Below, piece after piece: positions 1 through 48,339 of a stretch of 48,339 bases of DNA. This stretch comes from Candidatus Omnitrophota bacterium (GTDB lineage Bacteria; Omnitrophota; Gorgyraeia; Zapsychrales; Zapsychraceae), in assembly GCA_023247445.1 (NCBI GenBank), contig JAHFGL010000014.1, positions 1-48,339 on the forward strand, in the 5' to 3' direction. The notes under the pieces are model-generated. The model was given only the letters and a program-made list of their open reading frames with translations, was not told where the DNA came from and searched no databases. The position numbers and the translations under genes are program-made. Position 1 is the stretch's first letter. Each line of letters begins with the position of its first letter.

Positions 1-74
1 TCAATATTAATCCATCCAGGAATTTTCTTGGTGCCGCATCCTAAATGGAGTTTAATTGATTGCCCATCGGCCAT
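1..74 (-). CDS. SAM-dependent methyltransferase, N-terminal fragment (runs off left edge)
   Basis: Reading leftwards from an ATG at 74 gives 24 open codons to the window edge. The peptide contains LHLGCGTKKIPGWINI, which is the glycine-rich motif I of class I SAM-dependent methyltransferases in the form often seen in small methyltransferases of polysaccharide and surface-glycan loci. The start lies 3 bases after the ilvC stop, so it is probably the next gene of the same transcript. No strong Shine-Dalgarno is visible, which fits translational coupling. The substrate cannot be told from this fragment. Confidence 0.7.
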   Translation of the reverse strand, partial: MADGQSIKLHLGCGTKKIPGWINI

Positions 75-77
75 ACT

Positions 78-1070
78 TTATTTTTTCACCCAAGACATCA
101 TCTGACGCAGGCGAGAACCCACTTCTTCGACAGGATGATTTTGCGAATCTTGACGATATTTATTAAACTTCGGACGCCCGTTTTTATTTTCGTTCATCCA
201 TTCGCGGGCAAATTTCCCTGTTTGGATTTCTTTTAAAATCTTCTTCATCTCTTTACGGGTTCGCTCAGTCACAATACGAGGTCCTCGTGAATAATCACCA
301 TATTCAGCGGTGTCTGAAACTTTTTTTCGCATGCCCTTAATCCCTTCTTCATAAATTATATCTACAATTAACTTTAATTCATGAAGGCATTCAAAATACG
401 CAATCTCGGGTTGATATCCAGCTTCAACTAGCGTTTCAAACCCGGCTTTAACGAGTTCAGTTGCGCCGCCACACAAAACTGTTTGCTCACCAAACAAGTC
501 CGTTTCAGTTTCTTCTTTAAATGTTGTTTCAATAACGCCAGCCCGTGTACCACCAACACCTTTGGCATAAGCCAAAGCATCGGCCATCGCATGACCAGAG
601 GCATCTTGATAGATCGCAACTAAACAGGGTACGCCACGTCCTTCTTCATATTGTCGACGCACCAATGATCCTGGACCTTTGGGTGCAATCATCCACACAT
701 CGATATCGGCCGGCGGTTTAATTTGTTTAAAATGAATATTAAAGCCGTGCGAAAATACAAGCGACTTTCCTTTTTTCATGTAGCGTTTAATATCTTTTTT
801 GTAAATCTCAGCTTGAAGATGATCTTGGGTAAGAATCTGGATCACATCCGCTTGTTTAGCCGCGGTCGCTACATCAACTGGATTAAATCCATCTTTTTTG
901 GCTTGTTCATAATTTGGTCCGCCTGGTCGTTGAGCAATAATGACGTTTAATCCACTATCCCGTAAGTTAAGCGCTTGGCCTCGACCTTGAATTCCGTAGC
1001 CGACGATCGCGATCGTTTTATTTTTGTACACATTTAAATCAGCATCTTTGTCATAATAAATTTTTGGCAT
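78..1070 (-). CDS. ilvC: Ketol-acid reductoisomerase, class I
   Basis: This enzyme converts acetolactate and acetohydroxybutyrate to dihydroxy-acids in isoleucine/valine synthesis, using NAD(P)H and Mg2+. The 330-residue length is that of short class I enzymes. Visible landmarks are the dinucleotide motif GYGIQG near residue 24, the catalytic histidine in SHGFNIHF (about residue 109), [19 protein letters not shown], and the metal-binding ETDLFGEQ segment. The ATG at 1070 has AAAGGAAAAG just upstream. The gene follows pfkA by 10 bases; ilvB, ilvN and ilvD are not in the window. The loop after the second beta strand reads QRPGGPNY and lacks the serines that usually hold the NADPH 2'-phosphate, so cofactor preference may be unusual. 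Identity is secure. Confidence 0.97.
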
Positions 1071-1080
1071 ATCTTTTCCT

Positions 1081-2061
1081 TTAGGTTAACAATTTGACTA
1101 ATCGATAATATTCATCGAGATGTTTAAATTCTTTGCGCGTAGCATCTTTTAAATCGGTCAAAAAGATTTCATCTTGGGCAATACCAACGGCTTTGCCAAA
1201 AGTTCCTTTTTTAATAAGTTCAACCGCGGCAACTCCCAGGCGTGTGGCTAAAATACGATCCTGTCCCGTTGGCGTTCCACCACGTTGAATGTGTCCTAAG
1301 ACAACAAACCGTGTCTCAAAGCCAGTCATGGTTGTGATGGTGTTGGCAATTTCATGGCCCTTGCCGGCGCCTTCGGCGACAACAATGACCCAGCTAATCT
1401 TTCCTTTTTTATGACCTTCGCGAACTTCGCGGCACATCCGCTCGTAATCAAATTTTCTTTCTGGAACAATAACATCTTCAGCACCGGCGCCTAAGGCTAC
1501 TTCGAGCGCAATATAACCGGATTTATTCCCCATAACTTCGACGATAAAAATACGCTCCATGCTATGTGCCGTATCGCGAATTTTATCAATGGCATCCAAA
1601 GCCGTATTAACGGCCGTATGACAGCCGATGGTTTGGTCGGTTCCATTTAAATCGTTATCGATTGTGCCCGGCAAACCAACAACAGGAAAATTATATAACT
1701 CAAGGAGCCTAGCCGCCCCCCTATAACTTCCATCCCCGCCAATAATAACGAGCGCATCGATATTATATTTTTTTAGAATCTGATAAGCTTTTTCTTTTCC
1801 GGCATCGGTGGCGAATTCCGGACAACGAGCTGTTTTTAAAATCGTTCCCCCGCGGCTAATGATGTTTGAAACCGATCGGTGATTAAGCGGAATGATTTCT
1901 TCATTTAATAAACCCGCGTAACCGCGCATAATTCCATCCACCTGAAACCCTGACATAAGTGCGGTACGTGCCACAGCACGAATCGCCGCATTCATCCCCG
2001 GGCCGTCGCCACCCGAACAAAGGATTGCAATTTTCTTAATTGGATTACCAAATAGTTCCAT
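1081..2061 (-). CDS. pfkA: 6-phosphofructokinase, ATP-dependent type
   Basis: This glycolytic kinase phosphorylates fructose 6-phosphate. Motifs in order are [12 protein letters not shown] near the N-terminus, [25 protein letters not shown] with the catalytic aspartate, and [19 protein letters not shown]. Glycine rather than aspartate in GGDGS, and PGTIDND rather than PKTIDND, point to ATP and not pyrophosphate as donor (family knowledge). A longer reading frame starts at a TTG at 2073. However, that TTG lies in the GAGGAGA Shine-Dalgarno of the ATG at 2061, so I use 2061 (326 residues). It lies between ahcY and ilvC on the same strand. Confidence 0.95.
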
Positions 2062-2075
2062 TGTTCTCCTCAAAT

Positions 2076-2182
2076 TCTAAACCCAAAACACTAAATAAAC
2101 TCAAAATTTTAATATCAAAATTTAAAACCTATTAACTTTTTTAATTTTTTGTTTATTTAGGATTTAGAGTTTTGTGTTTAGA
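2076..2182. repeat. AT-rich intergenic inverted repeat of TAAAC/CTAAA words
   Basis: The 132-base gap between ahcY and pfkA holds an imperfect inverted repeat. CTAAATAAAC at 2091-2100 pairs perfectly with GTTTATTTAG at 2151-2160. The outer TCTAAAC at 2076-2082 pairs with GTTTAGA at 2176-2182, with partly matching A-rich sequence between. The words CTAAAC, CTAAAT and TTTAGAG recur. It resembles a degenerate, G-poor relative of the CCCTAA-type repeats near 44.7 and 45.5 kb. It lies in the pfkA 5' leader. No function is claimed. Confidence 0.5.
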
Positions 2183-2193
2183 GTTTTTTAAAG

Positions 2194-3450
2194 TTAAGTT
2201 CCCATCTCCCAGCTCGAGAGATATTTCTTTTGTTCAGCTGTTAATGTATCAATCTTAATGCCAAGCGCATGGAGCTTAAGTTTTGCGATCATTCGATCGA
2301 TATTTTCAGGAACAGAATAAACTTTCTTTTCCAATCTTTTATAATTCTTGGCCACATATTCCGCGGATAAGGCTTGATTAGCAAAGCTCATATCCATAAC
2401 GGAGGCTGGATGTCCTTCAGCGGCCGCCAAATTAACGAGCCGCGCATCACCTAAAATATAAACCGCACGGCCATTCTTTAATTTAAATTCCTCAACGAAT
2501 TCACGAATCTTTCGTCGGGATTTTGTGATTGTATTTAATCCTTTTAAATCAATTTCAGCATCAAAGTGTCCAGAGTTGGCTAAAACAGCCCCATCACGCA
2601 TCAAAAGCATATGTTCTTTGCGGATAACATTAATGTCACCGGTCACGGTTACAAAAAAGTCACCAATTTTAGCGGCGTCTTTGATGGGCATCACTTGATA
2701 CCCATCCATGTTGGCTTCAAGCGCTCGTAGCGGATCAACTTCCGTGACGACAACTTTAGCTCCCATTCCAGCAGCACGCATTGCGAGGCCTCGACCGCAC
2801 CAGCCGAAACCTGCAACAACAAATGTCGATCCAGCGATCAAACGATTGGTCGCACGAATAACACCATCGATTGTGGATTGACCCGTTCCATAACGGTTAT
2901 CAAAGAAATGTTTAGTCATGGCATCGTTAACGGCAATGATGGGATAAAGAAGCAAGTTTTGCTGCTCAAGACTCTTAAGACGGACAACACCAGTTGTGGT
3001 TTCTTCCGTTCCTGCCAAAAGATATTTCACTAAATCTTTTCTCTTCTGATGAATTTCGGAAACCAAATCAGCGCCATCATCCATGGTCAAATGCGGTTTA
3101 ATATCAAGCGCGCTGTTTAAATGTTTATAATACGTCTTGTTATCTTCTCCTTTAATAGCAAAGGTCGAGATTCCGTAATCTTTAACCAAAGACGCCGCCA
3201 CATCATCTTGCGTTGATAAAGGATTCGAGGCGCACAAACTAATGTCCGCACCACCAGTTTTTAAAACGATCATAAGATTGGCTGTTTCCGTCGTGACATG
3301 CAAACAGCAACTCATCTTTAATCCCTTTAATGGTTTTTCCTTGGCAAAACGTTTTTCAATTAACGAAAGAACAGGCATATCTTTTTTCGCCCATTCAATA
3401 CGTAGTTTTCCCTTTGGGGCCAACGATATATCTTTTACATCATATTTCAT
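2194..3450 (-). CDS. ahcY: Adenosylhomocysteinase
   Basis: This enzyme hydrolyses S-adenosylhomocysteine to adenosine and homocysteine, removing the product that inhibits methyltransferases. It uses tightly bound NAD. Visible features are HVTTETANL near residue 52, [20 protein letters not shown], and the NAD-binding [20 protein letters not shown] around residue 213. At 418 residues it ends in [16 protein letters not shown] and lacks the C-terminal KPDHYRY tail of the long (eukaryotic/proteobacterial) form. It therefore belongs to the short form known from Thermotoga and archaea (family knowledge). It follows metK by 66 bases, giving a two-gene SAM cycle unit. Confidence 0.96.
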
Positions 3451-3490
3451 TTAGCATCCCGTCCTTTTCTATATTTTTTTAATGAATGAC

Positions 3491-3509
3491 GAGGCTCGCC
3501 ATGAGCCTT
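3491..3509 (-). other. Hairpin in the metK-ahcY spacer
   Basis: AGGCTC at 3492-3497 pairs with GAGCCT at 3503-3508 around a 5-base loop, in the 66-base gap between metK and ahcY. No U tract follows on the minus strand, so it is not a normal intrinsic terminator. It may be an RNA stability or processing element, or chance. Confidence 0.35.
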
Positions 3510-3516
3510 GTTTACT

Positions 3517-4668
3517 CTAGGCGGCCTTTTTTAAAATGTCCGCCTTATCTGTTTTTTCCCAGGTGAATCCCTCACGACCAAAATGTCCGTAAGCCGCTGT
3601 CTTTAAATAAACAGGTGTTAAAAGATCAAGCGTGCTGATAATGCCGCGTGGGGTTAAATCAAAGTGTCGCGTAACTAAATCAACTAATTTTTGTTCAGAA
3701 ATTTTGCTCGTGCCATAGGTTTCAACCATGACGCTGACCGGTTCTGCCTTTCCAATAGCATAACCTAATTGCACCAAGCATCGTTTTGCCAGTTTTGCAG
3801 CGACGATATTTTTGGTGATATAACGGCACATATACGCGGCCGATCGATCAACCTTGGTTGGATCTTTTCCAGAAAATGCGCCACCACCGTGAGGAACAAC
3901 TCCGCCGTAAGTGTCAACGATGATCTTTCGACCTGTAACTCCAGTGTCGGATTGTGGACCGCCAACGACGAACTTTCCAGTTTCATTGACGTAGAATTTA
4001 GTTTTCTTATCGATTAACTTGCTGACGATAGGCATCGCAATTGTGTCAATAATTTCTTTTTTGGATTTTTCTGTAATCTTCTTTCCAGTTTTATCCAAAA
4101 TCTTTTCGGTGTGTTGACAAGCCAAGACAACCGCATCCACGCGCATTGGTTTATCGCCATCATATTCGATCGTAACCTGACTTTTACAATCGGGCCCTAG
4201 ATAATCTAGCTCACTCGATTTACGAACATCTTCAACTCTCTTCACTAATTTATGAGCCAACATAATAGGAAGCGGCATAAGCTCTGGAGTTTCATCGCAG
4301 GCATAACCAAACATAATGCCCTGATCCCCGGCCCCACCCGTATCAACCCCTTGTGAAATATCTGGTGATTGACGATTGATTGCGTTTAAAATCGAACATG
4401 TATTAGCATCAAATCCGTATTTCGGATGAGTATAACCAATGTCGAGTAAAACTTTTCGTACCAATTTATGAACGTCAACATACGTTGTCGTTGTAATTTC
4501 ACCGCCGACAATAACAAGCCCCATGGAGACAAAACTCTCGCAGGCCACGCGTCCTTTTGGATCATCGCGTAAAACAGCATCTAATACTGAGTCGGAAATC
4601 TGATCACACACTTTATCTGGATGACCATTACCGACTGATTCTGAAGTAAATAAGTATTTTCCTTTCAC
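3517..4668 (-). CDS. metK: S-adenosylmethionine synthetase
   Basis: This cytoplasmic enzyme makes SAM from methionine and ATP. The 383-residue length is normal. Motifs are [20 protein letters not shown] at the N-terminus (ATP-binding HPDK), [18 protein letters not shown] near residue 112, [20 protein letters not shown] around 237, and [19 protein letters not shown]. The start is GTG at 4668, preceded by AAAGGAAG at a good distance. SVGNGHPDK replaces the commoner SVTEGHPDK, with the catalytic histidine kept. The upstream 76-base gap contains two competing hairpins. ahcY directly downstream recycles the SAH made from its product. Confidence 0.97.
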
Positions 4669-4694
4669 TTTTGCTTCCTTTCTTTTACTTTGCT

Positions 4695-4731
4695 TATGGC
4701 AAATTAATTTTTATTTGCAGCTAAAGCCATA
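4695..4731 (-). promoter_or_regulatory. Two mutually exclusive small hairpins in the metK leader
   Basis: In the 76 bases before metK, TATGGC (4695-4700) can pair with GCCATA (4726-4731). GCAAAT (4699-4704) can pair with ATTTGC (4713-4718). The two helices share bases 4699-4700, so only one can form fully. The region does not match a SAM riboswitch class I can recognise and is short for one. A control role is only a possibility. Confidence 0.3.
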
Positions 4732-4744
4732 CGCTATATTCTTA

Positions 4745-5485
4745 TTAGTTTTTAAATTTCGCTTGAGCCTCTTTGTACGATTCAATGCTGCCGATATCAT
4801 ACCATTTTCCAAAAAAATTAAAACCATAGACATTATTTTTTTCAGACAGCCAACGCAGATAATCGCCCGCCTTATCCGCCTTCTTTGTTTCTGTTAAATA
4901 CACTTCAACAAGCCCAAGCGTTGCCTTCGGTAAATAATAACAACACATGGAAATCAGTGTCGATTTTGGATTCGCTGGCTTCTCTTCAAAAGAGGTGATC
5001 TTCTTGGTGGCATCTATGCCAACAACCCCAAAATTCTTGGCTTCTTCTAAATTCTTTATATCGTATAAGCCAATTGTCACCGAATCCTTAAACTTCTTTG
5101 AAAACAGAATATATTCATCTAAAGAATAGTCAAACAAATTATCACTACCAATAACGAGCACATCCTCGTTAATCGCTTCCTTCTTTATGACAAACTGAAT
5201 GTCGCCAATCGATCCTAGTCGATCGTCAGGGGTATTGGTCCCATCATTGACAATTTTTATCGGACACGAAAAATTCTTTTGCGCTTTTGCCCACTCAACG
5301 AATATCGAATAAAATTTATTATTGGTAACCAACAGCACTTCGCTCAAGCCATCAAAACTCTTGATCTTATCAAGGACATAATTGACCAAAGATTTGCCAT
5401 TAATGTCGAGTAAAGCTTTCGGCGTATCTTTGACCAAAGGATACAATCGCGTTCCATAACCAGCGGCTAAAATTAAGACTTTCAT
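4745..5485 (-). CDS. Sugar-phosphate nucleotidyltransferase (NDP-sugar pyrophosphorylase family)
   Basis: The N-terminus carries the signature [20 protein letters not shown] (residues 6-25), which binds NTP and the sugar phosphate in glucose-1-phosphate nucleotidyltransferases. A later SDNLFDY segment provides the metal-binding aspartate, and EEKP near residue 168 matches the sugar-binding strand. At 246 residues it is a minimal nucleotidyltransferase domain without the left-handed helix acyl/acetyltransferase tail. The ATG overlaps the ptsI stop by 4 bases (ATGA), so translation is probably coupled. It likely makes an activated sugar for envelope glycans. The base (dTTP, UTP or CTP) and the sugar cannot be told from sequence. 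Confidence 0.85.
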
Positions 5486-7245
5486 CGTCCGTCACTACTC
5501 AACAGTTGTGGGGCTAGTTCTTTTAATTTAGCACGCGCAGATTCTTCAACTTCTTGCCCCGTTGATAATTGAAGAACTCTGTTGGCTAATTCTTGTGCAT
5601 CTTTAAAACTCACACTTCGAATAAGTTTTTTAATCTGCAAAATACTCGATGGTGACATACTAAAATCATCCAAGTTAAGCCCCAAAAGAATAAGCGCCAG
5701 GATTGGTTCACTGGCCATCTCTCCACACAATCCAACTTTTATATTAGCTTTATGAGCAGCATCAATGGTCATTTTAATCAAACGTAGGACCGCCGGATGT
5801 CCAGGTTCATATAAATCAGCCGTTTGTTCATTCACACGGTCAACCGCTAAGGTGTATTGAATAAGATCATTGGTTCCAATACTAAAAAAGGCCGCTTCTT
5901 TCGCTAAAAGATCAGCGGTCATCGCCGCCGAAGGAACTTCAATCATAAGCCCCACCGGAACCTTTTCATCAAAAGCGATATTTTCCTCTTTTAAATTATA
6001 TTTAACCTCATTTAAAATAGCCGTCGCTTGACGAAATTCGCCAACCCCAGCAATCATCGGATACATCAATCTAATTTTCCCATAAACAGAAGCGCGCAAA
6101 ATAGCGCGCAACTGTGTCTTAAAAATATCTGGCCGTGCTAAACAAAAACGGATCGCCCGCCAACCTAAGAAAGGATACATATCTCGAGGAATTTGTAAGC
6201 TTGAAATAAATTTATCGCCACCCAAATCAAGTGTTCGAATTGTCACCTCATGAGGCGCCATGGCTTGAGCCACTTGCTTATACGCTTCAAATTGTTCTTC
6301 CTCTGACGGCAAATCAACACGATTCATATAAAAATATTCTGTCCTGTATAGACCAATCCCATCGGTTCCAATTTTTAAAAGATTTGGGATCTCTTCAGGC
6401 AACTCTAAATTAGCTAAGATCGTTACGTGTCTCCCATCGGTTGTTTCCGCTGGTAAGTTTTTGAGTTCTTGAAATTGGCCACGATATTCAACAATACGAT
6501 TCTGGGCTGTACGATAATATTTTCTTGTTTCTTCCGATGGATGAACAATGATGAGCCCCTTACGGCCATCAACGATCACATAATCTTGATTATGAATTCG
6601 AAGTGTGGCATCTTTTAAACCAACAACCGCTGGAACGCCTAAAGATTTAGCCATAATCGCAGTATGTGAAGTTTTCCCTCCACTATCCGTGGCAAAGCCG
6701 ATGATATTTTTGTTATACATGCTCACAGTGTTCGATGGCGACAAGTCGTGGCTGATGATAATCAATTGTTCAGAAAGAGTTTCAAACTCATGCATCTTAT
6801 CTTCATCCATTAAGTTCTTTAAAACTCGTCGGCCAACATCGATAATATCATTAACACGTTCACGCAAGTATTCATCTTCAATATTAGAAAAAATCTTAAT
6901 ATGTTTCTTTATTACTTCTGCAAACGTGTACTCCGCCGATAATTTTTCACTTCTTATGCGCTTAATGACTTCTTCAATTAAAGTACGATCCTCCAAGACC
7001 AAAAGATGGGCATCAAAAATCTGGCCATGCTGACCTTTAATCTCCGCCATCACTTTTTTCTGGATATCCAAGATTTCTTCACGAGTCTTAATGAGGGCCT
7101 CTTCAAACCGGGCGATTTCAATGGGAATCTCCTTCTCCATAATAGCCCGTGGTGGAACCACGAAGTCTTGTTTCTCTAAAATAAAAGCGTGGCCGGCGGC
7201 AATGCCTGGCGCAGCGGGAATTCCTTTTAAAACAATTTCTTGCAT
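5482..7245 (-). CDS. ptsI: Phosphoenolpyruvate-protein phosphotransferase, PTS enzyme I
   Basis: Enzyme I takes phosphate from PEP onto a histidine and passes it to HPr. All diagnostic segments are present: [20 protein letters not shown] with phosphorylated His194, the PEP-binding [39 protein letters not shown], the [14 protein letters not shown] segment, and [10 protein letters not shown] with the catalytic cysteine. The 587 residues are full length. The start codon shares one base with the ptsH stop (TAATG), as in classical ptsHI pairs. No EIIB or EIIC permease is in the window. With ptsN and yvcK beside it, a regulatory phosphorelay is more likely than bulk sugar uptake, though permeases could lie elsewhere. 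Confidence 0.97.
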
Positions 7246-7511
7246 TAGATTTGCTCTTTATTTAATAAGGCTTCTAATTCTACCATTACTTTTTCTGCAT
7301 CATCCCCATCGACCTCAACTGTCAACTTAGAATTTTGTTGAGCGCCTAAGGTTAAGATACCCATAATTGACTTGCCATTAACACGTTCACTTCCCTTTTG
7401 CACCGTCACTGTGGCATTATATTTTGACGAAATCTGAACAAAAAGCGCCGCCGGACGCGCATGGAGGCCTTGAGCGTTTCTAATAACAATTTCTTTCTGT
7501 ATATGGGGCAT
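7245..7511 (-). CDS. ptsH: Phosphocarrier protein HPr
   Basis: HPr relays phosphate from enzyme I to EIIA proteins. GLHARPA carries the phosphorylated histidine (residue 17 from the ATG). [14 protein letters not shown] carries the serine equivalent to Ser46, the target of HPr kinase, so an HprK is expected elsewhere in the genome (inference). The frame is open from a GTG at 7517, two codons upstream. I chose the ATG at 7511 because it puts the histidine close to the family position (15); neither start has a strong Shine-Dalgarno. It sits 21 bases after yvcK and overlaps ptsI by one base. Confidence 0.95.
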
Positions 7512-7532
7512 TTTCACTTGACCGTTTTTGTA

Positions 7533-8771
7533 TTATCTTTTTATAACTCGATTGGCCTCAATCAATTTAATGAGGGCTCGATTTAATTTTTGAGAATCAT
7601 GACGAACATAGTTTGTAACGCCCAACAAATCTGTTCCTACCACCTGATAGCCCATTTCGCGAATAAGCTCAACATCGGCTTTAACAGGAAACGACTCTTC
7701 TCCTTCATAACGATCTAGTGCATCATGGGGAGCTTCCGCATTATTGACTAAACACGCATCAATCACATCTTTATTGGAATGTTCAATAATCGCCTTAACA
7801 TGGTCGCTGGCTGTATAACGATCCGTTTCACCATGCTGGGTCATCACATTGCAAATATATATTTTAAAGGCTGAGGATTTCGCAACCGCTTCGCTCATCC
7901 CTTTGATGATTAAATTTGGAATAACACTTGTATATAAACTGCCTGGCCCAAGGATAATAACATCAGCCTCTTCAATAGCCGTCAAAGCATCTTGTGTTGG
8001 GTGTGCATTATCCGTCAATGAAAGTCGTTTTATTTGCGAATTGCGATTAGGAATTTTCGCTTCCCCTTGCGTTTGTGTGCCGTCCTCATACTCCGCAACC
8101 AGATGAATATTGCTTACGGTGGCTGGAACAACCTTTCCACGAATCGCTAGAACTTTACTGGTTTCTTTAACCGCGCGCTCAAAATCCCCGTTGGTCAATT
8201 GGACCATTGCCGTCAAAAAAAGATTTCCAAAATTATGACCTTGAAGCTGCGAATCCTTTGAAAAACGAAACTGAAAAAGTTCACCCATCAAAGCCGGCGC
8301 ATCCGCTAAGGCAACTAGACAATTTCGAATATCTCCTGGAGCGACGATATTAAATTCTTCGCGCAATCGTCCTGATGATCCACCGCTATCAGCCACCGTC
8401 ACAATCGCCGTTATATTTGAAGTATATTCCTTAAGCCCAAAAATCAAATGTGAAAGACCATGACCGCCACCCATGACAACAATTTTAGGGCCGCGTTCTA
8501 AATATCGCCGTTGATAAAGAATGTTAACTAATTCGCGTTCACCTTCAGGAAGAAAAAGAGTCAGCAGGGAAACAATCATCTTCCCTATTCCCATGACAAT
8601 CAAAATAATTCCGCAGATAATCCAAACGACACCAAGGGTACTAACAAAAGGATAGGGTTCGGCCGTTAAAACAGCTCCGAAGCCTACAATAATAACCCCG
8701 AGCAATGATGTCAAAAGCCATCTTTTGACTTTCATGCCAGGGTATAACCATTTGAACGGATTACTTGGCAT
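7533..8771 (-). CDS. yvcK: YvcK/CofD-family gluconeogenesis factor, membrane-anchored form
   Basis: YvcK proteins bind UDP-sugars and link carbon source, central metabolism and cell-wall synthesis. Residues about 19-37 and 42-72 form two hydrophobic helices, followed by the Rossmann-like domain starting VVMGGGHGLS (residues 98-107), VADSGGSSGRLREEF and APGDIRNCLVAL, all typical of the family. The 412-residue length fits the longer membrane-anchored subgroup; many Firmicutes versions lack the helices. The gene lies between ptsN (2 bases away) and ptsH. This is reminiscent of the Bacillus cluster where yvcK neighbours the HPr-like gene crh, but rapZ and whiA homologues are missing here. UDP-sugar binding is family knowledge. 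Confidence 0.92.
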   Translation of the reverse strand: MPSNPFKWLYPGMKVKRWLLTSLLGVIIVGFGAVLTAEPYPFVSTLGVVWIICGIILIVMGIGKMIVSLLTLFLPEGERELVNILYQRRYLERGPKIVVMGGGHGLSHLIFGLKEYTSNITAIVTVADSGGSSGRLREEFNIVAPGDIRNCLVALADAPALMGELFQFRFSKDSQLQGHNFGNLFLTAMVQLTNGDFERAVKETSKVLAIRGKVVPATVSNIHLVAEYEDGTQTQGEAKIPNRNSQIKRLSLTDNAHPTQDALTAIEEADVIILGPGSLYTSVIPNLIIKGMSEAVAKSSAFKIYICNVMTQHGETDRYTASDHVKAIIEHSNKDVIDACLVNNAEAPHDALDRYEGEESFPVKADVELIREMGYQVVGTDLLGVTNYVRHDSQKLNRALIKLIEANRVIKR

Positions 8772-8773
8772 GA

Positions 8774-9250
8774 CTACATTTTGGAGAGTCGACCATCTTC
8801 TTGATAGATGATTTTTAGTATTGTTTTTTCGTCTTTGCCGGACTTTAAGATTTCTCTAATATATTTATCTTTGAGAAGGCGCGAGATCCGTGCTAAGGCT
8901 TTTAGGTGAGGACCGGCAGAATCAACGGGTGCGACCAGTAGGAAGAATATATATGCAGGTTCACCGTCTAAAGAATCAAAGTTAATACCTTTTTTGCTAA
9001 TACCAATGCAACCAACTAGCTTTTTCGCACTATCGGTTTTGCCGTGAGGAATAGCAATACCTTGTCCTATAGCGGTTGACCCTAAAGCTTCACGGGCCAT
9101 AAGGACTTCGACAATTTTATTTTTATACTTTTTTTCAATGGCCTCTGATGAAACGAGTAAGCCAACTAATTCTTCGATAACCTGCTCTTTCGTCGTACTT
9201 TGAAGATCGGCACACACAGCGCCGGGATTTAAGATATCACTTAATTTCAT
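8774..9250 (-). CDS. ptsN: PTS EIIA domain protein (PtsN/fructose type)
   Basis: The protein starts MKLSDILNPGAVCADL, as EIIA-Ntr proteins do. It contains EALGSTAIGQGIAIPHGK, whose histidine accepts phosphate from HPr. It ends with the ARISRLLKD helix typical of the domain, and no EIIB or EIIC is fused. The open frame extends upstream to 9340, but those codons read through tRNA-Gly and give a well-known false peptide. I use the ATG at 9250, which has TGGAG 9 bases upstream (158 residues). A second ATG at 9265 is possible. With ptsH and ptsI it forms a complete regulatory phosphorelay. Confidence 0.93.
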   Translation of the reverse strand: MKLSDILNPGAVCADLQSTTKEQVIEELVGLLVSSEAIEKKYKNKIVEVLMAREALGSTAIGQGIAIPHGKTDSAKKLVGCIGISKKGINFDSLDGEPAYIFFLLVAPVDSAGPHLKALARISRLLKDKYIREILKSGKDEKTILKIIYQEDGRLSKM

Positions 9251-9290
9251 TGACGATGACTCCATAGTTGCGCCAGAAGGAAAGATTAAA

Positions 9291-9364
9291 AGCGGCGGAT
9301 GGGATTCGAACCCACGACGACCACCTTGGCAAGGTGGCATTCTAGCCAGCTGAATTACCGCCGC
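9291..9364 (-). tRNA. tRNA-Gly (anticodon GCC)
   Basis: The acceptor arms GCGGCGG and CCGCCGC pair perfectly with discriminator U. The anticodon stem CCACC/GGTGG encloses TTGCCAA, giving anticodon GCC. The T arm contains GGTTCGAATCC. CCA is not encoded. The 5' end abuts a strong hairpin. The gene lies about 40 bases before the ptsN start and probably shares its transcript. Confidence 0.97.
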
Positions 9365-9388
9365 AAAAATTACGAAGTAATTTTTGCG
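9362..9388. repeat. Perfect 12-bp hairpin abutting the tRNA-Gly 5' end
   Basis: CGCAAAAATTAC (9362-9373) and GTAATTTTTGCG (9377-9388) are perfect inverted repeats around a 3-base loop. The first three bases of tRNA-Gly are inside the stem. There is no U tract after it on the minus strand, so it is more likely a leader or processing structure than a terminator. Confidence 0.7.
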
Positions 9389-9412
9389 CAGTCCTTATTT
9401 CAATAATATCAT

Positions 9413-9501
9413 CCAGAAAAATAAGGGCCGCCGCAAACTTACCACATTACCAATTTAGAAAGAATTATTCAGGAAAACAAACGCCGCCGCAAATTTACTA
9501 C
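9413..9501. repeat. Two direct repeats resembling the tRNA-Gly 5' junction
   Basis: Between tRNA-Leu and tRNA-Gly, segments ending at 9445 and 9501 match in 24 of 30 aligned bases around the core CCGCCGCAAA. The same core occurs at the tRNA-Gly 5' end (9358-9367), where CCGCCGC is the complement of the acceptor stem. They look like decayed partial duplications of the tRNA start and its leader. Confidence 0.55.
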
Positions 9502-9517
9502 AAATTTTATTATTTAG

Positions 9518-9599
9518 TGGGCGGAAGAGGACTTGAACCTCCATGAGTTGCCCCACTAGTTCCTAAGACTAGCGCGTCTACCAATTCCGCCATCCGCCC
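9518..9599 (-). tRNA. tRNA-Leu (anticodon UAG)
   Basis: The acceptor GGGCGGA pairs with TCCGCCC, followed by discriminator A. The D arm GCGGAATTGGTAGACGC is the class II leucine form. The anticodon loop CTTAGGA reads UAG, with a variable arm (about TGGGGCAACTCA) and T arm GGTTCAAGTCC. Its length of 82 fits a class II tRNA. CCA is not encoded. Confidence 0.96.
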
Positions 9600-9605
9600 C
9601 ACTTC

Positions 9606-9668
9606 GCTCGAATATTTTCATGTTCGAGCTTCGTAGGGGCAAGCCCGTAAGACTTGTTCCTTCGAAGC
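9606..9668. repeat. Long structured spacer between tRNA-Lys and tRNA-Leu
   Basis: GCTTCGTAGGGGCAAG (9628-9643) pairs with CTTGTTCCTTCGAAGC (9653-9668) in 15 of 16 positions, counting two G-U pairs, around a 9-base loop. A second hairpin, GCTCGAA (9606-9612) with TTCGAGC (9623-9629), abuts it. This is far more structure than a tRNA spacer needs. It may be an RNase processing element or a dispersed repeat. Confidence 0.65.
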
Positions 9669-9699
9669 CACAACGTGAAAACATTGGGGCGTAGAAGAA

Positions 9700-9772
9700 T
9701 GACCCACCCGCGACTCGAACGCGGCACAACTACCTTAAAAGGGTAGTGCTCTACCTGATGAGCTAGTGGGTC
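9700..9772 (-). tRNA. tRNA-Lys (anticodon UUU)
   Basis: The acceptor GACCCAC pairs with GTGGGTC, discriminator A. The D arm is AGCTCATCAGGTAGAGC, the anticodon stem ACTACC/GGTAGT encloses CTTTTAA, giving UUU, and the T arm contains GTTCGAGTC. CCA is not encoded. It begins only 22 bases after the frr stop, leaving little room for its own promoter, so it is probably cut from the frr transcript. Confidence 0.96.
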
Positions 9773-9794
9773 GAAAATTTGTTTCAATGAACAA

Positions 9795-10355
9795 TTAAAA
9801 TTCTGTCAAAACTTTACTTTTTTCTTCTAAAAGCGAATCAATTTCTTTAATAAATTTATCTGTTAACTTCTGAATCGCATCTTGTGCACCAAACGATTCG
9901 TCTTCAGAAATCTTTTTTTCGGACTGTAGCTTTTTTAAATGGTCATTGGCTTCACGTCTAATTGTTCGCAAAGAAATACGTCCCTTCTCCGCCATTTCCT
10001 TGACCATCTTTTTCATTTCTTCTCGTCGTTCTTCAGAAAGCTGAGGAACAGATAAACGCACAATCTTTCCATCATTGGAAGGCGTCAAACCTAGTTTTGA
10101 ATTATTTATCGCCTTATCAATTTCTGGGATAGCTGTAACATCCCAAGGTTGAATAAAAATTGTCCGTGGATCAGGAATTGTAATCGCCGCAATCTGCTTA
10201 AGCATCGTTGGTGTTCCGTAATAATCAATATGCAATCCTTCAATTAATCCTGGATGGGCTCGGCCGGTGCGGACTTCCGAGAATTCACGTTTCGCGGATT
10301 CAATGGACTTCTTCATCTTGTTTTCTGTTTGCTGAATAGTTTCTTTAGTAATCAT
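9795..10355 (-). CDS. frr: Ribosome recycling factor
   Basis: RRF splits post-termination ribosomes together with EF-G. The 186-residue length is standard. It contains EVRTGRAHPGLIEGLHIDYYG near the N-terminus, the QPWD segment, and the C-terminal helical KKISEDESFGAQDAIQKLTD region, all typical. AAGGGG lies 8-12 bases before the ATG. It follows pyrH by 12 bases in the usual rpsB-tsf-pyrH-frr order. Confidence 0.98.
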   Translation of the reverse strand: MITKETIQQTENKMKKSIESAKREFSEVRTGRAHPGLIEGLHIDYYGTPTMLKQIAAITIPDPRTIFIQPWDVTAIPEIDKAINNSKLGLTPSNDGKIVRLSVPQLSEERREEMKKMVKEMAEKGRISLRTIRREANDHLKKLQSEKKISEDESFGAQDAIQKLTDKFIKEIDSLLEEKSKVLTEF

Positions 10356-10367
10356 AGGGCATCCCCT

Positions 10368-11093
10368 TTATTGATGAACAGTCGTTCCAATTTTTTCACC
10401 AAGAACAGCACGTTTAATATTTCCTCGTTCCAACAAATTAAAAACAACAATGGGTAAATCATTTTCCATACACAAACTAATCGCCGTTGAGTCCATTACC
10501 CGTAGATTCTTTTTAAGGACATCAATAAATTTAAGTGTTTGAAATTTCTTAGCGGATTTATCTTTGAGCGGATCAGCGGAATAAATACCATCAACTTTGG
10601 TAGCTTTTAAAATGACATCGGCATCGATTTCTTTAGCACGAAGCGCCGCGGCCGTATCGGTCGTAAAGTAAGGGTTCCCTGTTCCGGCCACAAAAATAAC
10701 AACACGTCCTTTTTCTAAATGACGGATAGCTCGTCGACGAATATAGGGTTCAGCAATAGCGGCCATTTGAATGGCGGTCATAACACGGGTGGGAACGTTT
10801 AATTGCTCTAAGGCATTTTGTAAGGCCAGCCCATTTAAAACCGTTGCCAACATCCCCATATAATCCGCGACCGATCGATCCAAACCAAAACGCTTCGACT
10901 CAACATGCCCACGAAAAATATTTCCGCCACCAACAACCAGGGCGACTTCAACCCCCAAAGAACATACTTCCTTAATTTGTGTGGCAAAAGAAGCACACAA
11001 CTCAACATCAATTCCATGTTCTTGTTGTCCCAGCAATGCTTCACCACTGAGCTTTAACAAAACACGCTTATAAACTGGCTTCTTATTCGACAT
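10368..11093 (-). CDS. pyrH: UMP kinase
   Basis: UMP kinase phosphorylates UMP to UDP for pyrimidine nucleotide supply. The protein starts [20 protein letters not shown] and contains [28 protein letters not shown], and [17 protein letters not shown], all diagnostic of the bacterial hexameric enzyme. An open frame begins at a TTG at 11147, but the ATG at 11093 gives the standard 241 residues and an 11-base overlap with tsf. I therefore use that start. It lies between tsf and frr as in most bacteria. Confidence 0.97.
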
Positions 11094-11610
11094 TGACTTT
11101 ATATCTGGTAAATCGACCGATAAAAATATTTTCGCCCACACTTGCAATTAACGTATTCAAATACTCTTGAATCGTCTTTGATGGATCCTTAACAAATGGT
11201 TGCTCCATCAAGCATATTTCTTTAATAAATTCTTCTGGCTTACCTTGTTCCTTTAAAACTTCAGCAGGGATGTTTTCACGTTTGATATATTTTGGCGCCA
11301 TGGCCGCAATGTGCAGCGCCACGTCAGAAGAAAACTTTATAAACGCTTCACTGCGAGCCACAAAATCTGTCTCACAATTAACCTCAACCAAAACCCCCAA
11401 TTTAGAACCCATGTGGATATACGCCTCAACACGTCCTTCAGTCGCCACACGGTTTCCTTTTTTCGCCGCTATTTCTAAGCCTCTTTTTTGCAAAAGTTCT
11501 TTGGCTTTATTGAAATCGCCATTAGATTCTTCAAGGGCTTTTTTGCATTCAATAACTCCACATGAGGTCATCTCACGCAGTTCTTTGATAGCATCCATTG
11601 AAATTCCCAT
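11083..11610 (-). CDS. tsf: Elongation factor Ts, short form
   Basis: EF-Ts exchanges GDP for GTP on EF-Tu. The N-terminal UBA-like helix bundle is followed by [19 protein letters not shown] (usual form MTGAGVMDCKKAL), then [18 protein letters not shown] with the EF-Tu-contacting TDFV motif. At 175 residues it has only one core subdomain, like the short Thermus-type EF-Ts, rather than the roughly 280 residues of E. coli. A second ATG four codons in is an alternative start. It lies 41 bases after rpsB and overlaps pyrH. Confidence 0.97.
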
Positions 11611-11651
11611 ATTAAAATTATCCCTTCTTAATATTATTTTTTAAAAAACAC

Positions 11652-12428
11652 CTATTTCGAGGTGGAGAGTTCTTCTTTGCTGGTATTTTGATCTTTGGGT
11701 TCGTCTGTCTTATTGGATTTTTGCTTAATCGACTCGCTGGTCATATATTCTTTTCTTCCCTCGACAATACTATCAGCGATCAAAGAGCTAACCATGCGAA
11801 TCGATTTTAAAGCATCATCATTTCCCGGGATTGGAAAATCAATAAGATCTGGATTACAATTGGTGTCAACTAATCCAATGATAGGTATTTTAAGACGAAT
11901 AGCTTCTTTAACAGCAATTTCTTCTTTTTTAGGATCGATTATATACATGGCTTGCGGATGTACTTTCATCTCACGAATACCACCCAAATCACGTAACAAC
12001 TTATCTTTTTCTTTGGTTAAACGAGCAATTTCTTTCTTGGTAATACTTTCCCAAATGCCATTTGTCTCCATTTGTTCTATCGTCTGTAATCTTTCAATCG
12101 ACTTTTTGACTGTATTAAAATTTGTCAAAAGTCCACCCGGCCAACGATTCATGACATAATACATATCAGAACGTTTCGCTTCTTCCTCGACGATCATCTG
12201 CGCTTGTTTTTTCGTTCCGACAAAAAGAATCCGACCGCCTTTGGCAGCAATATCGCGGACAAAATCTCTGGCTTTATTGAGGCATTCGACTGTTTTTTCC
12301 AAGTCAATAATGTAAATGCCGCTTCGTTGGCCAAAAATAAACCTTTTCATTTTTGGATTCCAACGTTCTGTTTGATGTCCAAAATGGACACCTGATTCTA
12401 ACAACTTTTTGATAATTTCTTCGACCAT
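11652..12428 (-). CDS. rpsB: 30S ribosomal protein S2
   Basis: S2 binds the 30S head-body junction. The sequence contains [47 protein letters not shown] and [20 protein letters not shown], all textbook S2 segments. The last roughly 35 residues are a charged Lys/Glu/Ser-rich extension of a kind that varies between phyla. A strong GGAGGGAAG Shine-Dalgarno precedes the ATG. It is the first gene of the operon, with a promoter about 90 bases upstream. Confidence 0.98.
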
Positions 12429-12514
12429 CTTCCCTCCGAATTTTCAGTTGTACGCATATATATATTTAATAATTATATGCAAGTGTTATAGATTTACTTG
12501 ATTTAAGTCGTGGT

Positions 12515-12543
12515 AGTATACCCAATAATATTTTTTTTTGCAA
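12515..12543 (-). promoter_or_regulatory. Sigma70-like promoter for the rpsB operon
   Basis: On the minus strand, TTGCAA (12538-12543) and TATACT (12515-12520) are spaced by exactly 17 bases, with an A tract inside the spacer. This predicts transcription from about 12508 and a leader of about 80 bases before rpsB, which is room for S2 autoregulation. I see no other promoter as good before the tRNAs. Confidence 0.65.
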
Positions 12544-12562
12544 CCATTTATTTTTGCTGTTT

Positions 12563-14356
12563 TTACATTTGAAACTGCATGTCATAAAGGCGTTTATAAA
12601 GATCACAGCTGACCAAAAGTTGGTCATGGCGGCCCATCCCAACAATCTGGCCATGATGAATGACAACAATTTTATCCGCGCGAATAATCGTTGATAAACG
12701 GTGCGCAATGGCCACAACCGTTCTTCCCTGCATCAATTTATCAAGCGCCTCTTGGACAAATTTTTCCGATTCAGAGTCTAGCTGTGATGTCGCCTCATCT
12801 AAAATAAGAATTGGGGCATTACGCAAAATGGCCCTAGCAATGGATAACCGTTGCTTTTCGCCACCGGATAAGCGAAAACCACGATCGCCTACAACCGTTT
12901 CATACCCCTTAGGCATTTTTTGAATAAACTGATGGGCAAAGGCTTTTTGCGCGGCGGCTTCAATTTGATCTTGAGTTGCTTCGCGAAAACCATAAGCGAT
13001 ATTGGCTTTTACTGTATCATTAAATAAAATAGTCTCTTGGTTAACAACGCCAAACTGCTTACGCAAAGATTTAAAAGATGCTTCTTTGATATTTACACCA
13101 TCGATTGTAACCGTCCCAGCTGTTACATCATAAAAACGCGGTAGTAAATTAACAAGGGTCGTCTTGCCACTTCCCGTTGGCCCAACAATGGCAACGAGCT
13201 CGCCCTTTTTTACTTCCAAATTAATATTTTTCAAAACCAGCTCTTCTTCGTGTCCATAATGAAAGTTAACATTCAAAAGACGAATCGCCTCTTTCATTTC
13301 TTTTAATTCCGTTGGATTCGAACTTTCTTGCACGCTGGGATGAGCATCTAAGATTTCATAGATACGCTCATTCGCCGCCAAGGCTTGTTGCGTTAGGGCA
13401 TGAACGTTTCCTAATTTCTTGATCGGACTAATAATCGACATAACCGAACCAAAAAACAGGACAAAAACACCAAACGATAATTCTCCTGCCATCAGCCTTC
13501 CACCGAACCATAAAATAAGTCCAACCCCACACGCCCCGCCAATAAGCTCTGTAATTGGTGGAATTAAGATAAGCCTCTTAATCGATTTCATTTTGAATTT
13601 ATAGTACGCCTGGTTATGACCTTTAAAACGATCAATCTCATACTTCTCAGTTGAAAATGCCTTTACAAGCCGTATCCCGGAAATCGTTTCAAGAAGATGA
13701 GAATTAATGTCCGCCATCGTTTCTTGTGTTCCTTTAGAAATTTTGCGTAATTTCTTCCCGATACGTCCCATAATAGAACCAATAACAGCTCCAACCGCAA
13801 GAATTACAAAAACAGCCTTTGGATCGATCATAAACGCCGTGACAACCCACATCATAATGATGAATATTTGACGGAAAAGGTCAGTCACGCCATAAGAAAC
13901 AGCATTTTCAATGACGCTGACATCATTGGTAATCCGTGAAACCAATTCTCCGGTGCGTTTTTTGCTAAAGTAATCCAAAGAAAGACTTTGTATTTTTTCG
14001 TAAATCTTAAATCGAACATCGCGCATGATTAGCTGCGACACATCTCCCATCAAGTATTGATAACCAAAAACCAAAATATTCTTAAGAAGAAGAACTATCA
14101 CAAAACCAATAATAAACATTGGAAATAACGCTTGAGGTTCCAAATTATTTAGCTTATCGATGATCGTTGTAATAAATGCGGGGAGTTTGTTAGGAACAAT
14201 AATCTGTCGATTATTAAAAATCCGGTCAGTCATGGGCACAAGCAAGGACAATTGGAAAACTTCGAAAAAGCTGGCGATCAACATCGTGATAACAGCGAGA
14301 GAAAATAATTTCCGATGCCCTTTTAAGAAGGATAAAAGTTTGATGTAATTTTTCAT
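12563..14356 (-). CDS. msbA: ABC exporter, MsbA-like (lipid A flippase candidate)
   Basis: This is a fused transmembrane-ATPase half transporter of 597 residues. The first about 320 residues hold six hydrophobic helices. The ATPase domain has Walker A GPTGSGKTT (392-400), signature LSGGE (496-500), Walker B ILILDE (516-521) and switch His552 in AIAHRLSTI. The length and fused layout are those of MsbA, which flips lipid A-core across the inner membrane. The lpxB gene is divergently transcribed nearby, which supports that role, but many lipid or peptide exporters share the fold. Strand order suggests it is transcribed ahead of rpsB, though rpsB has its own promoter. Confidence 0.8.
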   Translation of the reverse strand: MKNYIKLLSFLKGHRKLFSLAVITMLIASFFEVFQLSLLVPMTDRIFNNRQIIVPNKLPAFITTIIDKLNNLEPQALFPMFIIGFVIVLLLKNILVFGYQYLMGDVSQLIMRDVRFKIYEKIQSLSLDYFSKKRTGELVSRITNDVSVIENAVSYGVTDLFRQIFIIMMWVVTAFMIDPKAVFVILAVGAVIGSIMGRIGKKLRKISKGTQETMADINSHLLETISGIRLVKAFSTEKYEIDRFKGHNQAYYKFKMKSIKRLILIPPITELIGGACGVGLILWFGGRLMAGELSFGVFVLFFGSVMSIISPIKKLGNVHALTQQALAANERIYEILDAHPSVQESSNPTELKEMKEAIRLLNVNFHYGHEEELVLKNINLEVKKGELVAIVGPTGSGKTTLVNLLPRFYDVTAGTVTIDGVNIKEASFKSLRKQFGVVNQETILFNDTVKANIAYGFREATQDQIEAAAQKAFAHQFIQKMPKGYETVVGDRGFRLSGGEKQRLSIARAILRNAPILILDEATSQLDSESEKFVQEALDKLMQGRTVVAIAHRLSTIIRADKIVVIHHGQIVGMGRHDQLLVSCDLYKRLYDMQFQM

Positions 14357-14472
14357 AACTGCAGGATTTGACTTCTCTAAATTCGATTATTTTTGCGCCA
14401 ACTTCCGCCGAGACATCTGGGAAAGTTAAAGCAGCTAACTGATTTTAATGGAGTCGGATATTAGCATACCGT

Positions 14473-14501
14473 TTGACTTTTGTCGAGGTATTTGTTATCC
14501 T
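14473..14501 (+). promoter_or_regulatory. Sigma70-like promoter for the Gfo/Idh-lpxB unit
   Basis: TTGACT (14473-14478) and TATCCT (14496-14501) are spaced by 17 bases in the 218-base gap between the divergent msbA-like gene and the oxidoreductase. The predicted leader is about 65 bases. No convincing promoter for the msbA-like gene is seen in the same gap. Confidence 0.6.
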
Positions 14502-14574
14502 GAACCATCATTACATCAGTATTTACAACGACTTTTGAACTTTTCATCTAATTTTAAATTAAAGGTTTTAAGCT

Positions 14575-15504
14575 ATGCAAAAAATAAAGACGGCTATCGT
14601 TGGGATCGGCCATTTAGGCTCCATTCATCTTAAAATTTATAATGAATTAAAGAACAAAGTCGACCTTGTTGCTGTTTGTGACATCAAAACAGAACGAACC
14701 AAGCGCCTCGCGTCCCACTACAAGGTCCCCTTCCTTAATGACTATAAAAAACTCGTTGGCCAAATTCAAGCCGTCAACATCTGTGTGCCCACAGAGTCGC
14801 ATTTTGAGGTGGCAAAATTCTTTCTCCAAAATAAAATTCATGTTTTCGTGGAGAAACCAATTACAAGCACTGTTAAAGAAGCTGATGGATTAATTAAATT
14901 AGCGGAGAAAAACAATCTCAAACTCCAAGTTGGACATGTTGAACGTTTTAATTCCGCTTTTCAATCCATTTTACATTTCACGAAGGATCCCCTTTTTATC
15001 GAATGCCATCGCCTAAATCGTTTTCCAAACCGTTCGCTGGATATCGGTGTCGTCATGGACTTGATGATTCATGATATCGATATTATCTTAGGAATTATCC
15101 GTTCACCGCTTAAAAATATCCAAGCTGTTGGCGTAAGCGTCTTAACGCCCTTAGAAGATATCGCCAGCGTCAGACTTACCTTTGCCAATGGGTGTGTCTG
15201 TAACTTAACCGCCAGCCGCGTCTCTGATGATGTCATGCGTAAAATCCGTATTTTTCAAAAAGATAGTTACATCTCGCTTGATTACGTCAAGCAAGAGGCT
15301 TTTATCTATAAAAAACATAATAAAAAAATTCTAAAGCATAGTCTTCCCATCGAGAAAGAGCAACCGCTTCAAAAAGAGTTAGAACATTTTATCGATTGCG
15401 TTCGCGAGAATAAAACGCCGCTTGTCTCTGGGAAAGAAGGTCGCGAGGCCCTTAAAGTTGCCTTGACGATTACAAATAAAATTTGGCAAAATAAAAAAGT
15501 CTAA
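14575..15504 (+). CDS. Gfo/Idh/MocA-family NAD(P)-dependent sugar oxidoreductase
   Basis: The N-terminal Rossmann fold begins TAIVGIGHLGSIHLKIY, and the family signature EKPITSTVKEAD lies near residue 93. GHVERFN follows at about residue 122 and begins the substrate-binding domain. The 309-residue length is usual. Members oxidise or reduce sugars or nucleotide sugars. It lies directly before lpxB. In Acidithiobacillus and Leptospira a Gfo/Idh enzyme (GnnA) next to lpx genes oxidises UDP-GlcNAc at C3 for an amide-linked lipid A, so that role is plausible here. The partner aminotransferase GnnB is not in the window. The exact substrate is inference. Confidence 0.88.
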   Translation: MQKIKTAIVGIGHLGSIHLKIYNELKNKVDLVAVCDIKTERTKRLASHYKVPFLNDYKKLVGQIQAVNICVPTESHFEVAKFFLQNKIHVFVEKPITSTVKEADGLIKLAEKNNLKLQVGHVERFNSAFQSILHFTKDPLFIECHRLNRFPNRSLDIGVVMDLMIHDIDIILGIIRSPLKNIQAVGVSVLTPLEDIASVRLTFANGCVCNLTASRVSDDVMRKIRIFQKDSYISLDYVKQEAFIYKKHNKKILKHSLPIEKEQPLQKELEHFIDCVRENKTPLVSGKEGREALKVALTITNKIWQNKKV

Positions 15505-15507
15505 TCT

Positions 15508-15570
15508 GTCATTCCCGCGAATGCGGGAATCTAATCTTACTATTTTTGGATCCCCACTTTCGTGGGGATA
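15508..15570. repeat. Dispersed REP-like element with two perfect hairpins
   Basis: ATTCCCGC and GCGGGAAT (15511-15530) form a perfect 8-bp stem with a 4-base loop. ATCCCCAC and GTGGGGAT (15550-15569) form another. This is the common dispersed element whose translation gives spurious peptides such as RIRGNDR. The second hairpin ends 5 bases before the lpxB ATG, and its GGGGA arm is the only Shine-Dalgarno-like sequence for that start. Confidence 0.8.
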
Positions 15571-15574
15571 ACAT

Positions 15575-16738
15575 ATGACCATGTCAAACAAACACATCAT
15601 TATCATTGCCGGTGAAGCTTCAGGAGACCTGCACGCTGCCCACCTAGTTAATGAGCTCAAAAAAATTGATCCCACCCTCACCTTTTCTGGCCTGGGCGGA
15701 TCGAAAATGCAAGATAGCGGCGTAAAAATTTATCACGACCTAACTAAGATCGCGGTTGTTGGCTTTTGGGAAGTCCTAAAGCACTACAGCGAAATCAAAA
15801 AAGCATTTCTACTCATTTTAGAGAAGATTGATGAAGTTAAACCCGCTTGTGTTGTTTTGGTTGACTATCCCGGATTTAATTTGCGCCTGGCAAAAAAATT
15901 AAAACAACGAAATATCAAAGTTGTTTACTACATCAGTCCTCAGGTATGGGCGTGGAAAGAAAATCGAGTCCACCAAATCAAGAAAAATATCGATAAGATG
16001 CTGGTTTTATTTCCTTTTGAGAAAAAATTTTATGCCCGCTATGGCATGGAGGTCACCTGCGTTGGACATCCTCTCTTAGATGCAATTGTCATCAATACGC
16101 CTAAAGAAGAGTTTCTGGACGATATCAACATGGCGCATTACAAGCTTACCATCGGACTTTTGCCTGGCTCACGCCCAAAAGAGGTCGAGGAGCATTTACC
16201 CATCATGCTGGAGACGGCTGAAATCTTAAATCAAGCCTTTCCGATGATTCAATATCTCATTATTAAAGCGCCAAGCATCGATGGGGCTTTAATTGAAAGA
16301 CTTACGCCAAAACTTCCCTCGTTTCCGCTACGAATAATTTACCAGAACAATTATGATGCGATGAATGCCTGTAACCTTTGCATTGTTACCTCTGGAACGG
16401 CGACGCTTGAGACAGCCATTTTGCAAAAACCAATGGTCGTTATTTACAAAACATCTCTTCTTACGTGGACGTTGGCTAAACTCTTCGTAAAAATTCCCAA
16501 TATTGGTCTGGTTAATGTCGTGGCTGGAACAAAGATCGTTCCTGAATGCATTCAATTCCAGGCAACGCCACACAACATTGCGCACGAATTAGAAAATATT
16601 TTTACGGATGAGATTAAAATTGCCGATATCAAAGCCGAGCTAAGAACCGTTAAAGAAATTTTAGGATCAATCGGGGCAAGTCGTCGGGCGGCAGAAGAAA
16701 TCGTTAAGGTTATAACCGAAACCTCATTGGGTAGTTAA
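15575..16738 (+). CDS. lpxB: Lipid-A-disaccharide synthase
   Basis: LpxB joins UDP-diacylglucosamine and lipid X to form the lipid A disaccharide at the inner membrane. The 387 residues are full length. GEASGDLHAAHLV near residue 13, VLVDYPGFNLRLAKK, YYISPQVWAWKENR, and VCHIVTSGTATLE-like CIVTSGTATLETAI near residue 268 are all family hallmarks. It shows that the organism makes LPS-type lipid A and is diderm. Two in-frame ATGs (15575 and 15581) are possible starts. The gene converges with the cysteine-rich gene 17 bases downstream; a 12-base palindrome (16731-16742) spans the stop codon. Confidence 0.95.
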   Translation: MTMSNKHIIIIAGEASGDLHAAHLVNELKKIDPTLTFSGLGGSKMQDSGVKIYHDLTKIAVVGFWEVLKHYSEIKKAFLLILEKIDEVKPACVVLVDYPGFNLRLAKKLKQRNIKVVYYISPQVWAWKENRVHQIKKNIDKMLVLFPFEKKFYARYGMEVTCVGHPLLDAIVINTPKEEFLDDINMAHYKLTIGLLPGSRPKEVEEHLPIMLETAEILNQAFPMIQYLIIKAPSIDGALIERLTPKLPSFPLRIIYQNNYDAMNACNLCIVTSGTATLETAILQKPMVVIYKTSLLTWTLAKLFVKIPNIGLVNVVAGTKIVPECIQFQATPHNIAHELENIFTDEIKIADIKAELRTVKEILGSIGASRRAAEEIVKVITETSLGS

Positions 16739-16755
16739 CTACTCAGTTGCAGTGA

Positions 16756-17268
16756 TCACTTCTTTTTACAATCTTCCGGACAATTACAACTATCTTCAAA
16801 TTGATTACAGATACCATTACCACATGGAAGGCAAATGGGAACCGCATAAATCGAATCCTTGCCAATCATATCGCATGTCCCGTCAAAAAACTCAATCCCG
16901 CAGCGCTTCTCTAAACCTTGGCAACATGGCACATCCTGACCGTTATAACCAACTTCTCCGCAGGTATCGGCCGTTGGTTCAACCTTGTAATAACAAATCG
17001 TTCGATTATCACAACCTTTAAGAAGTTGACACGAATCTTTCGGGCAATGATCACTATCAATATCAACACATGACTTGGGAACACACCCCGGAGTACACCC
17101 CTCATAATCAATACCGCTGGAACAACCCAAGCGACAAACCGTTTCAGGGCAAGACTGATCTTTTTCATACGCATTCGCGCAATACTGCGCTGAATTTTCC
17201 TGCGCAAAGATATTTGAAACGAATAAAATCGTAAACAAAAGACTTAACGAATATATTCTGAATTTCAC
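16756..17268 (-). CDS. Secreted cysteine-rich protein (22 cysteines), function unknown
   Basis: From a GTG at 17268 the protein begins MKFRIYSLSLLFTILFVSNI, a clean signal peptide, with likely cleavage after FAQ. AAAAGGA lies upstream of that GTG. The longer frame from 17298 would bury the signal peptide, so I reject that start. The mature part of about 145 residues has some 22 cysteines in CxxxC and CC patterns. It ends in a CGNGICNQFEDSC-NCPEDC block, a disulfide-rich motif repeated in many secreted bacterial proteins. No catalytic family is recognised. It probably needs oxidative folding in the periplasm or outside the cell. It is the last gene of the enzyme cluster upstream. Confidence 0.8.
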   Translation of the reverse strand: MKFRIYSLSLLFTILFVSNIFAQENSAQYCANAYEKDQSCPETVCRLGCSSGIDYEGCTPGCVPKSCVDIDSDHCPKDSCQLLKGCDNRTICYYKVEPTADTCGEVGYNGQDVPCCQGLEKRCGIEFFDGTCDMIGKDSIYAVPICLPCGNGICNQFEDSCNCPEDCKKK

Positions 17269-17290
17269 AGGATGATTTCCTTTTTGATAG

Positions 17291-20200
17291 TTACGCACGA
17301 AAATAAATGTCTATACGCTCAACTTTCTTATCACGCACATCATCGGCGTAGGGATAAGGAATCGTTGAGGAAGGAATAATGGTGGAAGATCTTTGATTTG
17401 GATAAGTCAGATGAATTTCTTTGATCACGGCTTTAGATGCGCCGTAAGTATTTTTACGTTTGGGATTATGATACACAACAAGGATCGATCCTAAAAATAT
17501 AAAGGCGTAGATGTTGGCTGGTAATGTCACGCTCTTACAACCAGCTGTTGGACAAGAAAATTCCTCACTTCGTTCGTCATATCTTCTTTGCTGTGTAGGA
17601 AAGGAATTTTTAGCAGTTAGGAAAGGTTCTTCCTTTCCTACACTGTGAAAATAGTTTACGTCACTCTTTTGCTTTGTAAATAATCCGCCGGGTAGAGCCG
17701 GGGTCAACCGTAGCGTTAATTCATTTTGGTTATTGAGAAAAAATGGATTCTTACCCGCGCTCATCAGCAACCAAATGTGCAAGAACTCCGCCGTGCTTCC
17801 GGACAATCGCGCAACAAATCCTTGACCATGCAAACTTTGATCTTCATGGGCACTACTAACAATAAAAGAAGAATTTTCAAGAATGTTTCGCCCATATTGT
17901 TCTGGTTTTAAAAATGGGATTAAAACATTTTGAAAATTATCATAAAACTCATCGAACATTTCCCCACGTAAAAGCTCCAACATAAACTTATATTCCATGT
18001 GAAGCCATATCGACTCATTCTCAAGCCATCCACGAGGGAAAATCTTCGTGCGGCCAATTTCTTCGGAAGCCCCCGAGAGATCTTCATTGACCTTATACAT
18101 CTTTAGCTTCTTGTCATAAAGTTGACTGGCCCTTACTTCTTGATAAAGACTTTTTAATTTCTTTTTATCCCGCGCAACTTTTAACGCATGGACATAACCT
18201 TCCAAAAATAACGGCAAAACATGTTTTTTAAACTCAAGGGGCTTTATGTGATGTGAAGACTTTTCTAAATTCTCATATTTAGTTACATCGTGATAAAAGT
18301 ACGTCGCCAAGAAACCTTTTTGATTCTTGGCAAGCTCAAGTGCGGTTGTTGTTTTGGTGATAACTAATTGTAAAAATTGTTTAACTTCACGGATAGAAAT
18401 TTCCTGTTCTAAGCCATCAACACCTTTACGAATTTTCTGACGATACTGTTCTTTAACATCATTAGAGGTAAACCAGTATGACTTAGAATCTTTTGGAGAT
18501 AATAAACCATCAACTAGTCCGTTTATAAAAACGGCCAACTCATCAAAAATGAGAATTTTTTGATTATCCGCTATCGCAAGGTTATCTAATGCATCATTTA
18601 AAAACAAACAAATACGTTTTAATTCTAATGTTTCCGAAATAGATGATCCCAAAAGTCCAGGCAGTCCATTGAGGGCGTCATACCAATTGGGTTTATCCGC
18701 CTCCATCTCAAGACCGATACCACTTGGATCAAAAGACGCCGCTTTATTAGCAATCAAACAAAGCATTTTACAGATCAAGTTTGTTTTATAAACGCCTCCC
18801 TCTCCATGCTGTGTTCTTAATTTATGATCAGGAGCAACTTTAATTTCTTTGGCCCCATCTTTCAGTGATTCATATTGTCGCACACCACGTTTGGTTAAAA
18901 GATACCGACTTTGCCGTGGCAAGGTGTAATGGGCGTTGTGATAAAAATTAAAAACTTTCTTCTCTAATAATAGATTCTTTAACTGTTCTGGATAAAGCGC
19001 CAGATAACTTTCGATAAGATCTAAATTATACGTCCAATGATCACTCCAAAAACCTTCACCATGATCAGCGGATTCTTGTTTATGGCAAATTTCAAGGACA
19101 CGCCCGAGAAATTCTTTCGTATCTTTCTTTAACTGAATTTCATGCTGATCAATAAACTGAAGTAATGCTCCTGGCATAAAAGAATGATTGAGAAATTTTT
19201 TAAGTCGCTCATGATCTTGTACCGGCACATAATTTTTCAAAAGAATATCCATTTTGTGTGGATCGACAACAGAAAAAGTGGTGCCTTTGACAACCAAAGG
19301 ATTATAGCCATCGGCCTGAAGAAGATTCAAGAATCCAATGACGTGACTGTCTTTGACATCACTGTTAAACCAAACATCATTGCGGCGGTTCTGATTAACA
19401 TCACGGTAGTTACCATTTCCTTGCGAGAAAAATGTTGGTGCAACCACAAAATAGTTATAATCCCGCTCGAGATCTCCATGTTTACGGCTGTAAACATTAA
19501 AGGCAACATTGCCTTCGGTTGTCTTTAGGGAAACTGGCAACCCTCCCCGCAAAATATTATCAAGGAAGGTATGCCCAGCATATAAATCAAACGCAGGTGA
19601 TGAACTTTTCGTTAAGGCAAATTGTTTAATTTCATTAATAATAGTTTCGTTTTCTTTAGCTTTTTGAGCAATAAATTGATCGGCCGTTACTTCTTTGACA
19701 ATTTTATTTAATTGCTCTTCGCTATGCGCATAGCCACTCAAAGAAACAATTTGTTTTTCCTTATTTGGCGTAAGTAAAAATACGGTGTGCCCAAACGCCG
19801 AGGGCATACGGTTACTAGTCTGTTGGATAGATGGGATTTTAAAATTATCTAAAATAAAATTTTGGGGAGACACAAAATCATTGGAAGTCCCAAAAAGACA
19901 AGTTGATTCCACAATCGGAGAAAGTAATTTATCTTTCCCCTTCTGTGGATCAAAAGCAAAATAAAAATTTCCTTCTTTAATATGGGTGACTTCTGGCTTA
20001 TCGGAAACCTCCACATTAAGTTGATAATACGGTGCGCGCGCTTTGAGATTACGAACCTTAATCCAGGCCTCAACGGTGCGCGTCATATTTTTGTTTAACC
20101 AATCTTTTAATCCAAAAGGATTAATGATCGGCAAACCATCAACCAACTCAATTTTATATTTCTTTTTACTAAAATTTTTAATTGTTAATGTACGGACTAG

Positions 20201-20659
20201 CGCCGCGTAAGGCTCTTGGGGAAGTGTAAAATAATTGACGCTTACGACCAATCCTAAATCAATATTTCGTTCTGTCAGCGTAAGATCGTGGGCACTAATG
20301 GCAAGTTGTACTTCTTTTTTAAATTCTGTTCCCGCGAGACCATCCTGGAAAGGTTCCCAATAGATAGTTTTCTTGCCCGATGTAACTTTAATAAAGGTAC
20401 GAAAGCCTTGCAGCGATGTTAGGCGATAAGCCTTGTTGGCGGGCTGGAACTCCATGATCGCTTTATCTTTGGATTCAATGCCGAAGCTGGCGATACACTG
20501 ACCGCGATTAACATAAAAAACCCACATCGGAGTTCCCCAAAGCCCAGCTACCCCGGGAAAAAAATTGCTAAATGGCTTGGCGGCATTGTAACCTTCAATG
20601 ACAAAATGACCATTGGCATTCAAAAAATATTTAGTTGATGAATCTGTCTTTGTCCTCAT
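17291..20659 (-). CDS. Large phosphorylase-like glycoside enzyme (GH94/GH149/GH161-type)
   Basis: The 1122-residue protein resembles long 'cellobiose phosphorylase-like' proteins. An N-terminal beta-sandwich carries PFSNFFPGVAGLWGTPMWVF and NRGQCIASFG (residues about 30-60). A central alpha/alpha barrel has GDLERDYNYFVVAPTFFSQG, DVNQNRRNDVWFN, WSDHWTYNLDLIESY and KPNWYDALNGLPGLLGSSIS. The last probably holds the general acid aspartate, in place of the NDAL motif of GH94 (inference). No signal peptide is seen, so cytoplasmic beta-glucan phosphorolysis is possible. The C-terminal domain carries an unusual insertion of about 40 residues encoded by a palindromic repeat. Substrate is unknown. Confidence 0.75.
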   Translation of the reverse strand: MRTKTDSSTKYFLNANGHFVIEGYNAAKPFSNFFPGVAGLWGTPMWVFYVNRGQCIASFGIESKDKAIMEFQPANKAYRLTSLQGFRTFIKVTSGKKTIYWEPFQDGLAGTEFKKEVQLAISAHDLTLTERNIDLGLVVSVNYFTLPQEPYAALVRTLTIKNFSKKKYKIELVDGLPIINPFGLKDWLNKNMTRTVEAWIKVRNLKARAPYYQLNVEVSDKPEVTHIKEGNFYFAFDPQKGKDKLLSPIVESTCLFGTSNDFVSPQNFILDNFKIPSIQQTSNRMPSAFGHTVFLLTPNKEKQIVSLSGYAHSEEQLNKIVKEVTADQFIAQKAKENETIINEIKQFALTKSSSPAFDLYAGHTFLDNILRGGLPVSLKTTEGNVAFNVYSRKHGDLERDYNYFVVAPTFFSQGNGNYRDVNQNRRNDVWFNSDVKDSHVIGFLNLLQADGYNPLVVKGTTFSVVDPHKMDILLKNYVPVQDHERLKKFLNHSFMPGALLQFIDQHEIQLKKDTKEFLGRVLEICHKQESADHGEGFWSDHWTYNLDLIESYLALYPEQLKNLLLEKKVFNFYHNAHYTLPRQSRYLLTKRGVRQYESLKDGAKEIKVAPDHKLRTQHGEGGVYKTNLICKMLCLIANKAASFDPSGIGLEMEADKPNWYDALNGLPGLLGSSISETLELKRICLFLNDALDNLAIADNQKILIFDELAVFINGLVDGLLSPKDSKSYWFTSNDVKEQYRQKIRKGVDGLEQEISIREVKQFLQLVITKTTTALELAKNQKGFLATYFYHDVTKYENLEKSSHHIKPLEFKKHVLPLFLEGYVHALKVARDKKKLKSLYQEVRASQLYDKKLKMYKVNEDLSGASEEIGRTKIFPRGWLENESIWLHMEYKFMLELLRGEMFDEFYDNFQNVLIPFLKPEQYGRNILENSSFIVSSAHEDQSLHGQGFVARLSGSTAEFLHIWLLMSAGKNPFFLNNQNELTLRLTPALPGGLFTKQKSDVNYFHSVGKEEPFLTAKNSFPTQQRRYDERSEEFSCPTAGCKSVTLPANIYAFIFLGSILVVYHNPKRKNTYGASKAVIKEIHLTYPNQRSSTIIPSSTIPYPYADDVRDKKVERIDIYFRA
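17593..17643. repeat. Palindromic repeat inserted in frame in the phosphorylase-like gene
   Basis: GTGTAGGAAAGGAA (17593-17606) and TTCCTTTCCTACAC (17630-17643) are perfect 14-bp inverted repeats. A further TAGGAAAGG copy lies in the 23-base spacer. Nearby bases 17560-17582 contain CACTTCGTTCGTCAT, like dispersed repeats elsewhere. The encoded segment is low-complexity and unlike the domain around it. Confidence 0.7.
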
Positions 20660-20684
20660 AGTCTTTTATAAAAGAATTTAAGGG

Positions 20685-21485
20685 TTAATTCCCACGTGAA
20701 TACGGTGTTCTGGACTTACGAAATAAATTATTGTACCCAGATAACTTCATCCACATTGAAAAACCATAATCTTTGTTATTAAAACGAACACGTTTTAATT
20801 CAAAAACATCTTTATTATAACGATCACGCCCGCGATTGGTGGTGCAAGCCCCTTTATATCCTGCCCGTCTTAATAAATCTTTGATTTCATAGGTAAAGCC
20901 CCCTGATGGGTAACAGAAATACTCAACCTTCTTGCCGATTTTTTCTTCAATAATTCGTTTACTGGTAACAACCTCATCCTCCACTTTCTTAAAATCAGGA
21001 TAATCAGGCAGATAAACATGCGTTCGGGTATGACTTCCAATTGATACAAGACCAGAATTCATCATCACCTTGATTTGATCCCATGTCAAAAATCCTTCCG
21101 TGGTATTCATTAAATCCGAAGGGACAAAAATAGTGGCGGGAAATTGATATTTTTCGAGGACCGGATAAGCGTACAAATAATTATCAAGATACCCATCATC
21201 AAAAGTAATGACGACACTTTTAGGTGGCAATTTTGTATGATGGGCCGTTGCCGAAACCAACTCATCGAATCTGATTACATGAAATCCATGGCGCTTTAAA
21301 TACGCCATCTGCTTCTCAAAATTCTCAGGACTAACGGTGTTTAATTCATGGTGGTTTTTGTTGTCCACGTGATGATACATCATAATGGGAACAACATGTT
21401 TATCAGACGCCCAAGAAAAAAATCCAACGAATAAAACAAAAATACCAAAAGCGAATATCTTTAATATATTTTTTACGATTTTCAT
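20685..21485 (-). CDS. Polysaccharide deacetylase (NodB fold), secreted or membrane-anchored
   Basis: Residues 7-26 form a signal peptide or anchor. The NodB domain has PIMMYHHV near residue 33, TFDDGYLDN (94-102) with the catalytic base and metal aspartate, and SHTRTH (151-156) giving the two metal histidines. FCYPSGGFTYE supplies the arginine-loop equivalent with Ser-Gly. Such enzymes remove N-acetyl groups from chitin-like, peptidoglycan or PNAG polymers. The IPIMMYHHV form is close to PgaB/IcaB-type deacetylases, but no PNAG synthase is nearby. It lies 25 bases before the phosphorylase-like gene, so both may act on the same glycan economy. The substrate is not known. Confidence 0.88.
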   Translation of the reverse strand: MKIVKNILKIFAFGIFVLFVGFFSWASDKHVVPIMMYHHVDNKNHHELNTVSPENFEKQMAYLKRHGFHVIRFDELVSATAHHTKLPPKSVVITFDDGYLDNYLYAYPVLEKYQFPATIFVPSDLMNTTEGFLTWDQIKVMMNSGLVSIGSHTRTHVYLPDYPDFKKVEDEVVTSKRIIEEKIGKKVEYFCYPSGGFTYEIKDLLRRAGYKGACTTNRGRDRYNKDVFELKRVRFNNKDYGFSMWMKLSGYNNLFRKSRTPYSRGN

Positions 21486-21497
21486 TGGGAATATTGA

Positions 21498-21947
21498 TTA
21501 AAGGCTGGAAAGAACTTTCCTAACAACCTCACTAACCATTTTATTATCAGCCTTGCCGGCAACTTTAGGCATCAAGACTTTCATCACCAGCCCCATATCT
21601 TTAACGGAGGTGGCATTGGCTTCTTTAACAGCCGCGGTAACAATCGTCGTAAGTTCAGCTTCTGACATTTCTTGGGGTAAATAAGTTTTTAGAATCTCTA
21701 ATTCAACTTGCTCTTTGGCCACAAGATCCTGGCGTCCGCCTTTGCCATACTGCTCAATAGAATCTTGACGTTGCTTGACCTGCTTCTTTAAAACGGCAAT
21801 CACATCCGTTTCTTCAATGGCCTCAACACGTTTATCGATACGAACATTCTTTAACGACGCTCTTAAAAAACTCAGTGTCGATGATTTTACGCTATTACGA
21901 TCTTTCATCGCTTGAATATAATCTTTATTGATTTTTTCTTCTAACAT
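21498..21947 (-). CDS. GatB/YqeY domain protein
   Basis: The 149-residue protein starts with MLEEKINKDYIQAMKDRN and has TLSFLRASLKN, KQRQDSIEQYGKGGRQDL and LKTYLPQEMSE, the usual YqeY pattern. The domain is shared with the tRNA-binding tail of GatB amidotransferase subunits. Free-standing YqeY is widespread and its function is not firmly known. TGGAGGA lies 5 bases before the ATG. It is 18 bases downstream of the DUF167 gene and 12 bases upstream of the deacetylase. Confidence 0.93.
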   Translation of the reverse strand: MLEEKINKDYIQAMKDRNSVKSSTLSFLRASLKNVRIDKRVEAIEETDVIAVLKKQVKQRQDSIEQYGKGGRQDLVAKEQVELEILKTYLPQEMSEAELTTIVTAAVKEANATSVKDMGLVMKVLMPKVAGKADNKMVSEVVRKVLSSL

Positions 21948-21965
21948 AAGTCCTCCATTTATTCT

Positions 21966-22190
21966 CTAGAAATTATCGTATATAGTAATTGTTTTATTTC
22001 TTGATTGCAATCCTTTTGTAATTTCGATTTGGCTTTTACGGACGTTAAAATGATCGGCCAAAAGCCCAATGAGCGCCTTATTGGCCTTGCCTTCAATGGG
22101 AGGAACCCTCAGGTAAACTTTCCAAATCTCTCCTTCTTTCTTAACAATTTCCTTCTTTGCATTTGGAACAACTTTAACATCAATCTTCAT
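21966..22190 (-). CDS. DUF167 (YggU-like) small protein
   Basis: The 74 residues match the DUF167 fold: MKIDVKVVPNAKKEIV, then VYLRVPPIEGKANKALIGLL, then KSQIEITKGLQSRNKTI. The PPxEGKANxxL motif is diagnostic. The function is unknown; homologues often sit near yggT or, as here, among housekeeping genes. The ATG overlaps the YgjP-like stop by 4 bases, so translation is coupled. Confidence 0.93.
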   Translation of the reverse strand: MKIDVKVVPNAKKEIVKKEGEIWKVYLRVPPIEGKANKALIGLLADHFNVRKSQIEITKGLQSRNKTITIYDNF

Positions 22191-22951
22191 TGAGGAAGCA
22201 CCATATCAAGGGCGTGCTTTTTAAACCATATTTTACGTTCTTTATAATCCGGCAAGACTTTCGCCACCTTTTGCCAGAAACGCTTGGAATGATTCGCCAC
22301 TGTTAAATGACACAACTCATGAACAAGGACATAATCAATGACTTCTACCGGCGCCATAATAATCTGCCAATTTAAATGGATGGCGGCCGCACGCGGATGA
22401 CAGCTCCCCCAAATTCGTTTTTGAGCCCGTACAGAAACTTTCTTTGGGGTTACCTGCATCACTCTAGCCCAATGAAATAATCGTCCCGCCAGAAATTCTT
22501 CGGCCTGATTGCGGTACCACTTGATCAACCCTTCTCTAATATACTGATGCTTCTTTTCATTACTTAAATCTGAAGAAACACCGATGGCCCATCCGGTCCC
22601 ATTAAATTCGACTTTTGTTTGCTGACGATCATGAAGAGTAATATTGATTTTATATTTTTTCCCTAAAAACAAATATTCATGATCTTGATCAAAGGCTTTT
22701 TGAATAAGAAGATCTTGATTATGCTTTAATTCGCGAACCTTTTGTGTAATCCACTGCGCCTTTTCGTGGATAAAGTCATGAATATACTTTTCCTGCAAAA
22801 GAAAAGGCACAGATATTTTTATCTGTGCCTTTTCATCAATGCGAATAGTCATTGTTCGACGTTTCGAACGTGTTAAAAGAAAATCAATCGATCCGTGTTG
22901 TGTCTGTAGTGAAGACGATGTCTTCACGATACGTCCAGAGCGTTTAAACAC
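22187..22951 (-). CDS. YgjP/SprT-like zinc metallopeptidase (DUF45, M48 family)
   Basis: The C-terminal third has YVLVHELCHLTVANHSKRFW, with zinc ligands His211, His215 and His221 and catalytic Glu212 (numbered from the GTG at 22951). KRIWGSCHPRAAAIHLNW just before it is the family signature. The N-terminal half has the TRSKRRTMTIRIDE strand typical of DUF45. No signal peptide is seen, so it is cytoplasmic. Substrates are unknown. The GTG start at 22951 is uncertain; a GTG eight codons in is possible. Confidence 0.93.
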   Translation of the reverse strand: MFKRSGRIVKTSSSLQTQHGSIDFLLTRSKRRTMTIRIDEKAQIKISVPFLLQEKYIHDFIHEKAQWITQKVRELKHNQDLLIQKAFDQDHEYLFLGKKYKINITLHDRQQTKVEFNGTGWAIGVSSDLSNEKKHQYIREGLIKWYRNQAEEFLAGRLFHWARVMQVTPKKVSVRAQKRIWGSCHPRAAAIHLNWQIIMAPVEVIDYVLVHELCHLTVANHSKRFWQKVAKVLPDYKERKIWFKKHALDMVLPQ

Positions 22952-22958
22952 CTTAACC

Positions 22959-24149
22959 TTAGTTAACGAAATCTACATCCACATTAACTTTATGATCTTT
23001 GGAAGCGGCGGGGCTTTCTTTATTTCCCGCTGGAGCTGTTTTGCCGACGTTTGAATATTTTTCCATGTCAACTTTAACAGGATCGCCATTACGCGTAAAA
23101 TAACCGTTATTCCCAATAGAAGCTCTGACGCGGTCATATTCCTTAATAACAGCTAATTTAGCTTCATAAGCTTCATGTTGGAATTTCTTAATCTTTCCTC
23201 GAACAAGCTTAGCGCGATTCTTATACAAAGCCAAAAGCGATCGGCCTTCTTCTTCGCTTTTAATTTCTCCTGACAAATAATTTAATTTGTCACGCAGCGT
23301 CGTTATTTCGGCTGTTAGTTGAATATTATTTGACTCAAGAACACTAATCGTTTTCTCAAGAGCATCCTTAATGTCCGCAATTTGTTTTTCACTAGAATCC
23401 CGAACGGACTGAACTTCTGTTTTTAACTGTGAATTATTAGCTTGGGCTTCGATAAGCATCGCCTCTGTTTGTTTAAGAATGGATCTCGTTGTTTCTAATT
23501 CTTTGCTTGTCGTTTCAAGCTGGGCTTGGCTATCCGCATATAATTTCTTTGTGGTTTCAAGCTCAGCGGTCACGCTCTCTAATTTTAATTCTGTAACTTT
23601 ATAAAGAGTTGCATACGTTTGTGTAAGGACAGCTTGCTGGTTAGCATTTTCTAAAAGTGCCTGGTTAGTTGATTGCATATGTTGATAAATAAGATTGCCT
23701 AACCATAAAATATATCCAGTTAAGATCACCAAAACAACACCAACAACAGCTCCAACCACCTTCTCTGTATTTAATCTGTTTTTAATTTGAGTCATGCCGT
23801 CTTCCACCTTTTGTCGCAATTTTGTCACAATATCTTCTGTTGGTTCTAAAAACTTAATACCACATAAATATTGATTATCTTTGAGATTCTTTCGTTTAGA
23901 CCAGACCAACTGACCCAGAGGTGGAATAAAATTATCTGTTAGAGAAGCCGCATCAAACGCAAAGACACATTGATCAGTAGGTTTAAAAGAAGAATCTGTT
24001 TCAAGAAGCATTCCCGATGTACTAACATTACAAATTTTTCCCTGCCCGCTATATTCCGTGTCCTTAACGCGCCAAGAAATATTTTGATTAATATTAACGC
24101 GAATGGCTTTTCTCGCTTCTGTTATGATCGTATTCAAACGATTACTCAT
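22959..24149 (-). CDS. Transmembrane PilZ-domain protein with a long coiled coil
   Basis: An N-terminal PilZ domain (about residues 13-113) keeps both c-di-GMP motifs: RKAIR (RxxxR) and NVSTSG (NxSxxG). One membrane helix follows (about 131-153). Then comes about 170 residues of coiled coil rich in Leu, Glu and Gln (ETTKKLYADSQAQLE and similar), and a polar tail with PAGNKESPAASKDHK. The PilZ domain is thus cytosolic and the coil periplasmic. Two ATGs are possible; the second (24149) has AAGGGG at the right distance. It has its own promoter and heads the set YgjP-DUF167-YqeY-deacetylase-phosphorylase. It could carry a c-di-GMP signal across the inner membrane (inference). Confidence 0.88.
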   Translation of the reverse strand: MSNRLNTIITEARKAIRVNINQNISWRVKDTEYSGQGKICNVSTSGMLLETDSSFKPTDQCVFAFDAASLTDNFIPPLGQLVWSKRKNLKDNQYLCGIKFLEPTEDIVTKLRQKVEDGMTQIKNRLNTEKVVGAVVGVVLVILTGYILWLGNLIYQHMQSTNQALLENANQQAVLTQTYATLYKVTELKLESVTAELETTKKLYADSQAQLETTSKELETTRSILKQTEAMLIEAQANNSQLKTEVQSVRDSSEKQIADIKDALEKTISVLESNNIQLTAEITTLRDKLNYLSGEIKSEEEGRSLLALYKNRAKLVRGKIKKFQHEAYEAKLAVIKEYDRVRASIGNNGYFTRNGDPVKVDMEKYSNVGKTAPAGNKESPAASKDHKVNVDVDFVN

Positions 24150-24228
24150 GGTCATTCCCCTTATTTACTATTTTTAGGTGTCTGTATGTTAATGGTTAAT
24201 TATTGATTGGTCTTTAACTGTGGGGCTA

Positions 24229-24257
24229 AGTATATACTAGCGGTAAGAAAATGACAA
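24229..24257 (-). promoter_or_regulatory. Sigma70-like promoter for the PilZ gene cluster
   Basis: On the minus strand, TTGTCA (24252-24257) and TATACT (24229-24234) are spaced by 17 bases. The 152-base gap also has a TTTAGGC/GCCTAAA hairpin at about 24261-24277, between the AsmA-like stop and this promoter. That hairpin may separate the two transcripts, but it lacks a clear U tract. Confidence 0.6.
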
Positions 24258-24307
24258 GATTTTTTAGGCGAGGCCTAAAGATCAGCTATTAAGATAGTTA
24301 CAATGCC

Positions 24308-26230
24308 TTATTTTAAAATAGAGTCCAATAATTGATCTATAATCGCGGCTTCCGGACGGACTTTCTGCTCCTCCTGCGGCGGCGCAGGTGTAGTTTGATT
24401 TGGATTCCCTGTAGGCTGTGTAGGAGCTGGCTCTTCAATGCCAAGCGCCTTATGAATAATATTTTTTAACTCTTCTTTGCCCTGGCTCTGTACGGCCTGC
24501 TTGACTAAATGCTCCAAATCAGGAACCGGCCGAAAATCCATGAGCGGTCCATCATAAGGTTTAAAGGGAATATGAATCTGCTGTTGGGCATTTACTAGAA
24601 AAGATAATTCTTCGCTAGCCTTAACGAGCGCCTCTGATAAAGTCTTCGACATAAGAAAATCAGGCTGAACCGTTAAATGCAGTTTTGAATCACATTGCCC
24701 GTAAAGTGAAAAATTAAAATCGTCAGCCGCTAAAACTACTTTATCCAAATTTATAACACCATTTTTAAACTGCGTCAGAACTTTTGCCTCAGTTAAGATG
24801 GTATCTTTTTCTTCTAATTTCTTTTTATATTCTTCAGGCAAAGTCTTTTCAAGTTTTTCGCGAAGATTAGGAATAAACGATAGGTGCGTTAAAGCTAACT
24901 TAAGAATGTTAACATCAATGAGCTTTCCTTCCTGAACTTCAAACTTACTTTCACCCGAGAGAGAATCAATAACGTTTGCCGGATTAAAACCTTTTCCATC
25001 AATATTAAAATCTCCGACTAATTTACCTTGAATACTGACCGGCAATTGACCAGCAGCAATCAATTCATCTAAATGAAGCCCGTCTGCCTTTCCTTTAAAT
25101 GAAAATTTTTGAGTCGCTAGATAATCTTCGATCGTGCCGTCAGCTGTGATTTTTCCCGAGGCCAGTGCCGCAGAAAAATTTGGAATGTTGAGATTTGATT
25201 TATCTAATTTAAAACTCAACGCAATATTTTCTATTGGGTGAGGTAATTGCTTTAATTTAACCTTCCCATCGGTAAACTCACCGCTCAAGTCAATGTCTAA
25301 CAAACCTTTTGAACCTATTTTCATTTTTGGTATATCTAAAGCTATCTTGCCTTGTAGTGGATTCTCAATGCCGGCAGCCGCAATAGCAGGAATGCTATCA
25401 GAAATTTTATTGATGGCGATATTCGCTAAATCGCTGTCCACCTTAAGGACGGTCAGTACAACTTCTTGTGCCTCTGGATTAATCTGCGCAAACCCCTTCG
25501 CATGAATGTTCTGCTCGTTACTCCATAAGGAACCATCAAATTTAAATTCAAAAGGCTTATTCAAAGTTACAGAGTTCATCTCCAAGCTAATTTGCTCGAT
25601 GGGAATAATGATGGCGGGACTAAGTAACTGATCAGTAAAAATCAGTTGGCCATCTTTAATATGAATGACTTTAATTAAAAGTTGTGACAATGAATCGTTG
25701 GATACTTGGTCAGCGGCTTCTACTGATTCAACCAAAGATGTATTAAGCTTTTGAAGAATTCGGGCGATTGTTTTAGTTTCTTGTTTGTAAATTGGCACAC
25801 CCAGGTTTACGGATACTTTATTGTTATCGACAACTGTTGGAACATTCATTTTCCCATCTTTGGTTCTTATCAAATTAATTTTGGGCGAAGAAATATCAAC
25901 ACTGGATACTAAAATTTGGCGCTTGGAAAGAAACAGCCCTAAATCGAGATCTAAATTAATTGATTTAACACTCAGAAAGTTCTCCGAAGAAAATTCGGGG
26001 AGATCGGCGATGGAAAACTGCCTAACACTAAGCGCAATTCCTTTGGTTGGCGACAAGGCAAAAGATATATTTCCAATCGTAACCGGACGGTTAATAAGTG
26101 TCGTTAATTGCTGGGTGATTTGTAATTTAATCTTTTCTGTATCTAGAGTTTTTAGAAAAATTATTACACCCAACACCAAAAGAACAATGAGGGCAACAAA
26201 AACAATCAAAACAACTTTTAATTTCTTCAT
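24308..26230 (-). CDS. AsmA-family inner-membrane/periplasmic protein
   Basis: A single N-terminal membrane helix (about residues 5-27, VVLIVFVALIVLLVLGVIIF) is followed by LKTLDTEKIKLQITQQLTTL and NRPVTIGNISF. This is the start pattern of AsmA-like proteins. The rest is a beta-rich groove with IDGKGFNPANVIDSLSGES and an AsmA C-terminal-type segment, then a proline/threonine-rich tail. AsmA-like proteins are proposed lipid-transfer bridges toward the outer membrane, so this fits the lpxB/msbA envelope theme. The ATG has TAGGAGC upstream. The 640-residue length is in the family range. Confidence 0.88.
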   Translation of the reverse strand: MKKLKVVLIVFVALIVLLVLGVIIFLKTLDTEKIKLQITQQLTTLINRPVTIGNISFALSPTKGIALSVRQFSIADLPEFSSENFLSVKSINLDLDLGLFLSKRQILVSSVDISSPKINLIRTKDGKMNVPTVVDNNKVSVNLGVPIYKQETKTIARILQKLNTSLVESVEAADQVSNDSLSQLLIKVIHIKDGQLIFTDQLLSPAIIIPIEQISLEMNSVTLNKPFEFKFDGSLWSNEQNIHAKGFAQINPEAQEVVLTVLKVDSDLANIAINKISDSIPAIAAAGIENPLQGKIALDIPKMKIGSKGLLDIDLSGEFTDGKVKLKQLPHPIENIALSFKLDKSNLNIPNFSAALASGKITADGTIEDYLATQKFSFKGKADGLHLDELIAAGQLPVSIQGKLVGDFNIDGKGFNPANVIDSLSGESKFEVQEGKLIDVNILKLALTHLSFIPNLREKLEKTLPEEYKKKLEEKDTILTEAKVLTQFKNGVINLDKVVLAADDFNFSLYGQCDSKLHLTVQPDFLMSKTLSEALVKASEELSFLVNAQQQIHIPFKPYDGPLMDFRPVPDLEHLVKQAVQSQGKEELKNIIHKALGIEEPAPTQPTGNPNQTTPAPPQEEQKVRPEAAIIDQLLDSILK

Positions 26231-26280
26231 ATCTAAGCTCCTACTCTAATATATAGGCTAATGGAATCCACCCAAGGTGA

Positions 26281-28440
26281 TTACTTTAACTCATCTAATA
26301 ATTTTTTCAAGTCATTTAATTGCGTGACAGGCAATTTACAGACATGATTTTGACAAACATACGCTGTAGCACTGCCTGATATCGGAACTTGCGCTTTAAC
26401 AAAGGGACTGATCAAAATAACAGGATCTATTTTTGTTTTGTCTAGGGATGTATGCAGAATAAGAACCTTATTTGGGATAAAGCGATCATATATCAACTCA
26501 ACCATATTTTGTATGGTTGGATCTTCTTTCGTTCCAGCCAGCACAATTTCAGTTGATGGACCTAAAGCAAAGTCAAAAGCAATAAGCATTTGGGCATACG
26601 CACTGGGATGCTGGCCTACTTCGTTTGCAAAGAATTTAAAAAGTTGCTGCAAATTTGCTTCCCCTTCTTTTTCTAATGTAATGTGAAAAAGTCTTACCAA
26701 ATTTAAAGCGGCGATCGAATTGGCAGAAGGAATGGCGCCATCATAAATTTCTTTTTGTTTAAATAAAAGCTCTTCCCCATCATGAGCGGTCATATAAAAA
26801 CCACCGGAGTGTTTATCCCAAAAAAGCGCCGTCATCTTTTTAGTTAAATCTTGGGCTAACTGTAGATATTGAACATCAAAAGTAGCTTCGTAAAGATTAA
26901 GTAGGCCGTGCACAAAGAAAGCATAATCGTTGACGGTCGCGGGAATTGCTGATTCTCCATCACGATAACGATGCAATAACCGACCATCTTTTGTCATCAA
27001 CTTTTTAAGAATAAATTGTGTCGCTCTTGTGGCGGCTTCTTTATATTTTGGTTCGTGCAAAACACTAGATCCAAAAGCTAAACTTGCGATCATCAAGCCA
27101 TTCCAATCAACCAAAATTTTGTCATCAAGATGCGGCCGCGGTCGATATCCGCGCCGTTTAAACAACTTTTCCTTTGATTTCTGAATAATTGCATTAATTT
27201 CTTCAGGCGATTTCTTAAACTGCTCTGCCGTTTCTTCCAAGGTATGTTCCACATAGATAATATTCTTTGCTATAAATTCACCGTGAGGATCAACTTTGGC
27301 GTTGCCATTTTCTTTAATTCCAAAATGATAGTTAAAGACGGCTGAATCTTGGCCTAGCAAATCCTTGATTTCATCATATTTCCAAACATAGAAAGCCCCT
27401 TCTTTTTTCTCTAAATGCTTTTTTGCCTGGGGGTTGTCTTCCTTATATTCTTCCGGATCGAAACTATCCGCATCTTCCGCGCAATAGAAACCACCTTCGG
27501 GGAATTGCATATCACGCAAAACATAATCAAAGATTGCTCGAGCAATCTCTGCATAATATTCTTTTTTAGTGATCTGATAGGCTTCCAAATAAGTTGTCGC
27601 TAAAATCGCCTGGTCATAAAGCATTTTCTCAAAATGCGGGACTTGCCAATATTGATCAGTTGAATAACGGTGAAATCCGCCGCCAAGATGATCATACATC
27701 CCACCTTGTGCCATTTTTGTTAAAGTAAATTCTACCATTTCAAGTGCCTTGGAATCACTAAACCGTTTCCAATAACGTAATAGCAAAGATAAATTATGAC
27801 TCGTTGGAAATTTAGGTGAAGAACCGAATCCACCATACAGGCGATCATACATCTGCCCATATTCATCAAAAGCTCGTGTCAAAATATTTTTAGTTAATTG
27901 ATCCGCTTTCCCTTGTGACGACTCCTTTGACTGCAGAAGTTCTGTCAACGAAACGCTCGACTCAATAACTTTTGCTTGATTCGTCTGCCACATCTTATGA
28001 ATTGAATTCATAAGATCCACAAGTCCTGGCGATCCCCATTTGGCATATGGCGGGAAATACGTCCCCCCATAAAATGGTTTTTTATCCGCGGTTATAAAAG
28101 CGGTGAGCGGCCATCCACCTTGGCCCGTCATCGCGGTAACCGCAGACATATACACGTGATCAATATCAGGACGTTCCTCGCGATCAACTTTGATCGGAAT
28201 AAAATATTCATTAATAATTTTCGCAATAGTTGGATCTTCGAATGATTCGCGTTCCATCACATGACACCAATGGCAGGTGGAATAACCAATCGAAAGAAAA
28301 ATCGGTTTATTTTCTTTCTTGGCCTTGGCAAAGGCCTCTTCTCCCCACGGAAACCAGTCCACAGGATTATGGGCATGTTGCAAAAGATATGGGCTCTTTT
28401 CGTGAATCAGTCGATTATTAAAAGTCGCTTCTTTTGTCAT
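26281..28440 (-). CDS. DUF255 thioredoxin-domain protein (YyaL/SPATA20 family)
   Basis: The N-terminal thioredoxin-like domain has [16 protein letters not shown] and [19 protein letters not shown], with Cys56 and Cys59, then [16 protein letters not shown] long alpha/alpha six-hairpin region follows ([34 protein letters not shown]), as in cellulase or epimerase-like barrels. The 719-residue length is normal. The family is widespread; its biochemical role is not settled. No signal peptide is seen. It lies between the AsmA-like gene and the giant surface operon with gaps of about 50 bases, so it may be read with either. Confidence 0.95.
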
Positions 28441-28495
28441 GATAAATTCTTTTGAAAAATAAGATTTAGCTTAAATGATGGGTAATGGAAAGGCT

Positions 28496-28843
28496 TCACT
28501 TAATTTTTAAGGTTGCTTGACCGCGGCCTACGTTGCTGCAGATAGCTTCGACACGAATCGAATCACCGACCTTAGCGACCATTGGTACATCTTTTATAAA
28601 TTGCGATGGGGATGGTTGAGAGACTTCCCACAATACTATAGGTTTCTCGCTATTTTTGGTAATGATAACTCGTCGGATATAATGATCACGATTATTACTG
28701 GTTACATGCCGCATTTCAATATGTAACATTTGGGAGGTCTTATTATATTCTAATTTGATATCGGTTGGTGGCTTGGCCGAAACAAGGGGTGCTAATTGAA
28801 GAAAGAATCCACAAATAAGAATTCGAATAAGAATCTGACGCAT
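28496..28843 (-). CDS. Small secreted protein, desulfoferrodoxin-like beta domain (function unknown)
   Basis: A signal peptide (MRQILIRILICGFFLQ) is followed by about 90 residues beginning PPTDIKLEYNKTSQML. The segment RHVTSNNRDHYIRRVII resembles the HP..xHYIxWIE iron-ligand strand of superoxide reductase. GDSIRVEAICSNVG sits where the Cys-x-x-His ligand pair would be, but no histidine follows the cysteine. The iron site is therefore incomplete and enzyme activity is doubtful. This relation is my reading by eye. It begins one base after the giant coiled-coil gene stops and is likely the last gene of that operon, so it may be a periplasmic partner of it. Confidence 0.7.
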   Translation of the reverse strand: MRQILIRILICGFFLQLAPLVSAKPPTDIKLEYNKTSQMLHIEMRHVTSNNRDHYIRRVIITKNSEKPIVLWEVSQPSPSQFIKDVPMVAKVGDSIRVEAICSNVGRGQATLKIK

Positions 28844-28844
28844 T

Positions 28845-31800
28845 TTATAACCTCTGTTCGATTGAATCTAGAGCTGATCGAATCGCATCGCTACGATTTT
28901 TTGCCGCTGGGACAGGTTCACGAAGTGTTCTTGATTGGTCTTGATTATGACTCTTTTTCTCAATTTCTTCAAGATAACTTTGCGTCTTCAAATACGATGG
29001 TCGCATCTGATTAATTTCTAAGAATATTTTCCTGGCCTCTTCATTTAACCCTGTTTTATACAATTCAATAGCCTTTTTATATAACTGGGCTAAGTTTTCA
29101 TCAAACTCTTTACGGATTCTTTCACGTTCTTGTTTTAATTGTTCCTGTCGCTCTTTAACCAAACGTTCAATTTCTTTTTGTTTTTCCTTTTCCAGATTGT
29201 CTCTATCTTGATTCACCGACGCTTGTTTTGATATTTTCTTTTGAGGCGCTTCGGGGGTTTCTACCGTTGGTTCTTCGTTCGAAGAAGTTTCTTTGATCTT
29301 CTTTGCTTCAATAGCTTTTTCGCGATTTAGCTTAGCTTCCTCAATTTGTTTTTGGCGGGCTAAACTCTCTTCATCTTTTAACTTTTGTTTAGCAATGCGA
29401 TCATCTTCCTTTTTCTTCTCGGCAAACAAACGTTCCTCATCCATTCTAATCTTTTTCTCAAGTTGTTTTAATTCAAACTGCTTCTTATCTTCCTCTTGTT
29501 TTTTCTGACGAGATAATCCTTCTTCTCTTTTCTTGGCTATTTGCTGACGCATCTTTTCTTCTTTATCCATCTGACCTTCGATTGCTCCACGATCTTTCTG
29601 AAGCCTTGCCCTTACTTTACTAACATAATCGCTCGGCAACTGAGATTGAGTCGTTAATAAGCTCTCTAATTTATTAAACTTTTCCTTCGCTGACTCAGTA
29701 TTTTTATCCCTATATAATTCTAAGGCTTCTTGATAAACCTTTTCTACCTCATTACGCATTCTTTTAACTTCTTCCTCACGTCTGGCCTCTTCTTCCTTCG
29801 CTCGCGCTTGTTTAATGCGCTCTTCCTCTAGTTTTTGTTTTTTCACTTCTGCATCTTGCTTCTTCTGCTGCCCATCACGCTGTTTAAAAGCGCTGTCACT
29901 TTCTTGCTCTTTCTTCTGCTGATTTTCTGATATTTCTTGAAATGTCTCTTTGGTTAAGGCCTTGTCTTTCGCCGCAGCTTCTTTCTCTTCTTCTTTTGCT
30001 TGTTGGACAGCTTTTTTTGCGGCTTCTTCGGCTTTTTGAGCTTCATTCTTTTCTTGCAGTTTTTTATTCTTTGCATCTACAATCGCTTTTTGCTTCTCCT
30101 CTTCTTCTTTACGTTTGAGCTCTTTAAATTCTTCTTGTTGTTTACGAATTTTCTCTTGTTCTTCTTCCTTTATTTTCCTAGCTTCTTGTTCTTCTTTAAG
30201 AAGCCGATTTTTTTCTTCTAATTCGGCTAATTTTTTCTTCTGTTGCTGCGATTCAATCTCCTCACTAAGACGATTGCGCTCAATGGCCACTAAATAAGCT
30301 TTGGCTGACCCGTATCCTGGCGATAACCCCTCCACCATTGAAAACTTAGCTTTGGCCGCATTAAAACGTTTGTCACGATAAAGCGCGAGTGCTTCTTGAT
30401 AAATTCCCCCGACATCCTTACTCCACTTTTGGCCCTGTTGCTGCTTTTTTTGTCGAAGAGCTTGATCGATTCCTTTTTCTTCCCTTTTAAACTTCCGTTC
30501 TTGCGCTTTTCGTTCTTTAATTTTCTTCTTTTCCAATGCATCTAAATCTTTTTGGGCATGCTCGCGATCTATATCCGCCTTAGCTTTGCCATATTCATAT
30601 TGTCCTAATAATCTTTCTTGCGGAGAGAGATCTTCTTCTACTATATTTTCTATAGCTTTAACCACAGGTTTATTTTCCAACTGTTTTTTCTTATTTAAAC
30701 GCTCTTGCCTTTCTTCTTCTTTCTTCTGGACAAGTTCTTCTTCCTTACGATTACGTTCTTCTAATTCTTTTTGACGCTTTTCTTCTTGAGCTTTGAGCTC
30801 TTGTTCTTTCGCTATCTTAGCTTCTTCACGCAATCTAGTTTCTTCTTGTCGTTTTTCTTCTATACGTTTCTTTTCATCATCAACTTGCTGCGCAAGCATT
30901 TCAGTCCGCGCCTTATTAGCCAAAACTTCTTTTTGTAACTGATCTAATCTTTCATCTTCTTTTTCATGTTTCCTTTTAATCTGTTCTTTTTCTTGTAATT
31001 CTTTCTGCCTGGCTAATTCTTCTTGTTCTTTCGCGGCTTCTTCTTCCCGATGTTTTTTCTCTTCATCTAATTGTTTCTGTTTTGCCTGAGCAATTTTTCG
31101 TTCTTCTTCACTTTTCTTTGCCAACTCTTCTTCTTTCTGTTGACGAACGAGATCCTCTTGTCTTTGCTGCTCTTCTTTTCTGGCCAATTCTTCTTGTTGT
31201 TTCTTAAATTCTTTTTCCTGCGCTAACTTAGCTCTGGCATTTTTCTGTCTTTGCTCATCTGCCCTTCGACGATCCTGACGACCACGCGCCATAGCCGCCT
31301 CTTTATCATCGATACTCTGTCTAAACTCTTTATAACGTTCGCCTTCTAAATTCTTCAGCTGCTCTTCTTTCGCTTTTAAGAGAGCGACTTGTTCTTCTTC
31401 TTGAACTTGCCAGGCTGATTTTACTTTTTGATCCTTCTTTATTGAAGGCGGATGATAAATTGGCTCAACTTTTTTTGCCGGATGTTGTTTAGCAAGAATT
31501 CGATCAATGCGTTTTAAATATGATTCCACTGATTTATAACACGGGGTAATGTGATTAACTTCGGCAAACTTAGCTCGCGCCTCAACGAATCTGTTTTGCT
31601 TATATAATACGATCGCCTCATTGAAACTAGTTTCTGCCTCTTTACAAATGGGATTATCATATTCAATGTAAGGTCGGGCTTTATGTTCATGCCCAACCAT
31701 CGCTTTTTCTTCCTTTGTCGCTCGAGCAGAAACTAAAACACCTTGCTCCTGCGCCAGAGAAATATCCTCGTCAATATGGCCTAAATATTTAGATGTATCT

Positions 31801-34800
31801 TTATAATTAGGCAAAAAGGCTTCGACATTTATAAATCGCATCTTGGCTTCGATAAAATCTTTCGCCTTGTAAGCTTCTAGCGCACGCTTATATTGATTCT
31901 CAGTTGCCTCTAATAATCGTTTTTGTCTTTCTTCAATAGCCTTTTTAACAACCGCATCTTCATGATTTACTGGAGGTAATTCTTGAGGTTTTATAGTAAC
32001 GGGAGCAACTTCTTTCTGTTTACGAAGTTCTTGTTTAGGCAGCTTTTGTTTGGGTAGCTCTTGTTTGGCTATCCGCGCTAAGAAATCATCCGTTGATTTA
32101 TAATCGGGAACTAAAGCCTTTACCTCCTCGAACTTTTTCTTAGCTTCCTCAAACAATTTCTCCTTATATAAGCTGGTCGCATCCTGATAAATATTTTGTA
32201 CCCTTTCCCTTAATTCTTGCGCTTCTCGTTTATCCGCTATTTCTTTTTGTTTTTTAATTTGTTCCGCTGCATTCGCCTTTCTTCTCAACTCCTCCTGCGC
32301 CTGTTTTTCTTCTTGCGCTTTTTGTTTGGCGATTTGTTCTTCGGATTGCTTACGCGCTGATTTTTCTATTTCCTTTTGCTGGCGATATTCTCGGCTAAGG
32401 ACATCTTGACCATTCTCATCTAATTTATCTTGCTTAATTTCTTTTAAAAAGGCTTCTTGTTGCTTTTTAGCCAAATTTTGTTCATTGACTTCTAATTCCT
32501 TAGCGATTTTGGATAAATAATCATTAGTTATTTTATAATTTGGTGAAAGGGCATCAAGTTCTTTAAATTTATCATTAGCTTCTTTTAGTTCTTTCTTTTT
32601 ATAAAGATGCACCGCCTGTTCATATAAATCCTGATACTGTCGATTGAGACGTTCTTGTTTTTCTCGTTGGGCTGATTTTTGTTGCTGCGCTTTCTTTTCT
32701 TCTAGTTCGATCTGACGTTTCTTGGCGGCATCGCGTTCTTTCGCTAACTGTTCCACCTTTAACTTTTCAAGACGTTCTTTTTCTTCTTTTTGATTCGTTA
32801 ATCGCTCTTGTCCTTCGCGTTTAGAACGTTCCTTTCCTTCCGCTTCTTTCTTTATTCGCGCTTTTTCTTCTTCCTTAACTTTTGCTACTTTCTCTTGTTC
32901 TAATTTATAGGCTTGGGCTTTCTTTTCTTCTTCCGCACGTTGCTTTTGTAGCACGGCTTCTTTTTGACGCTCCTTAGCCAGGCGTTCTTCTTGCTCTTGT
33001 TTCTTTAGACGCTCTTTCTCTTCAATTTCTTTTTGCTTCTTAAGGCTAGCTTCTTCGGCTATTTTGGCTAAACGTTTTTCTTCTATTTTCTTTAGGCGCT
33101 CCTTCTCTTGAGCTTCCTTTTGTTTTTCAATACGTTGTTCTTCACGCTCTTTAGCCAATTTCTCAGCTTCTAATTTCTTCAAACGTTCACGTTCCTCATC
33201 TTCCTTCTTTTTTGCTAAAGCCTTTTGCTTCTCTTCTTCGACACGTTTTTTCTCTGCCTCAATATCAGCATCAACATGAGATAAGTAGGATGCCGTGGAT
33301 TTAAAATTAGGCATTGCCTTCTCCACTTTTTGGAACTTAACCTTCGCTTCCTCAAACTTCTTTTCTTTATACAACTTCAAGGCATCCTGATAAGAAGCCT
33401 CACTTTGCTTGACCAACTGCTCTTGCGCTTGCTTTTCTTCCATTTCTTTTTGGCGAACGGCTTCTTCTTGACGCTTCTGAATCGATTTTTGCTTTTCTTC
33501 CAACAAACGCTTTTCTTCAGTCGCAATATCAAGGTCAATGCGAGATAAATATTGCACTACTGATTTGTATCCAATATATTTTTGCTGAAGGTGTTCAAAC
33601 TTTACTTTTGCTTGTTTAAATTGTTGTTTGTTATATAGATCCACGGCTTCTCGATAAGAGCCCTCGGCTTCTGCCAAAAGTTTTTCCTGCTGCTGCTTTT
33701 CATCGAGTTCACGTTTTTTCTTATCGTCCTCTTCTTTCTTTTTCTGCACTAAACGCTCTTCTTCTTTTTTTCGCTCCATTACTTTCTTTGTTTCTTCTGC
33801 TAAACGTTTCTCTTCTTGCGCAACATCTTCTTCAATCTTCGCTAAATATTTAACCGTCGATTCATAGTTAGGATAAAGTTGTTGAACCTCGTCAAATTTT
33901 TCCTTAGCCTTGATAAAAAGTCGCTTATCATAAAGAGATACAGCTGATCGATAAATAAAATCTGCCTCTTCCTTTAATTTCTTTAATTTTTCTGCTGTCT
34001 CAAGTTCTTTTTGTTTTCTTAGTTTTTCGTCTTCTATTTTCTGAGCAGCCGTTCGCGCATCTTGTTCTTTTTTAAAGATTCTATCTTTCTCTTCATTCTT
34101 AATTTGTTCTTGATCTTTCACCGTCTTTTCAATATGACCCAAGTAAGTAGCTGTCTCTTTATAACTGGGGACCGTCCATTCGACTTCTTTAAATTTCTTT
34201 TGCGCTTCTTTATAAAGACCCAATTTGTAATAAGCGATCGCTTCTTGATAAACAGATTCTGCCTGTTCTTCTTGTTTTCGTTGACGTTCCTGTTCTTTAA
34301 GATCCAGCGCCGCTTTCCACTGGTCTTTTTCTTTTCGGCTAGCGACCGTTTCTTCTTTTAATTTCTCAGCAATAATATTTTTCTGTTCCCGTGCAACCTC
34401 TTGGTCAATAAGCATTAAATAGCTTCGTGTGGCTTTGTGATCAGGAAACATCTCATCAACCTTCTCAAATTCTTCTTTGGCCGACAAATATTTCTTCTGT
34501 TTAAACAATGAAACAGCCACTTGATATGATTTTTCAACATCACCAGCGCTATATCCACGTTCGACTTCGAGCCGTCGTATTTTTCTTTCTTCTTCACGTT
34601 TAAAAGCATCGTCTTGTTTCTTGCCCTTCTTTACATTTTCACTAATATAATCTTTCATCTCTGGATTTTCAGTAATCTCAATAGCCTTTTTCCATAACGC
34701 TTGGGCTTCTTCAAATTTGCCTTCCTCCATAAGACGCACGGCTTTCTCATAATATTCACGCGCCTTTTCTTCACGTTGTTGATTGCGTCGCAACTTCGCC

Positions 34801-35063
34801 TGATCTTTTAATTTATCATCAACCGTTTCGATTTTCTTTTTGGATTCTTTGATAAGATCACGTAAGTTAAGAACATAACCTTCTTCGGTTTGTTTTTCAC
34901 GAATGGAAGGTGGTATATTCTCCGTGGAGGGTTGAGCAAAAACAGGGGCAACACCCAAGATGGAAATAATGAGAATTGTAGAGAGTCGCGTAAAGTGGGG
35001 GTTATATTTCATTAATACTAAAAAGTATTTATATATAGGATTTCTGTATTTTTGTTGGTTCAT
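28845..35063 (-). CDS. Giant secreted coiled-coil protein with 13 TPR-like modules
   Basis: The 2072-residue protein has a hydrophobic export segment (TILIISILGVAPVFAQ, about residues 28-43). The rest alternates Lys/Glu/Gln-rich helix with modules of about 50 residues of the form YxxAvxLYkxkkFeeAkxkF, xvexxxPxYksTxxYLxxI. I count 13 modules, centred near 34720, 34530, 34220, 33930, 33620, 33380, 32600, 32160, 31860, 31580, 30370, 29700 and 29050. The modules are TPR-like helix pairs; the coils between the later ones reach about 260-400 residues. The ATG overlaps the barrel gene stop by 4 bases; an internal ATG at 35012 would give a cleaner signal peptide. Likely a long periplasmic scaffold or tether. 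No named family is recognised. Confidence 0.85.
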   Translation of the reverse strand: MNQQKYRNPIYKYFLVLMKYNPHFTRLSTILIISILGVAPVFAQPSTENIPPSIREKQTEEGYVLNLRDLIKESKKKIETVDDKLKDQAKLRRNQQREEKAREYYEKAVRLMEEGKFEEAQALWKKAIEITENPEMKDYISENVKKGKKQDDAFKREEERKIRRLEVERGYSAGDVEKSYQVAVSLFKQKKYLSAKEEFEKVDEMFPDHKATRSYLMLIDQEVAREQKNIIAEKLKEETVASRKEKDQWKAALDLKEQERQRKQEEQAESVYQEAIAYYKLGLYKEAQKKFKEVEWTVPSYKETATYLGHIEKTVKDQEQIKNEEKDRIFKKEQDARTAAQKIEDEKLRKQKELETAEKLKKLKEEADFIYRSAVSLYDKRLFIKAKEKFDEVQQLYPNYESTVKYLAKIEEDVAQEEKRLAEETKKVMERKKEEERLVQKKKEEDDKKKRELDEKQQQEKLLAEAEGSYREAVDLYNKQQFKQAKVKFEHLQQKYIGYKSVVQYLSRIDLDIATEEKRLLEEKQKSIQKRQEEAVRQKEMEEKQAQEQLVKQSEASYQDALKLYKEKKFEEAKVKFQKVEKAMPNFKSTASYLSHVDADIEAEKKRVEEEKQKALAKKKEDEERERLKKLEAEKLAKEREEQRIEKQKEAQEKERLKKIEEKRLAKIAEEASLKKQKEIEEKERLKKQEQEERLAKERQKEAVLQKQRAEEEKKAQAYKLEQEKVAKVKEEEKARIKKEAEGKERSKREGQERLTNQKEEKERLEKLKVEQLAKERDAAKKRQIELEEKKAQQQKSAQREKQERLNRQYQDLYEQAVHLYKKKELKEANDKFKELDALSPNYKITNDYLSKIAKELEVNEQNLAKKQQEAFLKEIKQDKLDENGQDVLSREYRQQKEIEKSARKQSEEQIAKQKAQEEKQAQEELRRKANAAEQIKKQKEIADKREAQELRERVQNIYQDATSLYKEKLFEEAKKKFEEVKALVPDYKSTDDFLARIAKQELPKQKLPKQELRKQKEVAPVTIKPQELPPVNHEDAVVKKAIEERQKRLLEATENQYKRALEAYKAKDFIEAKMRFINVEAFLPNYKDTSKYLGHIDEDISLAQEQGVLVSARATKEEKAMVGHEHKARPYIEYDNPICKEAETSFNEAIVLYKQNRFVEARAKFAEVNHITPCYKSVESYLKRIDRILAKQHPAKKVEPIYHPPSIKKDQKVKSAWQVQEEEQVALLKAKEEQLKNLEGERYKEFRQSIDDKEAAMARGRQDRRRADEQRQKNARAKLAQEKEFKKQQEELARKEEQQRQEDLVRQQKEEELAKKSEEERKIAQAKQKQLDEEKKHREEEAAKEQEELARQKELQEKEQIKRKHEKEDERLDQLQKEVLANKARTEMLAQQVDDEKKRIEEKRQEETRLREEAKIAKEQELKAQEEKRQKELEERNRKEEELVQKKEEERQERLNKKKQLENKPVVKAIENIVEEDLSPQERLLGQYEYGKAKADIDREHAQKDLDALEKKKIKERKAQERKFKREEKGIDQALRQKKQQQGQKWSKDVGGIYQEALALYRDKRFNAAKAKFSMVEGLSPGYGSAKAYLVAIERNRLSEEIESQQQKKKLAELEEKNRLLKEEQEARKIKEEEQEKIRKQQEEFKELKRKEEEEKQKAIVDAKNKKLQEKNEAQKAEEAAKKAVQQAKEEEKEAAAKDKALTKETFQEISENQQKKEQESDSAFKQRDGQQKKQDAEVKKQKLEEERIKQARAKEEEARREEEVKRMRNEVEKVYQEALELYRDKNTESAKEKFNKLESLLTTQSQLPSDYVSKVRARLQKDRGAIEGQMDKEEKMRQQIAKKREEGLSRQKKQEEDKKQFELKQLEKKIRMDEERLFAEKKKEDDRIAKQKLKDEESLARQKQIEEAKLNREKAIEAKKIKETSSNEEPTVETPEAPQKKISKQASVNQDRDNLEKEKQKEIERLVKERQEQLKQERERIRKEFDENLAQLYKKAIELYKTGLNEEARKIFLEINQMRPSYLKTQSYLEEIEKKSHNQDQSRTLREPVPAAKNRSDAIRSALDSIEQRL

Positions 35064-38000
35064 TCTAACATACCAAAATGTAGTTCTTCTAGAATTTTCT
35101 CTAAAATTTTCTTCGCTTTTTCATACTGACCATTCTTGATATATTGATCGGCCATCGTCTTCATATCTTTCAAATTCTTTTCTGTGTTGATACGGCCGCG
35201 AATATATTCTGAGGCTTCATCAAGCATCATTTGTCCCGCTACCAAAATATCTTTATAGATCTGTCTTGACTCTTCCAGATCACCGCGCTCATTAGCCTTC
35301 TTAGCCAGGAAGAAATATTGATTTAATTCTTGTAAGACAGCACTATTTTCATGCGAAATCTCATCTTGGATAATGGCCCAGGCCCAATGATTAATTTTTT
35401 CTTCCAACCATTTTGCTTTGGCGCGTTCAATTTCTTCCGGCGTCTGATCATAAAATTTACCCGTCAAGCGGACAAATGGTCCTTGCGCGGTGTACGACAA
35501 TGCGGTTAAATCATCGTTAAAGTCGGTAAAGTTGTACCCAACGCCTAATTGCGCATGTTCGCCCAATCGTCGTGCAGCCTCAATCAAGAATCCACGTTTA
35601 CTATCTTTAGCTTCCTCTTGCGTTAAGATACGGAATTCTCCGCCGACTAACCAATCATTGTTGATCTTATAATTAAGACGATGAATCATCAGCCATGTAT
35701 GAGTTTGTGTAAAGTCAAAGCCGGTGACTTTTTCCTGCGTTGTACGATAGGCATACTTCTCCGCCAACTGCCATTTCTCGTCAATATCATAAATCGCTTC
35801 TCCCGCTAAGACCTGTGTAATTTCTTTTTCAATGTCAGCGCTGTCGATCTGACCATTAGGACCTTTGTTTTCCAAATAGGTGTAGCGAGCTAAAAGATTT
35901 AGGCGATCAAATTCGATCGGTCGATAAGCACCGCCAATCATCATCTCCTTATACGCCGCCTCAACGGTGCTCGTTGTTGTATTGACAGTGTTAGAAAATT
36001 CTAACTTGTTAAAGATCGTTAATTCTGGCGTTACCTTTCCTTCGGTGGCATTGGAGAAGACAAGTTGACGATGGTTTTGGTCACTGCTATCTAAACGAAT
36101 TTCCAATTTTGTTGAGCTCTTTAAAATCTGCTCGCCGGTCTCGGCATCCTTATTGACATATCCGATGGCAACCGATAACGCATTACGTGTGGTCGTGGTC
36201 GCATTTAAGTTTTGTACCTCACCGCGTGTAAGCGCCCCGCTTAAAGCCCATTTATCATTAATATCGCCCGTTAATCCAAATATGTTGGAGCGACTGATCT
36301 CTTGAGGATCTTGTGTATATTGTCGACTTAAAGATCCCTCGAGCTTGTGACCATCTTTCTCGCGAATCAAACTATAGGTACTGTCGGTTAATTGCTTGCC
36401 CTTATTTAAACCAAAGGTGCGTGTCGATGCCATTTCTAATTCATCACTCAAACGTTTCTTTGTGCCAAAGGTGTACGTGACATCTTTTCCATCAACGGAT
36501 GAATTAGTTACCGCAACCCTACTTTCGTTTTGTGTATCTTTATCAACCTGTGAAGTTCCGCCAAAGGCAAAGGTTGTTGATTTATTTGTTGGCGACATTT
36601 CTGAAACGCCCATTGAGGTTTGAATGCTGGTTTGATCATCCACTTTCGCGGAGGCGCCCACGGATGTGATGCTGCCAACTTGCCCGGCATTATCTCTGGT
36701 CACGGATTGTTCAGCACTGAGCGTTAAATCTTTGTTCATATTAGCTTCTACGCCGAGCGTCGTTGCCGTGCCGGATTGACCAATCGTCTCTTGGGCCTTG
36801 ATCGTTAAGTTCTCATCGGGTTTAGCAGTCAGGCCAAAGGTTGTTTGATCATTATTAGCGCCTTTTAATGTCTTCTGTTGAGCTAAGGAGATCGTCAATT
36901 TATCGCTGAGCTTGTAATCGGCACGTAGCGCCATCAAGTCTTCTTCTTTATTGGTCTCTGAATTGAATTGATCTTTCTTGTCGCTGACTTCTTGCTTACG
37001 ATATTCACCCGTTAAGGTCAAATCTCTTAACTGATGAACAATCTGCATTAATGTCGTTGCTGTTTTGGTGGCTCCAACTTGCGCCTGAGTTTGCAAATTA
37101 CCATTATCAAGAAGTGTCTGGACATCATAACGAACGGTCGCTCTAGTATCTTTGGTGACATCAAATGTCAATCCAAGACCTTTTAATTCTTTACCTTGCT
37201 GCGCGGTTGTTGAGCCAGTTGAGAAATCATTATCGATCCATTTGTAATACGCGGATGTTCCAAGTCGATTAAATAAGCTGGCATCGCCTTTGATACCATA
37301 GGCGCGACCTTGGGCATTATTGGCTGTCGACAACTGACTAAATGTCAAACCGCCGTCGGTTGAAACATATGTTCCTAAGGCCTCCGCGCTTGACTCGGCA
37401 TATTCGGTTGTGATTGTCGCAGGTCCCAGACGCAGCGTCAGATCCGTTCCCATTAATTCATAATTTTGGGAGGCCTGGCCTTCTCTGACAAATGTGCCGC
37501 CGACAATAACATTATTCGTAAGCGCTTGTTTAACACGGCCGCCAGTACTGCCTTCTTCCACTTCATCTCTGACATCATATTCGTAGTCGACAACCACATA
37601 CACGAGATTACCTCTTAAAAGTTCACTGGAGGTAATCGCATAAGACTCAACGATAAATGGTACTGGCCTCCAGAAGGTCATACGGCCATTAGCATTATCC
37701 ATTTCATAATCGGCGTTGAGTTTCATATCGCGCGATGAAATAACAAGGCCAGTGATTCGATCGCGAACCTCAATGCGGACCTTATCAGATCCTTCAATGA
37801 CATCTTTGTTCTTTAGATAGTACAACGAACCACCCGTGGCTAAGAATTCATTATGCGCCGACCGTTGTTTAGATCTGGCATTAAAGACAATCACTCTCGT
37901 GCGCGGATCGCCATACTGGGTCGTAGCGACACTTTGATAATCAATCTTGCCACCATAGAGTGTTCGTGAGAACTGCGCGAACTCGGTGTCAGTAAAGCTA

Positions 38001-41000
38001 ATGGCATAATTACCCCAGATCGCCGAGGATTTATCCCATTCAAGAAGCAGATACAAGTTGCCCTGGGTGTCGGTCGCTTGATAATTCTTTTGCGAGGCAT
38101 CGCCATAAACAGGATAGTATTGATCCGGATCGAGACTCTTAAATAATTCTTTGCGTTCGCGATCACTATCAAAACTTGATGTGATTAAATATTTTCCAAG
38201 GACCTTTCCTTTTAAGTAATAGGCGAACTTACCTTCGGTCCAGAATCCATTTTTGAATTTATCATCTTGCTGAACTGGTTCAATGTTTCCAGTATTAAAG
38301 GTGTAACCCGCTTTGGCATCACCCATCGCCACAAAGAACATGTAATCTTCACCGACGCGCACAGCCTTAACGTATTGTTGAACAGGAATGCTTACCCCTT
38401 GATCGTTCTCGAGAGATTTTTCGGTTAGAACGCCAGGAAGCGGTACAACGGACGCATGTTCGGCGTCAGCTAAATTATCTTTACCTTTGACAGTTTCTTG
38501 GATGACGAAATCGTAATCGCCCTTGGGCAAGATAACATCAAGCGTGACCTGCTCGCTTGCACCGATAGAATCATTTCCTTCGATTAATTCTCTCGGCGTT
38601 AACCCACGTTTTTCAACAATTGGAATTTCCGTGAACAGTTCTCCTGCCTTCATAATGCGGATGCTTTGTAAGTTCGCATTCAAACGATCCACCTTAATGG
38701 TTTCTCCACTGACGAGAATATTTTGAACGCTCAGACTATTTTCTTTACTTTGCGCAATCAACCATTTGAGGTGATCGTCTTGTTTGAGCTTTTGATCGGC
38801 GAAATATTTTGCGAGCTCTTCGTCATCTTTGATGGTTCTAAAGTTGATCGACTTTGGTTTGGTTTCATCATACTTGCCATCTTTACTCTCAACGTAAGCA
38901 ACATAGGCATATTGACGATCAAGATGAATCGGTTCACCTTTATTATCAATGCCGTCCCAGAGAATTGGATCAGAAATATTTAAACGATCACCTTGGAAGG
39001 TGCGCACGACCGCCTTGGTATCGGTGTCGATGATATCCAATTTCCAATATTCAACAAACGCCGTGTAGTTATTGAAGATTCTAAATTCAGGTTTCTGCGC
39101 AAAGATATCATTGTGAACGATGATTTCATCGCCGAACAAGCTGACATTCATGCGCGGCGTTGGCCTATCCTTATCATGAGAAATATTTACTTTCTCGGTG
39201 AAGAACCTTTGATCAACATTTTTGAATCGATCATAATCCATGTTGACGCCGAAGTTAACCTTAGAGAGAGATCCTGGCGTAATATCCACAACCACCACTT
39301 TATCCGTCGTCAAATAACTTCCTTCCGGCAAGGTGGATTCATCAACTCTAAATAAATGTCGTCCCGGAATTAAGCCTGGAATATTAAAGAGTCCATTTTT
39401 GTCAGTTTGAATAACGGTGCCATCTTCCATGACGATACGGACGTTCGGCACTGGATTTTCTTTGATCGTGTCGCGATCCAAATAAACATATTCAGGCGCG
39501 TCTTGACGTCCATTTTCATTAAGATCAAAGAAGACTTTACCCAAGACCGAGCCTAAATCAAAGGTTGGATCAAGAACAACCTTAACAACCGCACTGGCAT
39601 TGTTCGACAATCGTTGGCCAGTTAAATATGTGGCGACGGCGGTGTTTTCATAACTTCCAACGGTTACACCCGCACCGATGACTAATTGATATTTGAGAAC
39701 CTTTGTTGCCCCAGCGGCGACGGTTCCAATGTTAAACTTAACCGGTCGATTTCCAATTGGATTACCAATTGGAACGTTATCTAAAATCACACGGCCTTCT
39801 ACGAATTTAAATCCTGGCGGAATGTTATCTTCAAGATAAACGCTAGCCACACTCGTTGTACTTCGATTTTCAATCGTGACGGTATAGGTGACCACATCAC
39901 CAATTCGGGCTTCCTTCTTATTAGCATCTTTGGTAATACGTAAGATCTGTGCGTCGGAATCCATGGGGTGATCAATTTCTAAGATAATGCCAGCAACAGT
40001 TATCGTTTCTCCCTTGGAACCTGTTGTAACCGTACGTCCTGCCGGGAAGCTTGTCTCAACCGATGGATAACTATAATTACCCGCGGTTACCGTCATATAA
40101 TAATTTCCGTCGGCAGCGATGAAGCTATAGAATCCGTCGGCGCCGGTGACCACAGGATTGACATCCGCCGCATCCAAATCAACGCCGGGAACAGCCGCGA
40201 CACCCGTTGCCGCTCGATAGAAAGTAACCGTCGCGTTTTCAATCGGATTGCCCGACACAGAATCAAAGACAACCCCAAACGGATCGGTCAATCTAACGGC
40301 TAAAATATTACTTGCTACCCCATCAACAGTCACAGAAAGATACGTAACCCCCTTGGTCAAGGCCGTTGTCAAATCAATCGAATAATTTCCAGAAGCATTC
40401 GTCGTCCCTGATCCGACAGTTTGTAGAAGAAGATTACCGCTGGCATCATTAGCAACAATCGTCACCGTCGAGTTGGCTAACCCACGTCCAATAATCGTTG
40501 GCGTTGGATCGCTGATTCTTTCATTAACCGCTGGAGAGGTAATCGTTGGAACATCATCGGTTGATGGACTGGCACTGACGGTGACCGCAACCGACGAACC
40601 TGGCGCTCCGCCGACATACGGTGTTAATGAATTTGCACCCACGGACATGGCGACGGTGGCCTCCACACGCCAATTACCATTAGCATCAGCGGTTGCTGTA
40701 GCGACGGTATTGCCGCCAATATCTTTAATCGTCACAACCGACCCAGCATCGGCTGTACCAATAATTGTTGGTAAAGTATCTATGGTTTGATTGCCGGTGG
40801 CTGGAACATTGATCGCCACATTAAGGAAGATCCATTGTGGAGTTGCGGCGGCATCCGCATTATCGTTACCGCCTCCATTGGTACAGTTGATACAAGTAAT
40901 ATCGTTGTTGACCCCCGTAACTTCGGAATCACTGACGCTGGCATAAAGAATGCTTTGAGCTCCGTTGGGGAATGCAATATTCCAATCACCGGCGGCAGCG

Positions 41001-43780
41001 GTTTTAGATAATGTAATCTTGCTCGCGCTGGTTCCGGTGATGGTAAATGTATTATTGATCGTTTGTGTTGTTGCTGTTGTAAATTGAATTGTCTTGCCGG
41101 CGGTCGTTGAAGTCAAATTATAGAATGTTGTATCCCCGGAGATCGTTGCTGTCGCCGCTGTATCAAGCGTTACCGTTCCGGATGAATGTGTAAATGTTCC
41201 GCCGGTATGAGCAAAGTTACCTGCCACGGTAAAGCTCTTAGCCGTTGTTGGTGCTGTCAGAGTTCCACTAGTAATCGAAACGCTGCTATTGGCATCAATG
41301 TTACCGTTGGTCGCCGTGAGTACAGCGGTTGCGCCACCGACTGTTAATGTGCCAGTCGTCGTTAACGTATTGGTATTGGTTGAAATATCAAGAACACCAG
41401 CGCTAATGGTTGTATTTCCAGAAGCAGCCAAACTCGCGGTTGTTCTAAAGATATCCGCACCATTAGTGTCATTAAATGTTAAATGGTAATATGTCGCGAA
41501 TAATTTTCCGCTATAGGTGTCTTGCACACCATCATTGTCACCAACATACTCAAAGGTTCCCGAGTCGGTGTCTTGGGTTAACGAAATCGTTTCATCACCA
41601 CGGGCGCGGATGGTTCCAGTATTGTTATTAAACGCCGTATCAACGGTTAAGTTCTTTCCATTAAGTGTGACAATGGCCCCCGAGGCAACAGTTAAATTTT
41701 CAACTTGAACGTTGGTCGCTAAGATTGGGTCGTTGGCGACATCAGGAATGATCGCGGTATCTTCATCCAGAGGCACAATACCCAGATCCCAATTTGTGGC
41801 TGTATCCCAATTCGTTGGTGTTGTGCCGTCATCACCTTGCCAAGTCATTGTGGCCGCGCCAAATGACCAGTTGGTTGTTGAGCTGGCTGGACTTTCCGTT
41901 GAGCTTCGCGCGACAATCGTTAGACCTCCGGTTGCATCATTATCGCGGACGGTTACATACTTAACAGACTGAGTAGCGCCGGCAGTTAAGACTAAACTTC
42001 CCTTTGTTCCAGCCGATGTGCTGTTAATAGACATATTATTTCCCGAAGTTCCCTGGAGTATTAATGAACCACCAGCAGCAATGGTTTGTGTATTGCCCGC
42101 CCCAACGGTAAAGGTCAATGTTCCATTCGCTGTCACTTTGTATAAACCATAGAATGTTGTGGTACCCGACAAGGTCTGACTGGTTCCATCTAAGGTGACC
42201 GTACCACTGGAATGCGTAAAGGTTCCACCTGAATGCGCAAAGTTTCCAGCGACGGTGAAACTCTTAGTAGCGTTTGGAGCGGTGAAGACTCCATTACTAA
42301 TTGATACAGCGCCATTGGCATCAATGTTTCCGGTCGTCGCCGTCAAGACACCATTGGCTCCATTGACAGAAAGTGTTCCCGTTGTTGTTAATGTATTGCC
42401 ATTGGTAGATATATCCAACGTACCGTTGGTAACCGTTAATGCACCCGCAACCGCAATATTACCGTTGCTTCTAAAGATATCGGCACCGTTGGTATCATTA
42501 AAGGTGAGGTTGAAATAGGCCGCTAGCAATTTACCGGTATAAGTATCCTGAGCCCCATCGTTATCCCCTTGATAGTTAAATGTACCGACGGTTGTATCAT
42601 GAGTTGTGATCGCAACGGTTTCAGATCCAACCAAATTAATGGTACCGTTATTGGTCAGCGTATCGGTAATGGTGAAATTCTTACCCGCTAACGTTAAGGT
42701 TGCTGCGCTACCGATCGTCAAGTTCCCGACGGAAATACCAGCCCCGGCAATGGCGGCAAGGGTTGGATAGGCAGGCGCTCCGTTTGGAATAATAACAATA
42801 TCACCCGCCGTTGGAACGACCCCCACATCCCAGTTTGTTGCGGTATCCCAATTCGTTGGTGTTGTACCATCATCACCCTGCCAAGTAATCGTTGGCGTTC
42901 CAAAATTCCAATTAATCGTTGTTCCGGCGAATAGTTCAGAAGAATGCCGGGCAATCATCGTTAAGCCACCCGAGGCATCATTATTGGCAACCGAAAGATA
43001 ATCTAAATCCTGAACACCACCCGCGTTTAATGTTAACTTACCTTTTGTGCCTCCTGCGCCGGGAACCGTACTTTCAATCGTTAAAATATTTCCAGCGGCG
43101 CCTTTTAATGTCAACGAATGCGTAACCGTCTGAGTGTTCACCTGCTCAAAGGTTAGCTGCTGGGCGGAGCTAACAGTTTTCTGTAAATTATAAAATGTCG
43201 TTGTCCCTAAAATACTGTTACTACCCGTACCCAGATCAACAGTATTATTGCCATGGGTAAAGGTCGCGGTATTATTCCAATTGCCACTGACTGTCATTGT
43301 TAGAGCATTGGCATTAAATATTCCAGCGGAATTGACAAAATTATTACTAATCTCAATGGCATTCGTCAGTAACCGCACTGTTCCAGCACCAGAATGAGTT
43401 AACTTATAAAATAATTTACCAGCGCCCGTTCCTCCTGAGGTTAAATCTTGGGTTACCCCTACACCCGCGATAAAATTAACCAATCCCGTTCCTGGTGTAA
43501 ATGTTCCCGAGTTGACCCAACTTCCCGTTGTAGTAATCGTTCCCGTCGATGTTTGCAATGTTCCAGCGTTGGTGATATTCCCAGGAACATTAAGTGTACC
43601 GGCATTGACATTAAGTTTTGATCCAGCAGGAACCGTCACGCCTTGAGCGTAGGCTGATGATTGACTTAATAAGATAAAAATTAAAAACGCTAAGCCTATA
43701 ACCCCTATATATAGAGAAGAGGCAAGGCTCCGCATCCATTGCCAAATATTCATTTTTAATTTTTTATCTTCTATGTTCAT
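35060..43780 (-). CDS. Giant outer-membrane surface protein: beta-solenoid, Ig-like, DUF11, beta-barrel, helical tail
   Basis: The ATG at 43780 gives 2906 residues (a TTG precedes it). A signal peptide ends near YAQ (about residue 46). Up to about residue 985 come Thr/Asn/Gly-rich beta-solenoid repeats with a 347-residue period. Two Ig-like units follow (about 990-1160, each with PTIIG), then a carboxypeptidase-regulatory-like unit (VVFDSVSGNPIENATV, about 1170). Next are a DUF11-type domain (ITKDANKKEARIGDVVTYTV, about 1275) and an SdrD-B-like domain (GKVFFDLNENGRQDAPEYV, about 1410). A segment with ILWDGIDNKGEP follows (about 1610). From about 1830 to 2770 many amphipathic strands (after DPDQYYPVYGD) suggest an outer-membrane barrel. 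The last about 125 residues are helical and TPR-like. Role: adhesion or surface layer (inference). Confidence 0.85.
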   Translation of the reverse strand: MNIEDKKLKMNIWQWMRSLASSLYIGVIGLAFLIFILLSQSSAYAQGVTVPAGSKLNVNAGTLNVPGNITNAGTLQTSTGTITTTGSWVNSGTFTPGTGLVNFIAGVGVTQDLTSGGTGAGKLFYKLTHSGAGTVRLLTNAIEISNNFVNSAGIFNANALTMTVSGNWNNTATFTHGNNTVDLGTGSNSILGTTTFYNLQKTVSSAQQLTFEQVNTQTVTHSLTLKGAAGNILTIESTVPGAGGTKGKLTLNAGGVQDLDYLSVANNDASGGLTMIARHSSELFAGTTINWNFGTPTITWQGDDGTTPTNWDTATNWDVGVVPTAGDIVIIPNGAPAYPTLAAIAGAGISVGNLTIGSAATLTLAGKNFTITDTLTNNGTINLVGSETVAITTHDTTVGTFNYQGDNDGAQDTYTGKLLAAYFNLTFNDTNGADIFRSNGNIAVAGALTVTNGTLDISTNGNTLTTTGTLSVNGANGVLTATTGNIDANGAVSISNGVFTAPNATKSFTVAGNFAHSGGTFTHSSGTVTLDGTSQTLSGTTTFYGLYKVTANGTLTFTVGAGNTQTIAAGGSLILQGTSGNNMSINSTSAGTKGSLVLTAGATQSVKYVTVRDNDATGGLTIVARSSTESPASSTTNWSFGAATMTWQGDDGTTPTNWDTATNWDLGIVPLDEDTAIIPDVANDPILATNVQVENLTVASGAIVTLNGKNLTVDTAFNNNTGTIRARGDETISLTQDTDSGTFEYVGDNDGVQDTYSGKLFATYYHLTFNDTNGADIFRTTASLAASGNTTISAGVLDISTNTNTLTTTGTLTVGGATAVLTATNGNIDANSSVSITSGTLTAPTTAKSFTVAGNFAHTGGTFTHSSGTVTLDTAATATISGDTTFYNLTSTTAGKTIQFTTATTQTINNTFTITGTSASKITLSKTAAAGDWNIAFPNGAQSILYASVSDSEVTGVNNDITCINCTNGGGNDNADAAATPQWIFLNVAINVPATGNQTIDTLPTIIGTADAGSVVTIKDIGGNTVATATADANGNWRVEATVAMSVGANSLTPYVGGAPGSSVAVTVSASPSTDDVPTITSPAVNERISDPTPTIIGRGLANSTVTIVANDASGNLLLQTVGSGTTNASGNYSIDLTTALTKGVTYLSVTVDGVASNILAVRLTDPFGVVFDSVSGNPIENATVTFYRAATGVAAVPGVDLDAADVNPVVTGADGFYSFIAADGNYYMTVTAGNYSYPSVETSFPAGRTVTTGSKGETITVAGIILEIDHPMDSDAQILRITKDANKKEARIGDVVTYTVTIENRSTTSVASVYLEDNIPPGFKFVEGRVILDNVPIGNPIGNRPVKFNIGTVAAGATKVLKYQLVIGAGVTVGSYENTAVATYLTGQRLSNNASAVVKVVLDPTFDLGSVLGKVFFDLNENGRQDAPEYVYLDRDTIKENPVPNVRIVMEDGTVIQTDKNGLFNIPGLIPGRHLFRVDESTLPEGSYLTTDKVVVVDITPGSLSKVNFGVNMDYDRFKNVDQRFFTEKVNISHDKDRPTPRMNVSLFGDEIIVHNDIFAQKPEFRIFNNYTAFVEYWKLDIIDTDTKAVVRTFQGDRLNISDPILWDGIDNKGEPIHLDRQYAYVAYVESKDGKYDETKPKSINFRTIKDDEELAKYFADQKLKQDDHLKWLIAQSKENSLSVQNILVSGETIKVDRLNANLQSIRIMKAGELFTEIPIVEKRGLTPRELIEGNDSIGASEQVTLDVILPKGDYDFVIQETVKGKDNLADAEHASVVPLPGVLTEKSLENDQGVSIPVQQYVKAVRVGEDYMFFVAMGDAKAGYTFNTGNIEPVQQDDKFKNGFWTEGKFAYYLKGKVLGKYLITSSFDSDRERKELFKSLDPDQYYPVYGDASQKNYQATDTQGNLYLLLEWDKSSAIWGNYAISFTDTEFAQFSRTLYGGKIDYQSVATTQYGDPRTRVIVFNARSKQRSAHNEFLATGGSLYYLKNKDVIEGSDKVRIEVRDRITGLVISSRDMKLNADYEMDNANGRMTFWRPVPFIVESYAITSSELLRGNLVYVVVDYEYDVRDEVEEGSTGGRVKQALTNNVIVGGTFVREGQASQNYELMGTDLTLRLGPATITTEYAESSAEALGTYVSTDGGLTFSQLSTANNAQGRAYGIKGDASLFNRLGTSAYYKWIDNDFSTGSTTAQQGKELKGLGLTFDVTKDTRATVRYDVQTLLDNGNLQTQAQVGATKTATTLMQIVHQLRDLTLTGEYRKQEVSDKKDQFNSETNKEEDLMALRADYKLSDKLTISLAQQKTLKGANNDQTTFGLTAKPDENLTIKAQETIGQSGTATTLGVEANMNKDLTLSAEQSVTRDNAGQVGSITSVGASAKVDDQTSIQTSMGVSEMSPTNKSTTFAFGGTSQVDKDTQNESRVAVTNSSVDGKDVTYTFGTKKRLSDELEMASTRTFGLNKGKQLTDSTYSLIREKDGHKLEGSLSRQYTQDPQEISRSNIFGLTGDINDKWALSGALTRGEVQNLNATTTTRNALSVAIGYVNKDAETGEQILKSSTKLEIRLDSSDQNHRQLVFSNATEGKVTPELTIFNKLEFSNTVNTTTSTVEAAYKEMMIGGAYRPIEFDRLNLLARYTYLENKGPNGQIDSADIEKEITQVLAGEAIYDIDEKWQLAEKYAYRTTQEKVTGFDFTQTHTWLMIHRLNYKINNDWLVGGEFRILTQEEAKDSKRGFLIEAARRLGEHAQLGVGYNFTDFNDDLTALSYTAQGPFVRLTGKFYDQTPEEIERAKAKWLEEKINHWAWAIIQDEISHENSAVLQELNQYFFLAKKANERGDLEESRQIYKDILVAGQMMLDEASEYIRGRINTEKNLKDMKTMADQYIKNGQYEKAKKILEKILEELHFGMLE
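40850..43320 (-). repeat. Internal tandem duplication (1041-base period) in the giant surface gene
   Basis: The sequence GTATCCCAATTCGTTGGTGT occurs at 41802 and 42843, exactly 1041 bases (347 codons) apart. The surrounding protein repeats too, with GDDGTTPTNWDTATNWD in both copies. The unit has an A half (starting at GDDGTT) and a B half (starting near AGNFAH). The order along the protein is B-A-B-A-B, the outer B copies being more diverged. This is recent in-frame expansion of a beta-solenoid. Confidence 0.85.
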
Positions 43781-43804
43781 CAACTTTTAATCTATCCCTA
43801 AGCT

Positions 43805-44602
43805 CTATCTACTCAGCTCCTTCTCAATAACCGCCTTAAGCGCATCGACGTCTCGTTCTTCTATTCTTTTACCATTGATAAAATACGTTGGCGTTCCGGT
43901 CATCCCAACCCGCTGAAACTCCGCCTTATCTTCAGCGATGTAACTGTTCCAGAGAGTGTCCTTCTCTTTAAAATCCTTTTTAAATTTCTTTACATCTAAA
44001 CCAATCTGCTTCGCCAGTTCGTAAAACTTATCTTCATTAAGCTCAGCGTGATGAATAAACAATGCTTCTACCATTTCCCAATATTTGCCTTGCTCTGCCG
44101 CCGCGAAACAGGCCTTGGCCGCCCCTGGAGCAAAAGGATGTGATGGCAATGGATAATGCTTGATCAAATATTGAACTTTATCTTTATACGGCTCGATCGC
44201 TTTCATTAGTCGCGGATGAAACTTTGCACAAAACGGACATTGAAAATCAACAAACTCAACAATTTTTACTGCAGCGTCTTTGCTGCCCTGAAATGGATCA
44301 TGGCCAATGGCAATGTCATATATAGATGACGGTGAATTGGGATTCGCCGTACTTACTTTGGTCAATTCATTTTTGATTCGATCCAGATTATCGGCGAACT
44401 TAACAATTTTTTCCCGTGACTCTTTGAGTTCTTCAGTAAGCTTGGCTTTATCGGCCAGGGAAAGCGCAATGATCCTTTTTTGCTGGTCAATGGTCTTCTG
44501 CATGGCATCATTCATTTCAAATAATTTAAAACCCATGATCAATAACCCACCCAACTCAATAATGGCGATTAACGAAAAAACTAAAAACATTTTTTTATTC
44601 AT
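43805..44602 (-). CDS. Membrane-anchored DsbA/thioredoxin-like protein
   Basis: From the ATG at 44602 (GGGAG upstream; the longer frame from 44653 is rejected) the 265-residue protein starts with a membrane anchor (KMFLVFSLIAIIELGGLLIM). A coiled coil of about 70 residues follows, then a DsbA-like domain. The active site is FVDFQCPFCAKF (Cys122, Cys125), and the cis-proline loop is GTPTYFINGKR. It resembles BdbD/DsbA-type periplasmic thiol oxidases or disulfide chaperones. It lies 24 bases before the giant surface gene and is first in that operon, so it may help fold or export the surface complex. The giant protein itself is cysteine-poor, so its true client is unclear. Confidence 0.92.
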   Translation of the reverse strand: MNKKMFLVFSLIAIIELGGLLIMGFKLFEMNDAMQKTIDQQKRIIALSLADKAKLTEELKESREKIVKFADNLDRIKNELTKVSTANPNSPSSIYDIAIGHDPFQGSKDAAVKIVEFVDFQCPFCAKFHPRLMKAIEPYKDKVQYLIKHYPLPSHPFAPGAAKACFAAAEQGKYWEMVEALFIHHAELNEDKFYELAKQIGLDVKKFKKDFKEKDTLWNSYIAEDKAEFQRVGMTGTPTYFINGKRIEERDVDALKAVIEKELSR

Positions 44603-44673
44603 TCCGCTCCCATCCCTTTCAATTTGGTTTCTATTAATAAATTTTCCTGTCACCTTTTTATTTTTCTCTCCAT

Positions 44674-44698
44674 CCCTACACCCTAACCCCTAATTCCC
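44674..44698 (-). repeat. Telomere-like C-rich repeat; canonical G-quadruplex motif on minus strand
   Basis: Four C tracts (44674-76, 44681-83, 44687-90, 44696-98) are separated by 4, 3 and 5 bases. On the minus strand this is GGG-N5-GGGG-N3-GGG-N4-GGG, a canonical quadruplex motif. It lies between the dsbA-like gene and the toxin-antitoxin promoter. A matching element sits at 45497-45520. Confidence 0.75.
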
Positions 44699-44702
44699 TT
44701 AC

Positions 44703-44731
44703 TTGCCGAATTTCCGAAAGTATGATATATT
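44703..44731 (+). promoter_or_regulatory. Promoter with inverted repeat for the toxin-antitoxin pair
   Basis: TTGCCG (44703-44708) and TATATT (44726-44731) are spaced by 17 bases. TTGCC (44703-44707) and GGCAA (44734-44738) form an inverted repeat framing the promoter, a likely operator for the AbrB-like antitoxin. Confidence 0.6.
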
Positions 44732-44753
44732 TTGGCAAATAGGAGGAACAAAA

Positions 44754-45014
44754 ATGACCATTACCATGACGACCAAAAACCAAATCACGCTGCCTAAAAA
44801 AATCGTTGACGCACTGCATCTTCACCAAGGCTCCCTCTTTGATGTCAAAGTCTCCAAAAATCGCATTGAACTGATTCCACTTAAAGTCGAAGAAAATCCG
44901 TTTACTGATGAAGATTACAAAAGGCTTGAAAAGCTTTATCAAAAAGAAAAGCATACGGCTAAAAAGGTCACCAAAGAATATATTGACAGTCTTGGAAAGA
45001 AAGAAAAATCGTAA
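44754..45014 (+). CDS. AbrB/MazE-like antitoxin
   Basis: The 86-residue protein begins MTITMTTKNQITLPKKIVDA, the swapped-hairpin DNA-binding fold of AbrB/SpoVT antitoxins. This is followed by SLFDVKVSKNRIELIPL. The C-terminal Lys-rich helix (YKRLEKLYQKEKHTAKKVTK) would bind the toxin. The ATG at 44754 has a perfect AGGAGG; the longer frame from 44703 is rejected since it would start inside the promoter. The stop is directly followed by the toxin ATG (TAAATG). Confidence 0.92.
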   Translation: MTITMTTKNQITLPKKIVDALHLHQGSLFDVKVSKNRIELIPLKVEENPFTDEDYKRLEKLYQKEKHTAKKVTKEYIDSLGKKEKS

Positions 45015-45320
45015 ATGCCGCTTTTTCTGTCGCTTCTCTCCTCTTTTGATCGAAGCCTTAAGAATCTTGATTCCACGCAGCAAGAAACCGTGGAACTTAT
45101 TCTTAAGGCTCTCGAGGTCTACTATGCCTCGGATTGTAATTTGTCTGAAGCCCAAAAAATTTCTCCCCGTTTTTTCTACAAGCAGCTGCGTAAGCCTTTT
45201 TATGAAGCCGGTGTCGAAGGCAAAATCCGTGTAGTCATAAGACGCGATGGCCCTGCCTGCGTTGCCATGTTGACCGGCAACCATGACCAAGTCAAACGCT
45301 TCTTGGCGAATCAAAGCTAA
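45015..45320 (+). CDS. RelE-like toxin
   Basis: The 101-residue protein has the small alpha/beta pattern of RelE/ParE toxins: an N-terminal FDRSLKNLDSTQQETVEL helix pair, then FFYKQLRKPFYEAGVEGKIR, VVIRRDGPACVAMLTGNHDQ and a last helix. RelE toxins cut mRNA on the ribosome (family knowledge). The catalytic residues cannot be assigned securely by eye. It starts with no gap after the AbrB-like antitoxin. AbrB-antitoxin with RelE-toxin is a less common but known pairing. Confidence 0.85.
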   Translation: MPLFLSLLSSFDRSLKNLDSTQQETVELILKALEVYYASDCNLSEAQKISPRFFYKQLRKPFYEAGVEGKIRVVIRRDGPACVAMLTGNHDQVKRFLANQS

Positions 45321-45377
45321 TCCTCGGACAATACACTTTAATAAATTTCTAATCATTTCGATTAATTTCAATTGTTT

Positions 45378-45443
45378 CGTTATCTTGAGCAAAGCGAAGG
45401 ATCTCTTAAGAGATTCTTCGTCACTTTGTTCCTCAGAATGACG
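45378..45443. repeat. Dispersed palindromic repeat element
   Basis: The 66-base element has central palindrome ATCTCTTAAGAGAT (45401-45414), flanked by CTTGAGCAAAGCGAAGG and CTTCGTCACTTTGTTCCTCAG arms. It is the common intergenic element whose translation gives the false peptide RHSEEQSDEES. It lies after the toxin gene. Confidence 0.85.
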
Positions 45444-45496
45444 AAAGTTCATAATTAATTTTCTATCTTCCATCTCCTACCTCTCTATCCTCTAAT

Positions 45497-45520
45497 CCCT
45501 AACCCCTAAACCCTATCCCC
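45497..45520 (-). repeat. Telomere-like C-rich repeat with G-quadruplex motif at the stop codon
   Basis: C tracts at 45497-99, 45503-06, 45511-13 and 45517-20 give minus-strand GGGG-N3-GGG-N4-GGGG-N3-GGG. The last base overlaps the stop codon of the tail-fibre-like gene (TAG GGG). Related C/T-rich sequence extends back to about 45461. It could act in mRNA 3'-end stability or termination (inference). Confidence 0.75.
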
Positions 45521-48339
45521 TATCTCAACGACACCTTTTCTAATTTCTTCAACCGCAATTCAAACTCTTCATCCTTTACTTTCATTTGTTGATTTTCTGA
45601 TTCCAACTTCTCAATCTTCTCCTGCTGTTTCTGAATAATTTCGCTGACGACCTTATTGCCTTCATCCTCACCGCCCCACCAATGAACGTCAATAAAGTGG
45701 ACGATTTTGGCAAATTCTTTTTTCCAAAGTAGCGGTGCTGGGTGTATTCCATTAACAGTAACGCCATTATAATTTTCCAAAGATATCCCAATAATCTTTC
45801 CAGATTTTGTAGCCTTCATCGCCACACCAGGAATAGAAGAGCTTGTTAACGGATCACCAATTTTAATAGGACCATTTTCTAAACAAATTTTGACAGGAGT
45901 AACACCGCTTAAAGCAATAGGCACAGGATTTTCACGAAAATCACCCGACCCCATGGTGATTGTTGGTTTGGTTGAAACAACCCCCAAAATTCGATCATCG
46001 TAAGGTTTCTCTGAATATCTAACCGTTTTATATTTCGAGTTATCCAAAATAATAATATCTCCCTTTTCAATTTCGAGAGTAGCATCAAACTCTTCCGCCA
46101 CGTCAGCGTCGCAAGTAGCCGCCCCTGTACAATTCCCATCAACTTCAAGTGTATCTTGGACATATAAATCCCCTGTTGCTGTGGCATTATTAACCGTGCC
46201 GCCGCTGCCAACGTGCAATCTTCCACCATTATCCCAATATCCTCGAGTTGTATTATTTGTTCCAAAATAAAGCAGTCCATTCTCATAATTCCAAGCATAC
46301 ATTGCAGTGCCTGCCTGTTGAATAAGGCCTCCATCTCCAGCCGCTGCCCCTGAGGTATTGTCAGTTAACACTATATAAGCGGTGCTTGAATTATATATTT
46401 GAAGTGGTGCGATCGGTGCCGTCGTCCCGATCCCAATATTACCACCAGCAGCGATTGTAACGGGAGTGCTGGCTATTCCGCCGCCATTTGTCGTTCTGAA
46501 TATTCTCATTGAAGCATCCGTATTTTCTCCCATAGCCCATCCATTCGTCCAATCACCGAAATGAATATCTGCGTTACCACTTCCAGCCCATCCGACATCT
46601 AACTTTGTACCTCTAAATGTCCCTTGCACCTGATTTACATTTACAGATCCTCGCACATCAAGTGTTGATACCGGCCCCGTCGTCCCGATCCCCACGTTGC
46701 CGCCCGCCTCAATGACAAACTTACCTGGAGTACCAGCGCTTCCTACACTAAGAGCGACATCTGCCGTTGCGTCACCTGCTTGTATCTTTAATCCATTTCC
46801 TGTTGCTTCGTATACGTCTAATTTGTAGGTTGGCGCCGTCGTCCCGATCCCGACGTTGCCGGCTTGATCTATACGCATCCGTTCTGCAACAGTAACACTT
46901 CCATCAGGCGTGGTAAAAAAAGTTATTCGACCAGGCATATCACCTGCCCCTGGAGTACCATCAACTGAAAATTTAATAGCACCCGCTGGTACAAAACCGT
47001 TGCCATCTGAACCATTACCGACCATTGTAAAAAGAGCATCCTCAGCCGCCACAATGGTATATGACCCTATCGTAGAACCTCTTGATTTACGGCCAATAAT
47101 TTGTGGTGAAGTATTAGTTGCTCCGCCATAAAATGAAAGGTGTATATATCGATTATTGGTATCCGTCGTTGCTAGATCTAATAGGGTTCCGGGAGCCGTC
47201 GTCCCGATCCCAACGTTACCACCGGAGGCGATGGTTGCTAACGTCGTCGTGTTATTTATAAAATTTAAATTATTATCCGCCGCGACCGATTTAATAAACC
47301 ATGTATCCGCGTTATCATCCCCATCGTCGGCATCAAGGGTAATCCCTGCATCCGTTGCTTCAATGCCTTGAACTTCAAATAAAGATTCCGCACTTACAGT
47401 CCCAATCCCAAAATTACCTACGTTAGTAATCCTCATGTACTCTTGCGTTTGGGCCTTATTGAGCCACACATGATAATCAGCAATACCATAAATCACATTA
47501 AGTTGAGAATATAACCTTAAGTCTGCCGTGGCATCGCTTTGAAGTAAGTACGCTCCTGTAATCGTGATACTCCCATTGACATCTAATTTTGATGCCGGCG
47601 CCGTCGTCCCAATTCCGACGTTACCGTTGGTAGTTGTTAAAGCTGGTCCCGAAGAATCTTGCTGAATTTTTAAGGCTGTGACTCCCACCGCGGCTGAGTT
47701 GTCATTAGTGATTTGCACTAATATTCTAGTATCCGTTGTTGCACTATTCGAGGCGAAGTTCGCTATCTTACCCGTCGTCAGCGCATCCGCATCGCCAATA
47801 TCAAGCGCGGTTCCCGTTGTTAAGACCGTCGGCTGGATATCCACCACATTCGCTGTTGTCTGTTCTCCATCAATGTCTAACGCAACTCCTGTGATTCCGT
47901 TATGATCAATATAAAGTGATGTGCCAAGGGAGTCTTGTTGAAGCCCTAATACTTTTGTTGTTGCCGCCCCGGTATGATCGTTTGTCATTTGAATAAGCGT
48001 TCTAGCTGTTGTAGTGCTACTATTCGATACAAAGTTGGCGATCTTTCCACTGGTCAGCGCATCCGCATCGCCGATGTCTAATCCAATGCCAGTTGTCAAC
48101 GGTGCCGCCGAGATATTAATAATGTCATCCGTGGTATTTTCCGCATCGATATCCAACGCGATTACCCCGGCCGTATCGTTTTGATCAATTTGCATCGCAA
48201 AGCCAGAATCATTCGTCGCGTTATCATTTTGAATGACGAATGCGTCGTCCGCTGAAGTTAACGAAATGATCGTATTGCTTCCATCACCATCATTGCCATA
48301 AGTTGCTTGCAATGTTGATCCTGTTCCACTATCTCCCTG
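45520..48339 (-). CDS. Tail-fibre/trimeric surface protein with G2/endosialidase-chaperone-like end (5' end beyond window)
   Basis: The frame stays open to the right edge, so the true start is outside; at least 939 residues are encoded here. The N-terminal part repeats LDIGDADALTxGKIANF. Then come six units with GNVGIGTTAP-like turns (near 47610, 47400, 47205, 46845, 46690 and 46430), a motif common in phage tail fibres and trimeric surface proteins. The C-terminal domain has DVAEEFDATLEIEKGDIIIL, ILGVVSTKP, NGPIKIGDPL and SSIPGVAMKATKSGKIIGIS. It resembles the tail-spike G2-type self-cleaving or chaperone domains. It ends in a coiled coil (KIEKLESENQQMKVKDEEFE). No other phage genes are present, so a cell-surface fibre is likelier than a prophage. 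Confidence 0.85.
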   Translation of the reverse strand, partial: QGDSGTGSTLQATYGNDGDGSNTIISLTSADDAFVIQNDNATNDSGFAMQIDQNDTAGVIALDIDAENTTDDIINISAAPLTTGIGLDIGDADALTSGKIANFVSNSSTTTARTLIQMTNDHTGAATTKVLGLQQDSLGTSLYIDHNGITGVALDIDGEQTTANVVDIQPTVLTTGTALDIGDADALTTGKIANFASNSATTDTRILVQITNDNSAAVGVTALKIQQDSSGPALTTTNGNVGIGTTAPASKLDVNGSITITGAYLLQSDATADLRLYSQLNVIYGIADYHVWLNKAQTQEYMRITNVGNFGIGTVSAESLFEVQGIEATDAGITLDADDGDDNADTWFIKSVAADNNLNFINNTTTLATIASGGNVGIGTTAPGTLLDLATTDTNNRYIHLSFYGGATNTSPQIIGRKSRGSTIGSYTIVAAEDALFTMVGNGSDGNGFVPAGAIKFSVDGTPGAGDMPGRITFFTTPDGSVTVAERMRIDQAGNVGIGTTAPTYKLDVYEATGNGLKIQAGDATADVALSVGSAGTPGKFVIEAGGNVGIGTTGPVSTLDVRGSVNVNQVQGTFRGTKLDVGWAGSGNADIHFGDWTNGWAMGENTDASMRIFRTTNGGGIASTPVTIAAGGNIGIGTTAPIAPLQIYNSSTAYIVLTDNTSGAAAGDGGLIQQAGTAMYAWNYENGLLYFGTNNTTRGYWDNGGRLHVGSGGTVNNATATGDLYVQDTLEVDGNCTGAATCDADVAEEFDATLEIEKGDIIILDNSKYKTVRYSEKPYDDRILGVVSTKPTITMGSGDFRENPVPIALSGVTPVKICLENGPIKIGDPLTSSSIPGVAMKATKSGKIIGISLENYNGVTVNGIHPAPLLWKKEFAKIVHFIDVHWWGGEDEGNKVVSEIIQKQQEKIEKLESENQQMKVKDEEFELRLKKLEKVSLR

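Follow-up and report, generated by a model that had tools for sequence, protein, structure and literature searches.

The window analysed here, a stretch of 48,339 nucleotides that makes up an entire contig in the 2.29-Mb metagenome-assembled genome of a Candidatus Omnitrophota bacterium, carries a conserved unit of two genes, which encode a giant barrel protein with a C-terminal tail and the rod protein following it. The two products probably form a portable connector in two parts for the outer-membrane barrels of Omnitrophota, in which the rod scaffolds or anchors the barrel. As predicted from sequence comparison, the tail very likely acts as a socket on which a short motif of the rod docks directly as the plug. 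The features of the window are listed below; residue numbers of the giant protein follow the 2907-aa reading from TTG 43783, which precedes ATG 43780.

24308..26230, minus strand: AsmA-family protein (Pfam AsmA 1e-31), conserved downstream neighbour of long rods, outside the core pair
26281..28440, minus strand: DUF255/thioredoxin-fold protein (Pfam 7e-78), frequent downstream neighbour of the rod
28496..28843, minus strand: small secreted protein, 115 aa, optional
28845..35063, minus strand: rod protein, 2072 aa, with Sec-type signal peptide, putative docking motif, 12 TPR-type units and E/K/Q/R-rich linkers
28848..28898, minus strand: C-terminal short motif of the rod, NRSDAIRSALDSIEQRL, common to long rods, including barrel-less rods
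34806..34886, minus strand: putative N-terminal docking motif of the rod, EEGYVLNLRDLIKESKKKIETVDDKLK, rod residues 60-86, from HMM matches
35060..43780, minus strand: giant outer-membrane protein, 2906 aa from ATG 43780, assigned from Pfam (DUF11, Big_6) and homologues
35063..35446, minus strand: TPR-like tail, 128 aa, residues 2780-2907, predicted to be periplasmic, from AlphaFold2 and homologue comparison
35447-35482, minus strand: beta-signal GPFVRLTGKFYD closing the barrel, where tailless homologues stop
35447..38377, minus strand: conserved beta-barrel domain, residues about 1803-2779, predicted from homologues, AlphaFold2 and Foldseek
39590..39943, minus strand: DUF11 domain, residues 1281-1398 (Pfam 5.5e-12; NCBIfam B_ant_repeat)
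40829..43642, minus strand: N-terminal beta-solenoid-like region, residues about 48-985, assigned by eye, with weak Bactofilin and Amnionless matches
43805..44602, minus strand: membrane-anchored DsbA-type thiol oxidoreductase (Pfam Thioredoxin_4 3e-28), local neighbour outside the conserved unit
44751-45320, plus strand: MazE-type antitoxin with a likely toxin, lying upstream of the gene for DsbA

Re-derivation of the coordinates reproduced the positions, sizes and spacing of the four minus-strand genes described in the initial annotation, with gaps of 24, −4 (an ATGA overlap) and 1 base. The same-strand run extends beyond these genes into those for the DUF255/thioredoxin protein (26281-28440) and the AsmA-family protein (24308-26230). 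For the DsbA-like gene, the ATG at 44602 and the stop at 43805 give a protein of 265 aa, and an upstream GTG at 44653 would give 282 aa. A minus-strand reading frame of likewise 265 aa at 44676-45473 is probably spurious, because the plus-strand antitoxin and toxin genes occupy 44751-45320. The promoter scan was uninformative, with matches near the shuffle expectation.

The assignment of the giant protein as a predicted outer-membrane beta-barrel, which had been made at the outset, is supported by the tailless homologues that end in the beta-signal and by the AlphaFold2 model. Homologues with about 40-60% identity were found in 23 of 55 related genomes and the rod in nearly the same ones, by which a chance occurrence is excluded. 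A search with the last 1391 residues recovered homologues from 105 of 384 genomes of the phylum. The barrel domain was also found in Gammaproteobacteria, Deltaproteobacteria and others, and the wider homologues terminate exactly at the beta-signal (..GPFVRLTGKF). Modelling with AlphaFold2 (54 homologues) yielded a barrel-type fold of many strands with four helices behind it (pLDDT 74, pTM 0.66); the number of strands is not given, because model quality is poor in the central part of the barrel. The best Foldseek matches of this model were the outer-membrane barrels LptD, SlpA, BtuB and PapC, all with low TM-scores, and a PDB sequence search with the barrel returned nothing significant. The DUF11 domain (PF01345) scored 46.5 bits against a curated cut-off of 24.6, as is characteristic of DUF11 surface proteins, and a C-x-x-C at residues 964/967 recurs in same-family homologues. 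The order of passenger and then barrel resembles that of classical autotransporters (type Va), to which the giant protein does not belong, as it has no Autotransporter domain in Pfam; its barrel domain of about 975 aa has many more strands in the AlphaFold2 model than the 12-strand Autotransporter domain. Nor is it a member of the TpsB/FhaC family, as neither ShlB nor POTRA was matched in Pfam.

Directly after the beta-signal GPFVRLTGKFYD the tail begins, for which four helices were modelled by AlphaFold2 (block pLDDT mostly 77-88), and the giant-barrel kin of this protein mostly carry 123-138 further residues past the beta-signal. In outer-membrane barrels the segment after the last strand is periplasmic, which places the tail in the periplasm; independently, the same placement follows from the occurrence of the same tail on TpsB barrels of known topology. 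We strongly infer a periplasmic location for both tail and rod. The initial annotation had described the tail as TPR-like and, provided that the barrel topology holds, facing the periplasm, and both the modelled helices and the use of the same tail on TpsB barrels agree with this, the periplasmic side being deduced from topology.

The rod protein comprises 12 TPR-type units (PF07719, 40.8 bits, above the curated cut-off of 27) and consists overall of 52% E/K/R/Q, with E/K/Q/R-rich linkers containing 3% G+P. At its mature N-terminus lies a helical motif of ~25 aa with the consensus GY..NLK.LI..S...I..V...I, to which the window rod, itself a training member of the motif HMM, was matched with an E-value of 4e-26. 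The mature start GYVLNLRDLIKESKKKIETVDDKLK is conserved in homologues behind tailed barrels, and matches to the motif HMM are almost confined to the partners of tailed barrels. The size of the partner is free: in the strict HMM set, those complete partners that belong to giant barrels contain 0-19 units in 173-2272 aa, and partners overall, TpsB loci included, run from 84 to 2272 aa, so that only the putative docking motif is constant among them. The smallest partner, with 84 aa, is little more than a signal peptide and the motif. For the C-terminal motif NRSDAIRSALDSIEQRL, with the pattern R...I...LD..E, 31 of the 32 matches to a regular expression among 1651 reading frames (duplicates included) were rods, and its occurrence on long rods, barrel-less ones among them, suggests a possible second attachment point. 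No SLH domain was found by Pfam in the rod or the giant protein at E<=0.1, and no other peptidoglycan-binding domain was found.

The pairing of tail and motif was analysed with the strict motif HMM at 102 distinct barrel loci with room downstream, 47 of them tailed and 55 tailless. The next gene encodes a motif protein behind 40 of the 47 tailed barrels and behind none of the 55 tailless ones. Among the seven exceptions with a tail, the partner is diverged or fused in cis in five. Loci L073 and L086 show diverged motif partners (E 4e-9 and 2e-8), and the next protein at L068, of 119 aa, has a similar but statistically weak motif. At L069, in a single-contig genome, the motif stands at the end of the barrel's own tail and there is no partner gene; this fusion was missed by the strict HMM and was found with a shorter motif HMM (iE 0.001 among 10,106 reading frames). 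At L123 and L133 rod-type TPR repeats are fused onto the barrel itself. The locus L076 is decayed, and its reading as a further tail-rod fusion carries little weight, the gene being also frameshifted and partly deleted.

The same picture was obtained at the level of genomes. The initial annotation would have taken homologues of the two giant genes occurring mostly apart as counter-evidence; instead they go together, as among the 55 relatives (the window's own genome counted) the barrel occurs in 23, the motif rod in 23 and both in 22. Among 384 Omnitrophota genomes the tail was found in 56, the motif in 55 and both in 48, against 8 expected by a calculation that ignores shared ancestry. The docking motif is absent from the rods of genomes that have no tailed barrel, with the one exception of G042, and from the TPR/ER rods of barrel-less genomes in the same family; G042 and G163 have a motif rod without a tailed barrel, G081 has tail and rod on different contigs, and G106 has a diverged tail with no partner adjoining. 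In a tree of 93 barrels the tail forms nearly one clade, with 38 tailed proteins among 39 rows, and L128, inside this clade, is without tail and without partner. According to this tree the tail arose about once, which leaves 2-3 independent contrasts, all concordant. The adjacency counts are therefore weaker than they look, since much of them reflects shared ancestry.

The main evidence that escapes this objection is the portability of the connector to TpsB barrels together with the cis fusions. A motif search across the phylum (384 genomes), in families without a good giant barrel, revealed 11 loci with a TpsB/FhaC-type barrel of roughly 700 aa, which carries the same tail directly after the barrel and is followed by a motif rod. 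The tail HMM matched these 11 barrels with E-values of 1e-25 to 1e-33, and four that were tested in Pfam matched ShlB (3e-27 to 5e-31) as well as POTRA_2 and Omp85. The tail census added four TpsB loci whose motif partners are diverged (5e-8 to 7e-4), the partner of 84 aa among them, and brought the total for tail and motif rod on TpsB to 15 loci. Among 20 tailless TpsB sampled from the phylum no motif protein adjoined the barrel, and one weak match was due to TPR only. The bodies of giant and TpsB barrels share no HMM similarity, and a profile alignment agrees mainly at the start of the tail. A mere order-wide gene order as the source of the pairing is weakened by the families f8, f15 and f17, which pair on TpsB.

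A structure was predicted with AlphaFold2 for the natural fusion of tail and motif at L069, using an alignment that combined tails with separate motif peptides (pLDDT 90.4, pTM 0.77). In this model the motif helix spans positions 112-129 with a block pLDDT of 92-94, behind a weaker linker; Foldseek gave no significant PDB match for it. The docking of the barrel tail with the product of the next gene, as initially proposed, is a prediction strongly backed by adjacency, co-occurrence, use on TpsB and natural fusions. The site of contact has to be revised: it had been assigned to the TPR modules of the rod, and it is now predicted at the short helical motif before the first module, because rods without a tailed barrel lack this motif and the smallest partner is scarcely longer than signal peptide plus motif.

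In the proposed mechanism, the barrel polypeptide would continue past the beta-signal into a TPR-like tail in the periplasm, and the next gene would supply a Sec-exported protein whose helical plug, at the mature N-terminus, docks on that tail. Behind the plug would follow a rod of very variable length, which in this case strings 12 TPR units along charged helical linkers. Barrel and rod would be coupled by the plug, and the rod would scaffold or anchor the barrel, and hence the surface beta-solenoid adhesin, inside the envelope. A scaffold or tether is the likeliest role of the long rods; this role, like any binding partner at the rod's far end, we only infer. As straight helices the linkers, ~1500 residues, would extend ~200 nm, far beyond the width of the periplasm, so that a simple radial strut is impossible and the rod has to follow the envelope lengthwise or double back on itself. 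At the other extreme, partners with 84-150 aa are too short to serve as long tethers. A bolder form of the proposal, which we put forward tentatively and hold to be rather less likely than the connector as such, is an envelope organiser of a new kind: different secretion-type barrels of one phylum with a common socket might be gathered by plug-rods of adjustable length into a lateral periplasmic scaffold, which could extend across much of an ultra-small Omnitrophota cell.

The strongest competing explanation is that of a secretion accessory, since beta-solenoid proteins are plausible cargo of both socketed barrels, as judged for TpsB from its family and for the giant protein from its N-terminal region. 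The partner would then be, instead of a tether, a periplasmic accessory or chaperone sitting on the tail, which guides the large beta-solenoid exoprotein through the barrel or keeps it unfolded on the way; the cargo would be the own passenger for the giant barrel and a separate TpsA for TpsB. TPR proteins frequently act as co-chaperones, which would suit such a function. However, most TpsB of the phylum are tailless and presumably functional, the partner of 84 aa has room only for signal peptide and motif, and no chaperone domain was found by Pfam; this explanation is considered somewhat unlikely.

Less probable still is a trans-envelope bridge from tail and rod to an inner-membrane AsmA-family protein, for instance in lipid or outer-membrane maintenance. 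Within the order, 30 of 31 informative loci have an AsmA-family gene behind the long rod, whether a barrel is present or absent, and the C-terminal motif of long rods could bind an inner-membrane partner. Yet the neighbourhood survey found no AsmA gene near the short-rod, tailed-barrel loci of other families, for which reason AsmA was dropped as a third core member; moreover, a gene order that is conserved in a single bacterial order may reflect nothing more than inheritance, and AsmA proteins work elsewhere without such rods.

That tail and rod are merely co-inherited neighbours without contact would require few independent events on the giant-barrel tree, but this is highly improbable given their joint presence on an unrelated barrel family, the cis fusions, the absence of the motif from rods without a tailed barrel and the excess of genomes with both. 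Equally improbable is a single system of all four genes, as initially suggested, in which DsbA would oxidise the giant pair and the small protein would assist it, and for which the tight spacing in this genome and the CxxC of the giant protein in same-family genomes, a possible DsbA client, would speak; as a conserved unit the four-gene operon was ruled out by the neighbourhood survey. The DsbA family is present in 54 of 55 relatives yet adjoins the barrel only in this genome (1 of 28 informative loci), its position being filled by a Y1 transposase gene in 7 of the 28. Homologues of the small protein, which matches nothing in Pfam or NCBIfam and nothing significantly in a PDB sequence search, adjoin the rod in few loci (L038, L055, L067) and also occur beside barrel-less rods.

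Several known systems combine an outer-membrane barrel with periplasmic helices. In BamA-BamD, GltA/GltB-GltC and similar pairs, a periplasmic TPR protein cooperates with an outer-membrane barrel, whereas here the TPR-like tail belongs to the barrel and a short helical motif comes from the partner. Pfam and PDB scans returned no sequence match to the families of these pairs; bearing on homology to BamD or GltC, the rod matched only generic TPR_2 in Pfam and showed no lipobox by eye. The polysaccharide exporters PgaA, BcsC and AlgK/AlgE likewise have TPR helices beside an outer-membrane barrel, with the TPRs N-terminal or on a lipoprotein; in contrast, the tail described here lies at the C-terminus of barrels that carry or export proteins. 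With the TpsB proteins (FhaC/ShlB) the relation is one of shared tails, relatives of which sit on genuine Omnitrophota TpsB barrels, whereas the window barrel lacks a ShlB or POTRA match and tailless TpsB lack the rod. Functionally closest are two outer-membrane tethers, OmpM from diderm Firmicutes and SlpA from Deinococcus, in which one chain holds SLH domain, coiled coil and barrel (PMC10628300, PMC9388160). There, too, a helical connector of coiled-coil type crosses the periplasm and couples an outer-membrane barrel to the cell body, and tethering has been proposed or shown; the periplasmic part, however, is N-terminal and includes an SLH domain, instead of a C-terminal TPR-like tail with a separate rod and no SLH domain found by Pfam.

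A study on Omnitrophota giant reading frames describes large, poorly annotated proteins of the same phylum, proposed to be adhesins (PMC10066038), and a term search of that paper did not return the tail/rod pair. No Pfam, NCBIfam or PDB family covers tail, plug or rod beyond generic TPR, and no account of the pair was found in the open-access literature, in agreement with the initial statement that no named system with this layout is known. The tail/plug pair thus looks like an undescribed, reusable connector. A socket and plug used by two unrelated barrel families would be relevant to the question of how outer membranes attach to the rest of the envelope outside the textbook phyla. Owing to the short, defined boundaries of the 128-aa tail and the ~25-aa motif, the docking is testable with small soluble fragments, and the motif HMM provides a sequence marker for finding further sockets. 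For the giant unannotated genes of Omnitrophota, the connector would give a concrete function to seek.

Several further features of the contig were recorded around the genes for the giant barrel (the 2906-aa outer-membrane protein) and the rod (the 2072-aa secreted TPR protein):

24308-26230, AsmA-family gene downstream of the rod
28848-28898, conserved short motif R...[IV]...LD.[FVI]E at the rod C-terminus
40883-40894, C-x-x-C pair at the end of the giant protein's beta-solenoid region
44751-45320, plus strand, MazE-type antitoxin (Pfam, 5e-7) and a 101-aa protein with no gap between them
45520-48312, minus strand, open frame of 930 aa close to the end of the contig, resembling phage tail-fibre families (PHROG 9942, 7e-37)

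The C-x-x-C pair is kept in same-family homologues, and the giant protein could possibly be a client of the adjacent membrane-anchored thiol oxidoreductase DsbA. Upstream of the DsbA gene, the 101-aa protein had no Pfam match and is probably the toxin of the MazE-type antitoxin; the overlapping minus-strand ORF (44676-45473) looks spurious.

In relatives, a REP-associated Y1 transposase gene was found just upstream of the giant barrel gene and on the same strand at 7 of 28 loci (L034, L036, L037, L042, L044, L045 and L046), with a spacing of -32 to +49 nt, an odd operon partner. The rod was followed by the AsmA-family gene at 30/31 informative loci of the order, barrel-less loci included, and its C-terminal motif is common to long rods with and without the N-terminal docking motif.

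Downstream of tailless giant barrels of other classes (L088-L105) there is a conserved neighbourhood distinct from that of tailed barrels, in most cases made up of a small lipoprotein-like gene of 127-170 aa and then one resembling uvrA. Barrels of the tailed Omnitrophota type also occurred under the labels Clostridia (L128), Thermodesulfovibrionia (L136) and Auribacterota (L127), reflecting either mis-binning or transfer.

The smallest partner of a tailed TpsB transporter barrel was the following:

L204:7746-8000, minus strand, 84-aa protein

It comprises a signal peptide, the docking motif and hardly anything else, and is probably the minimal plug.
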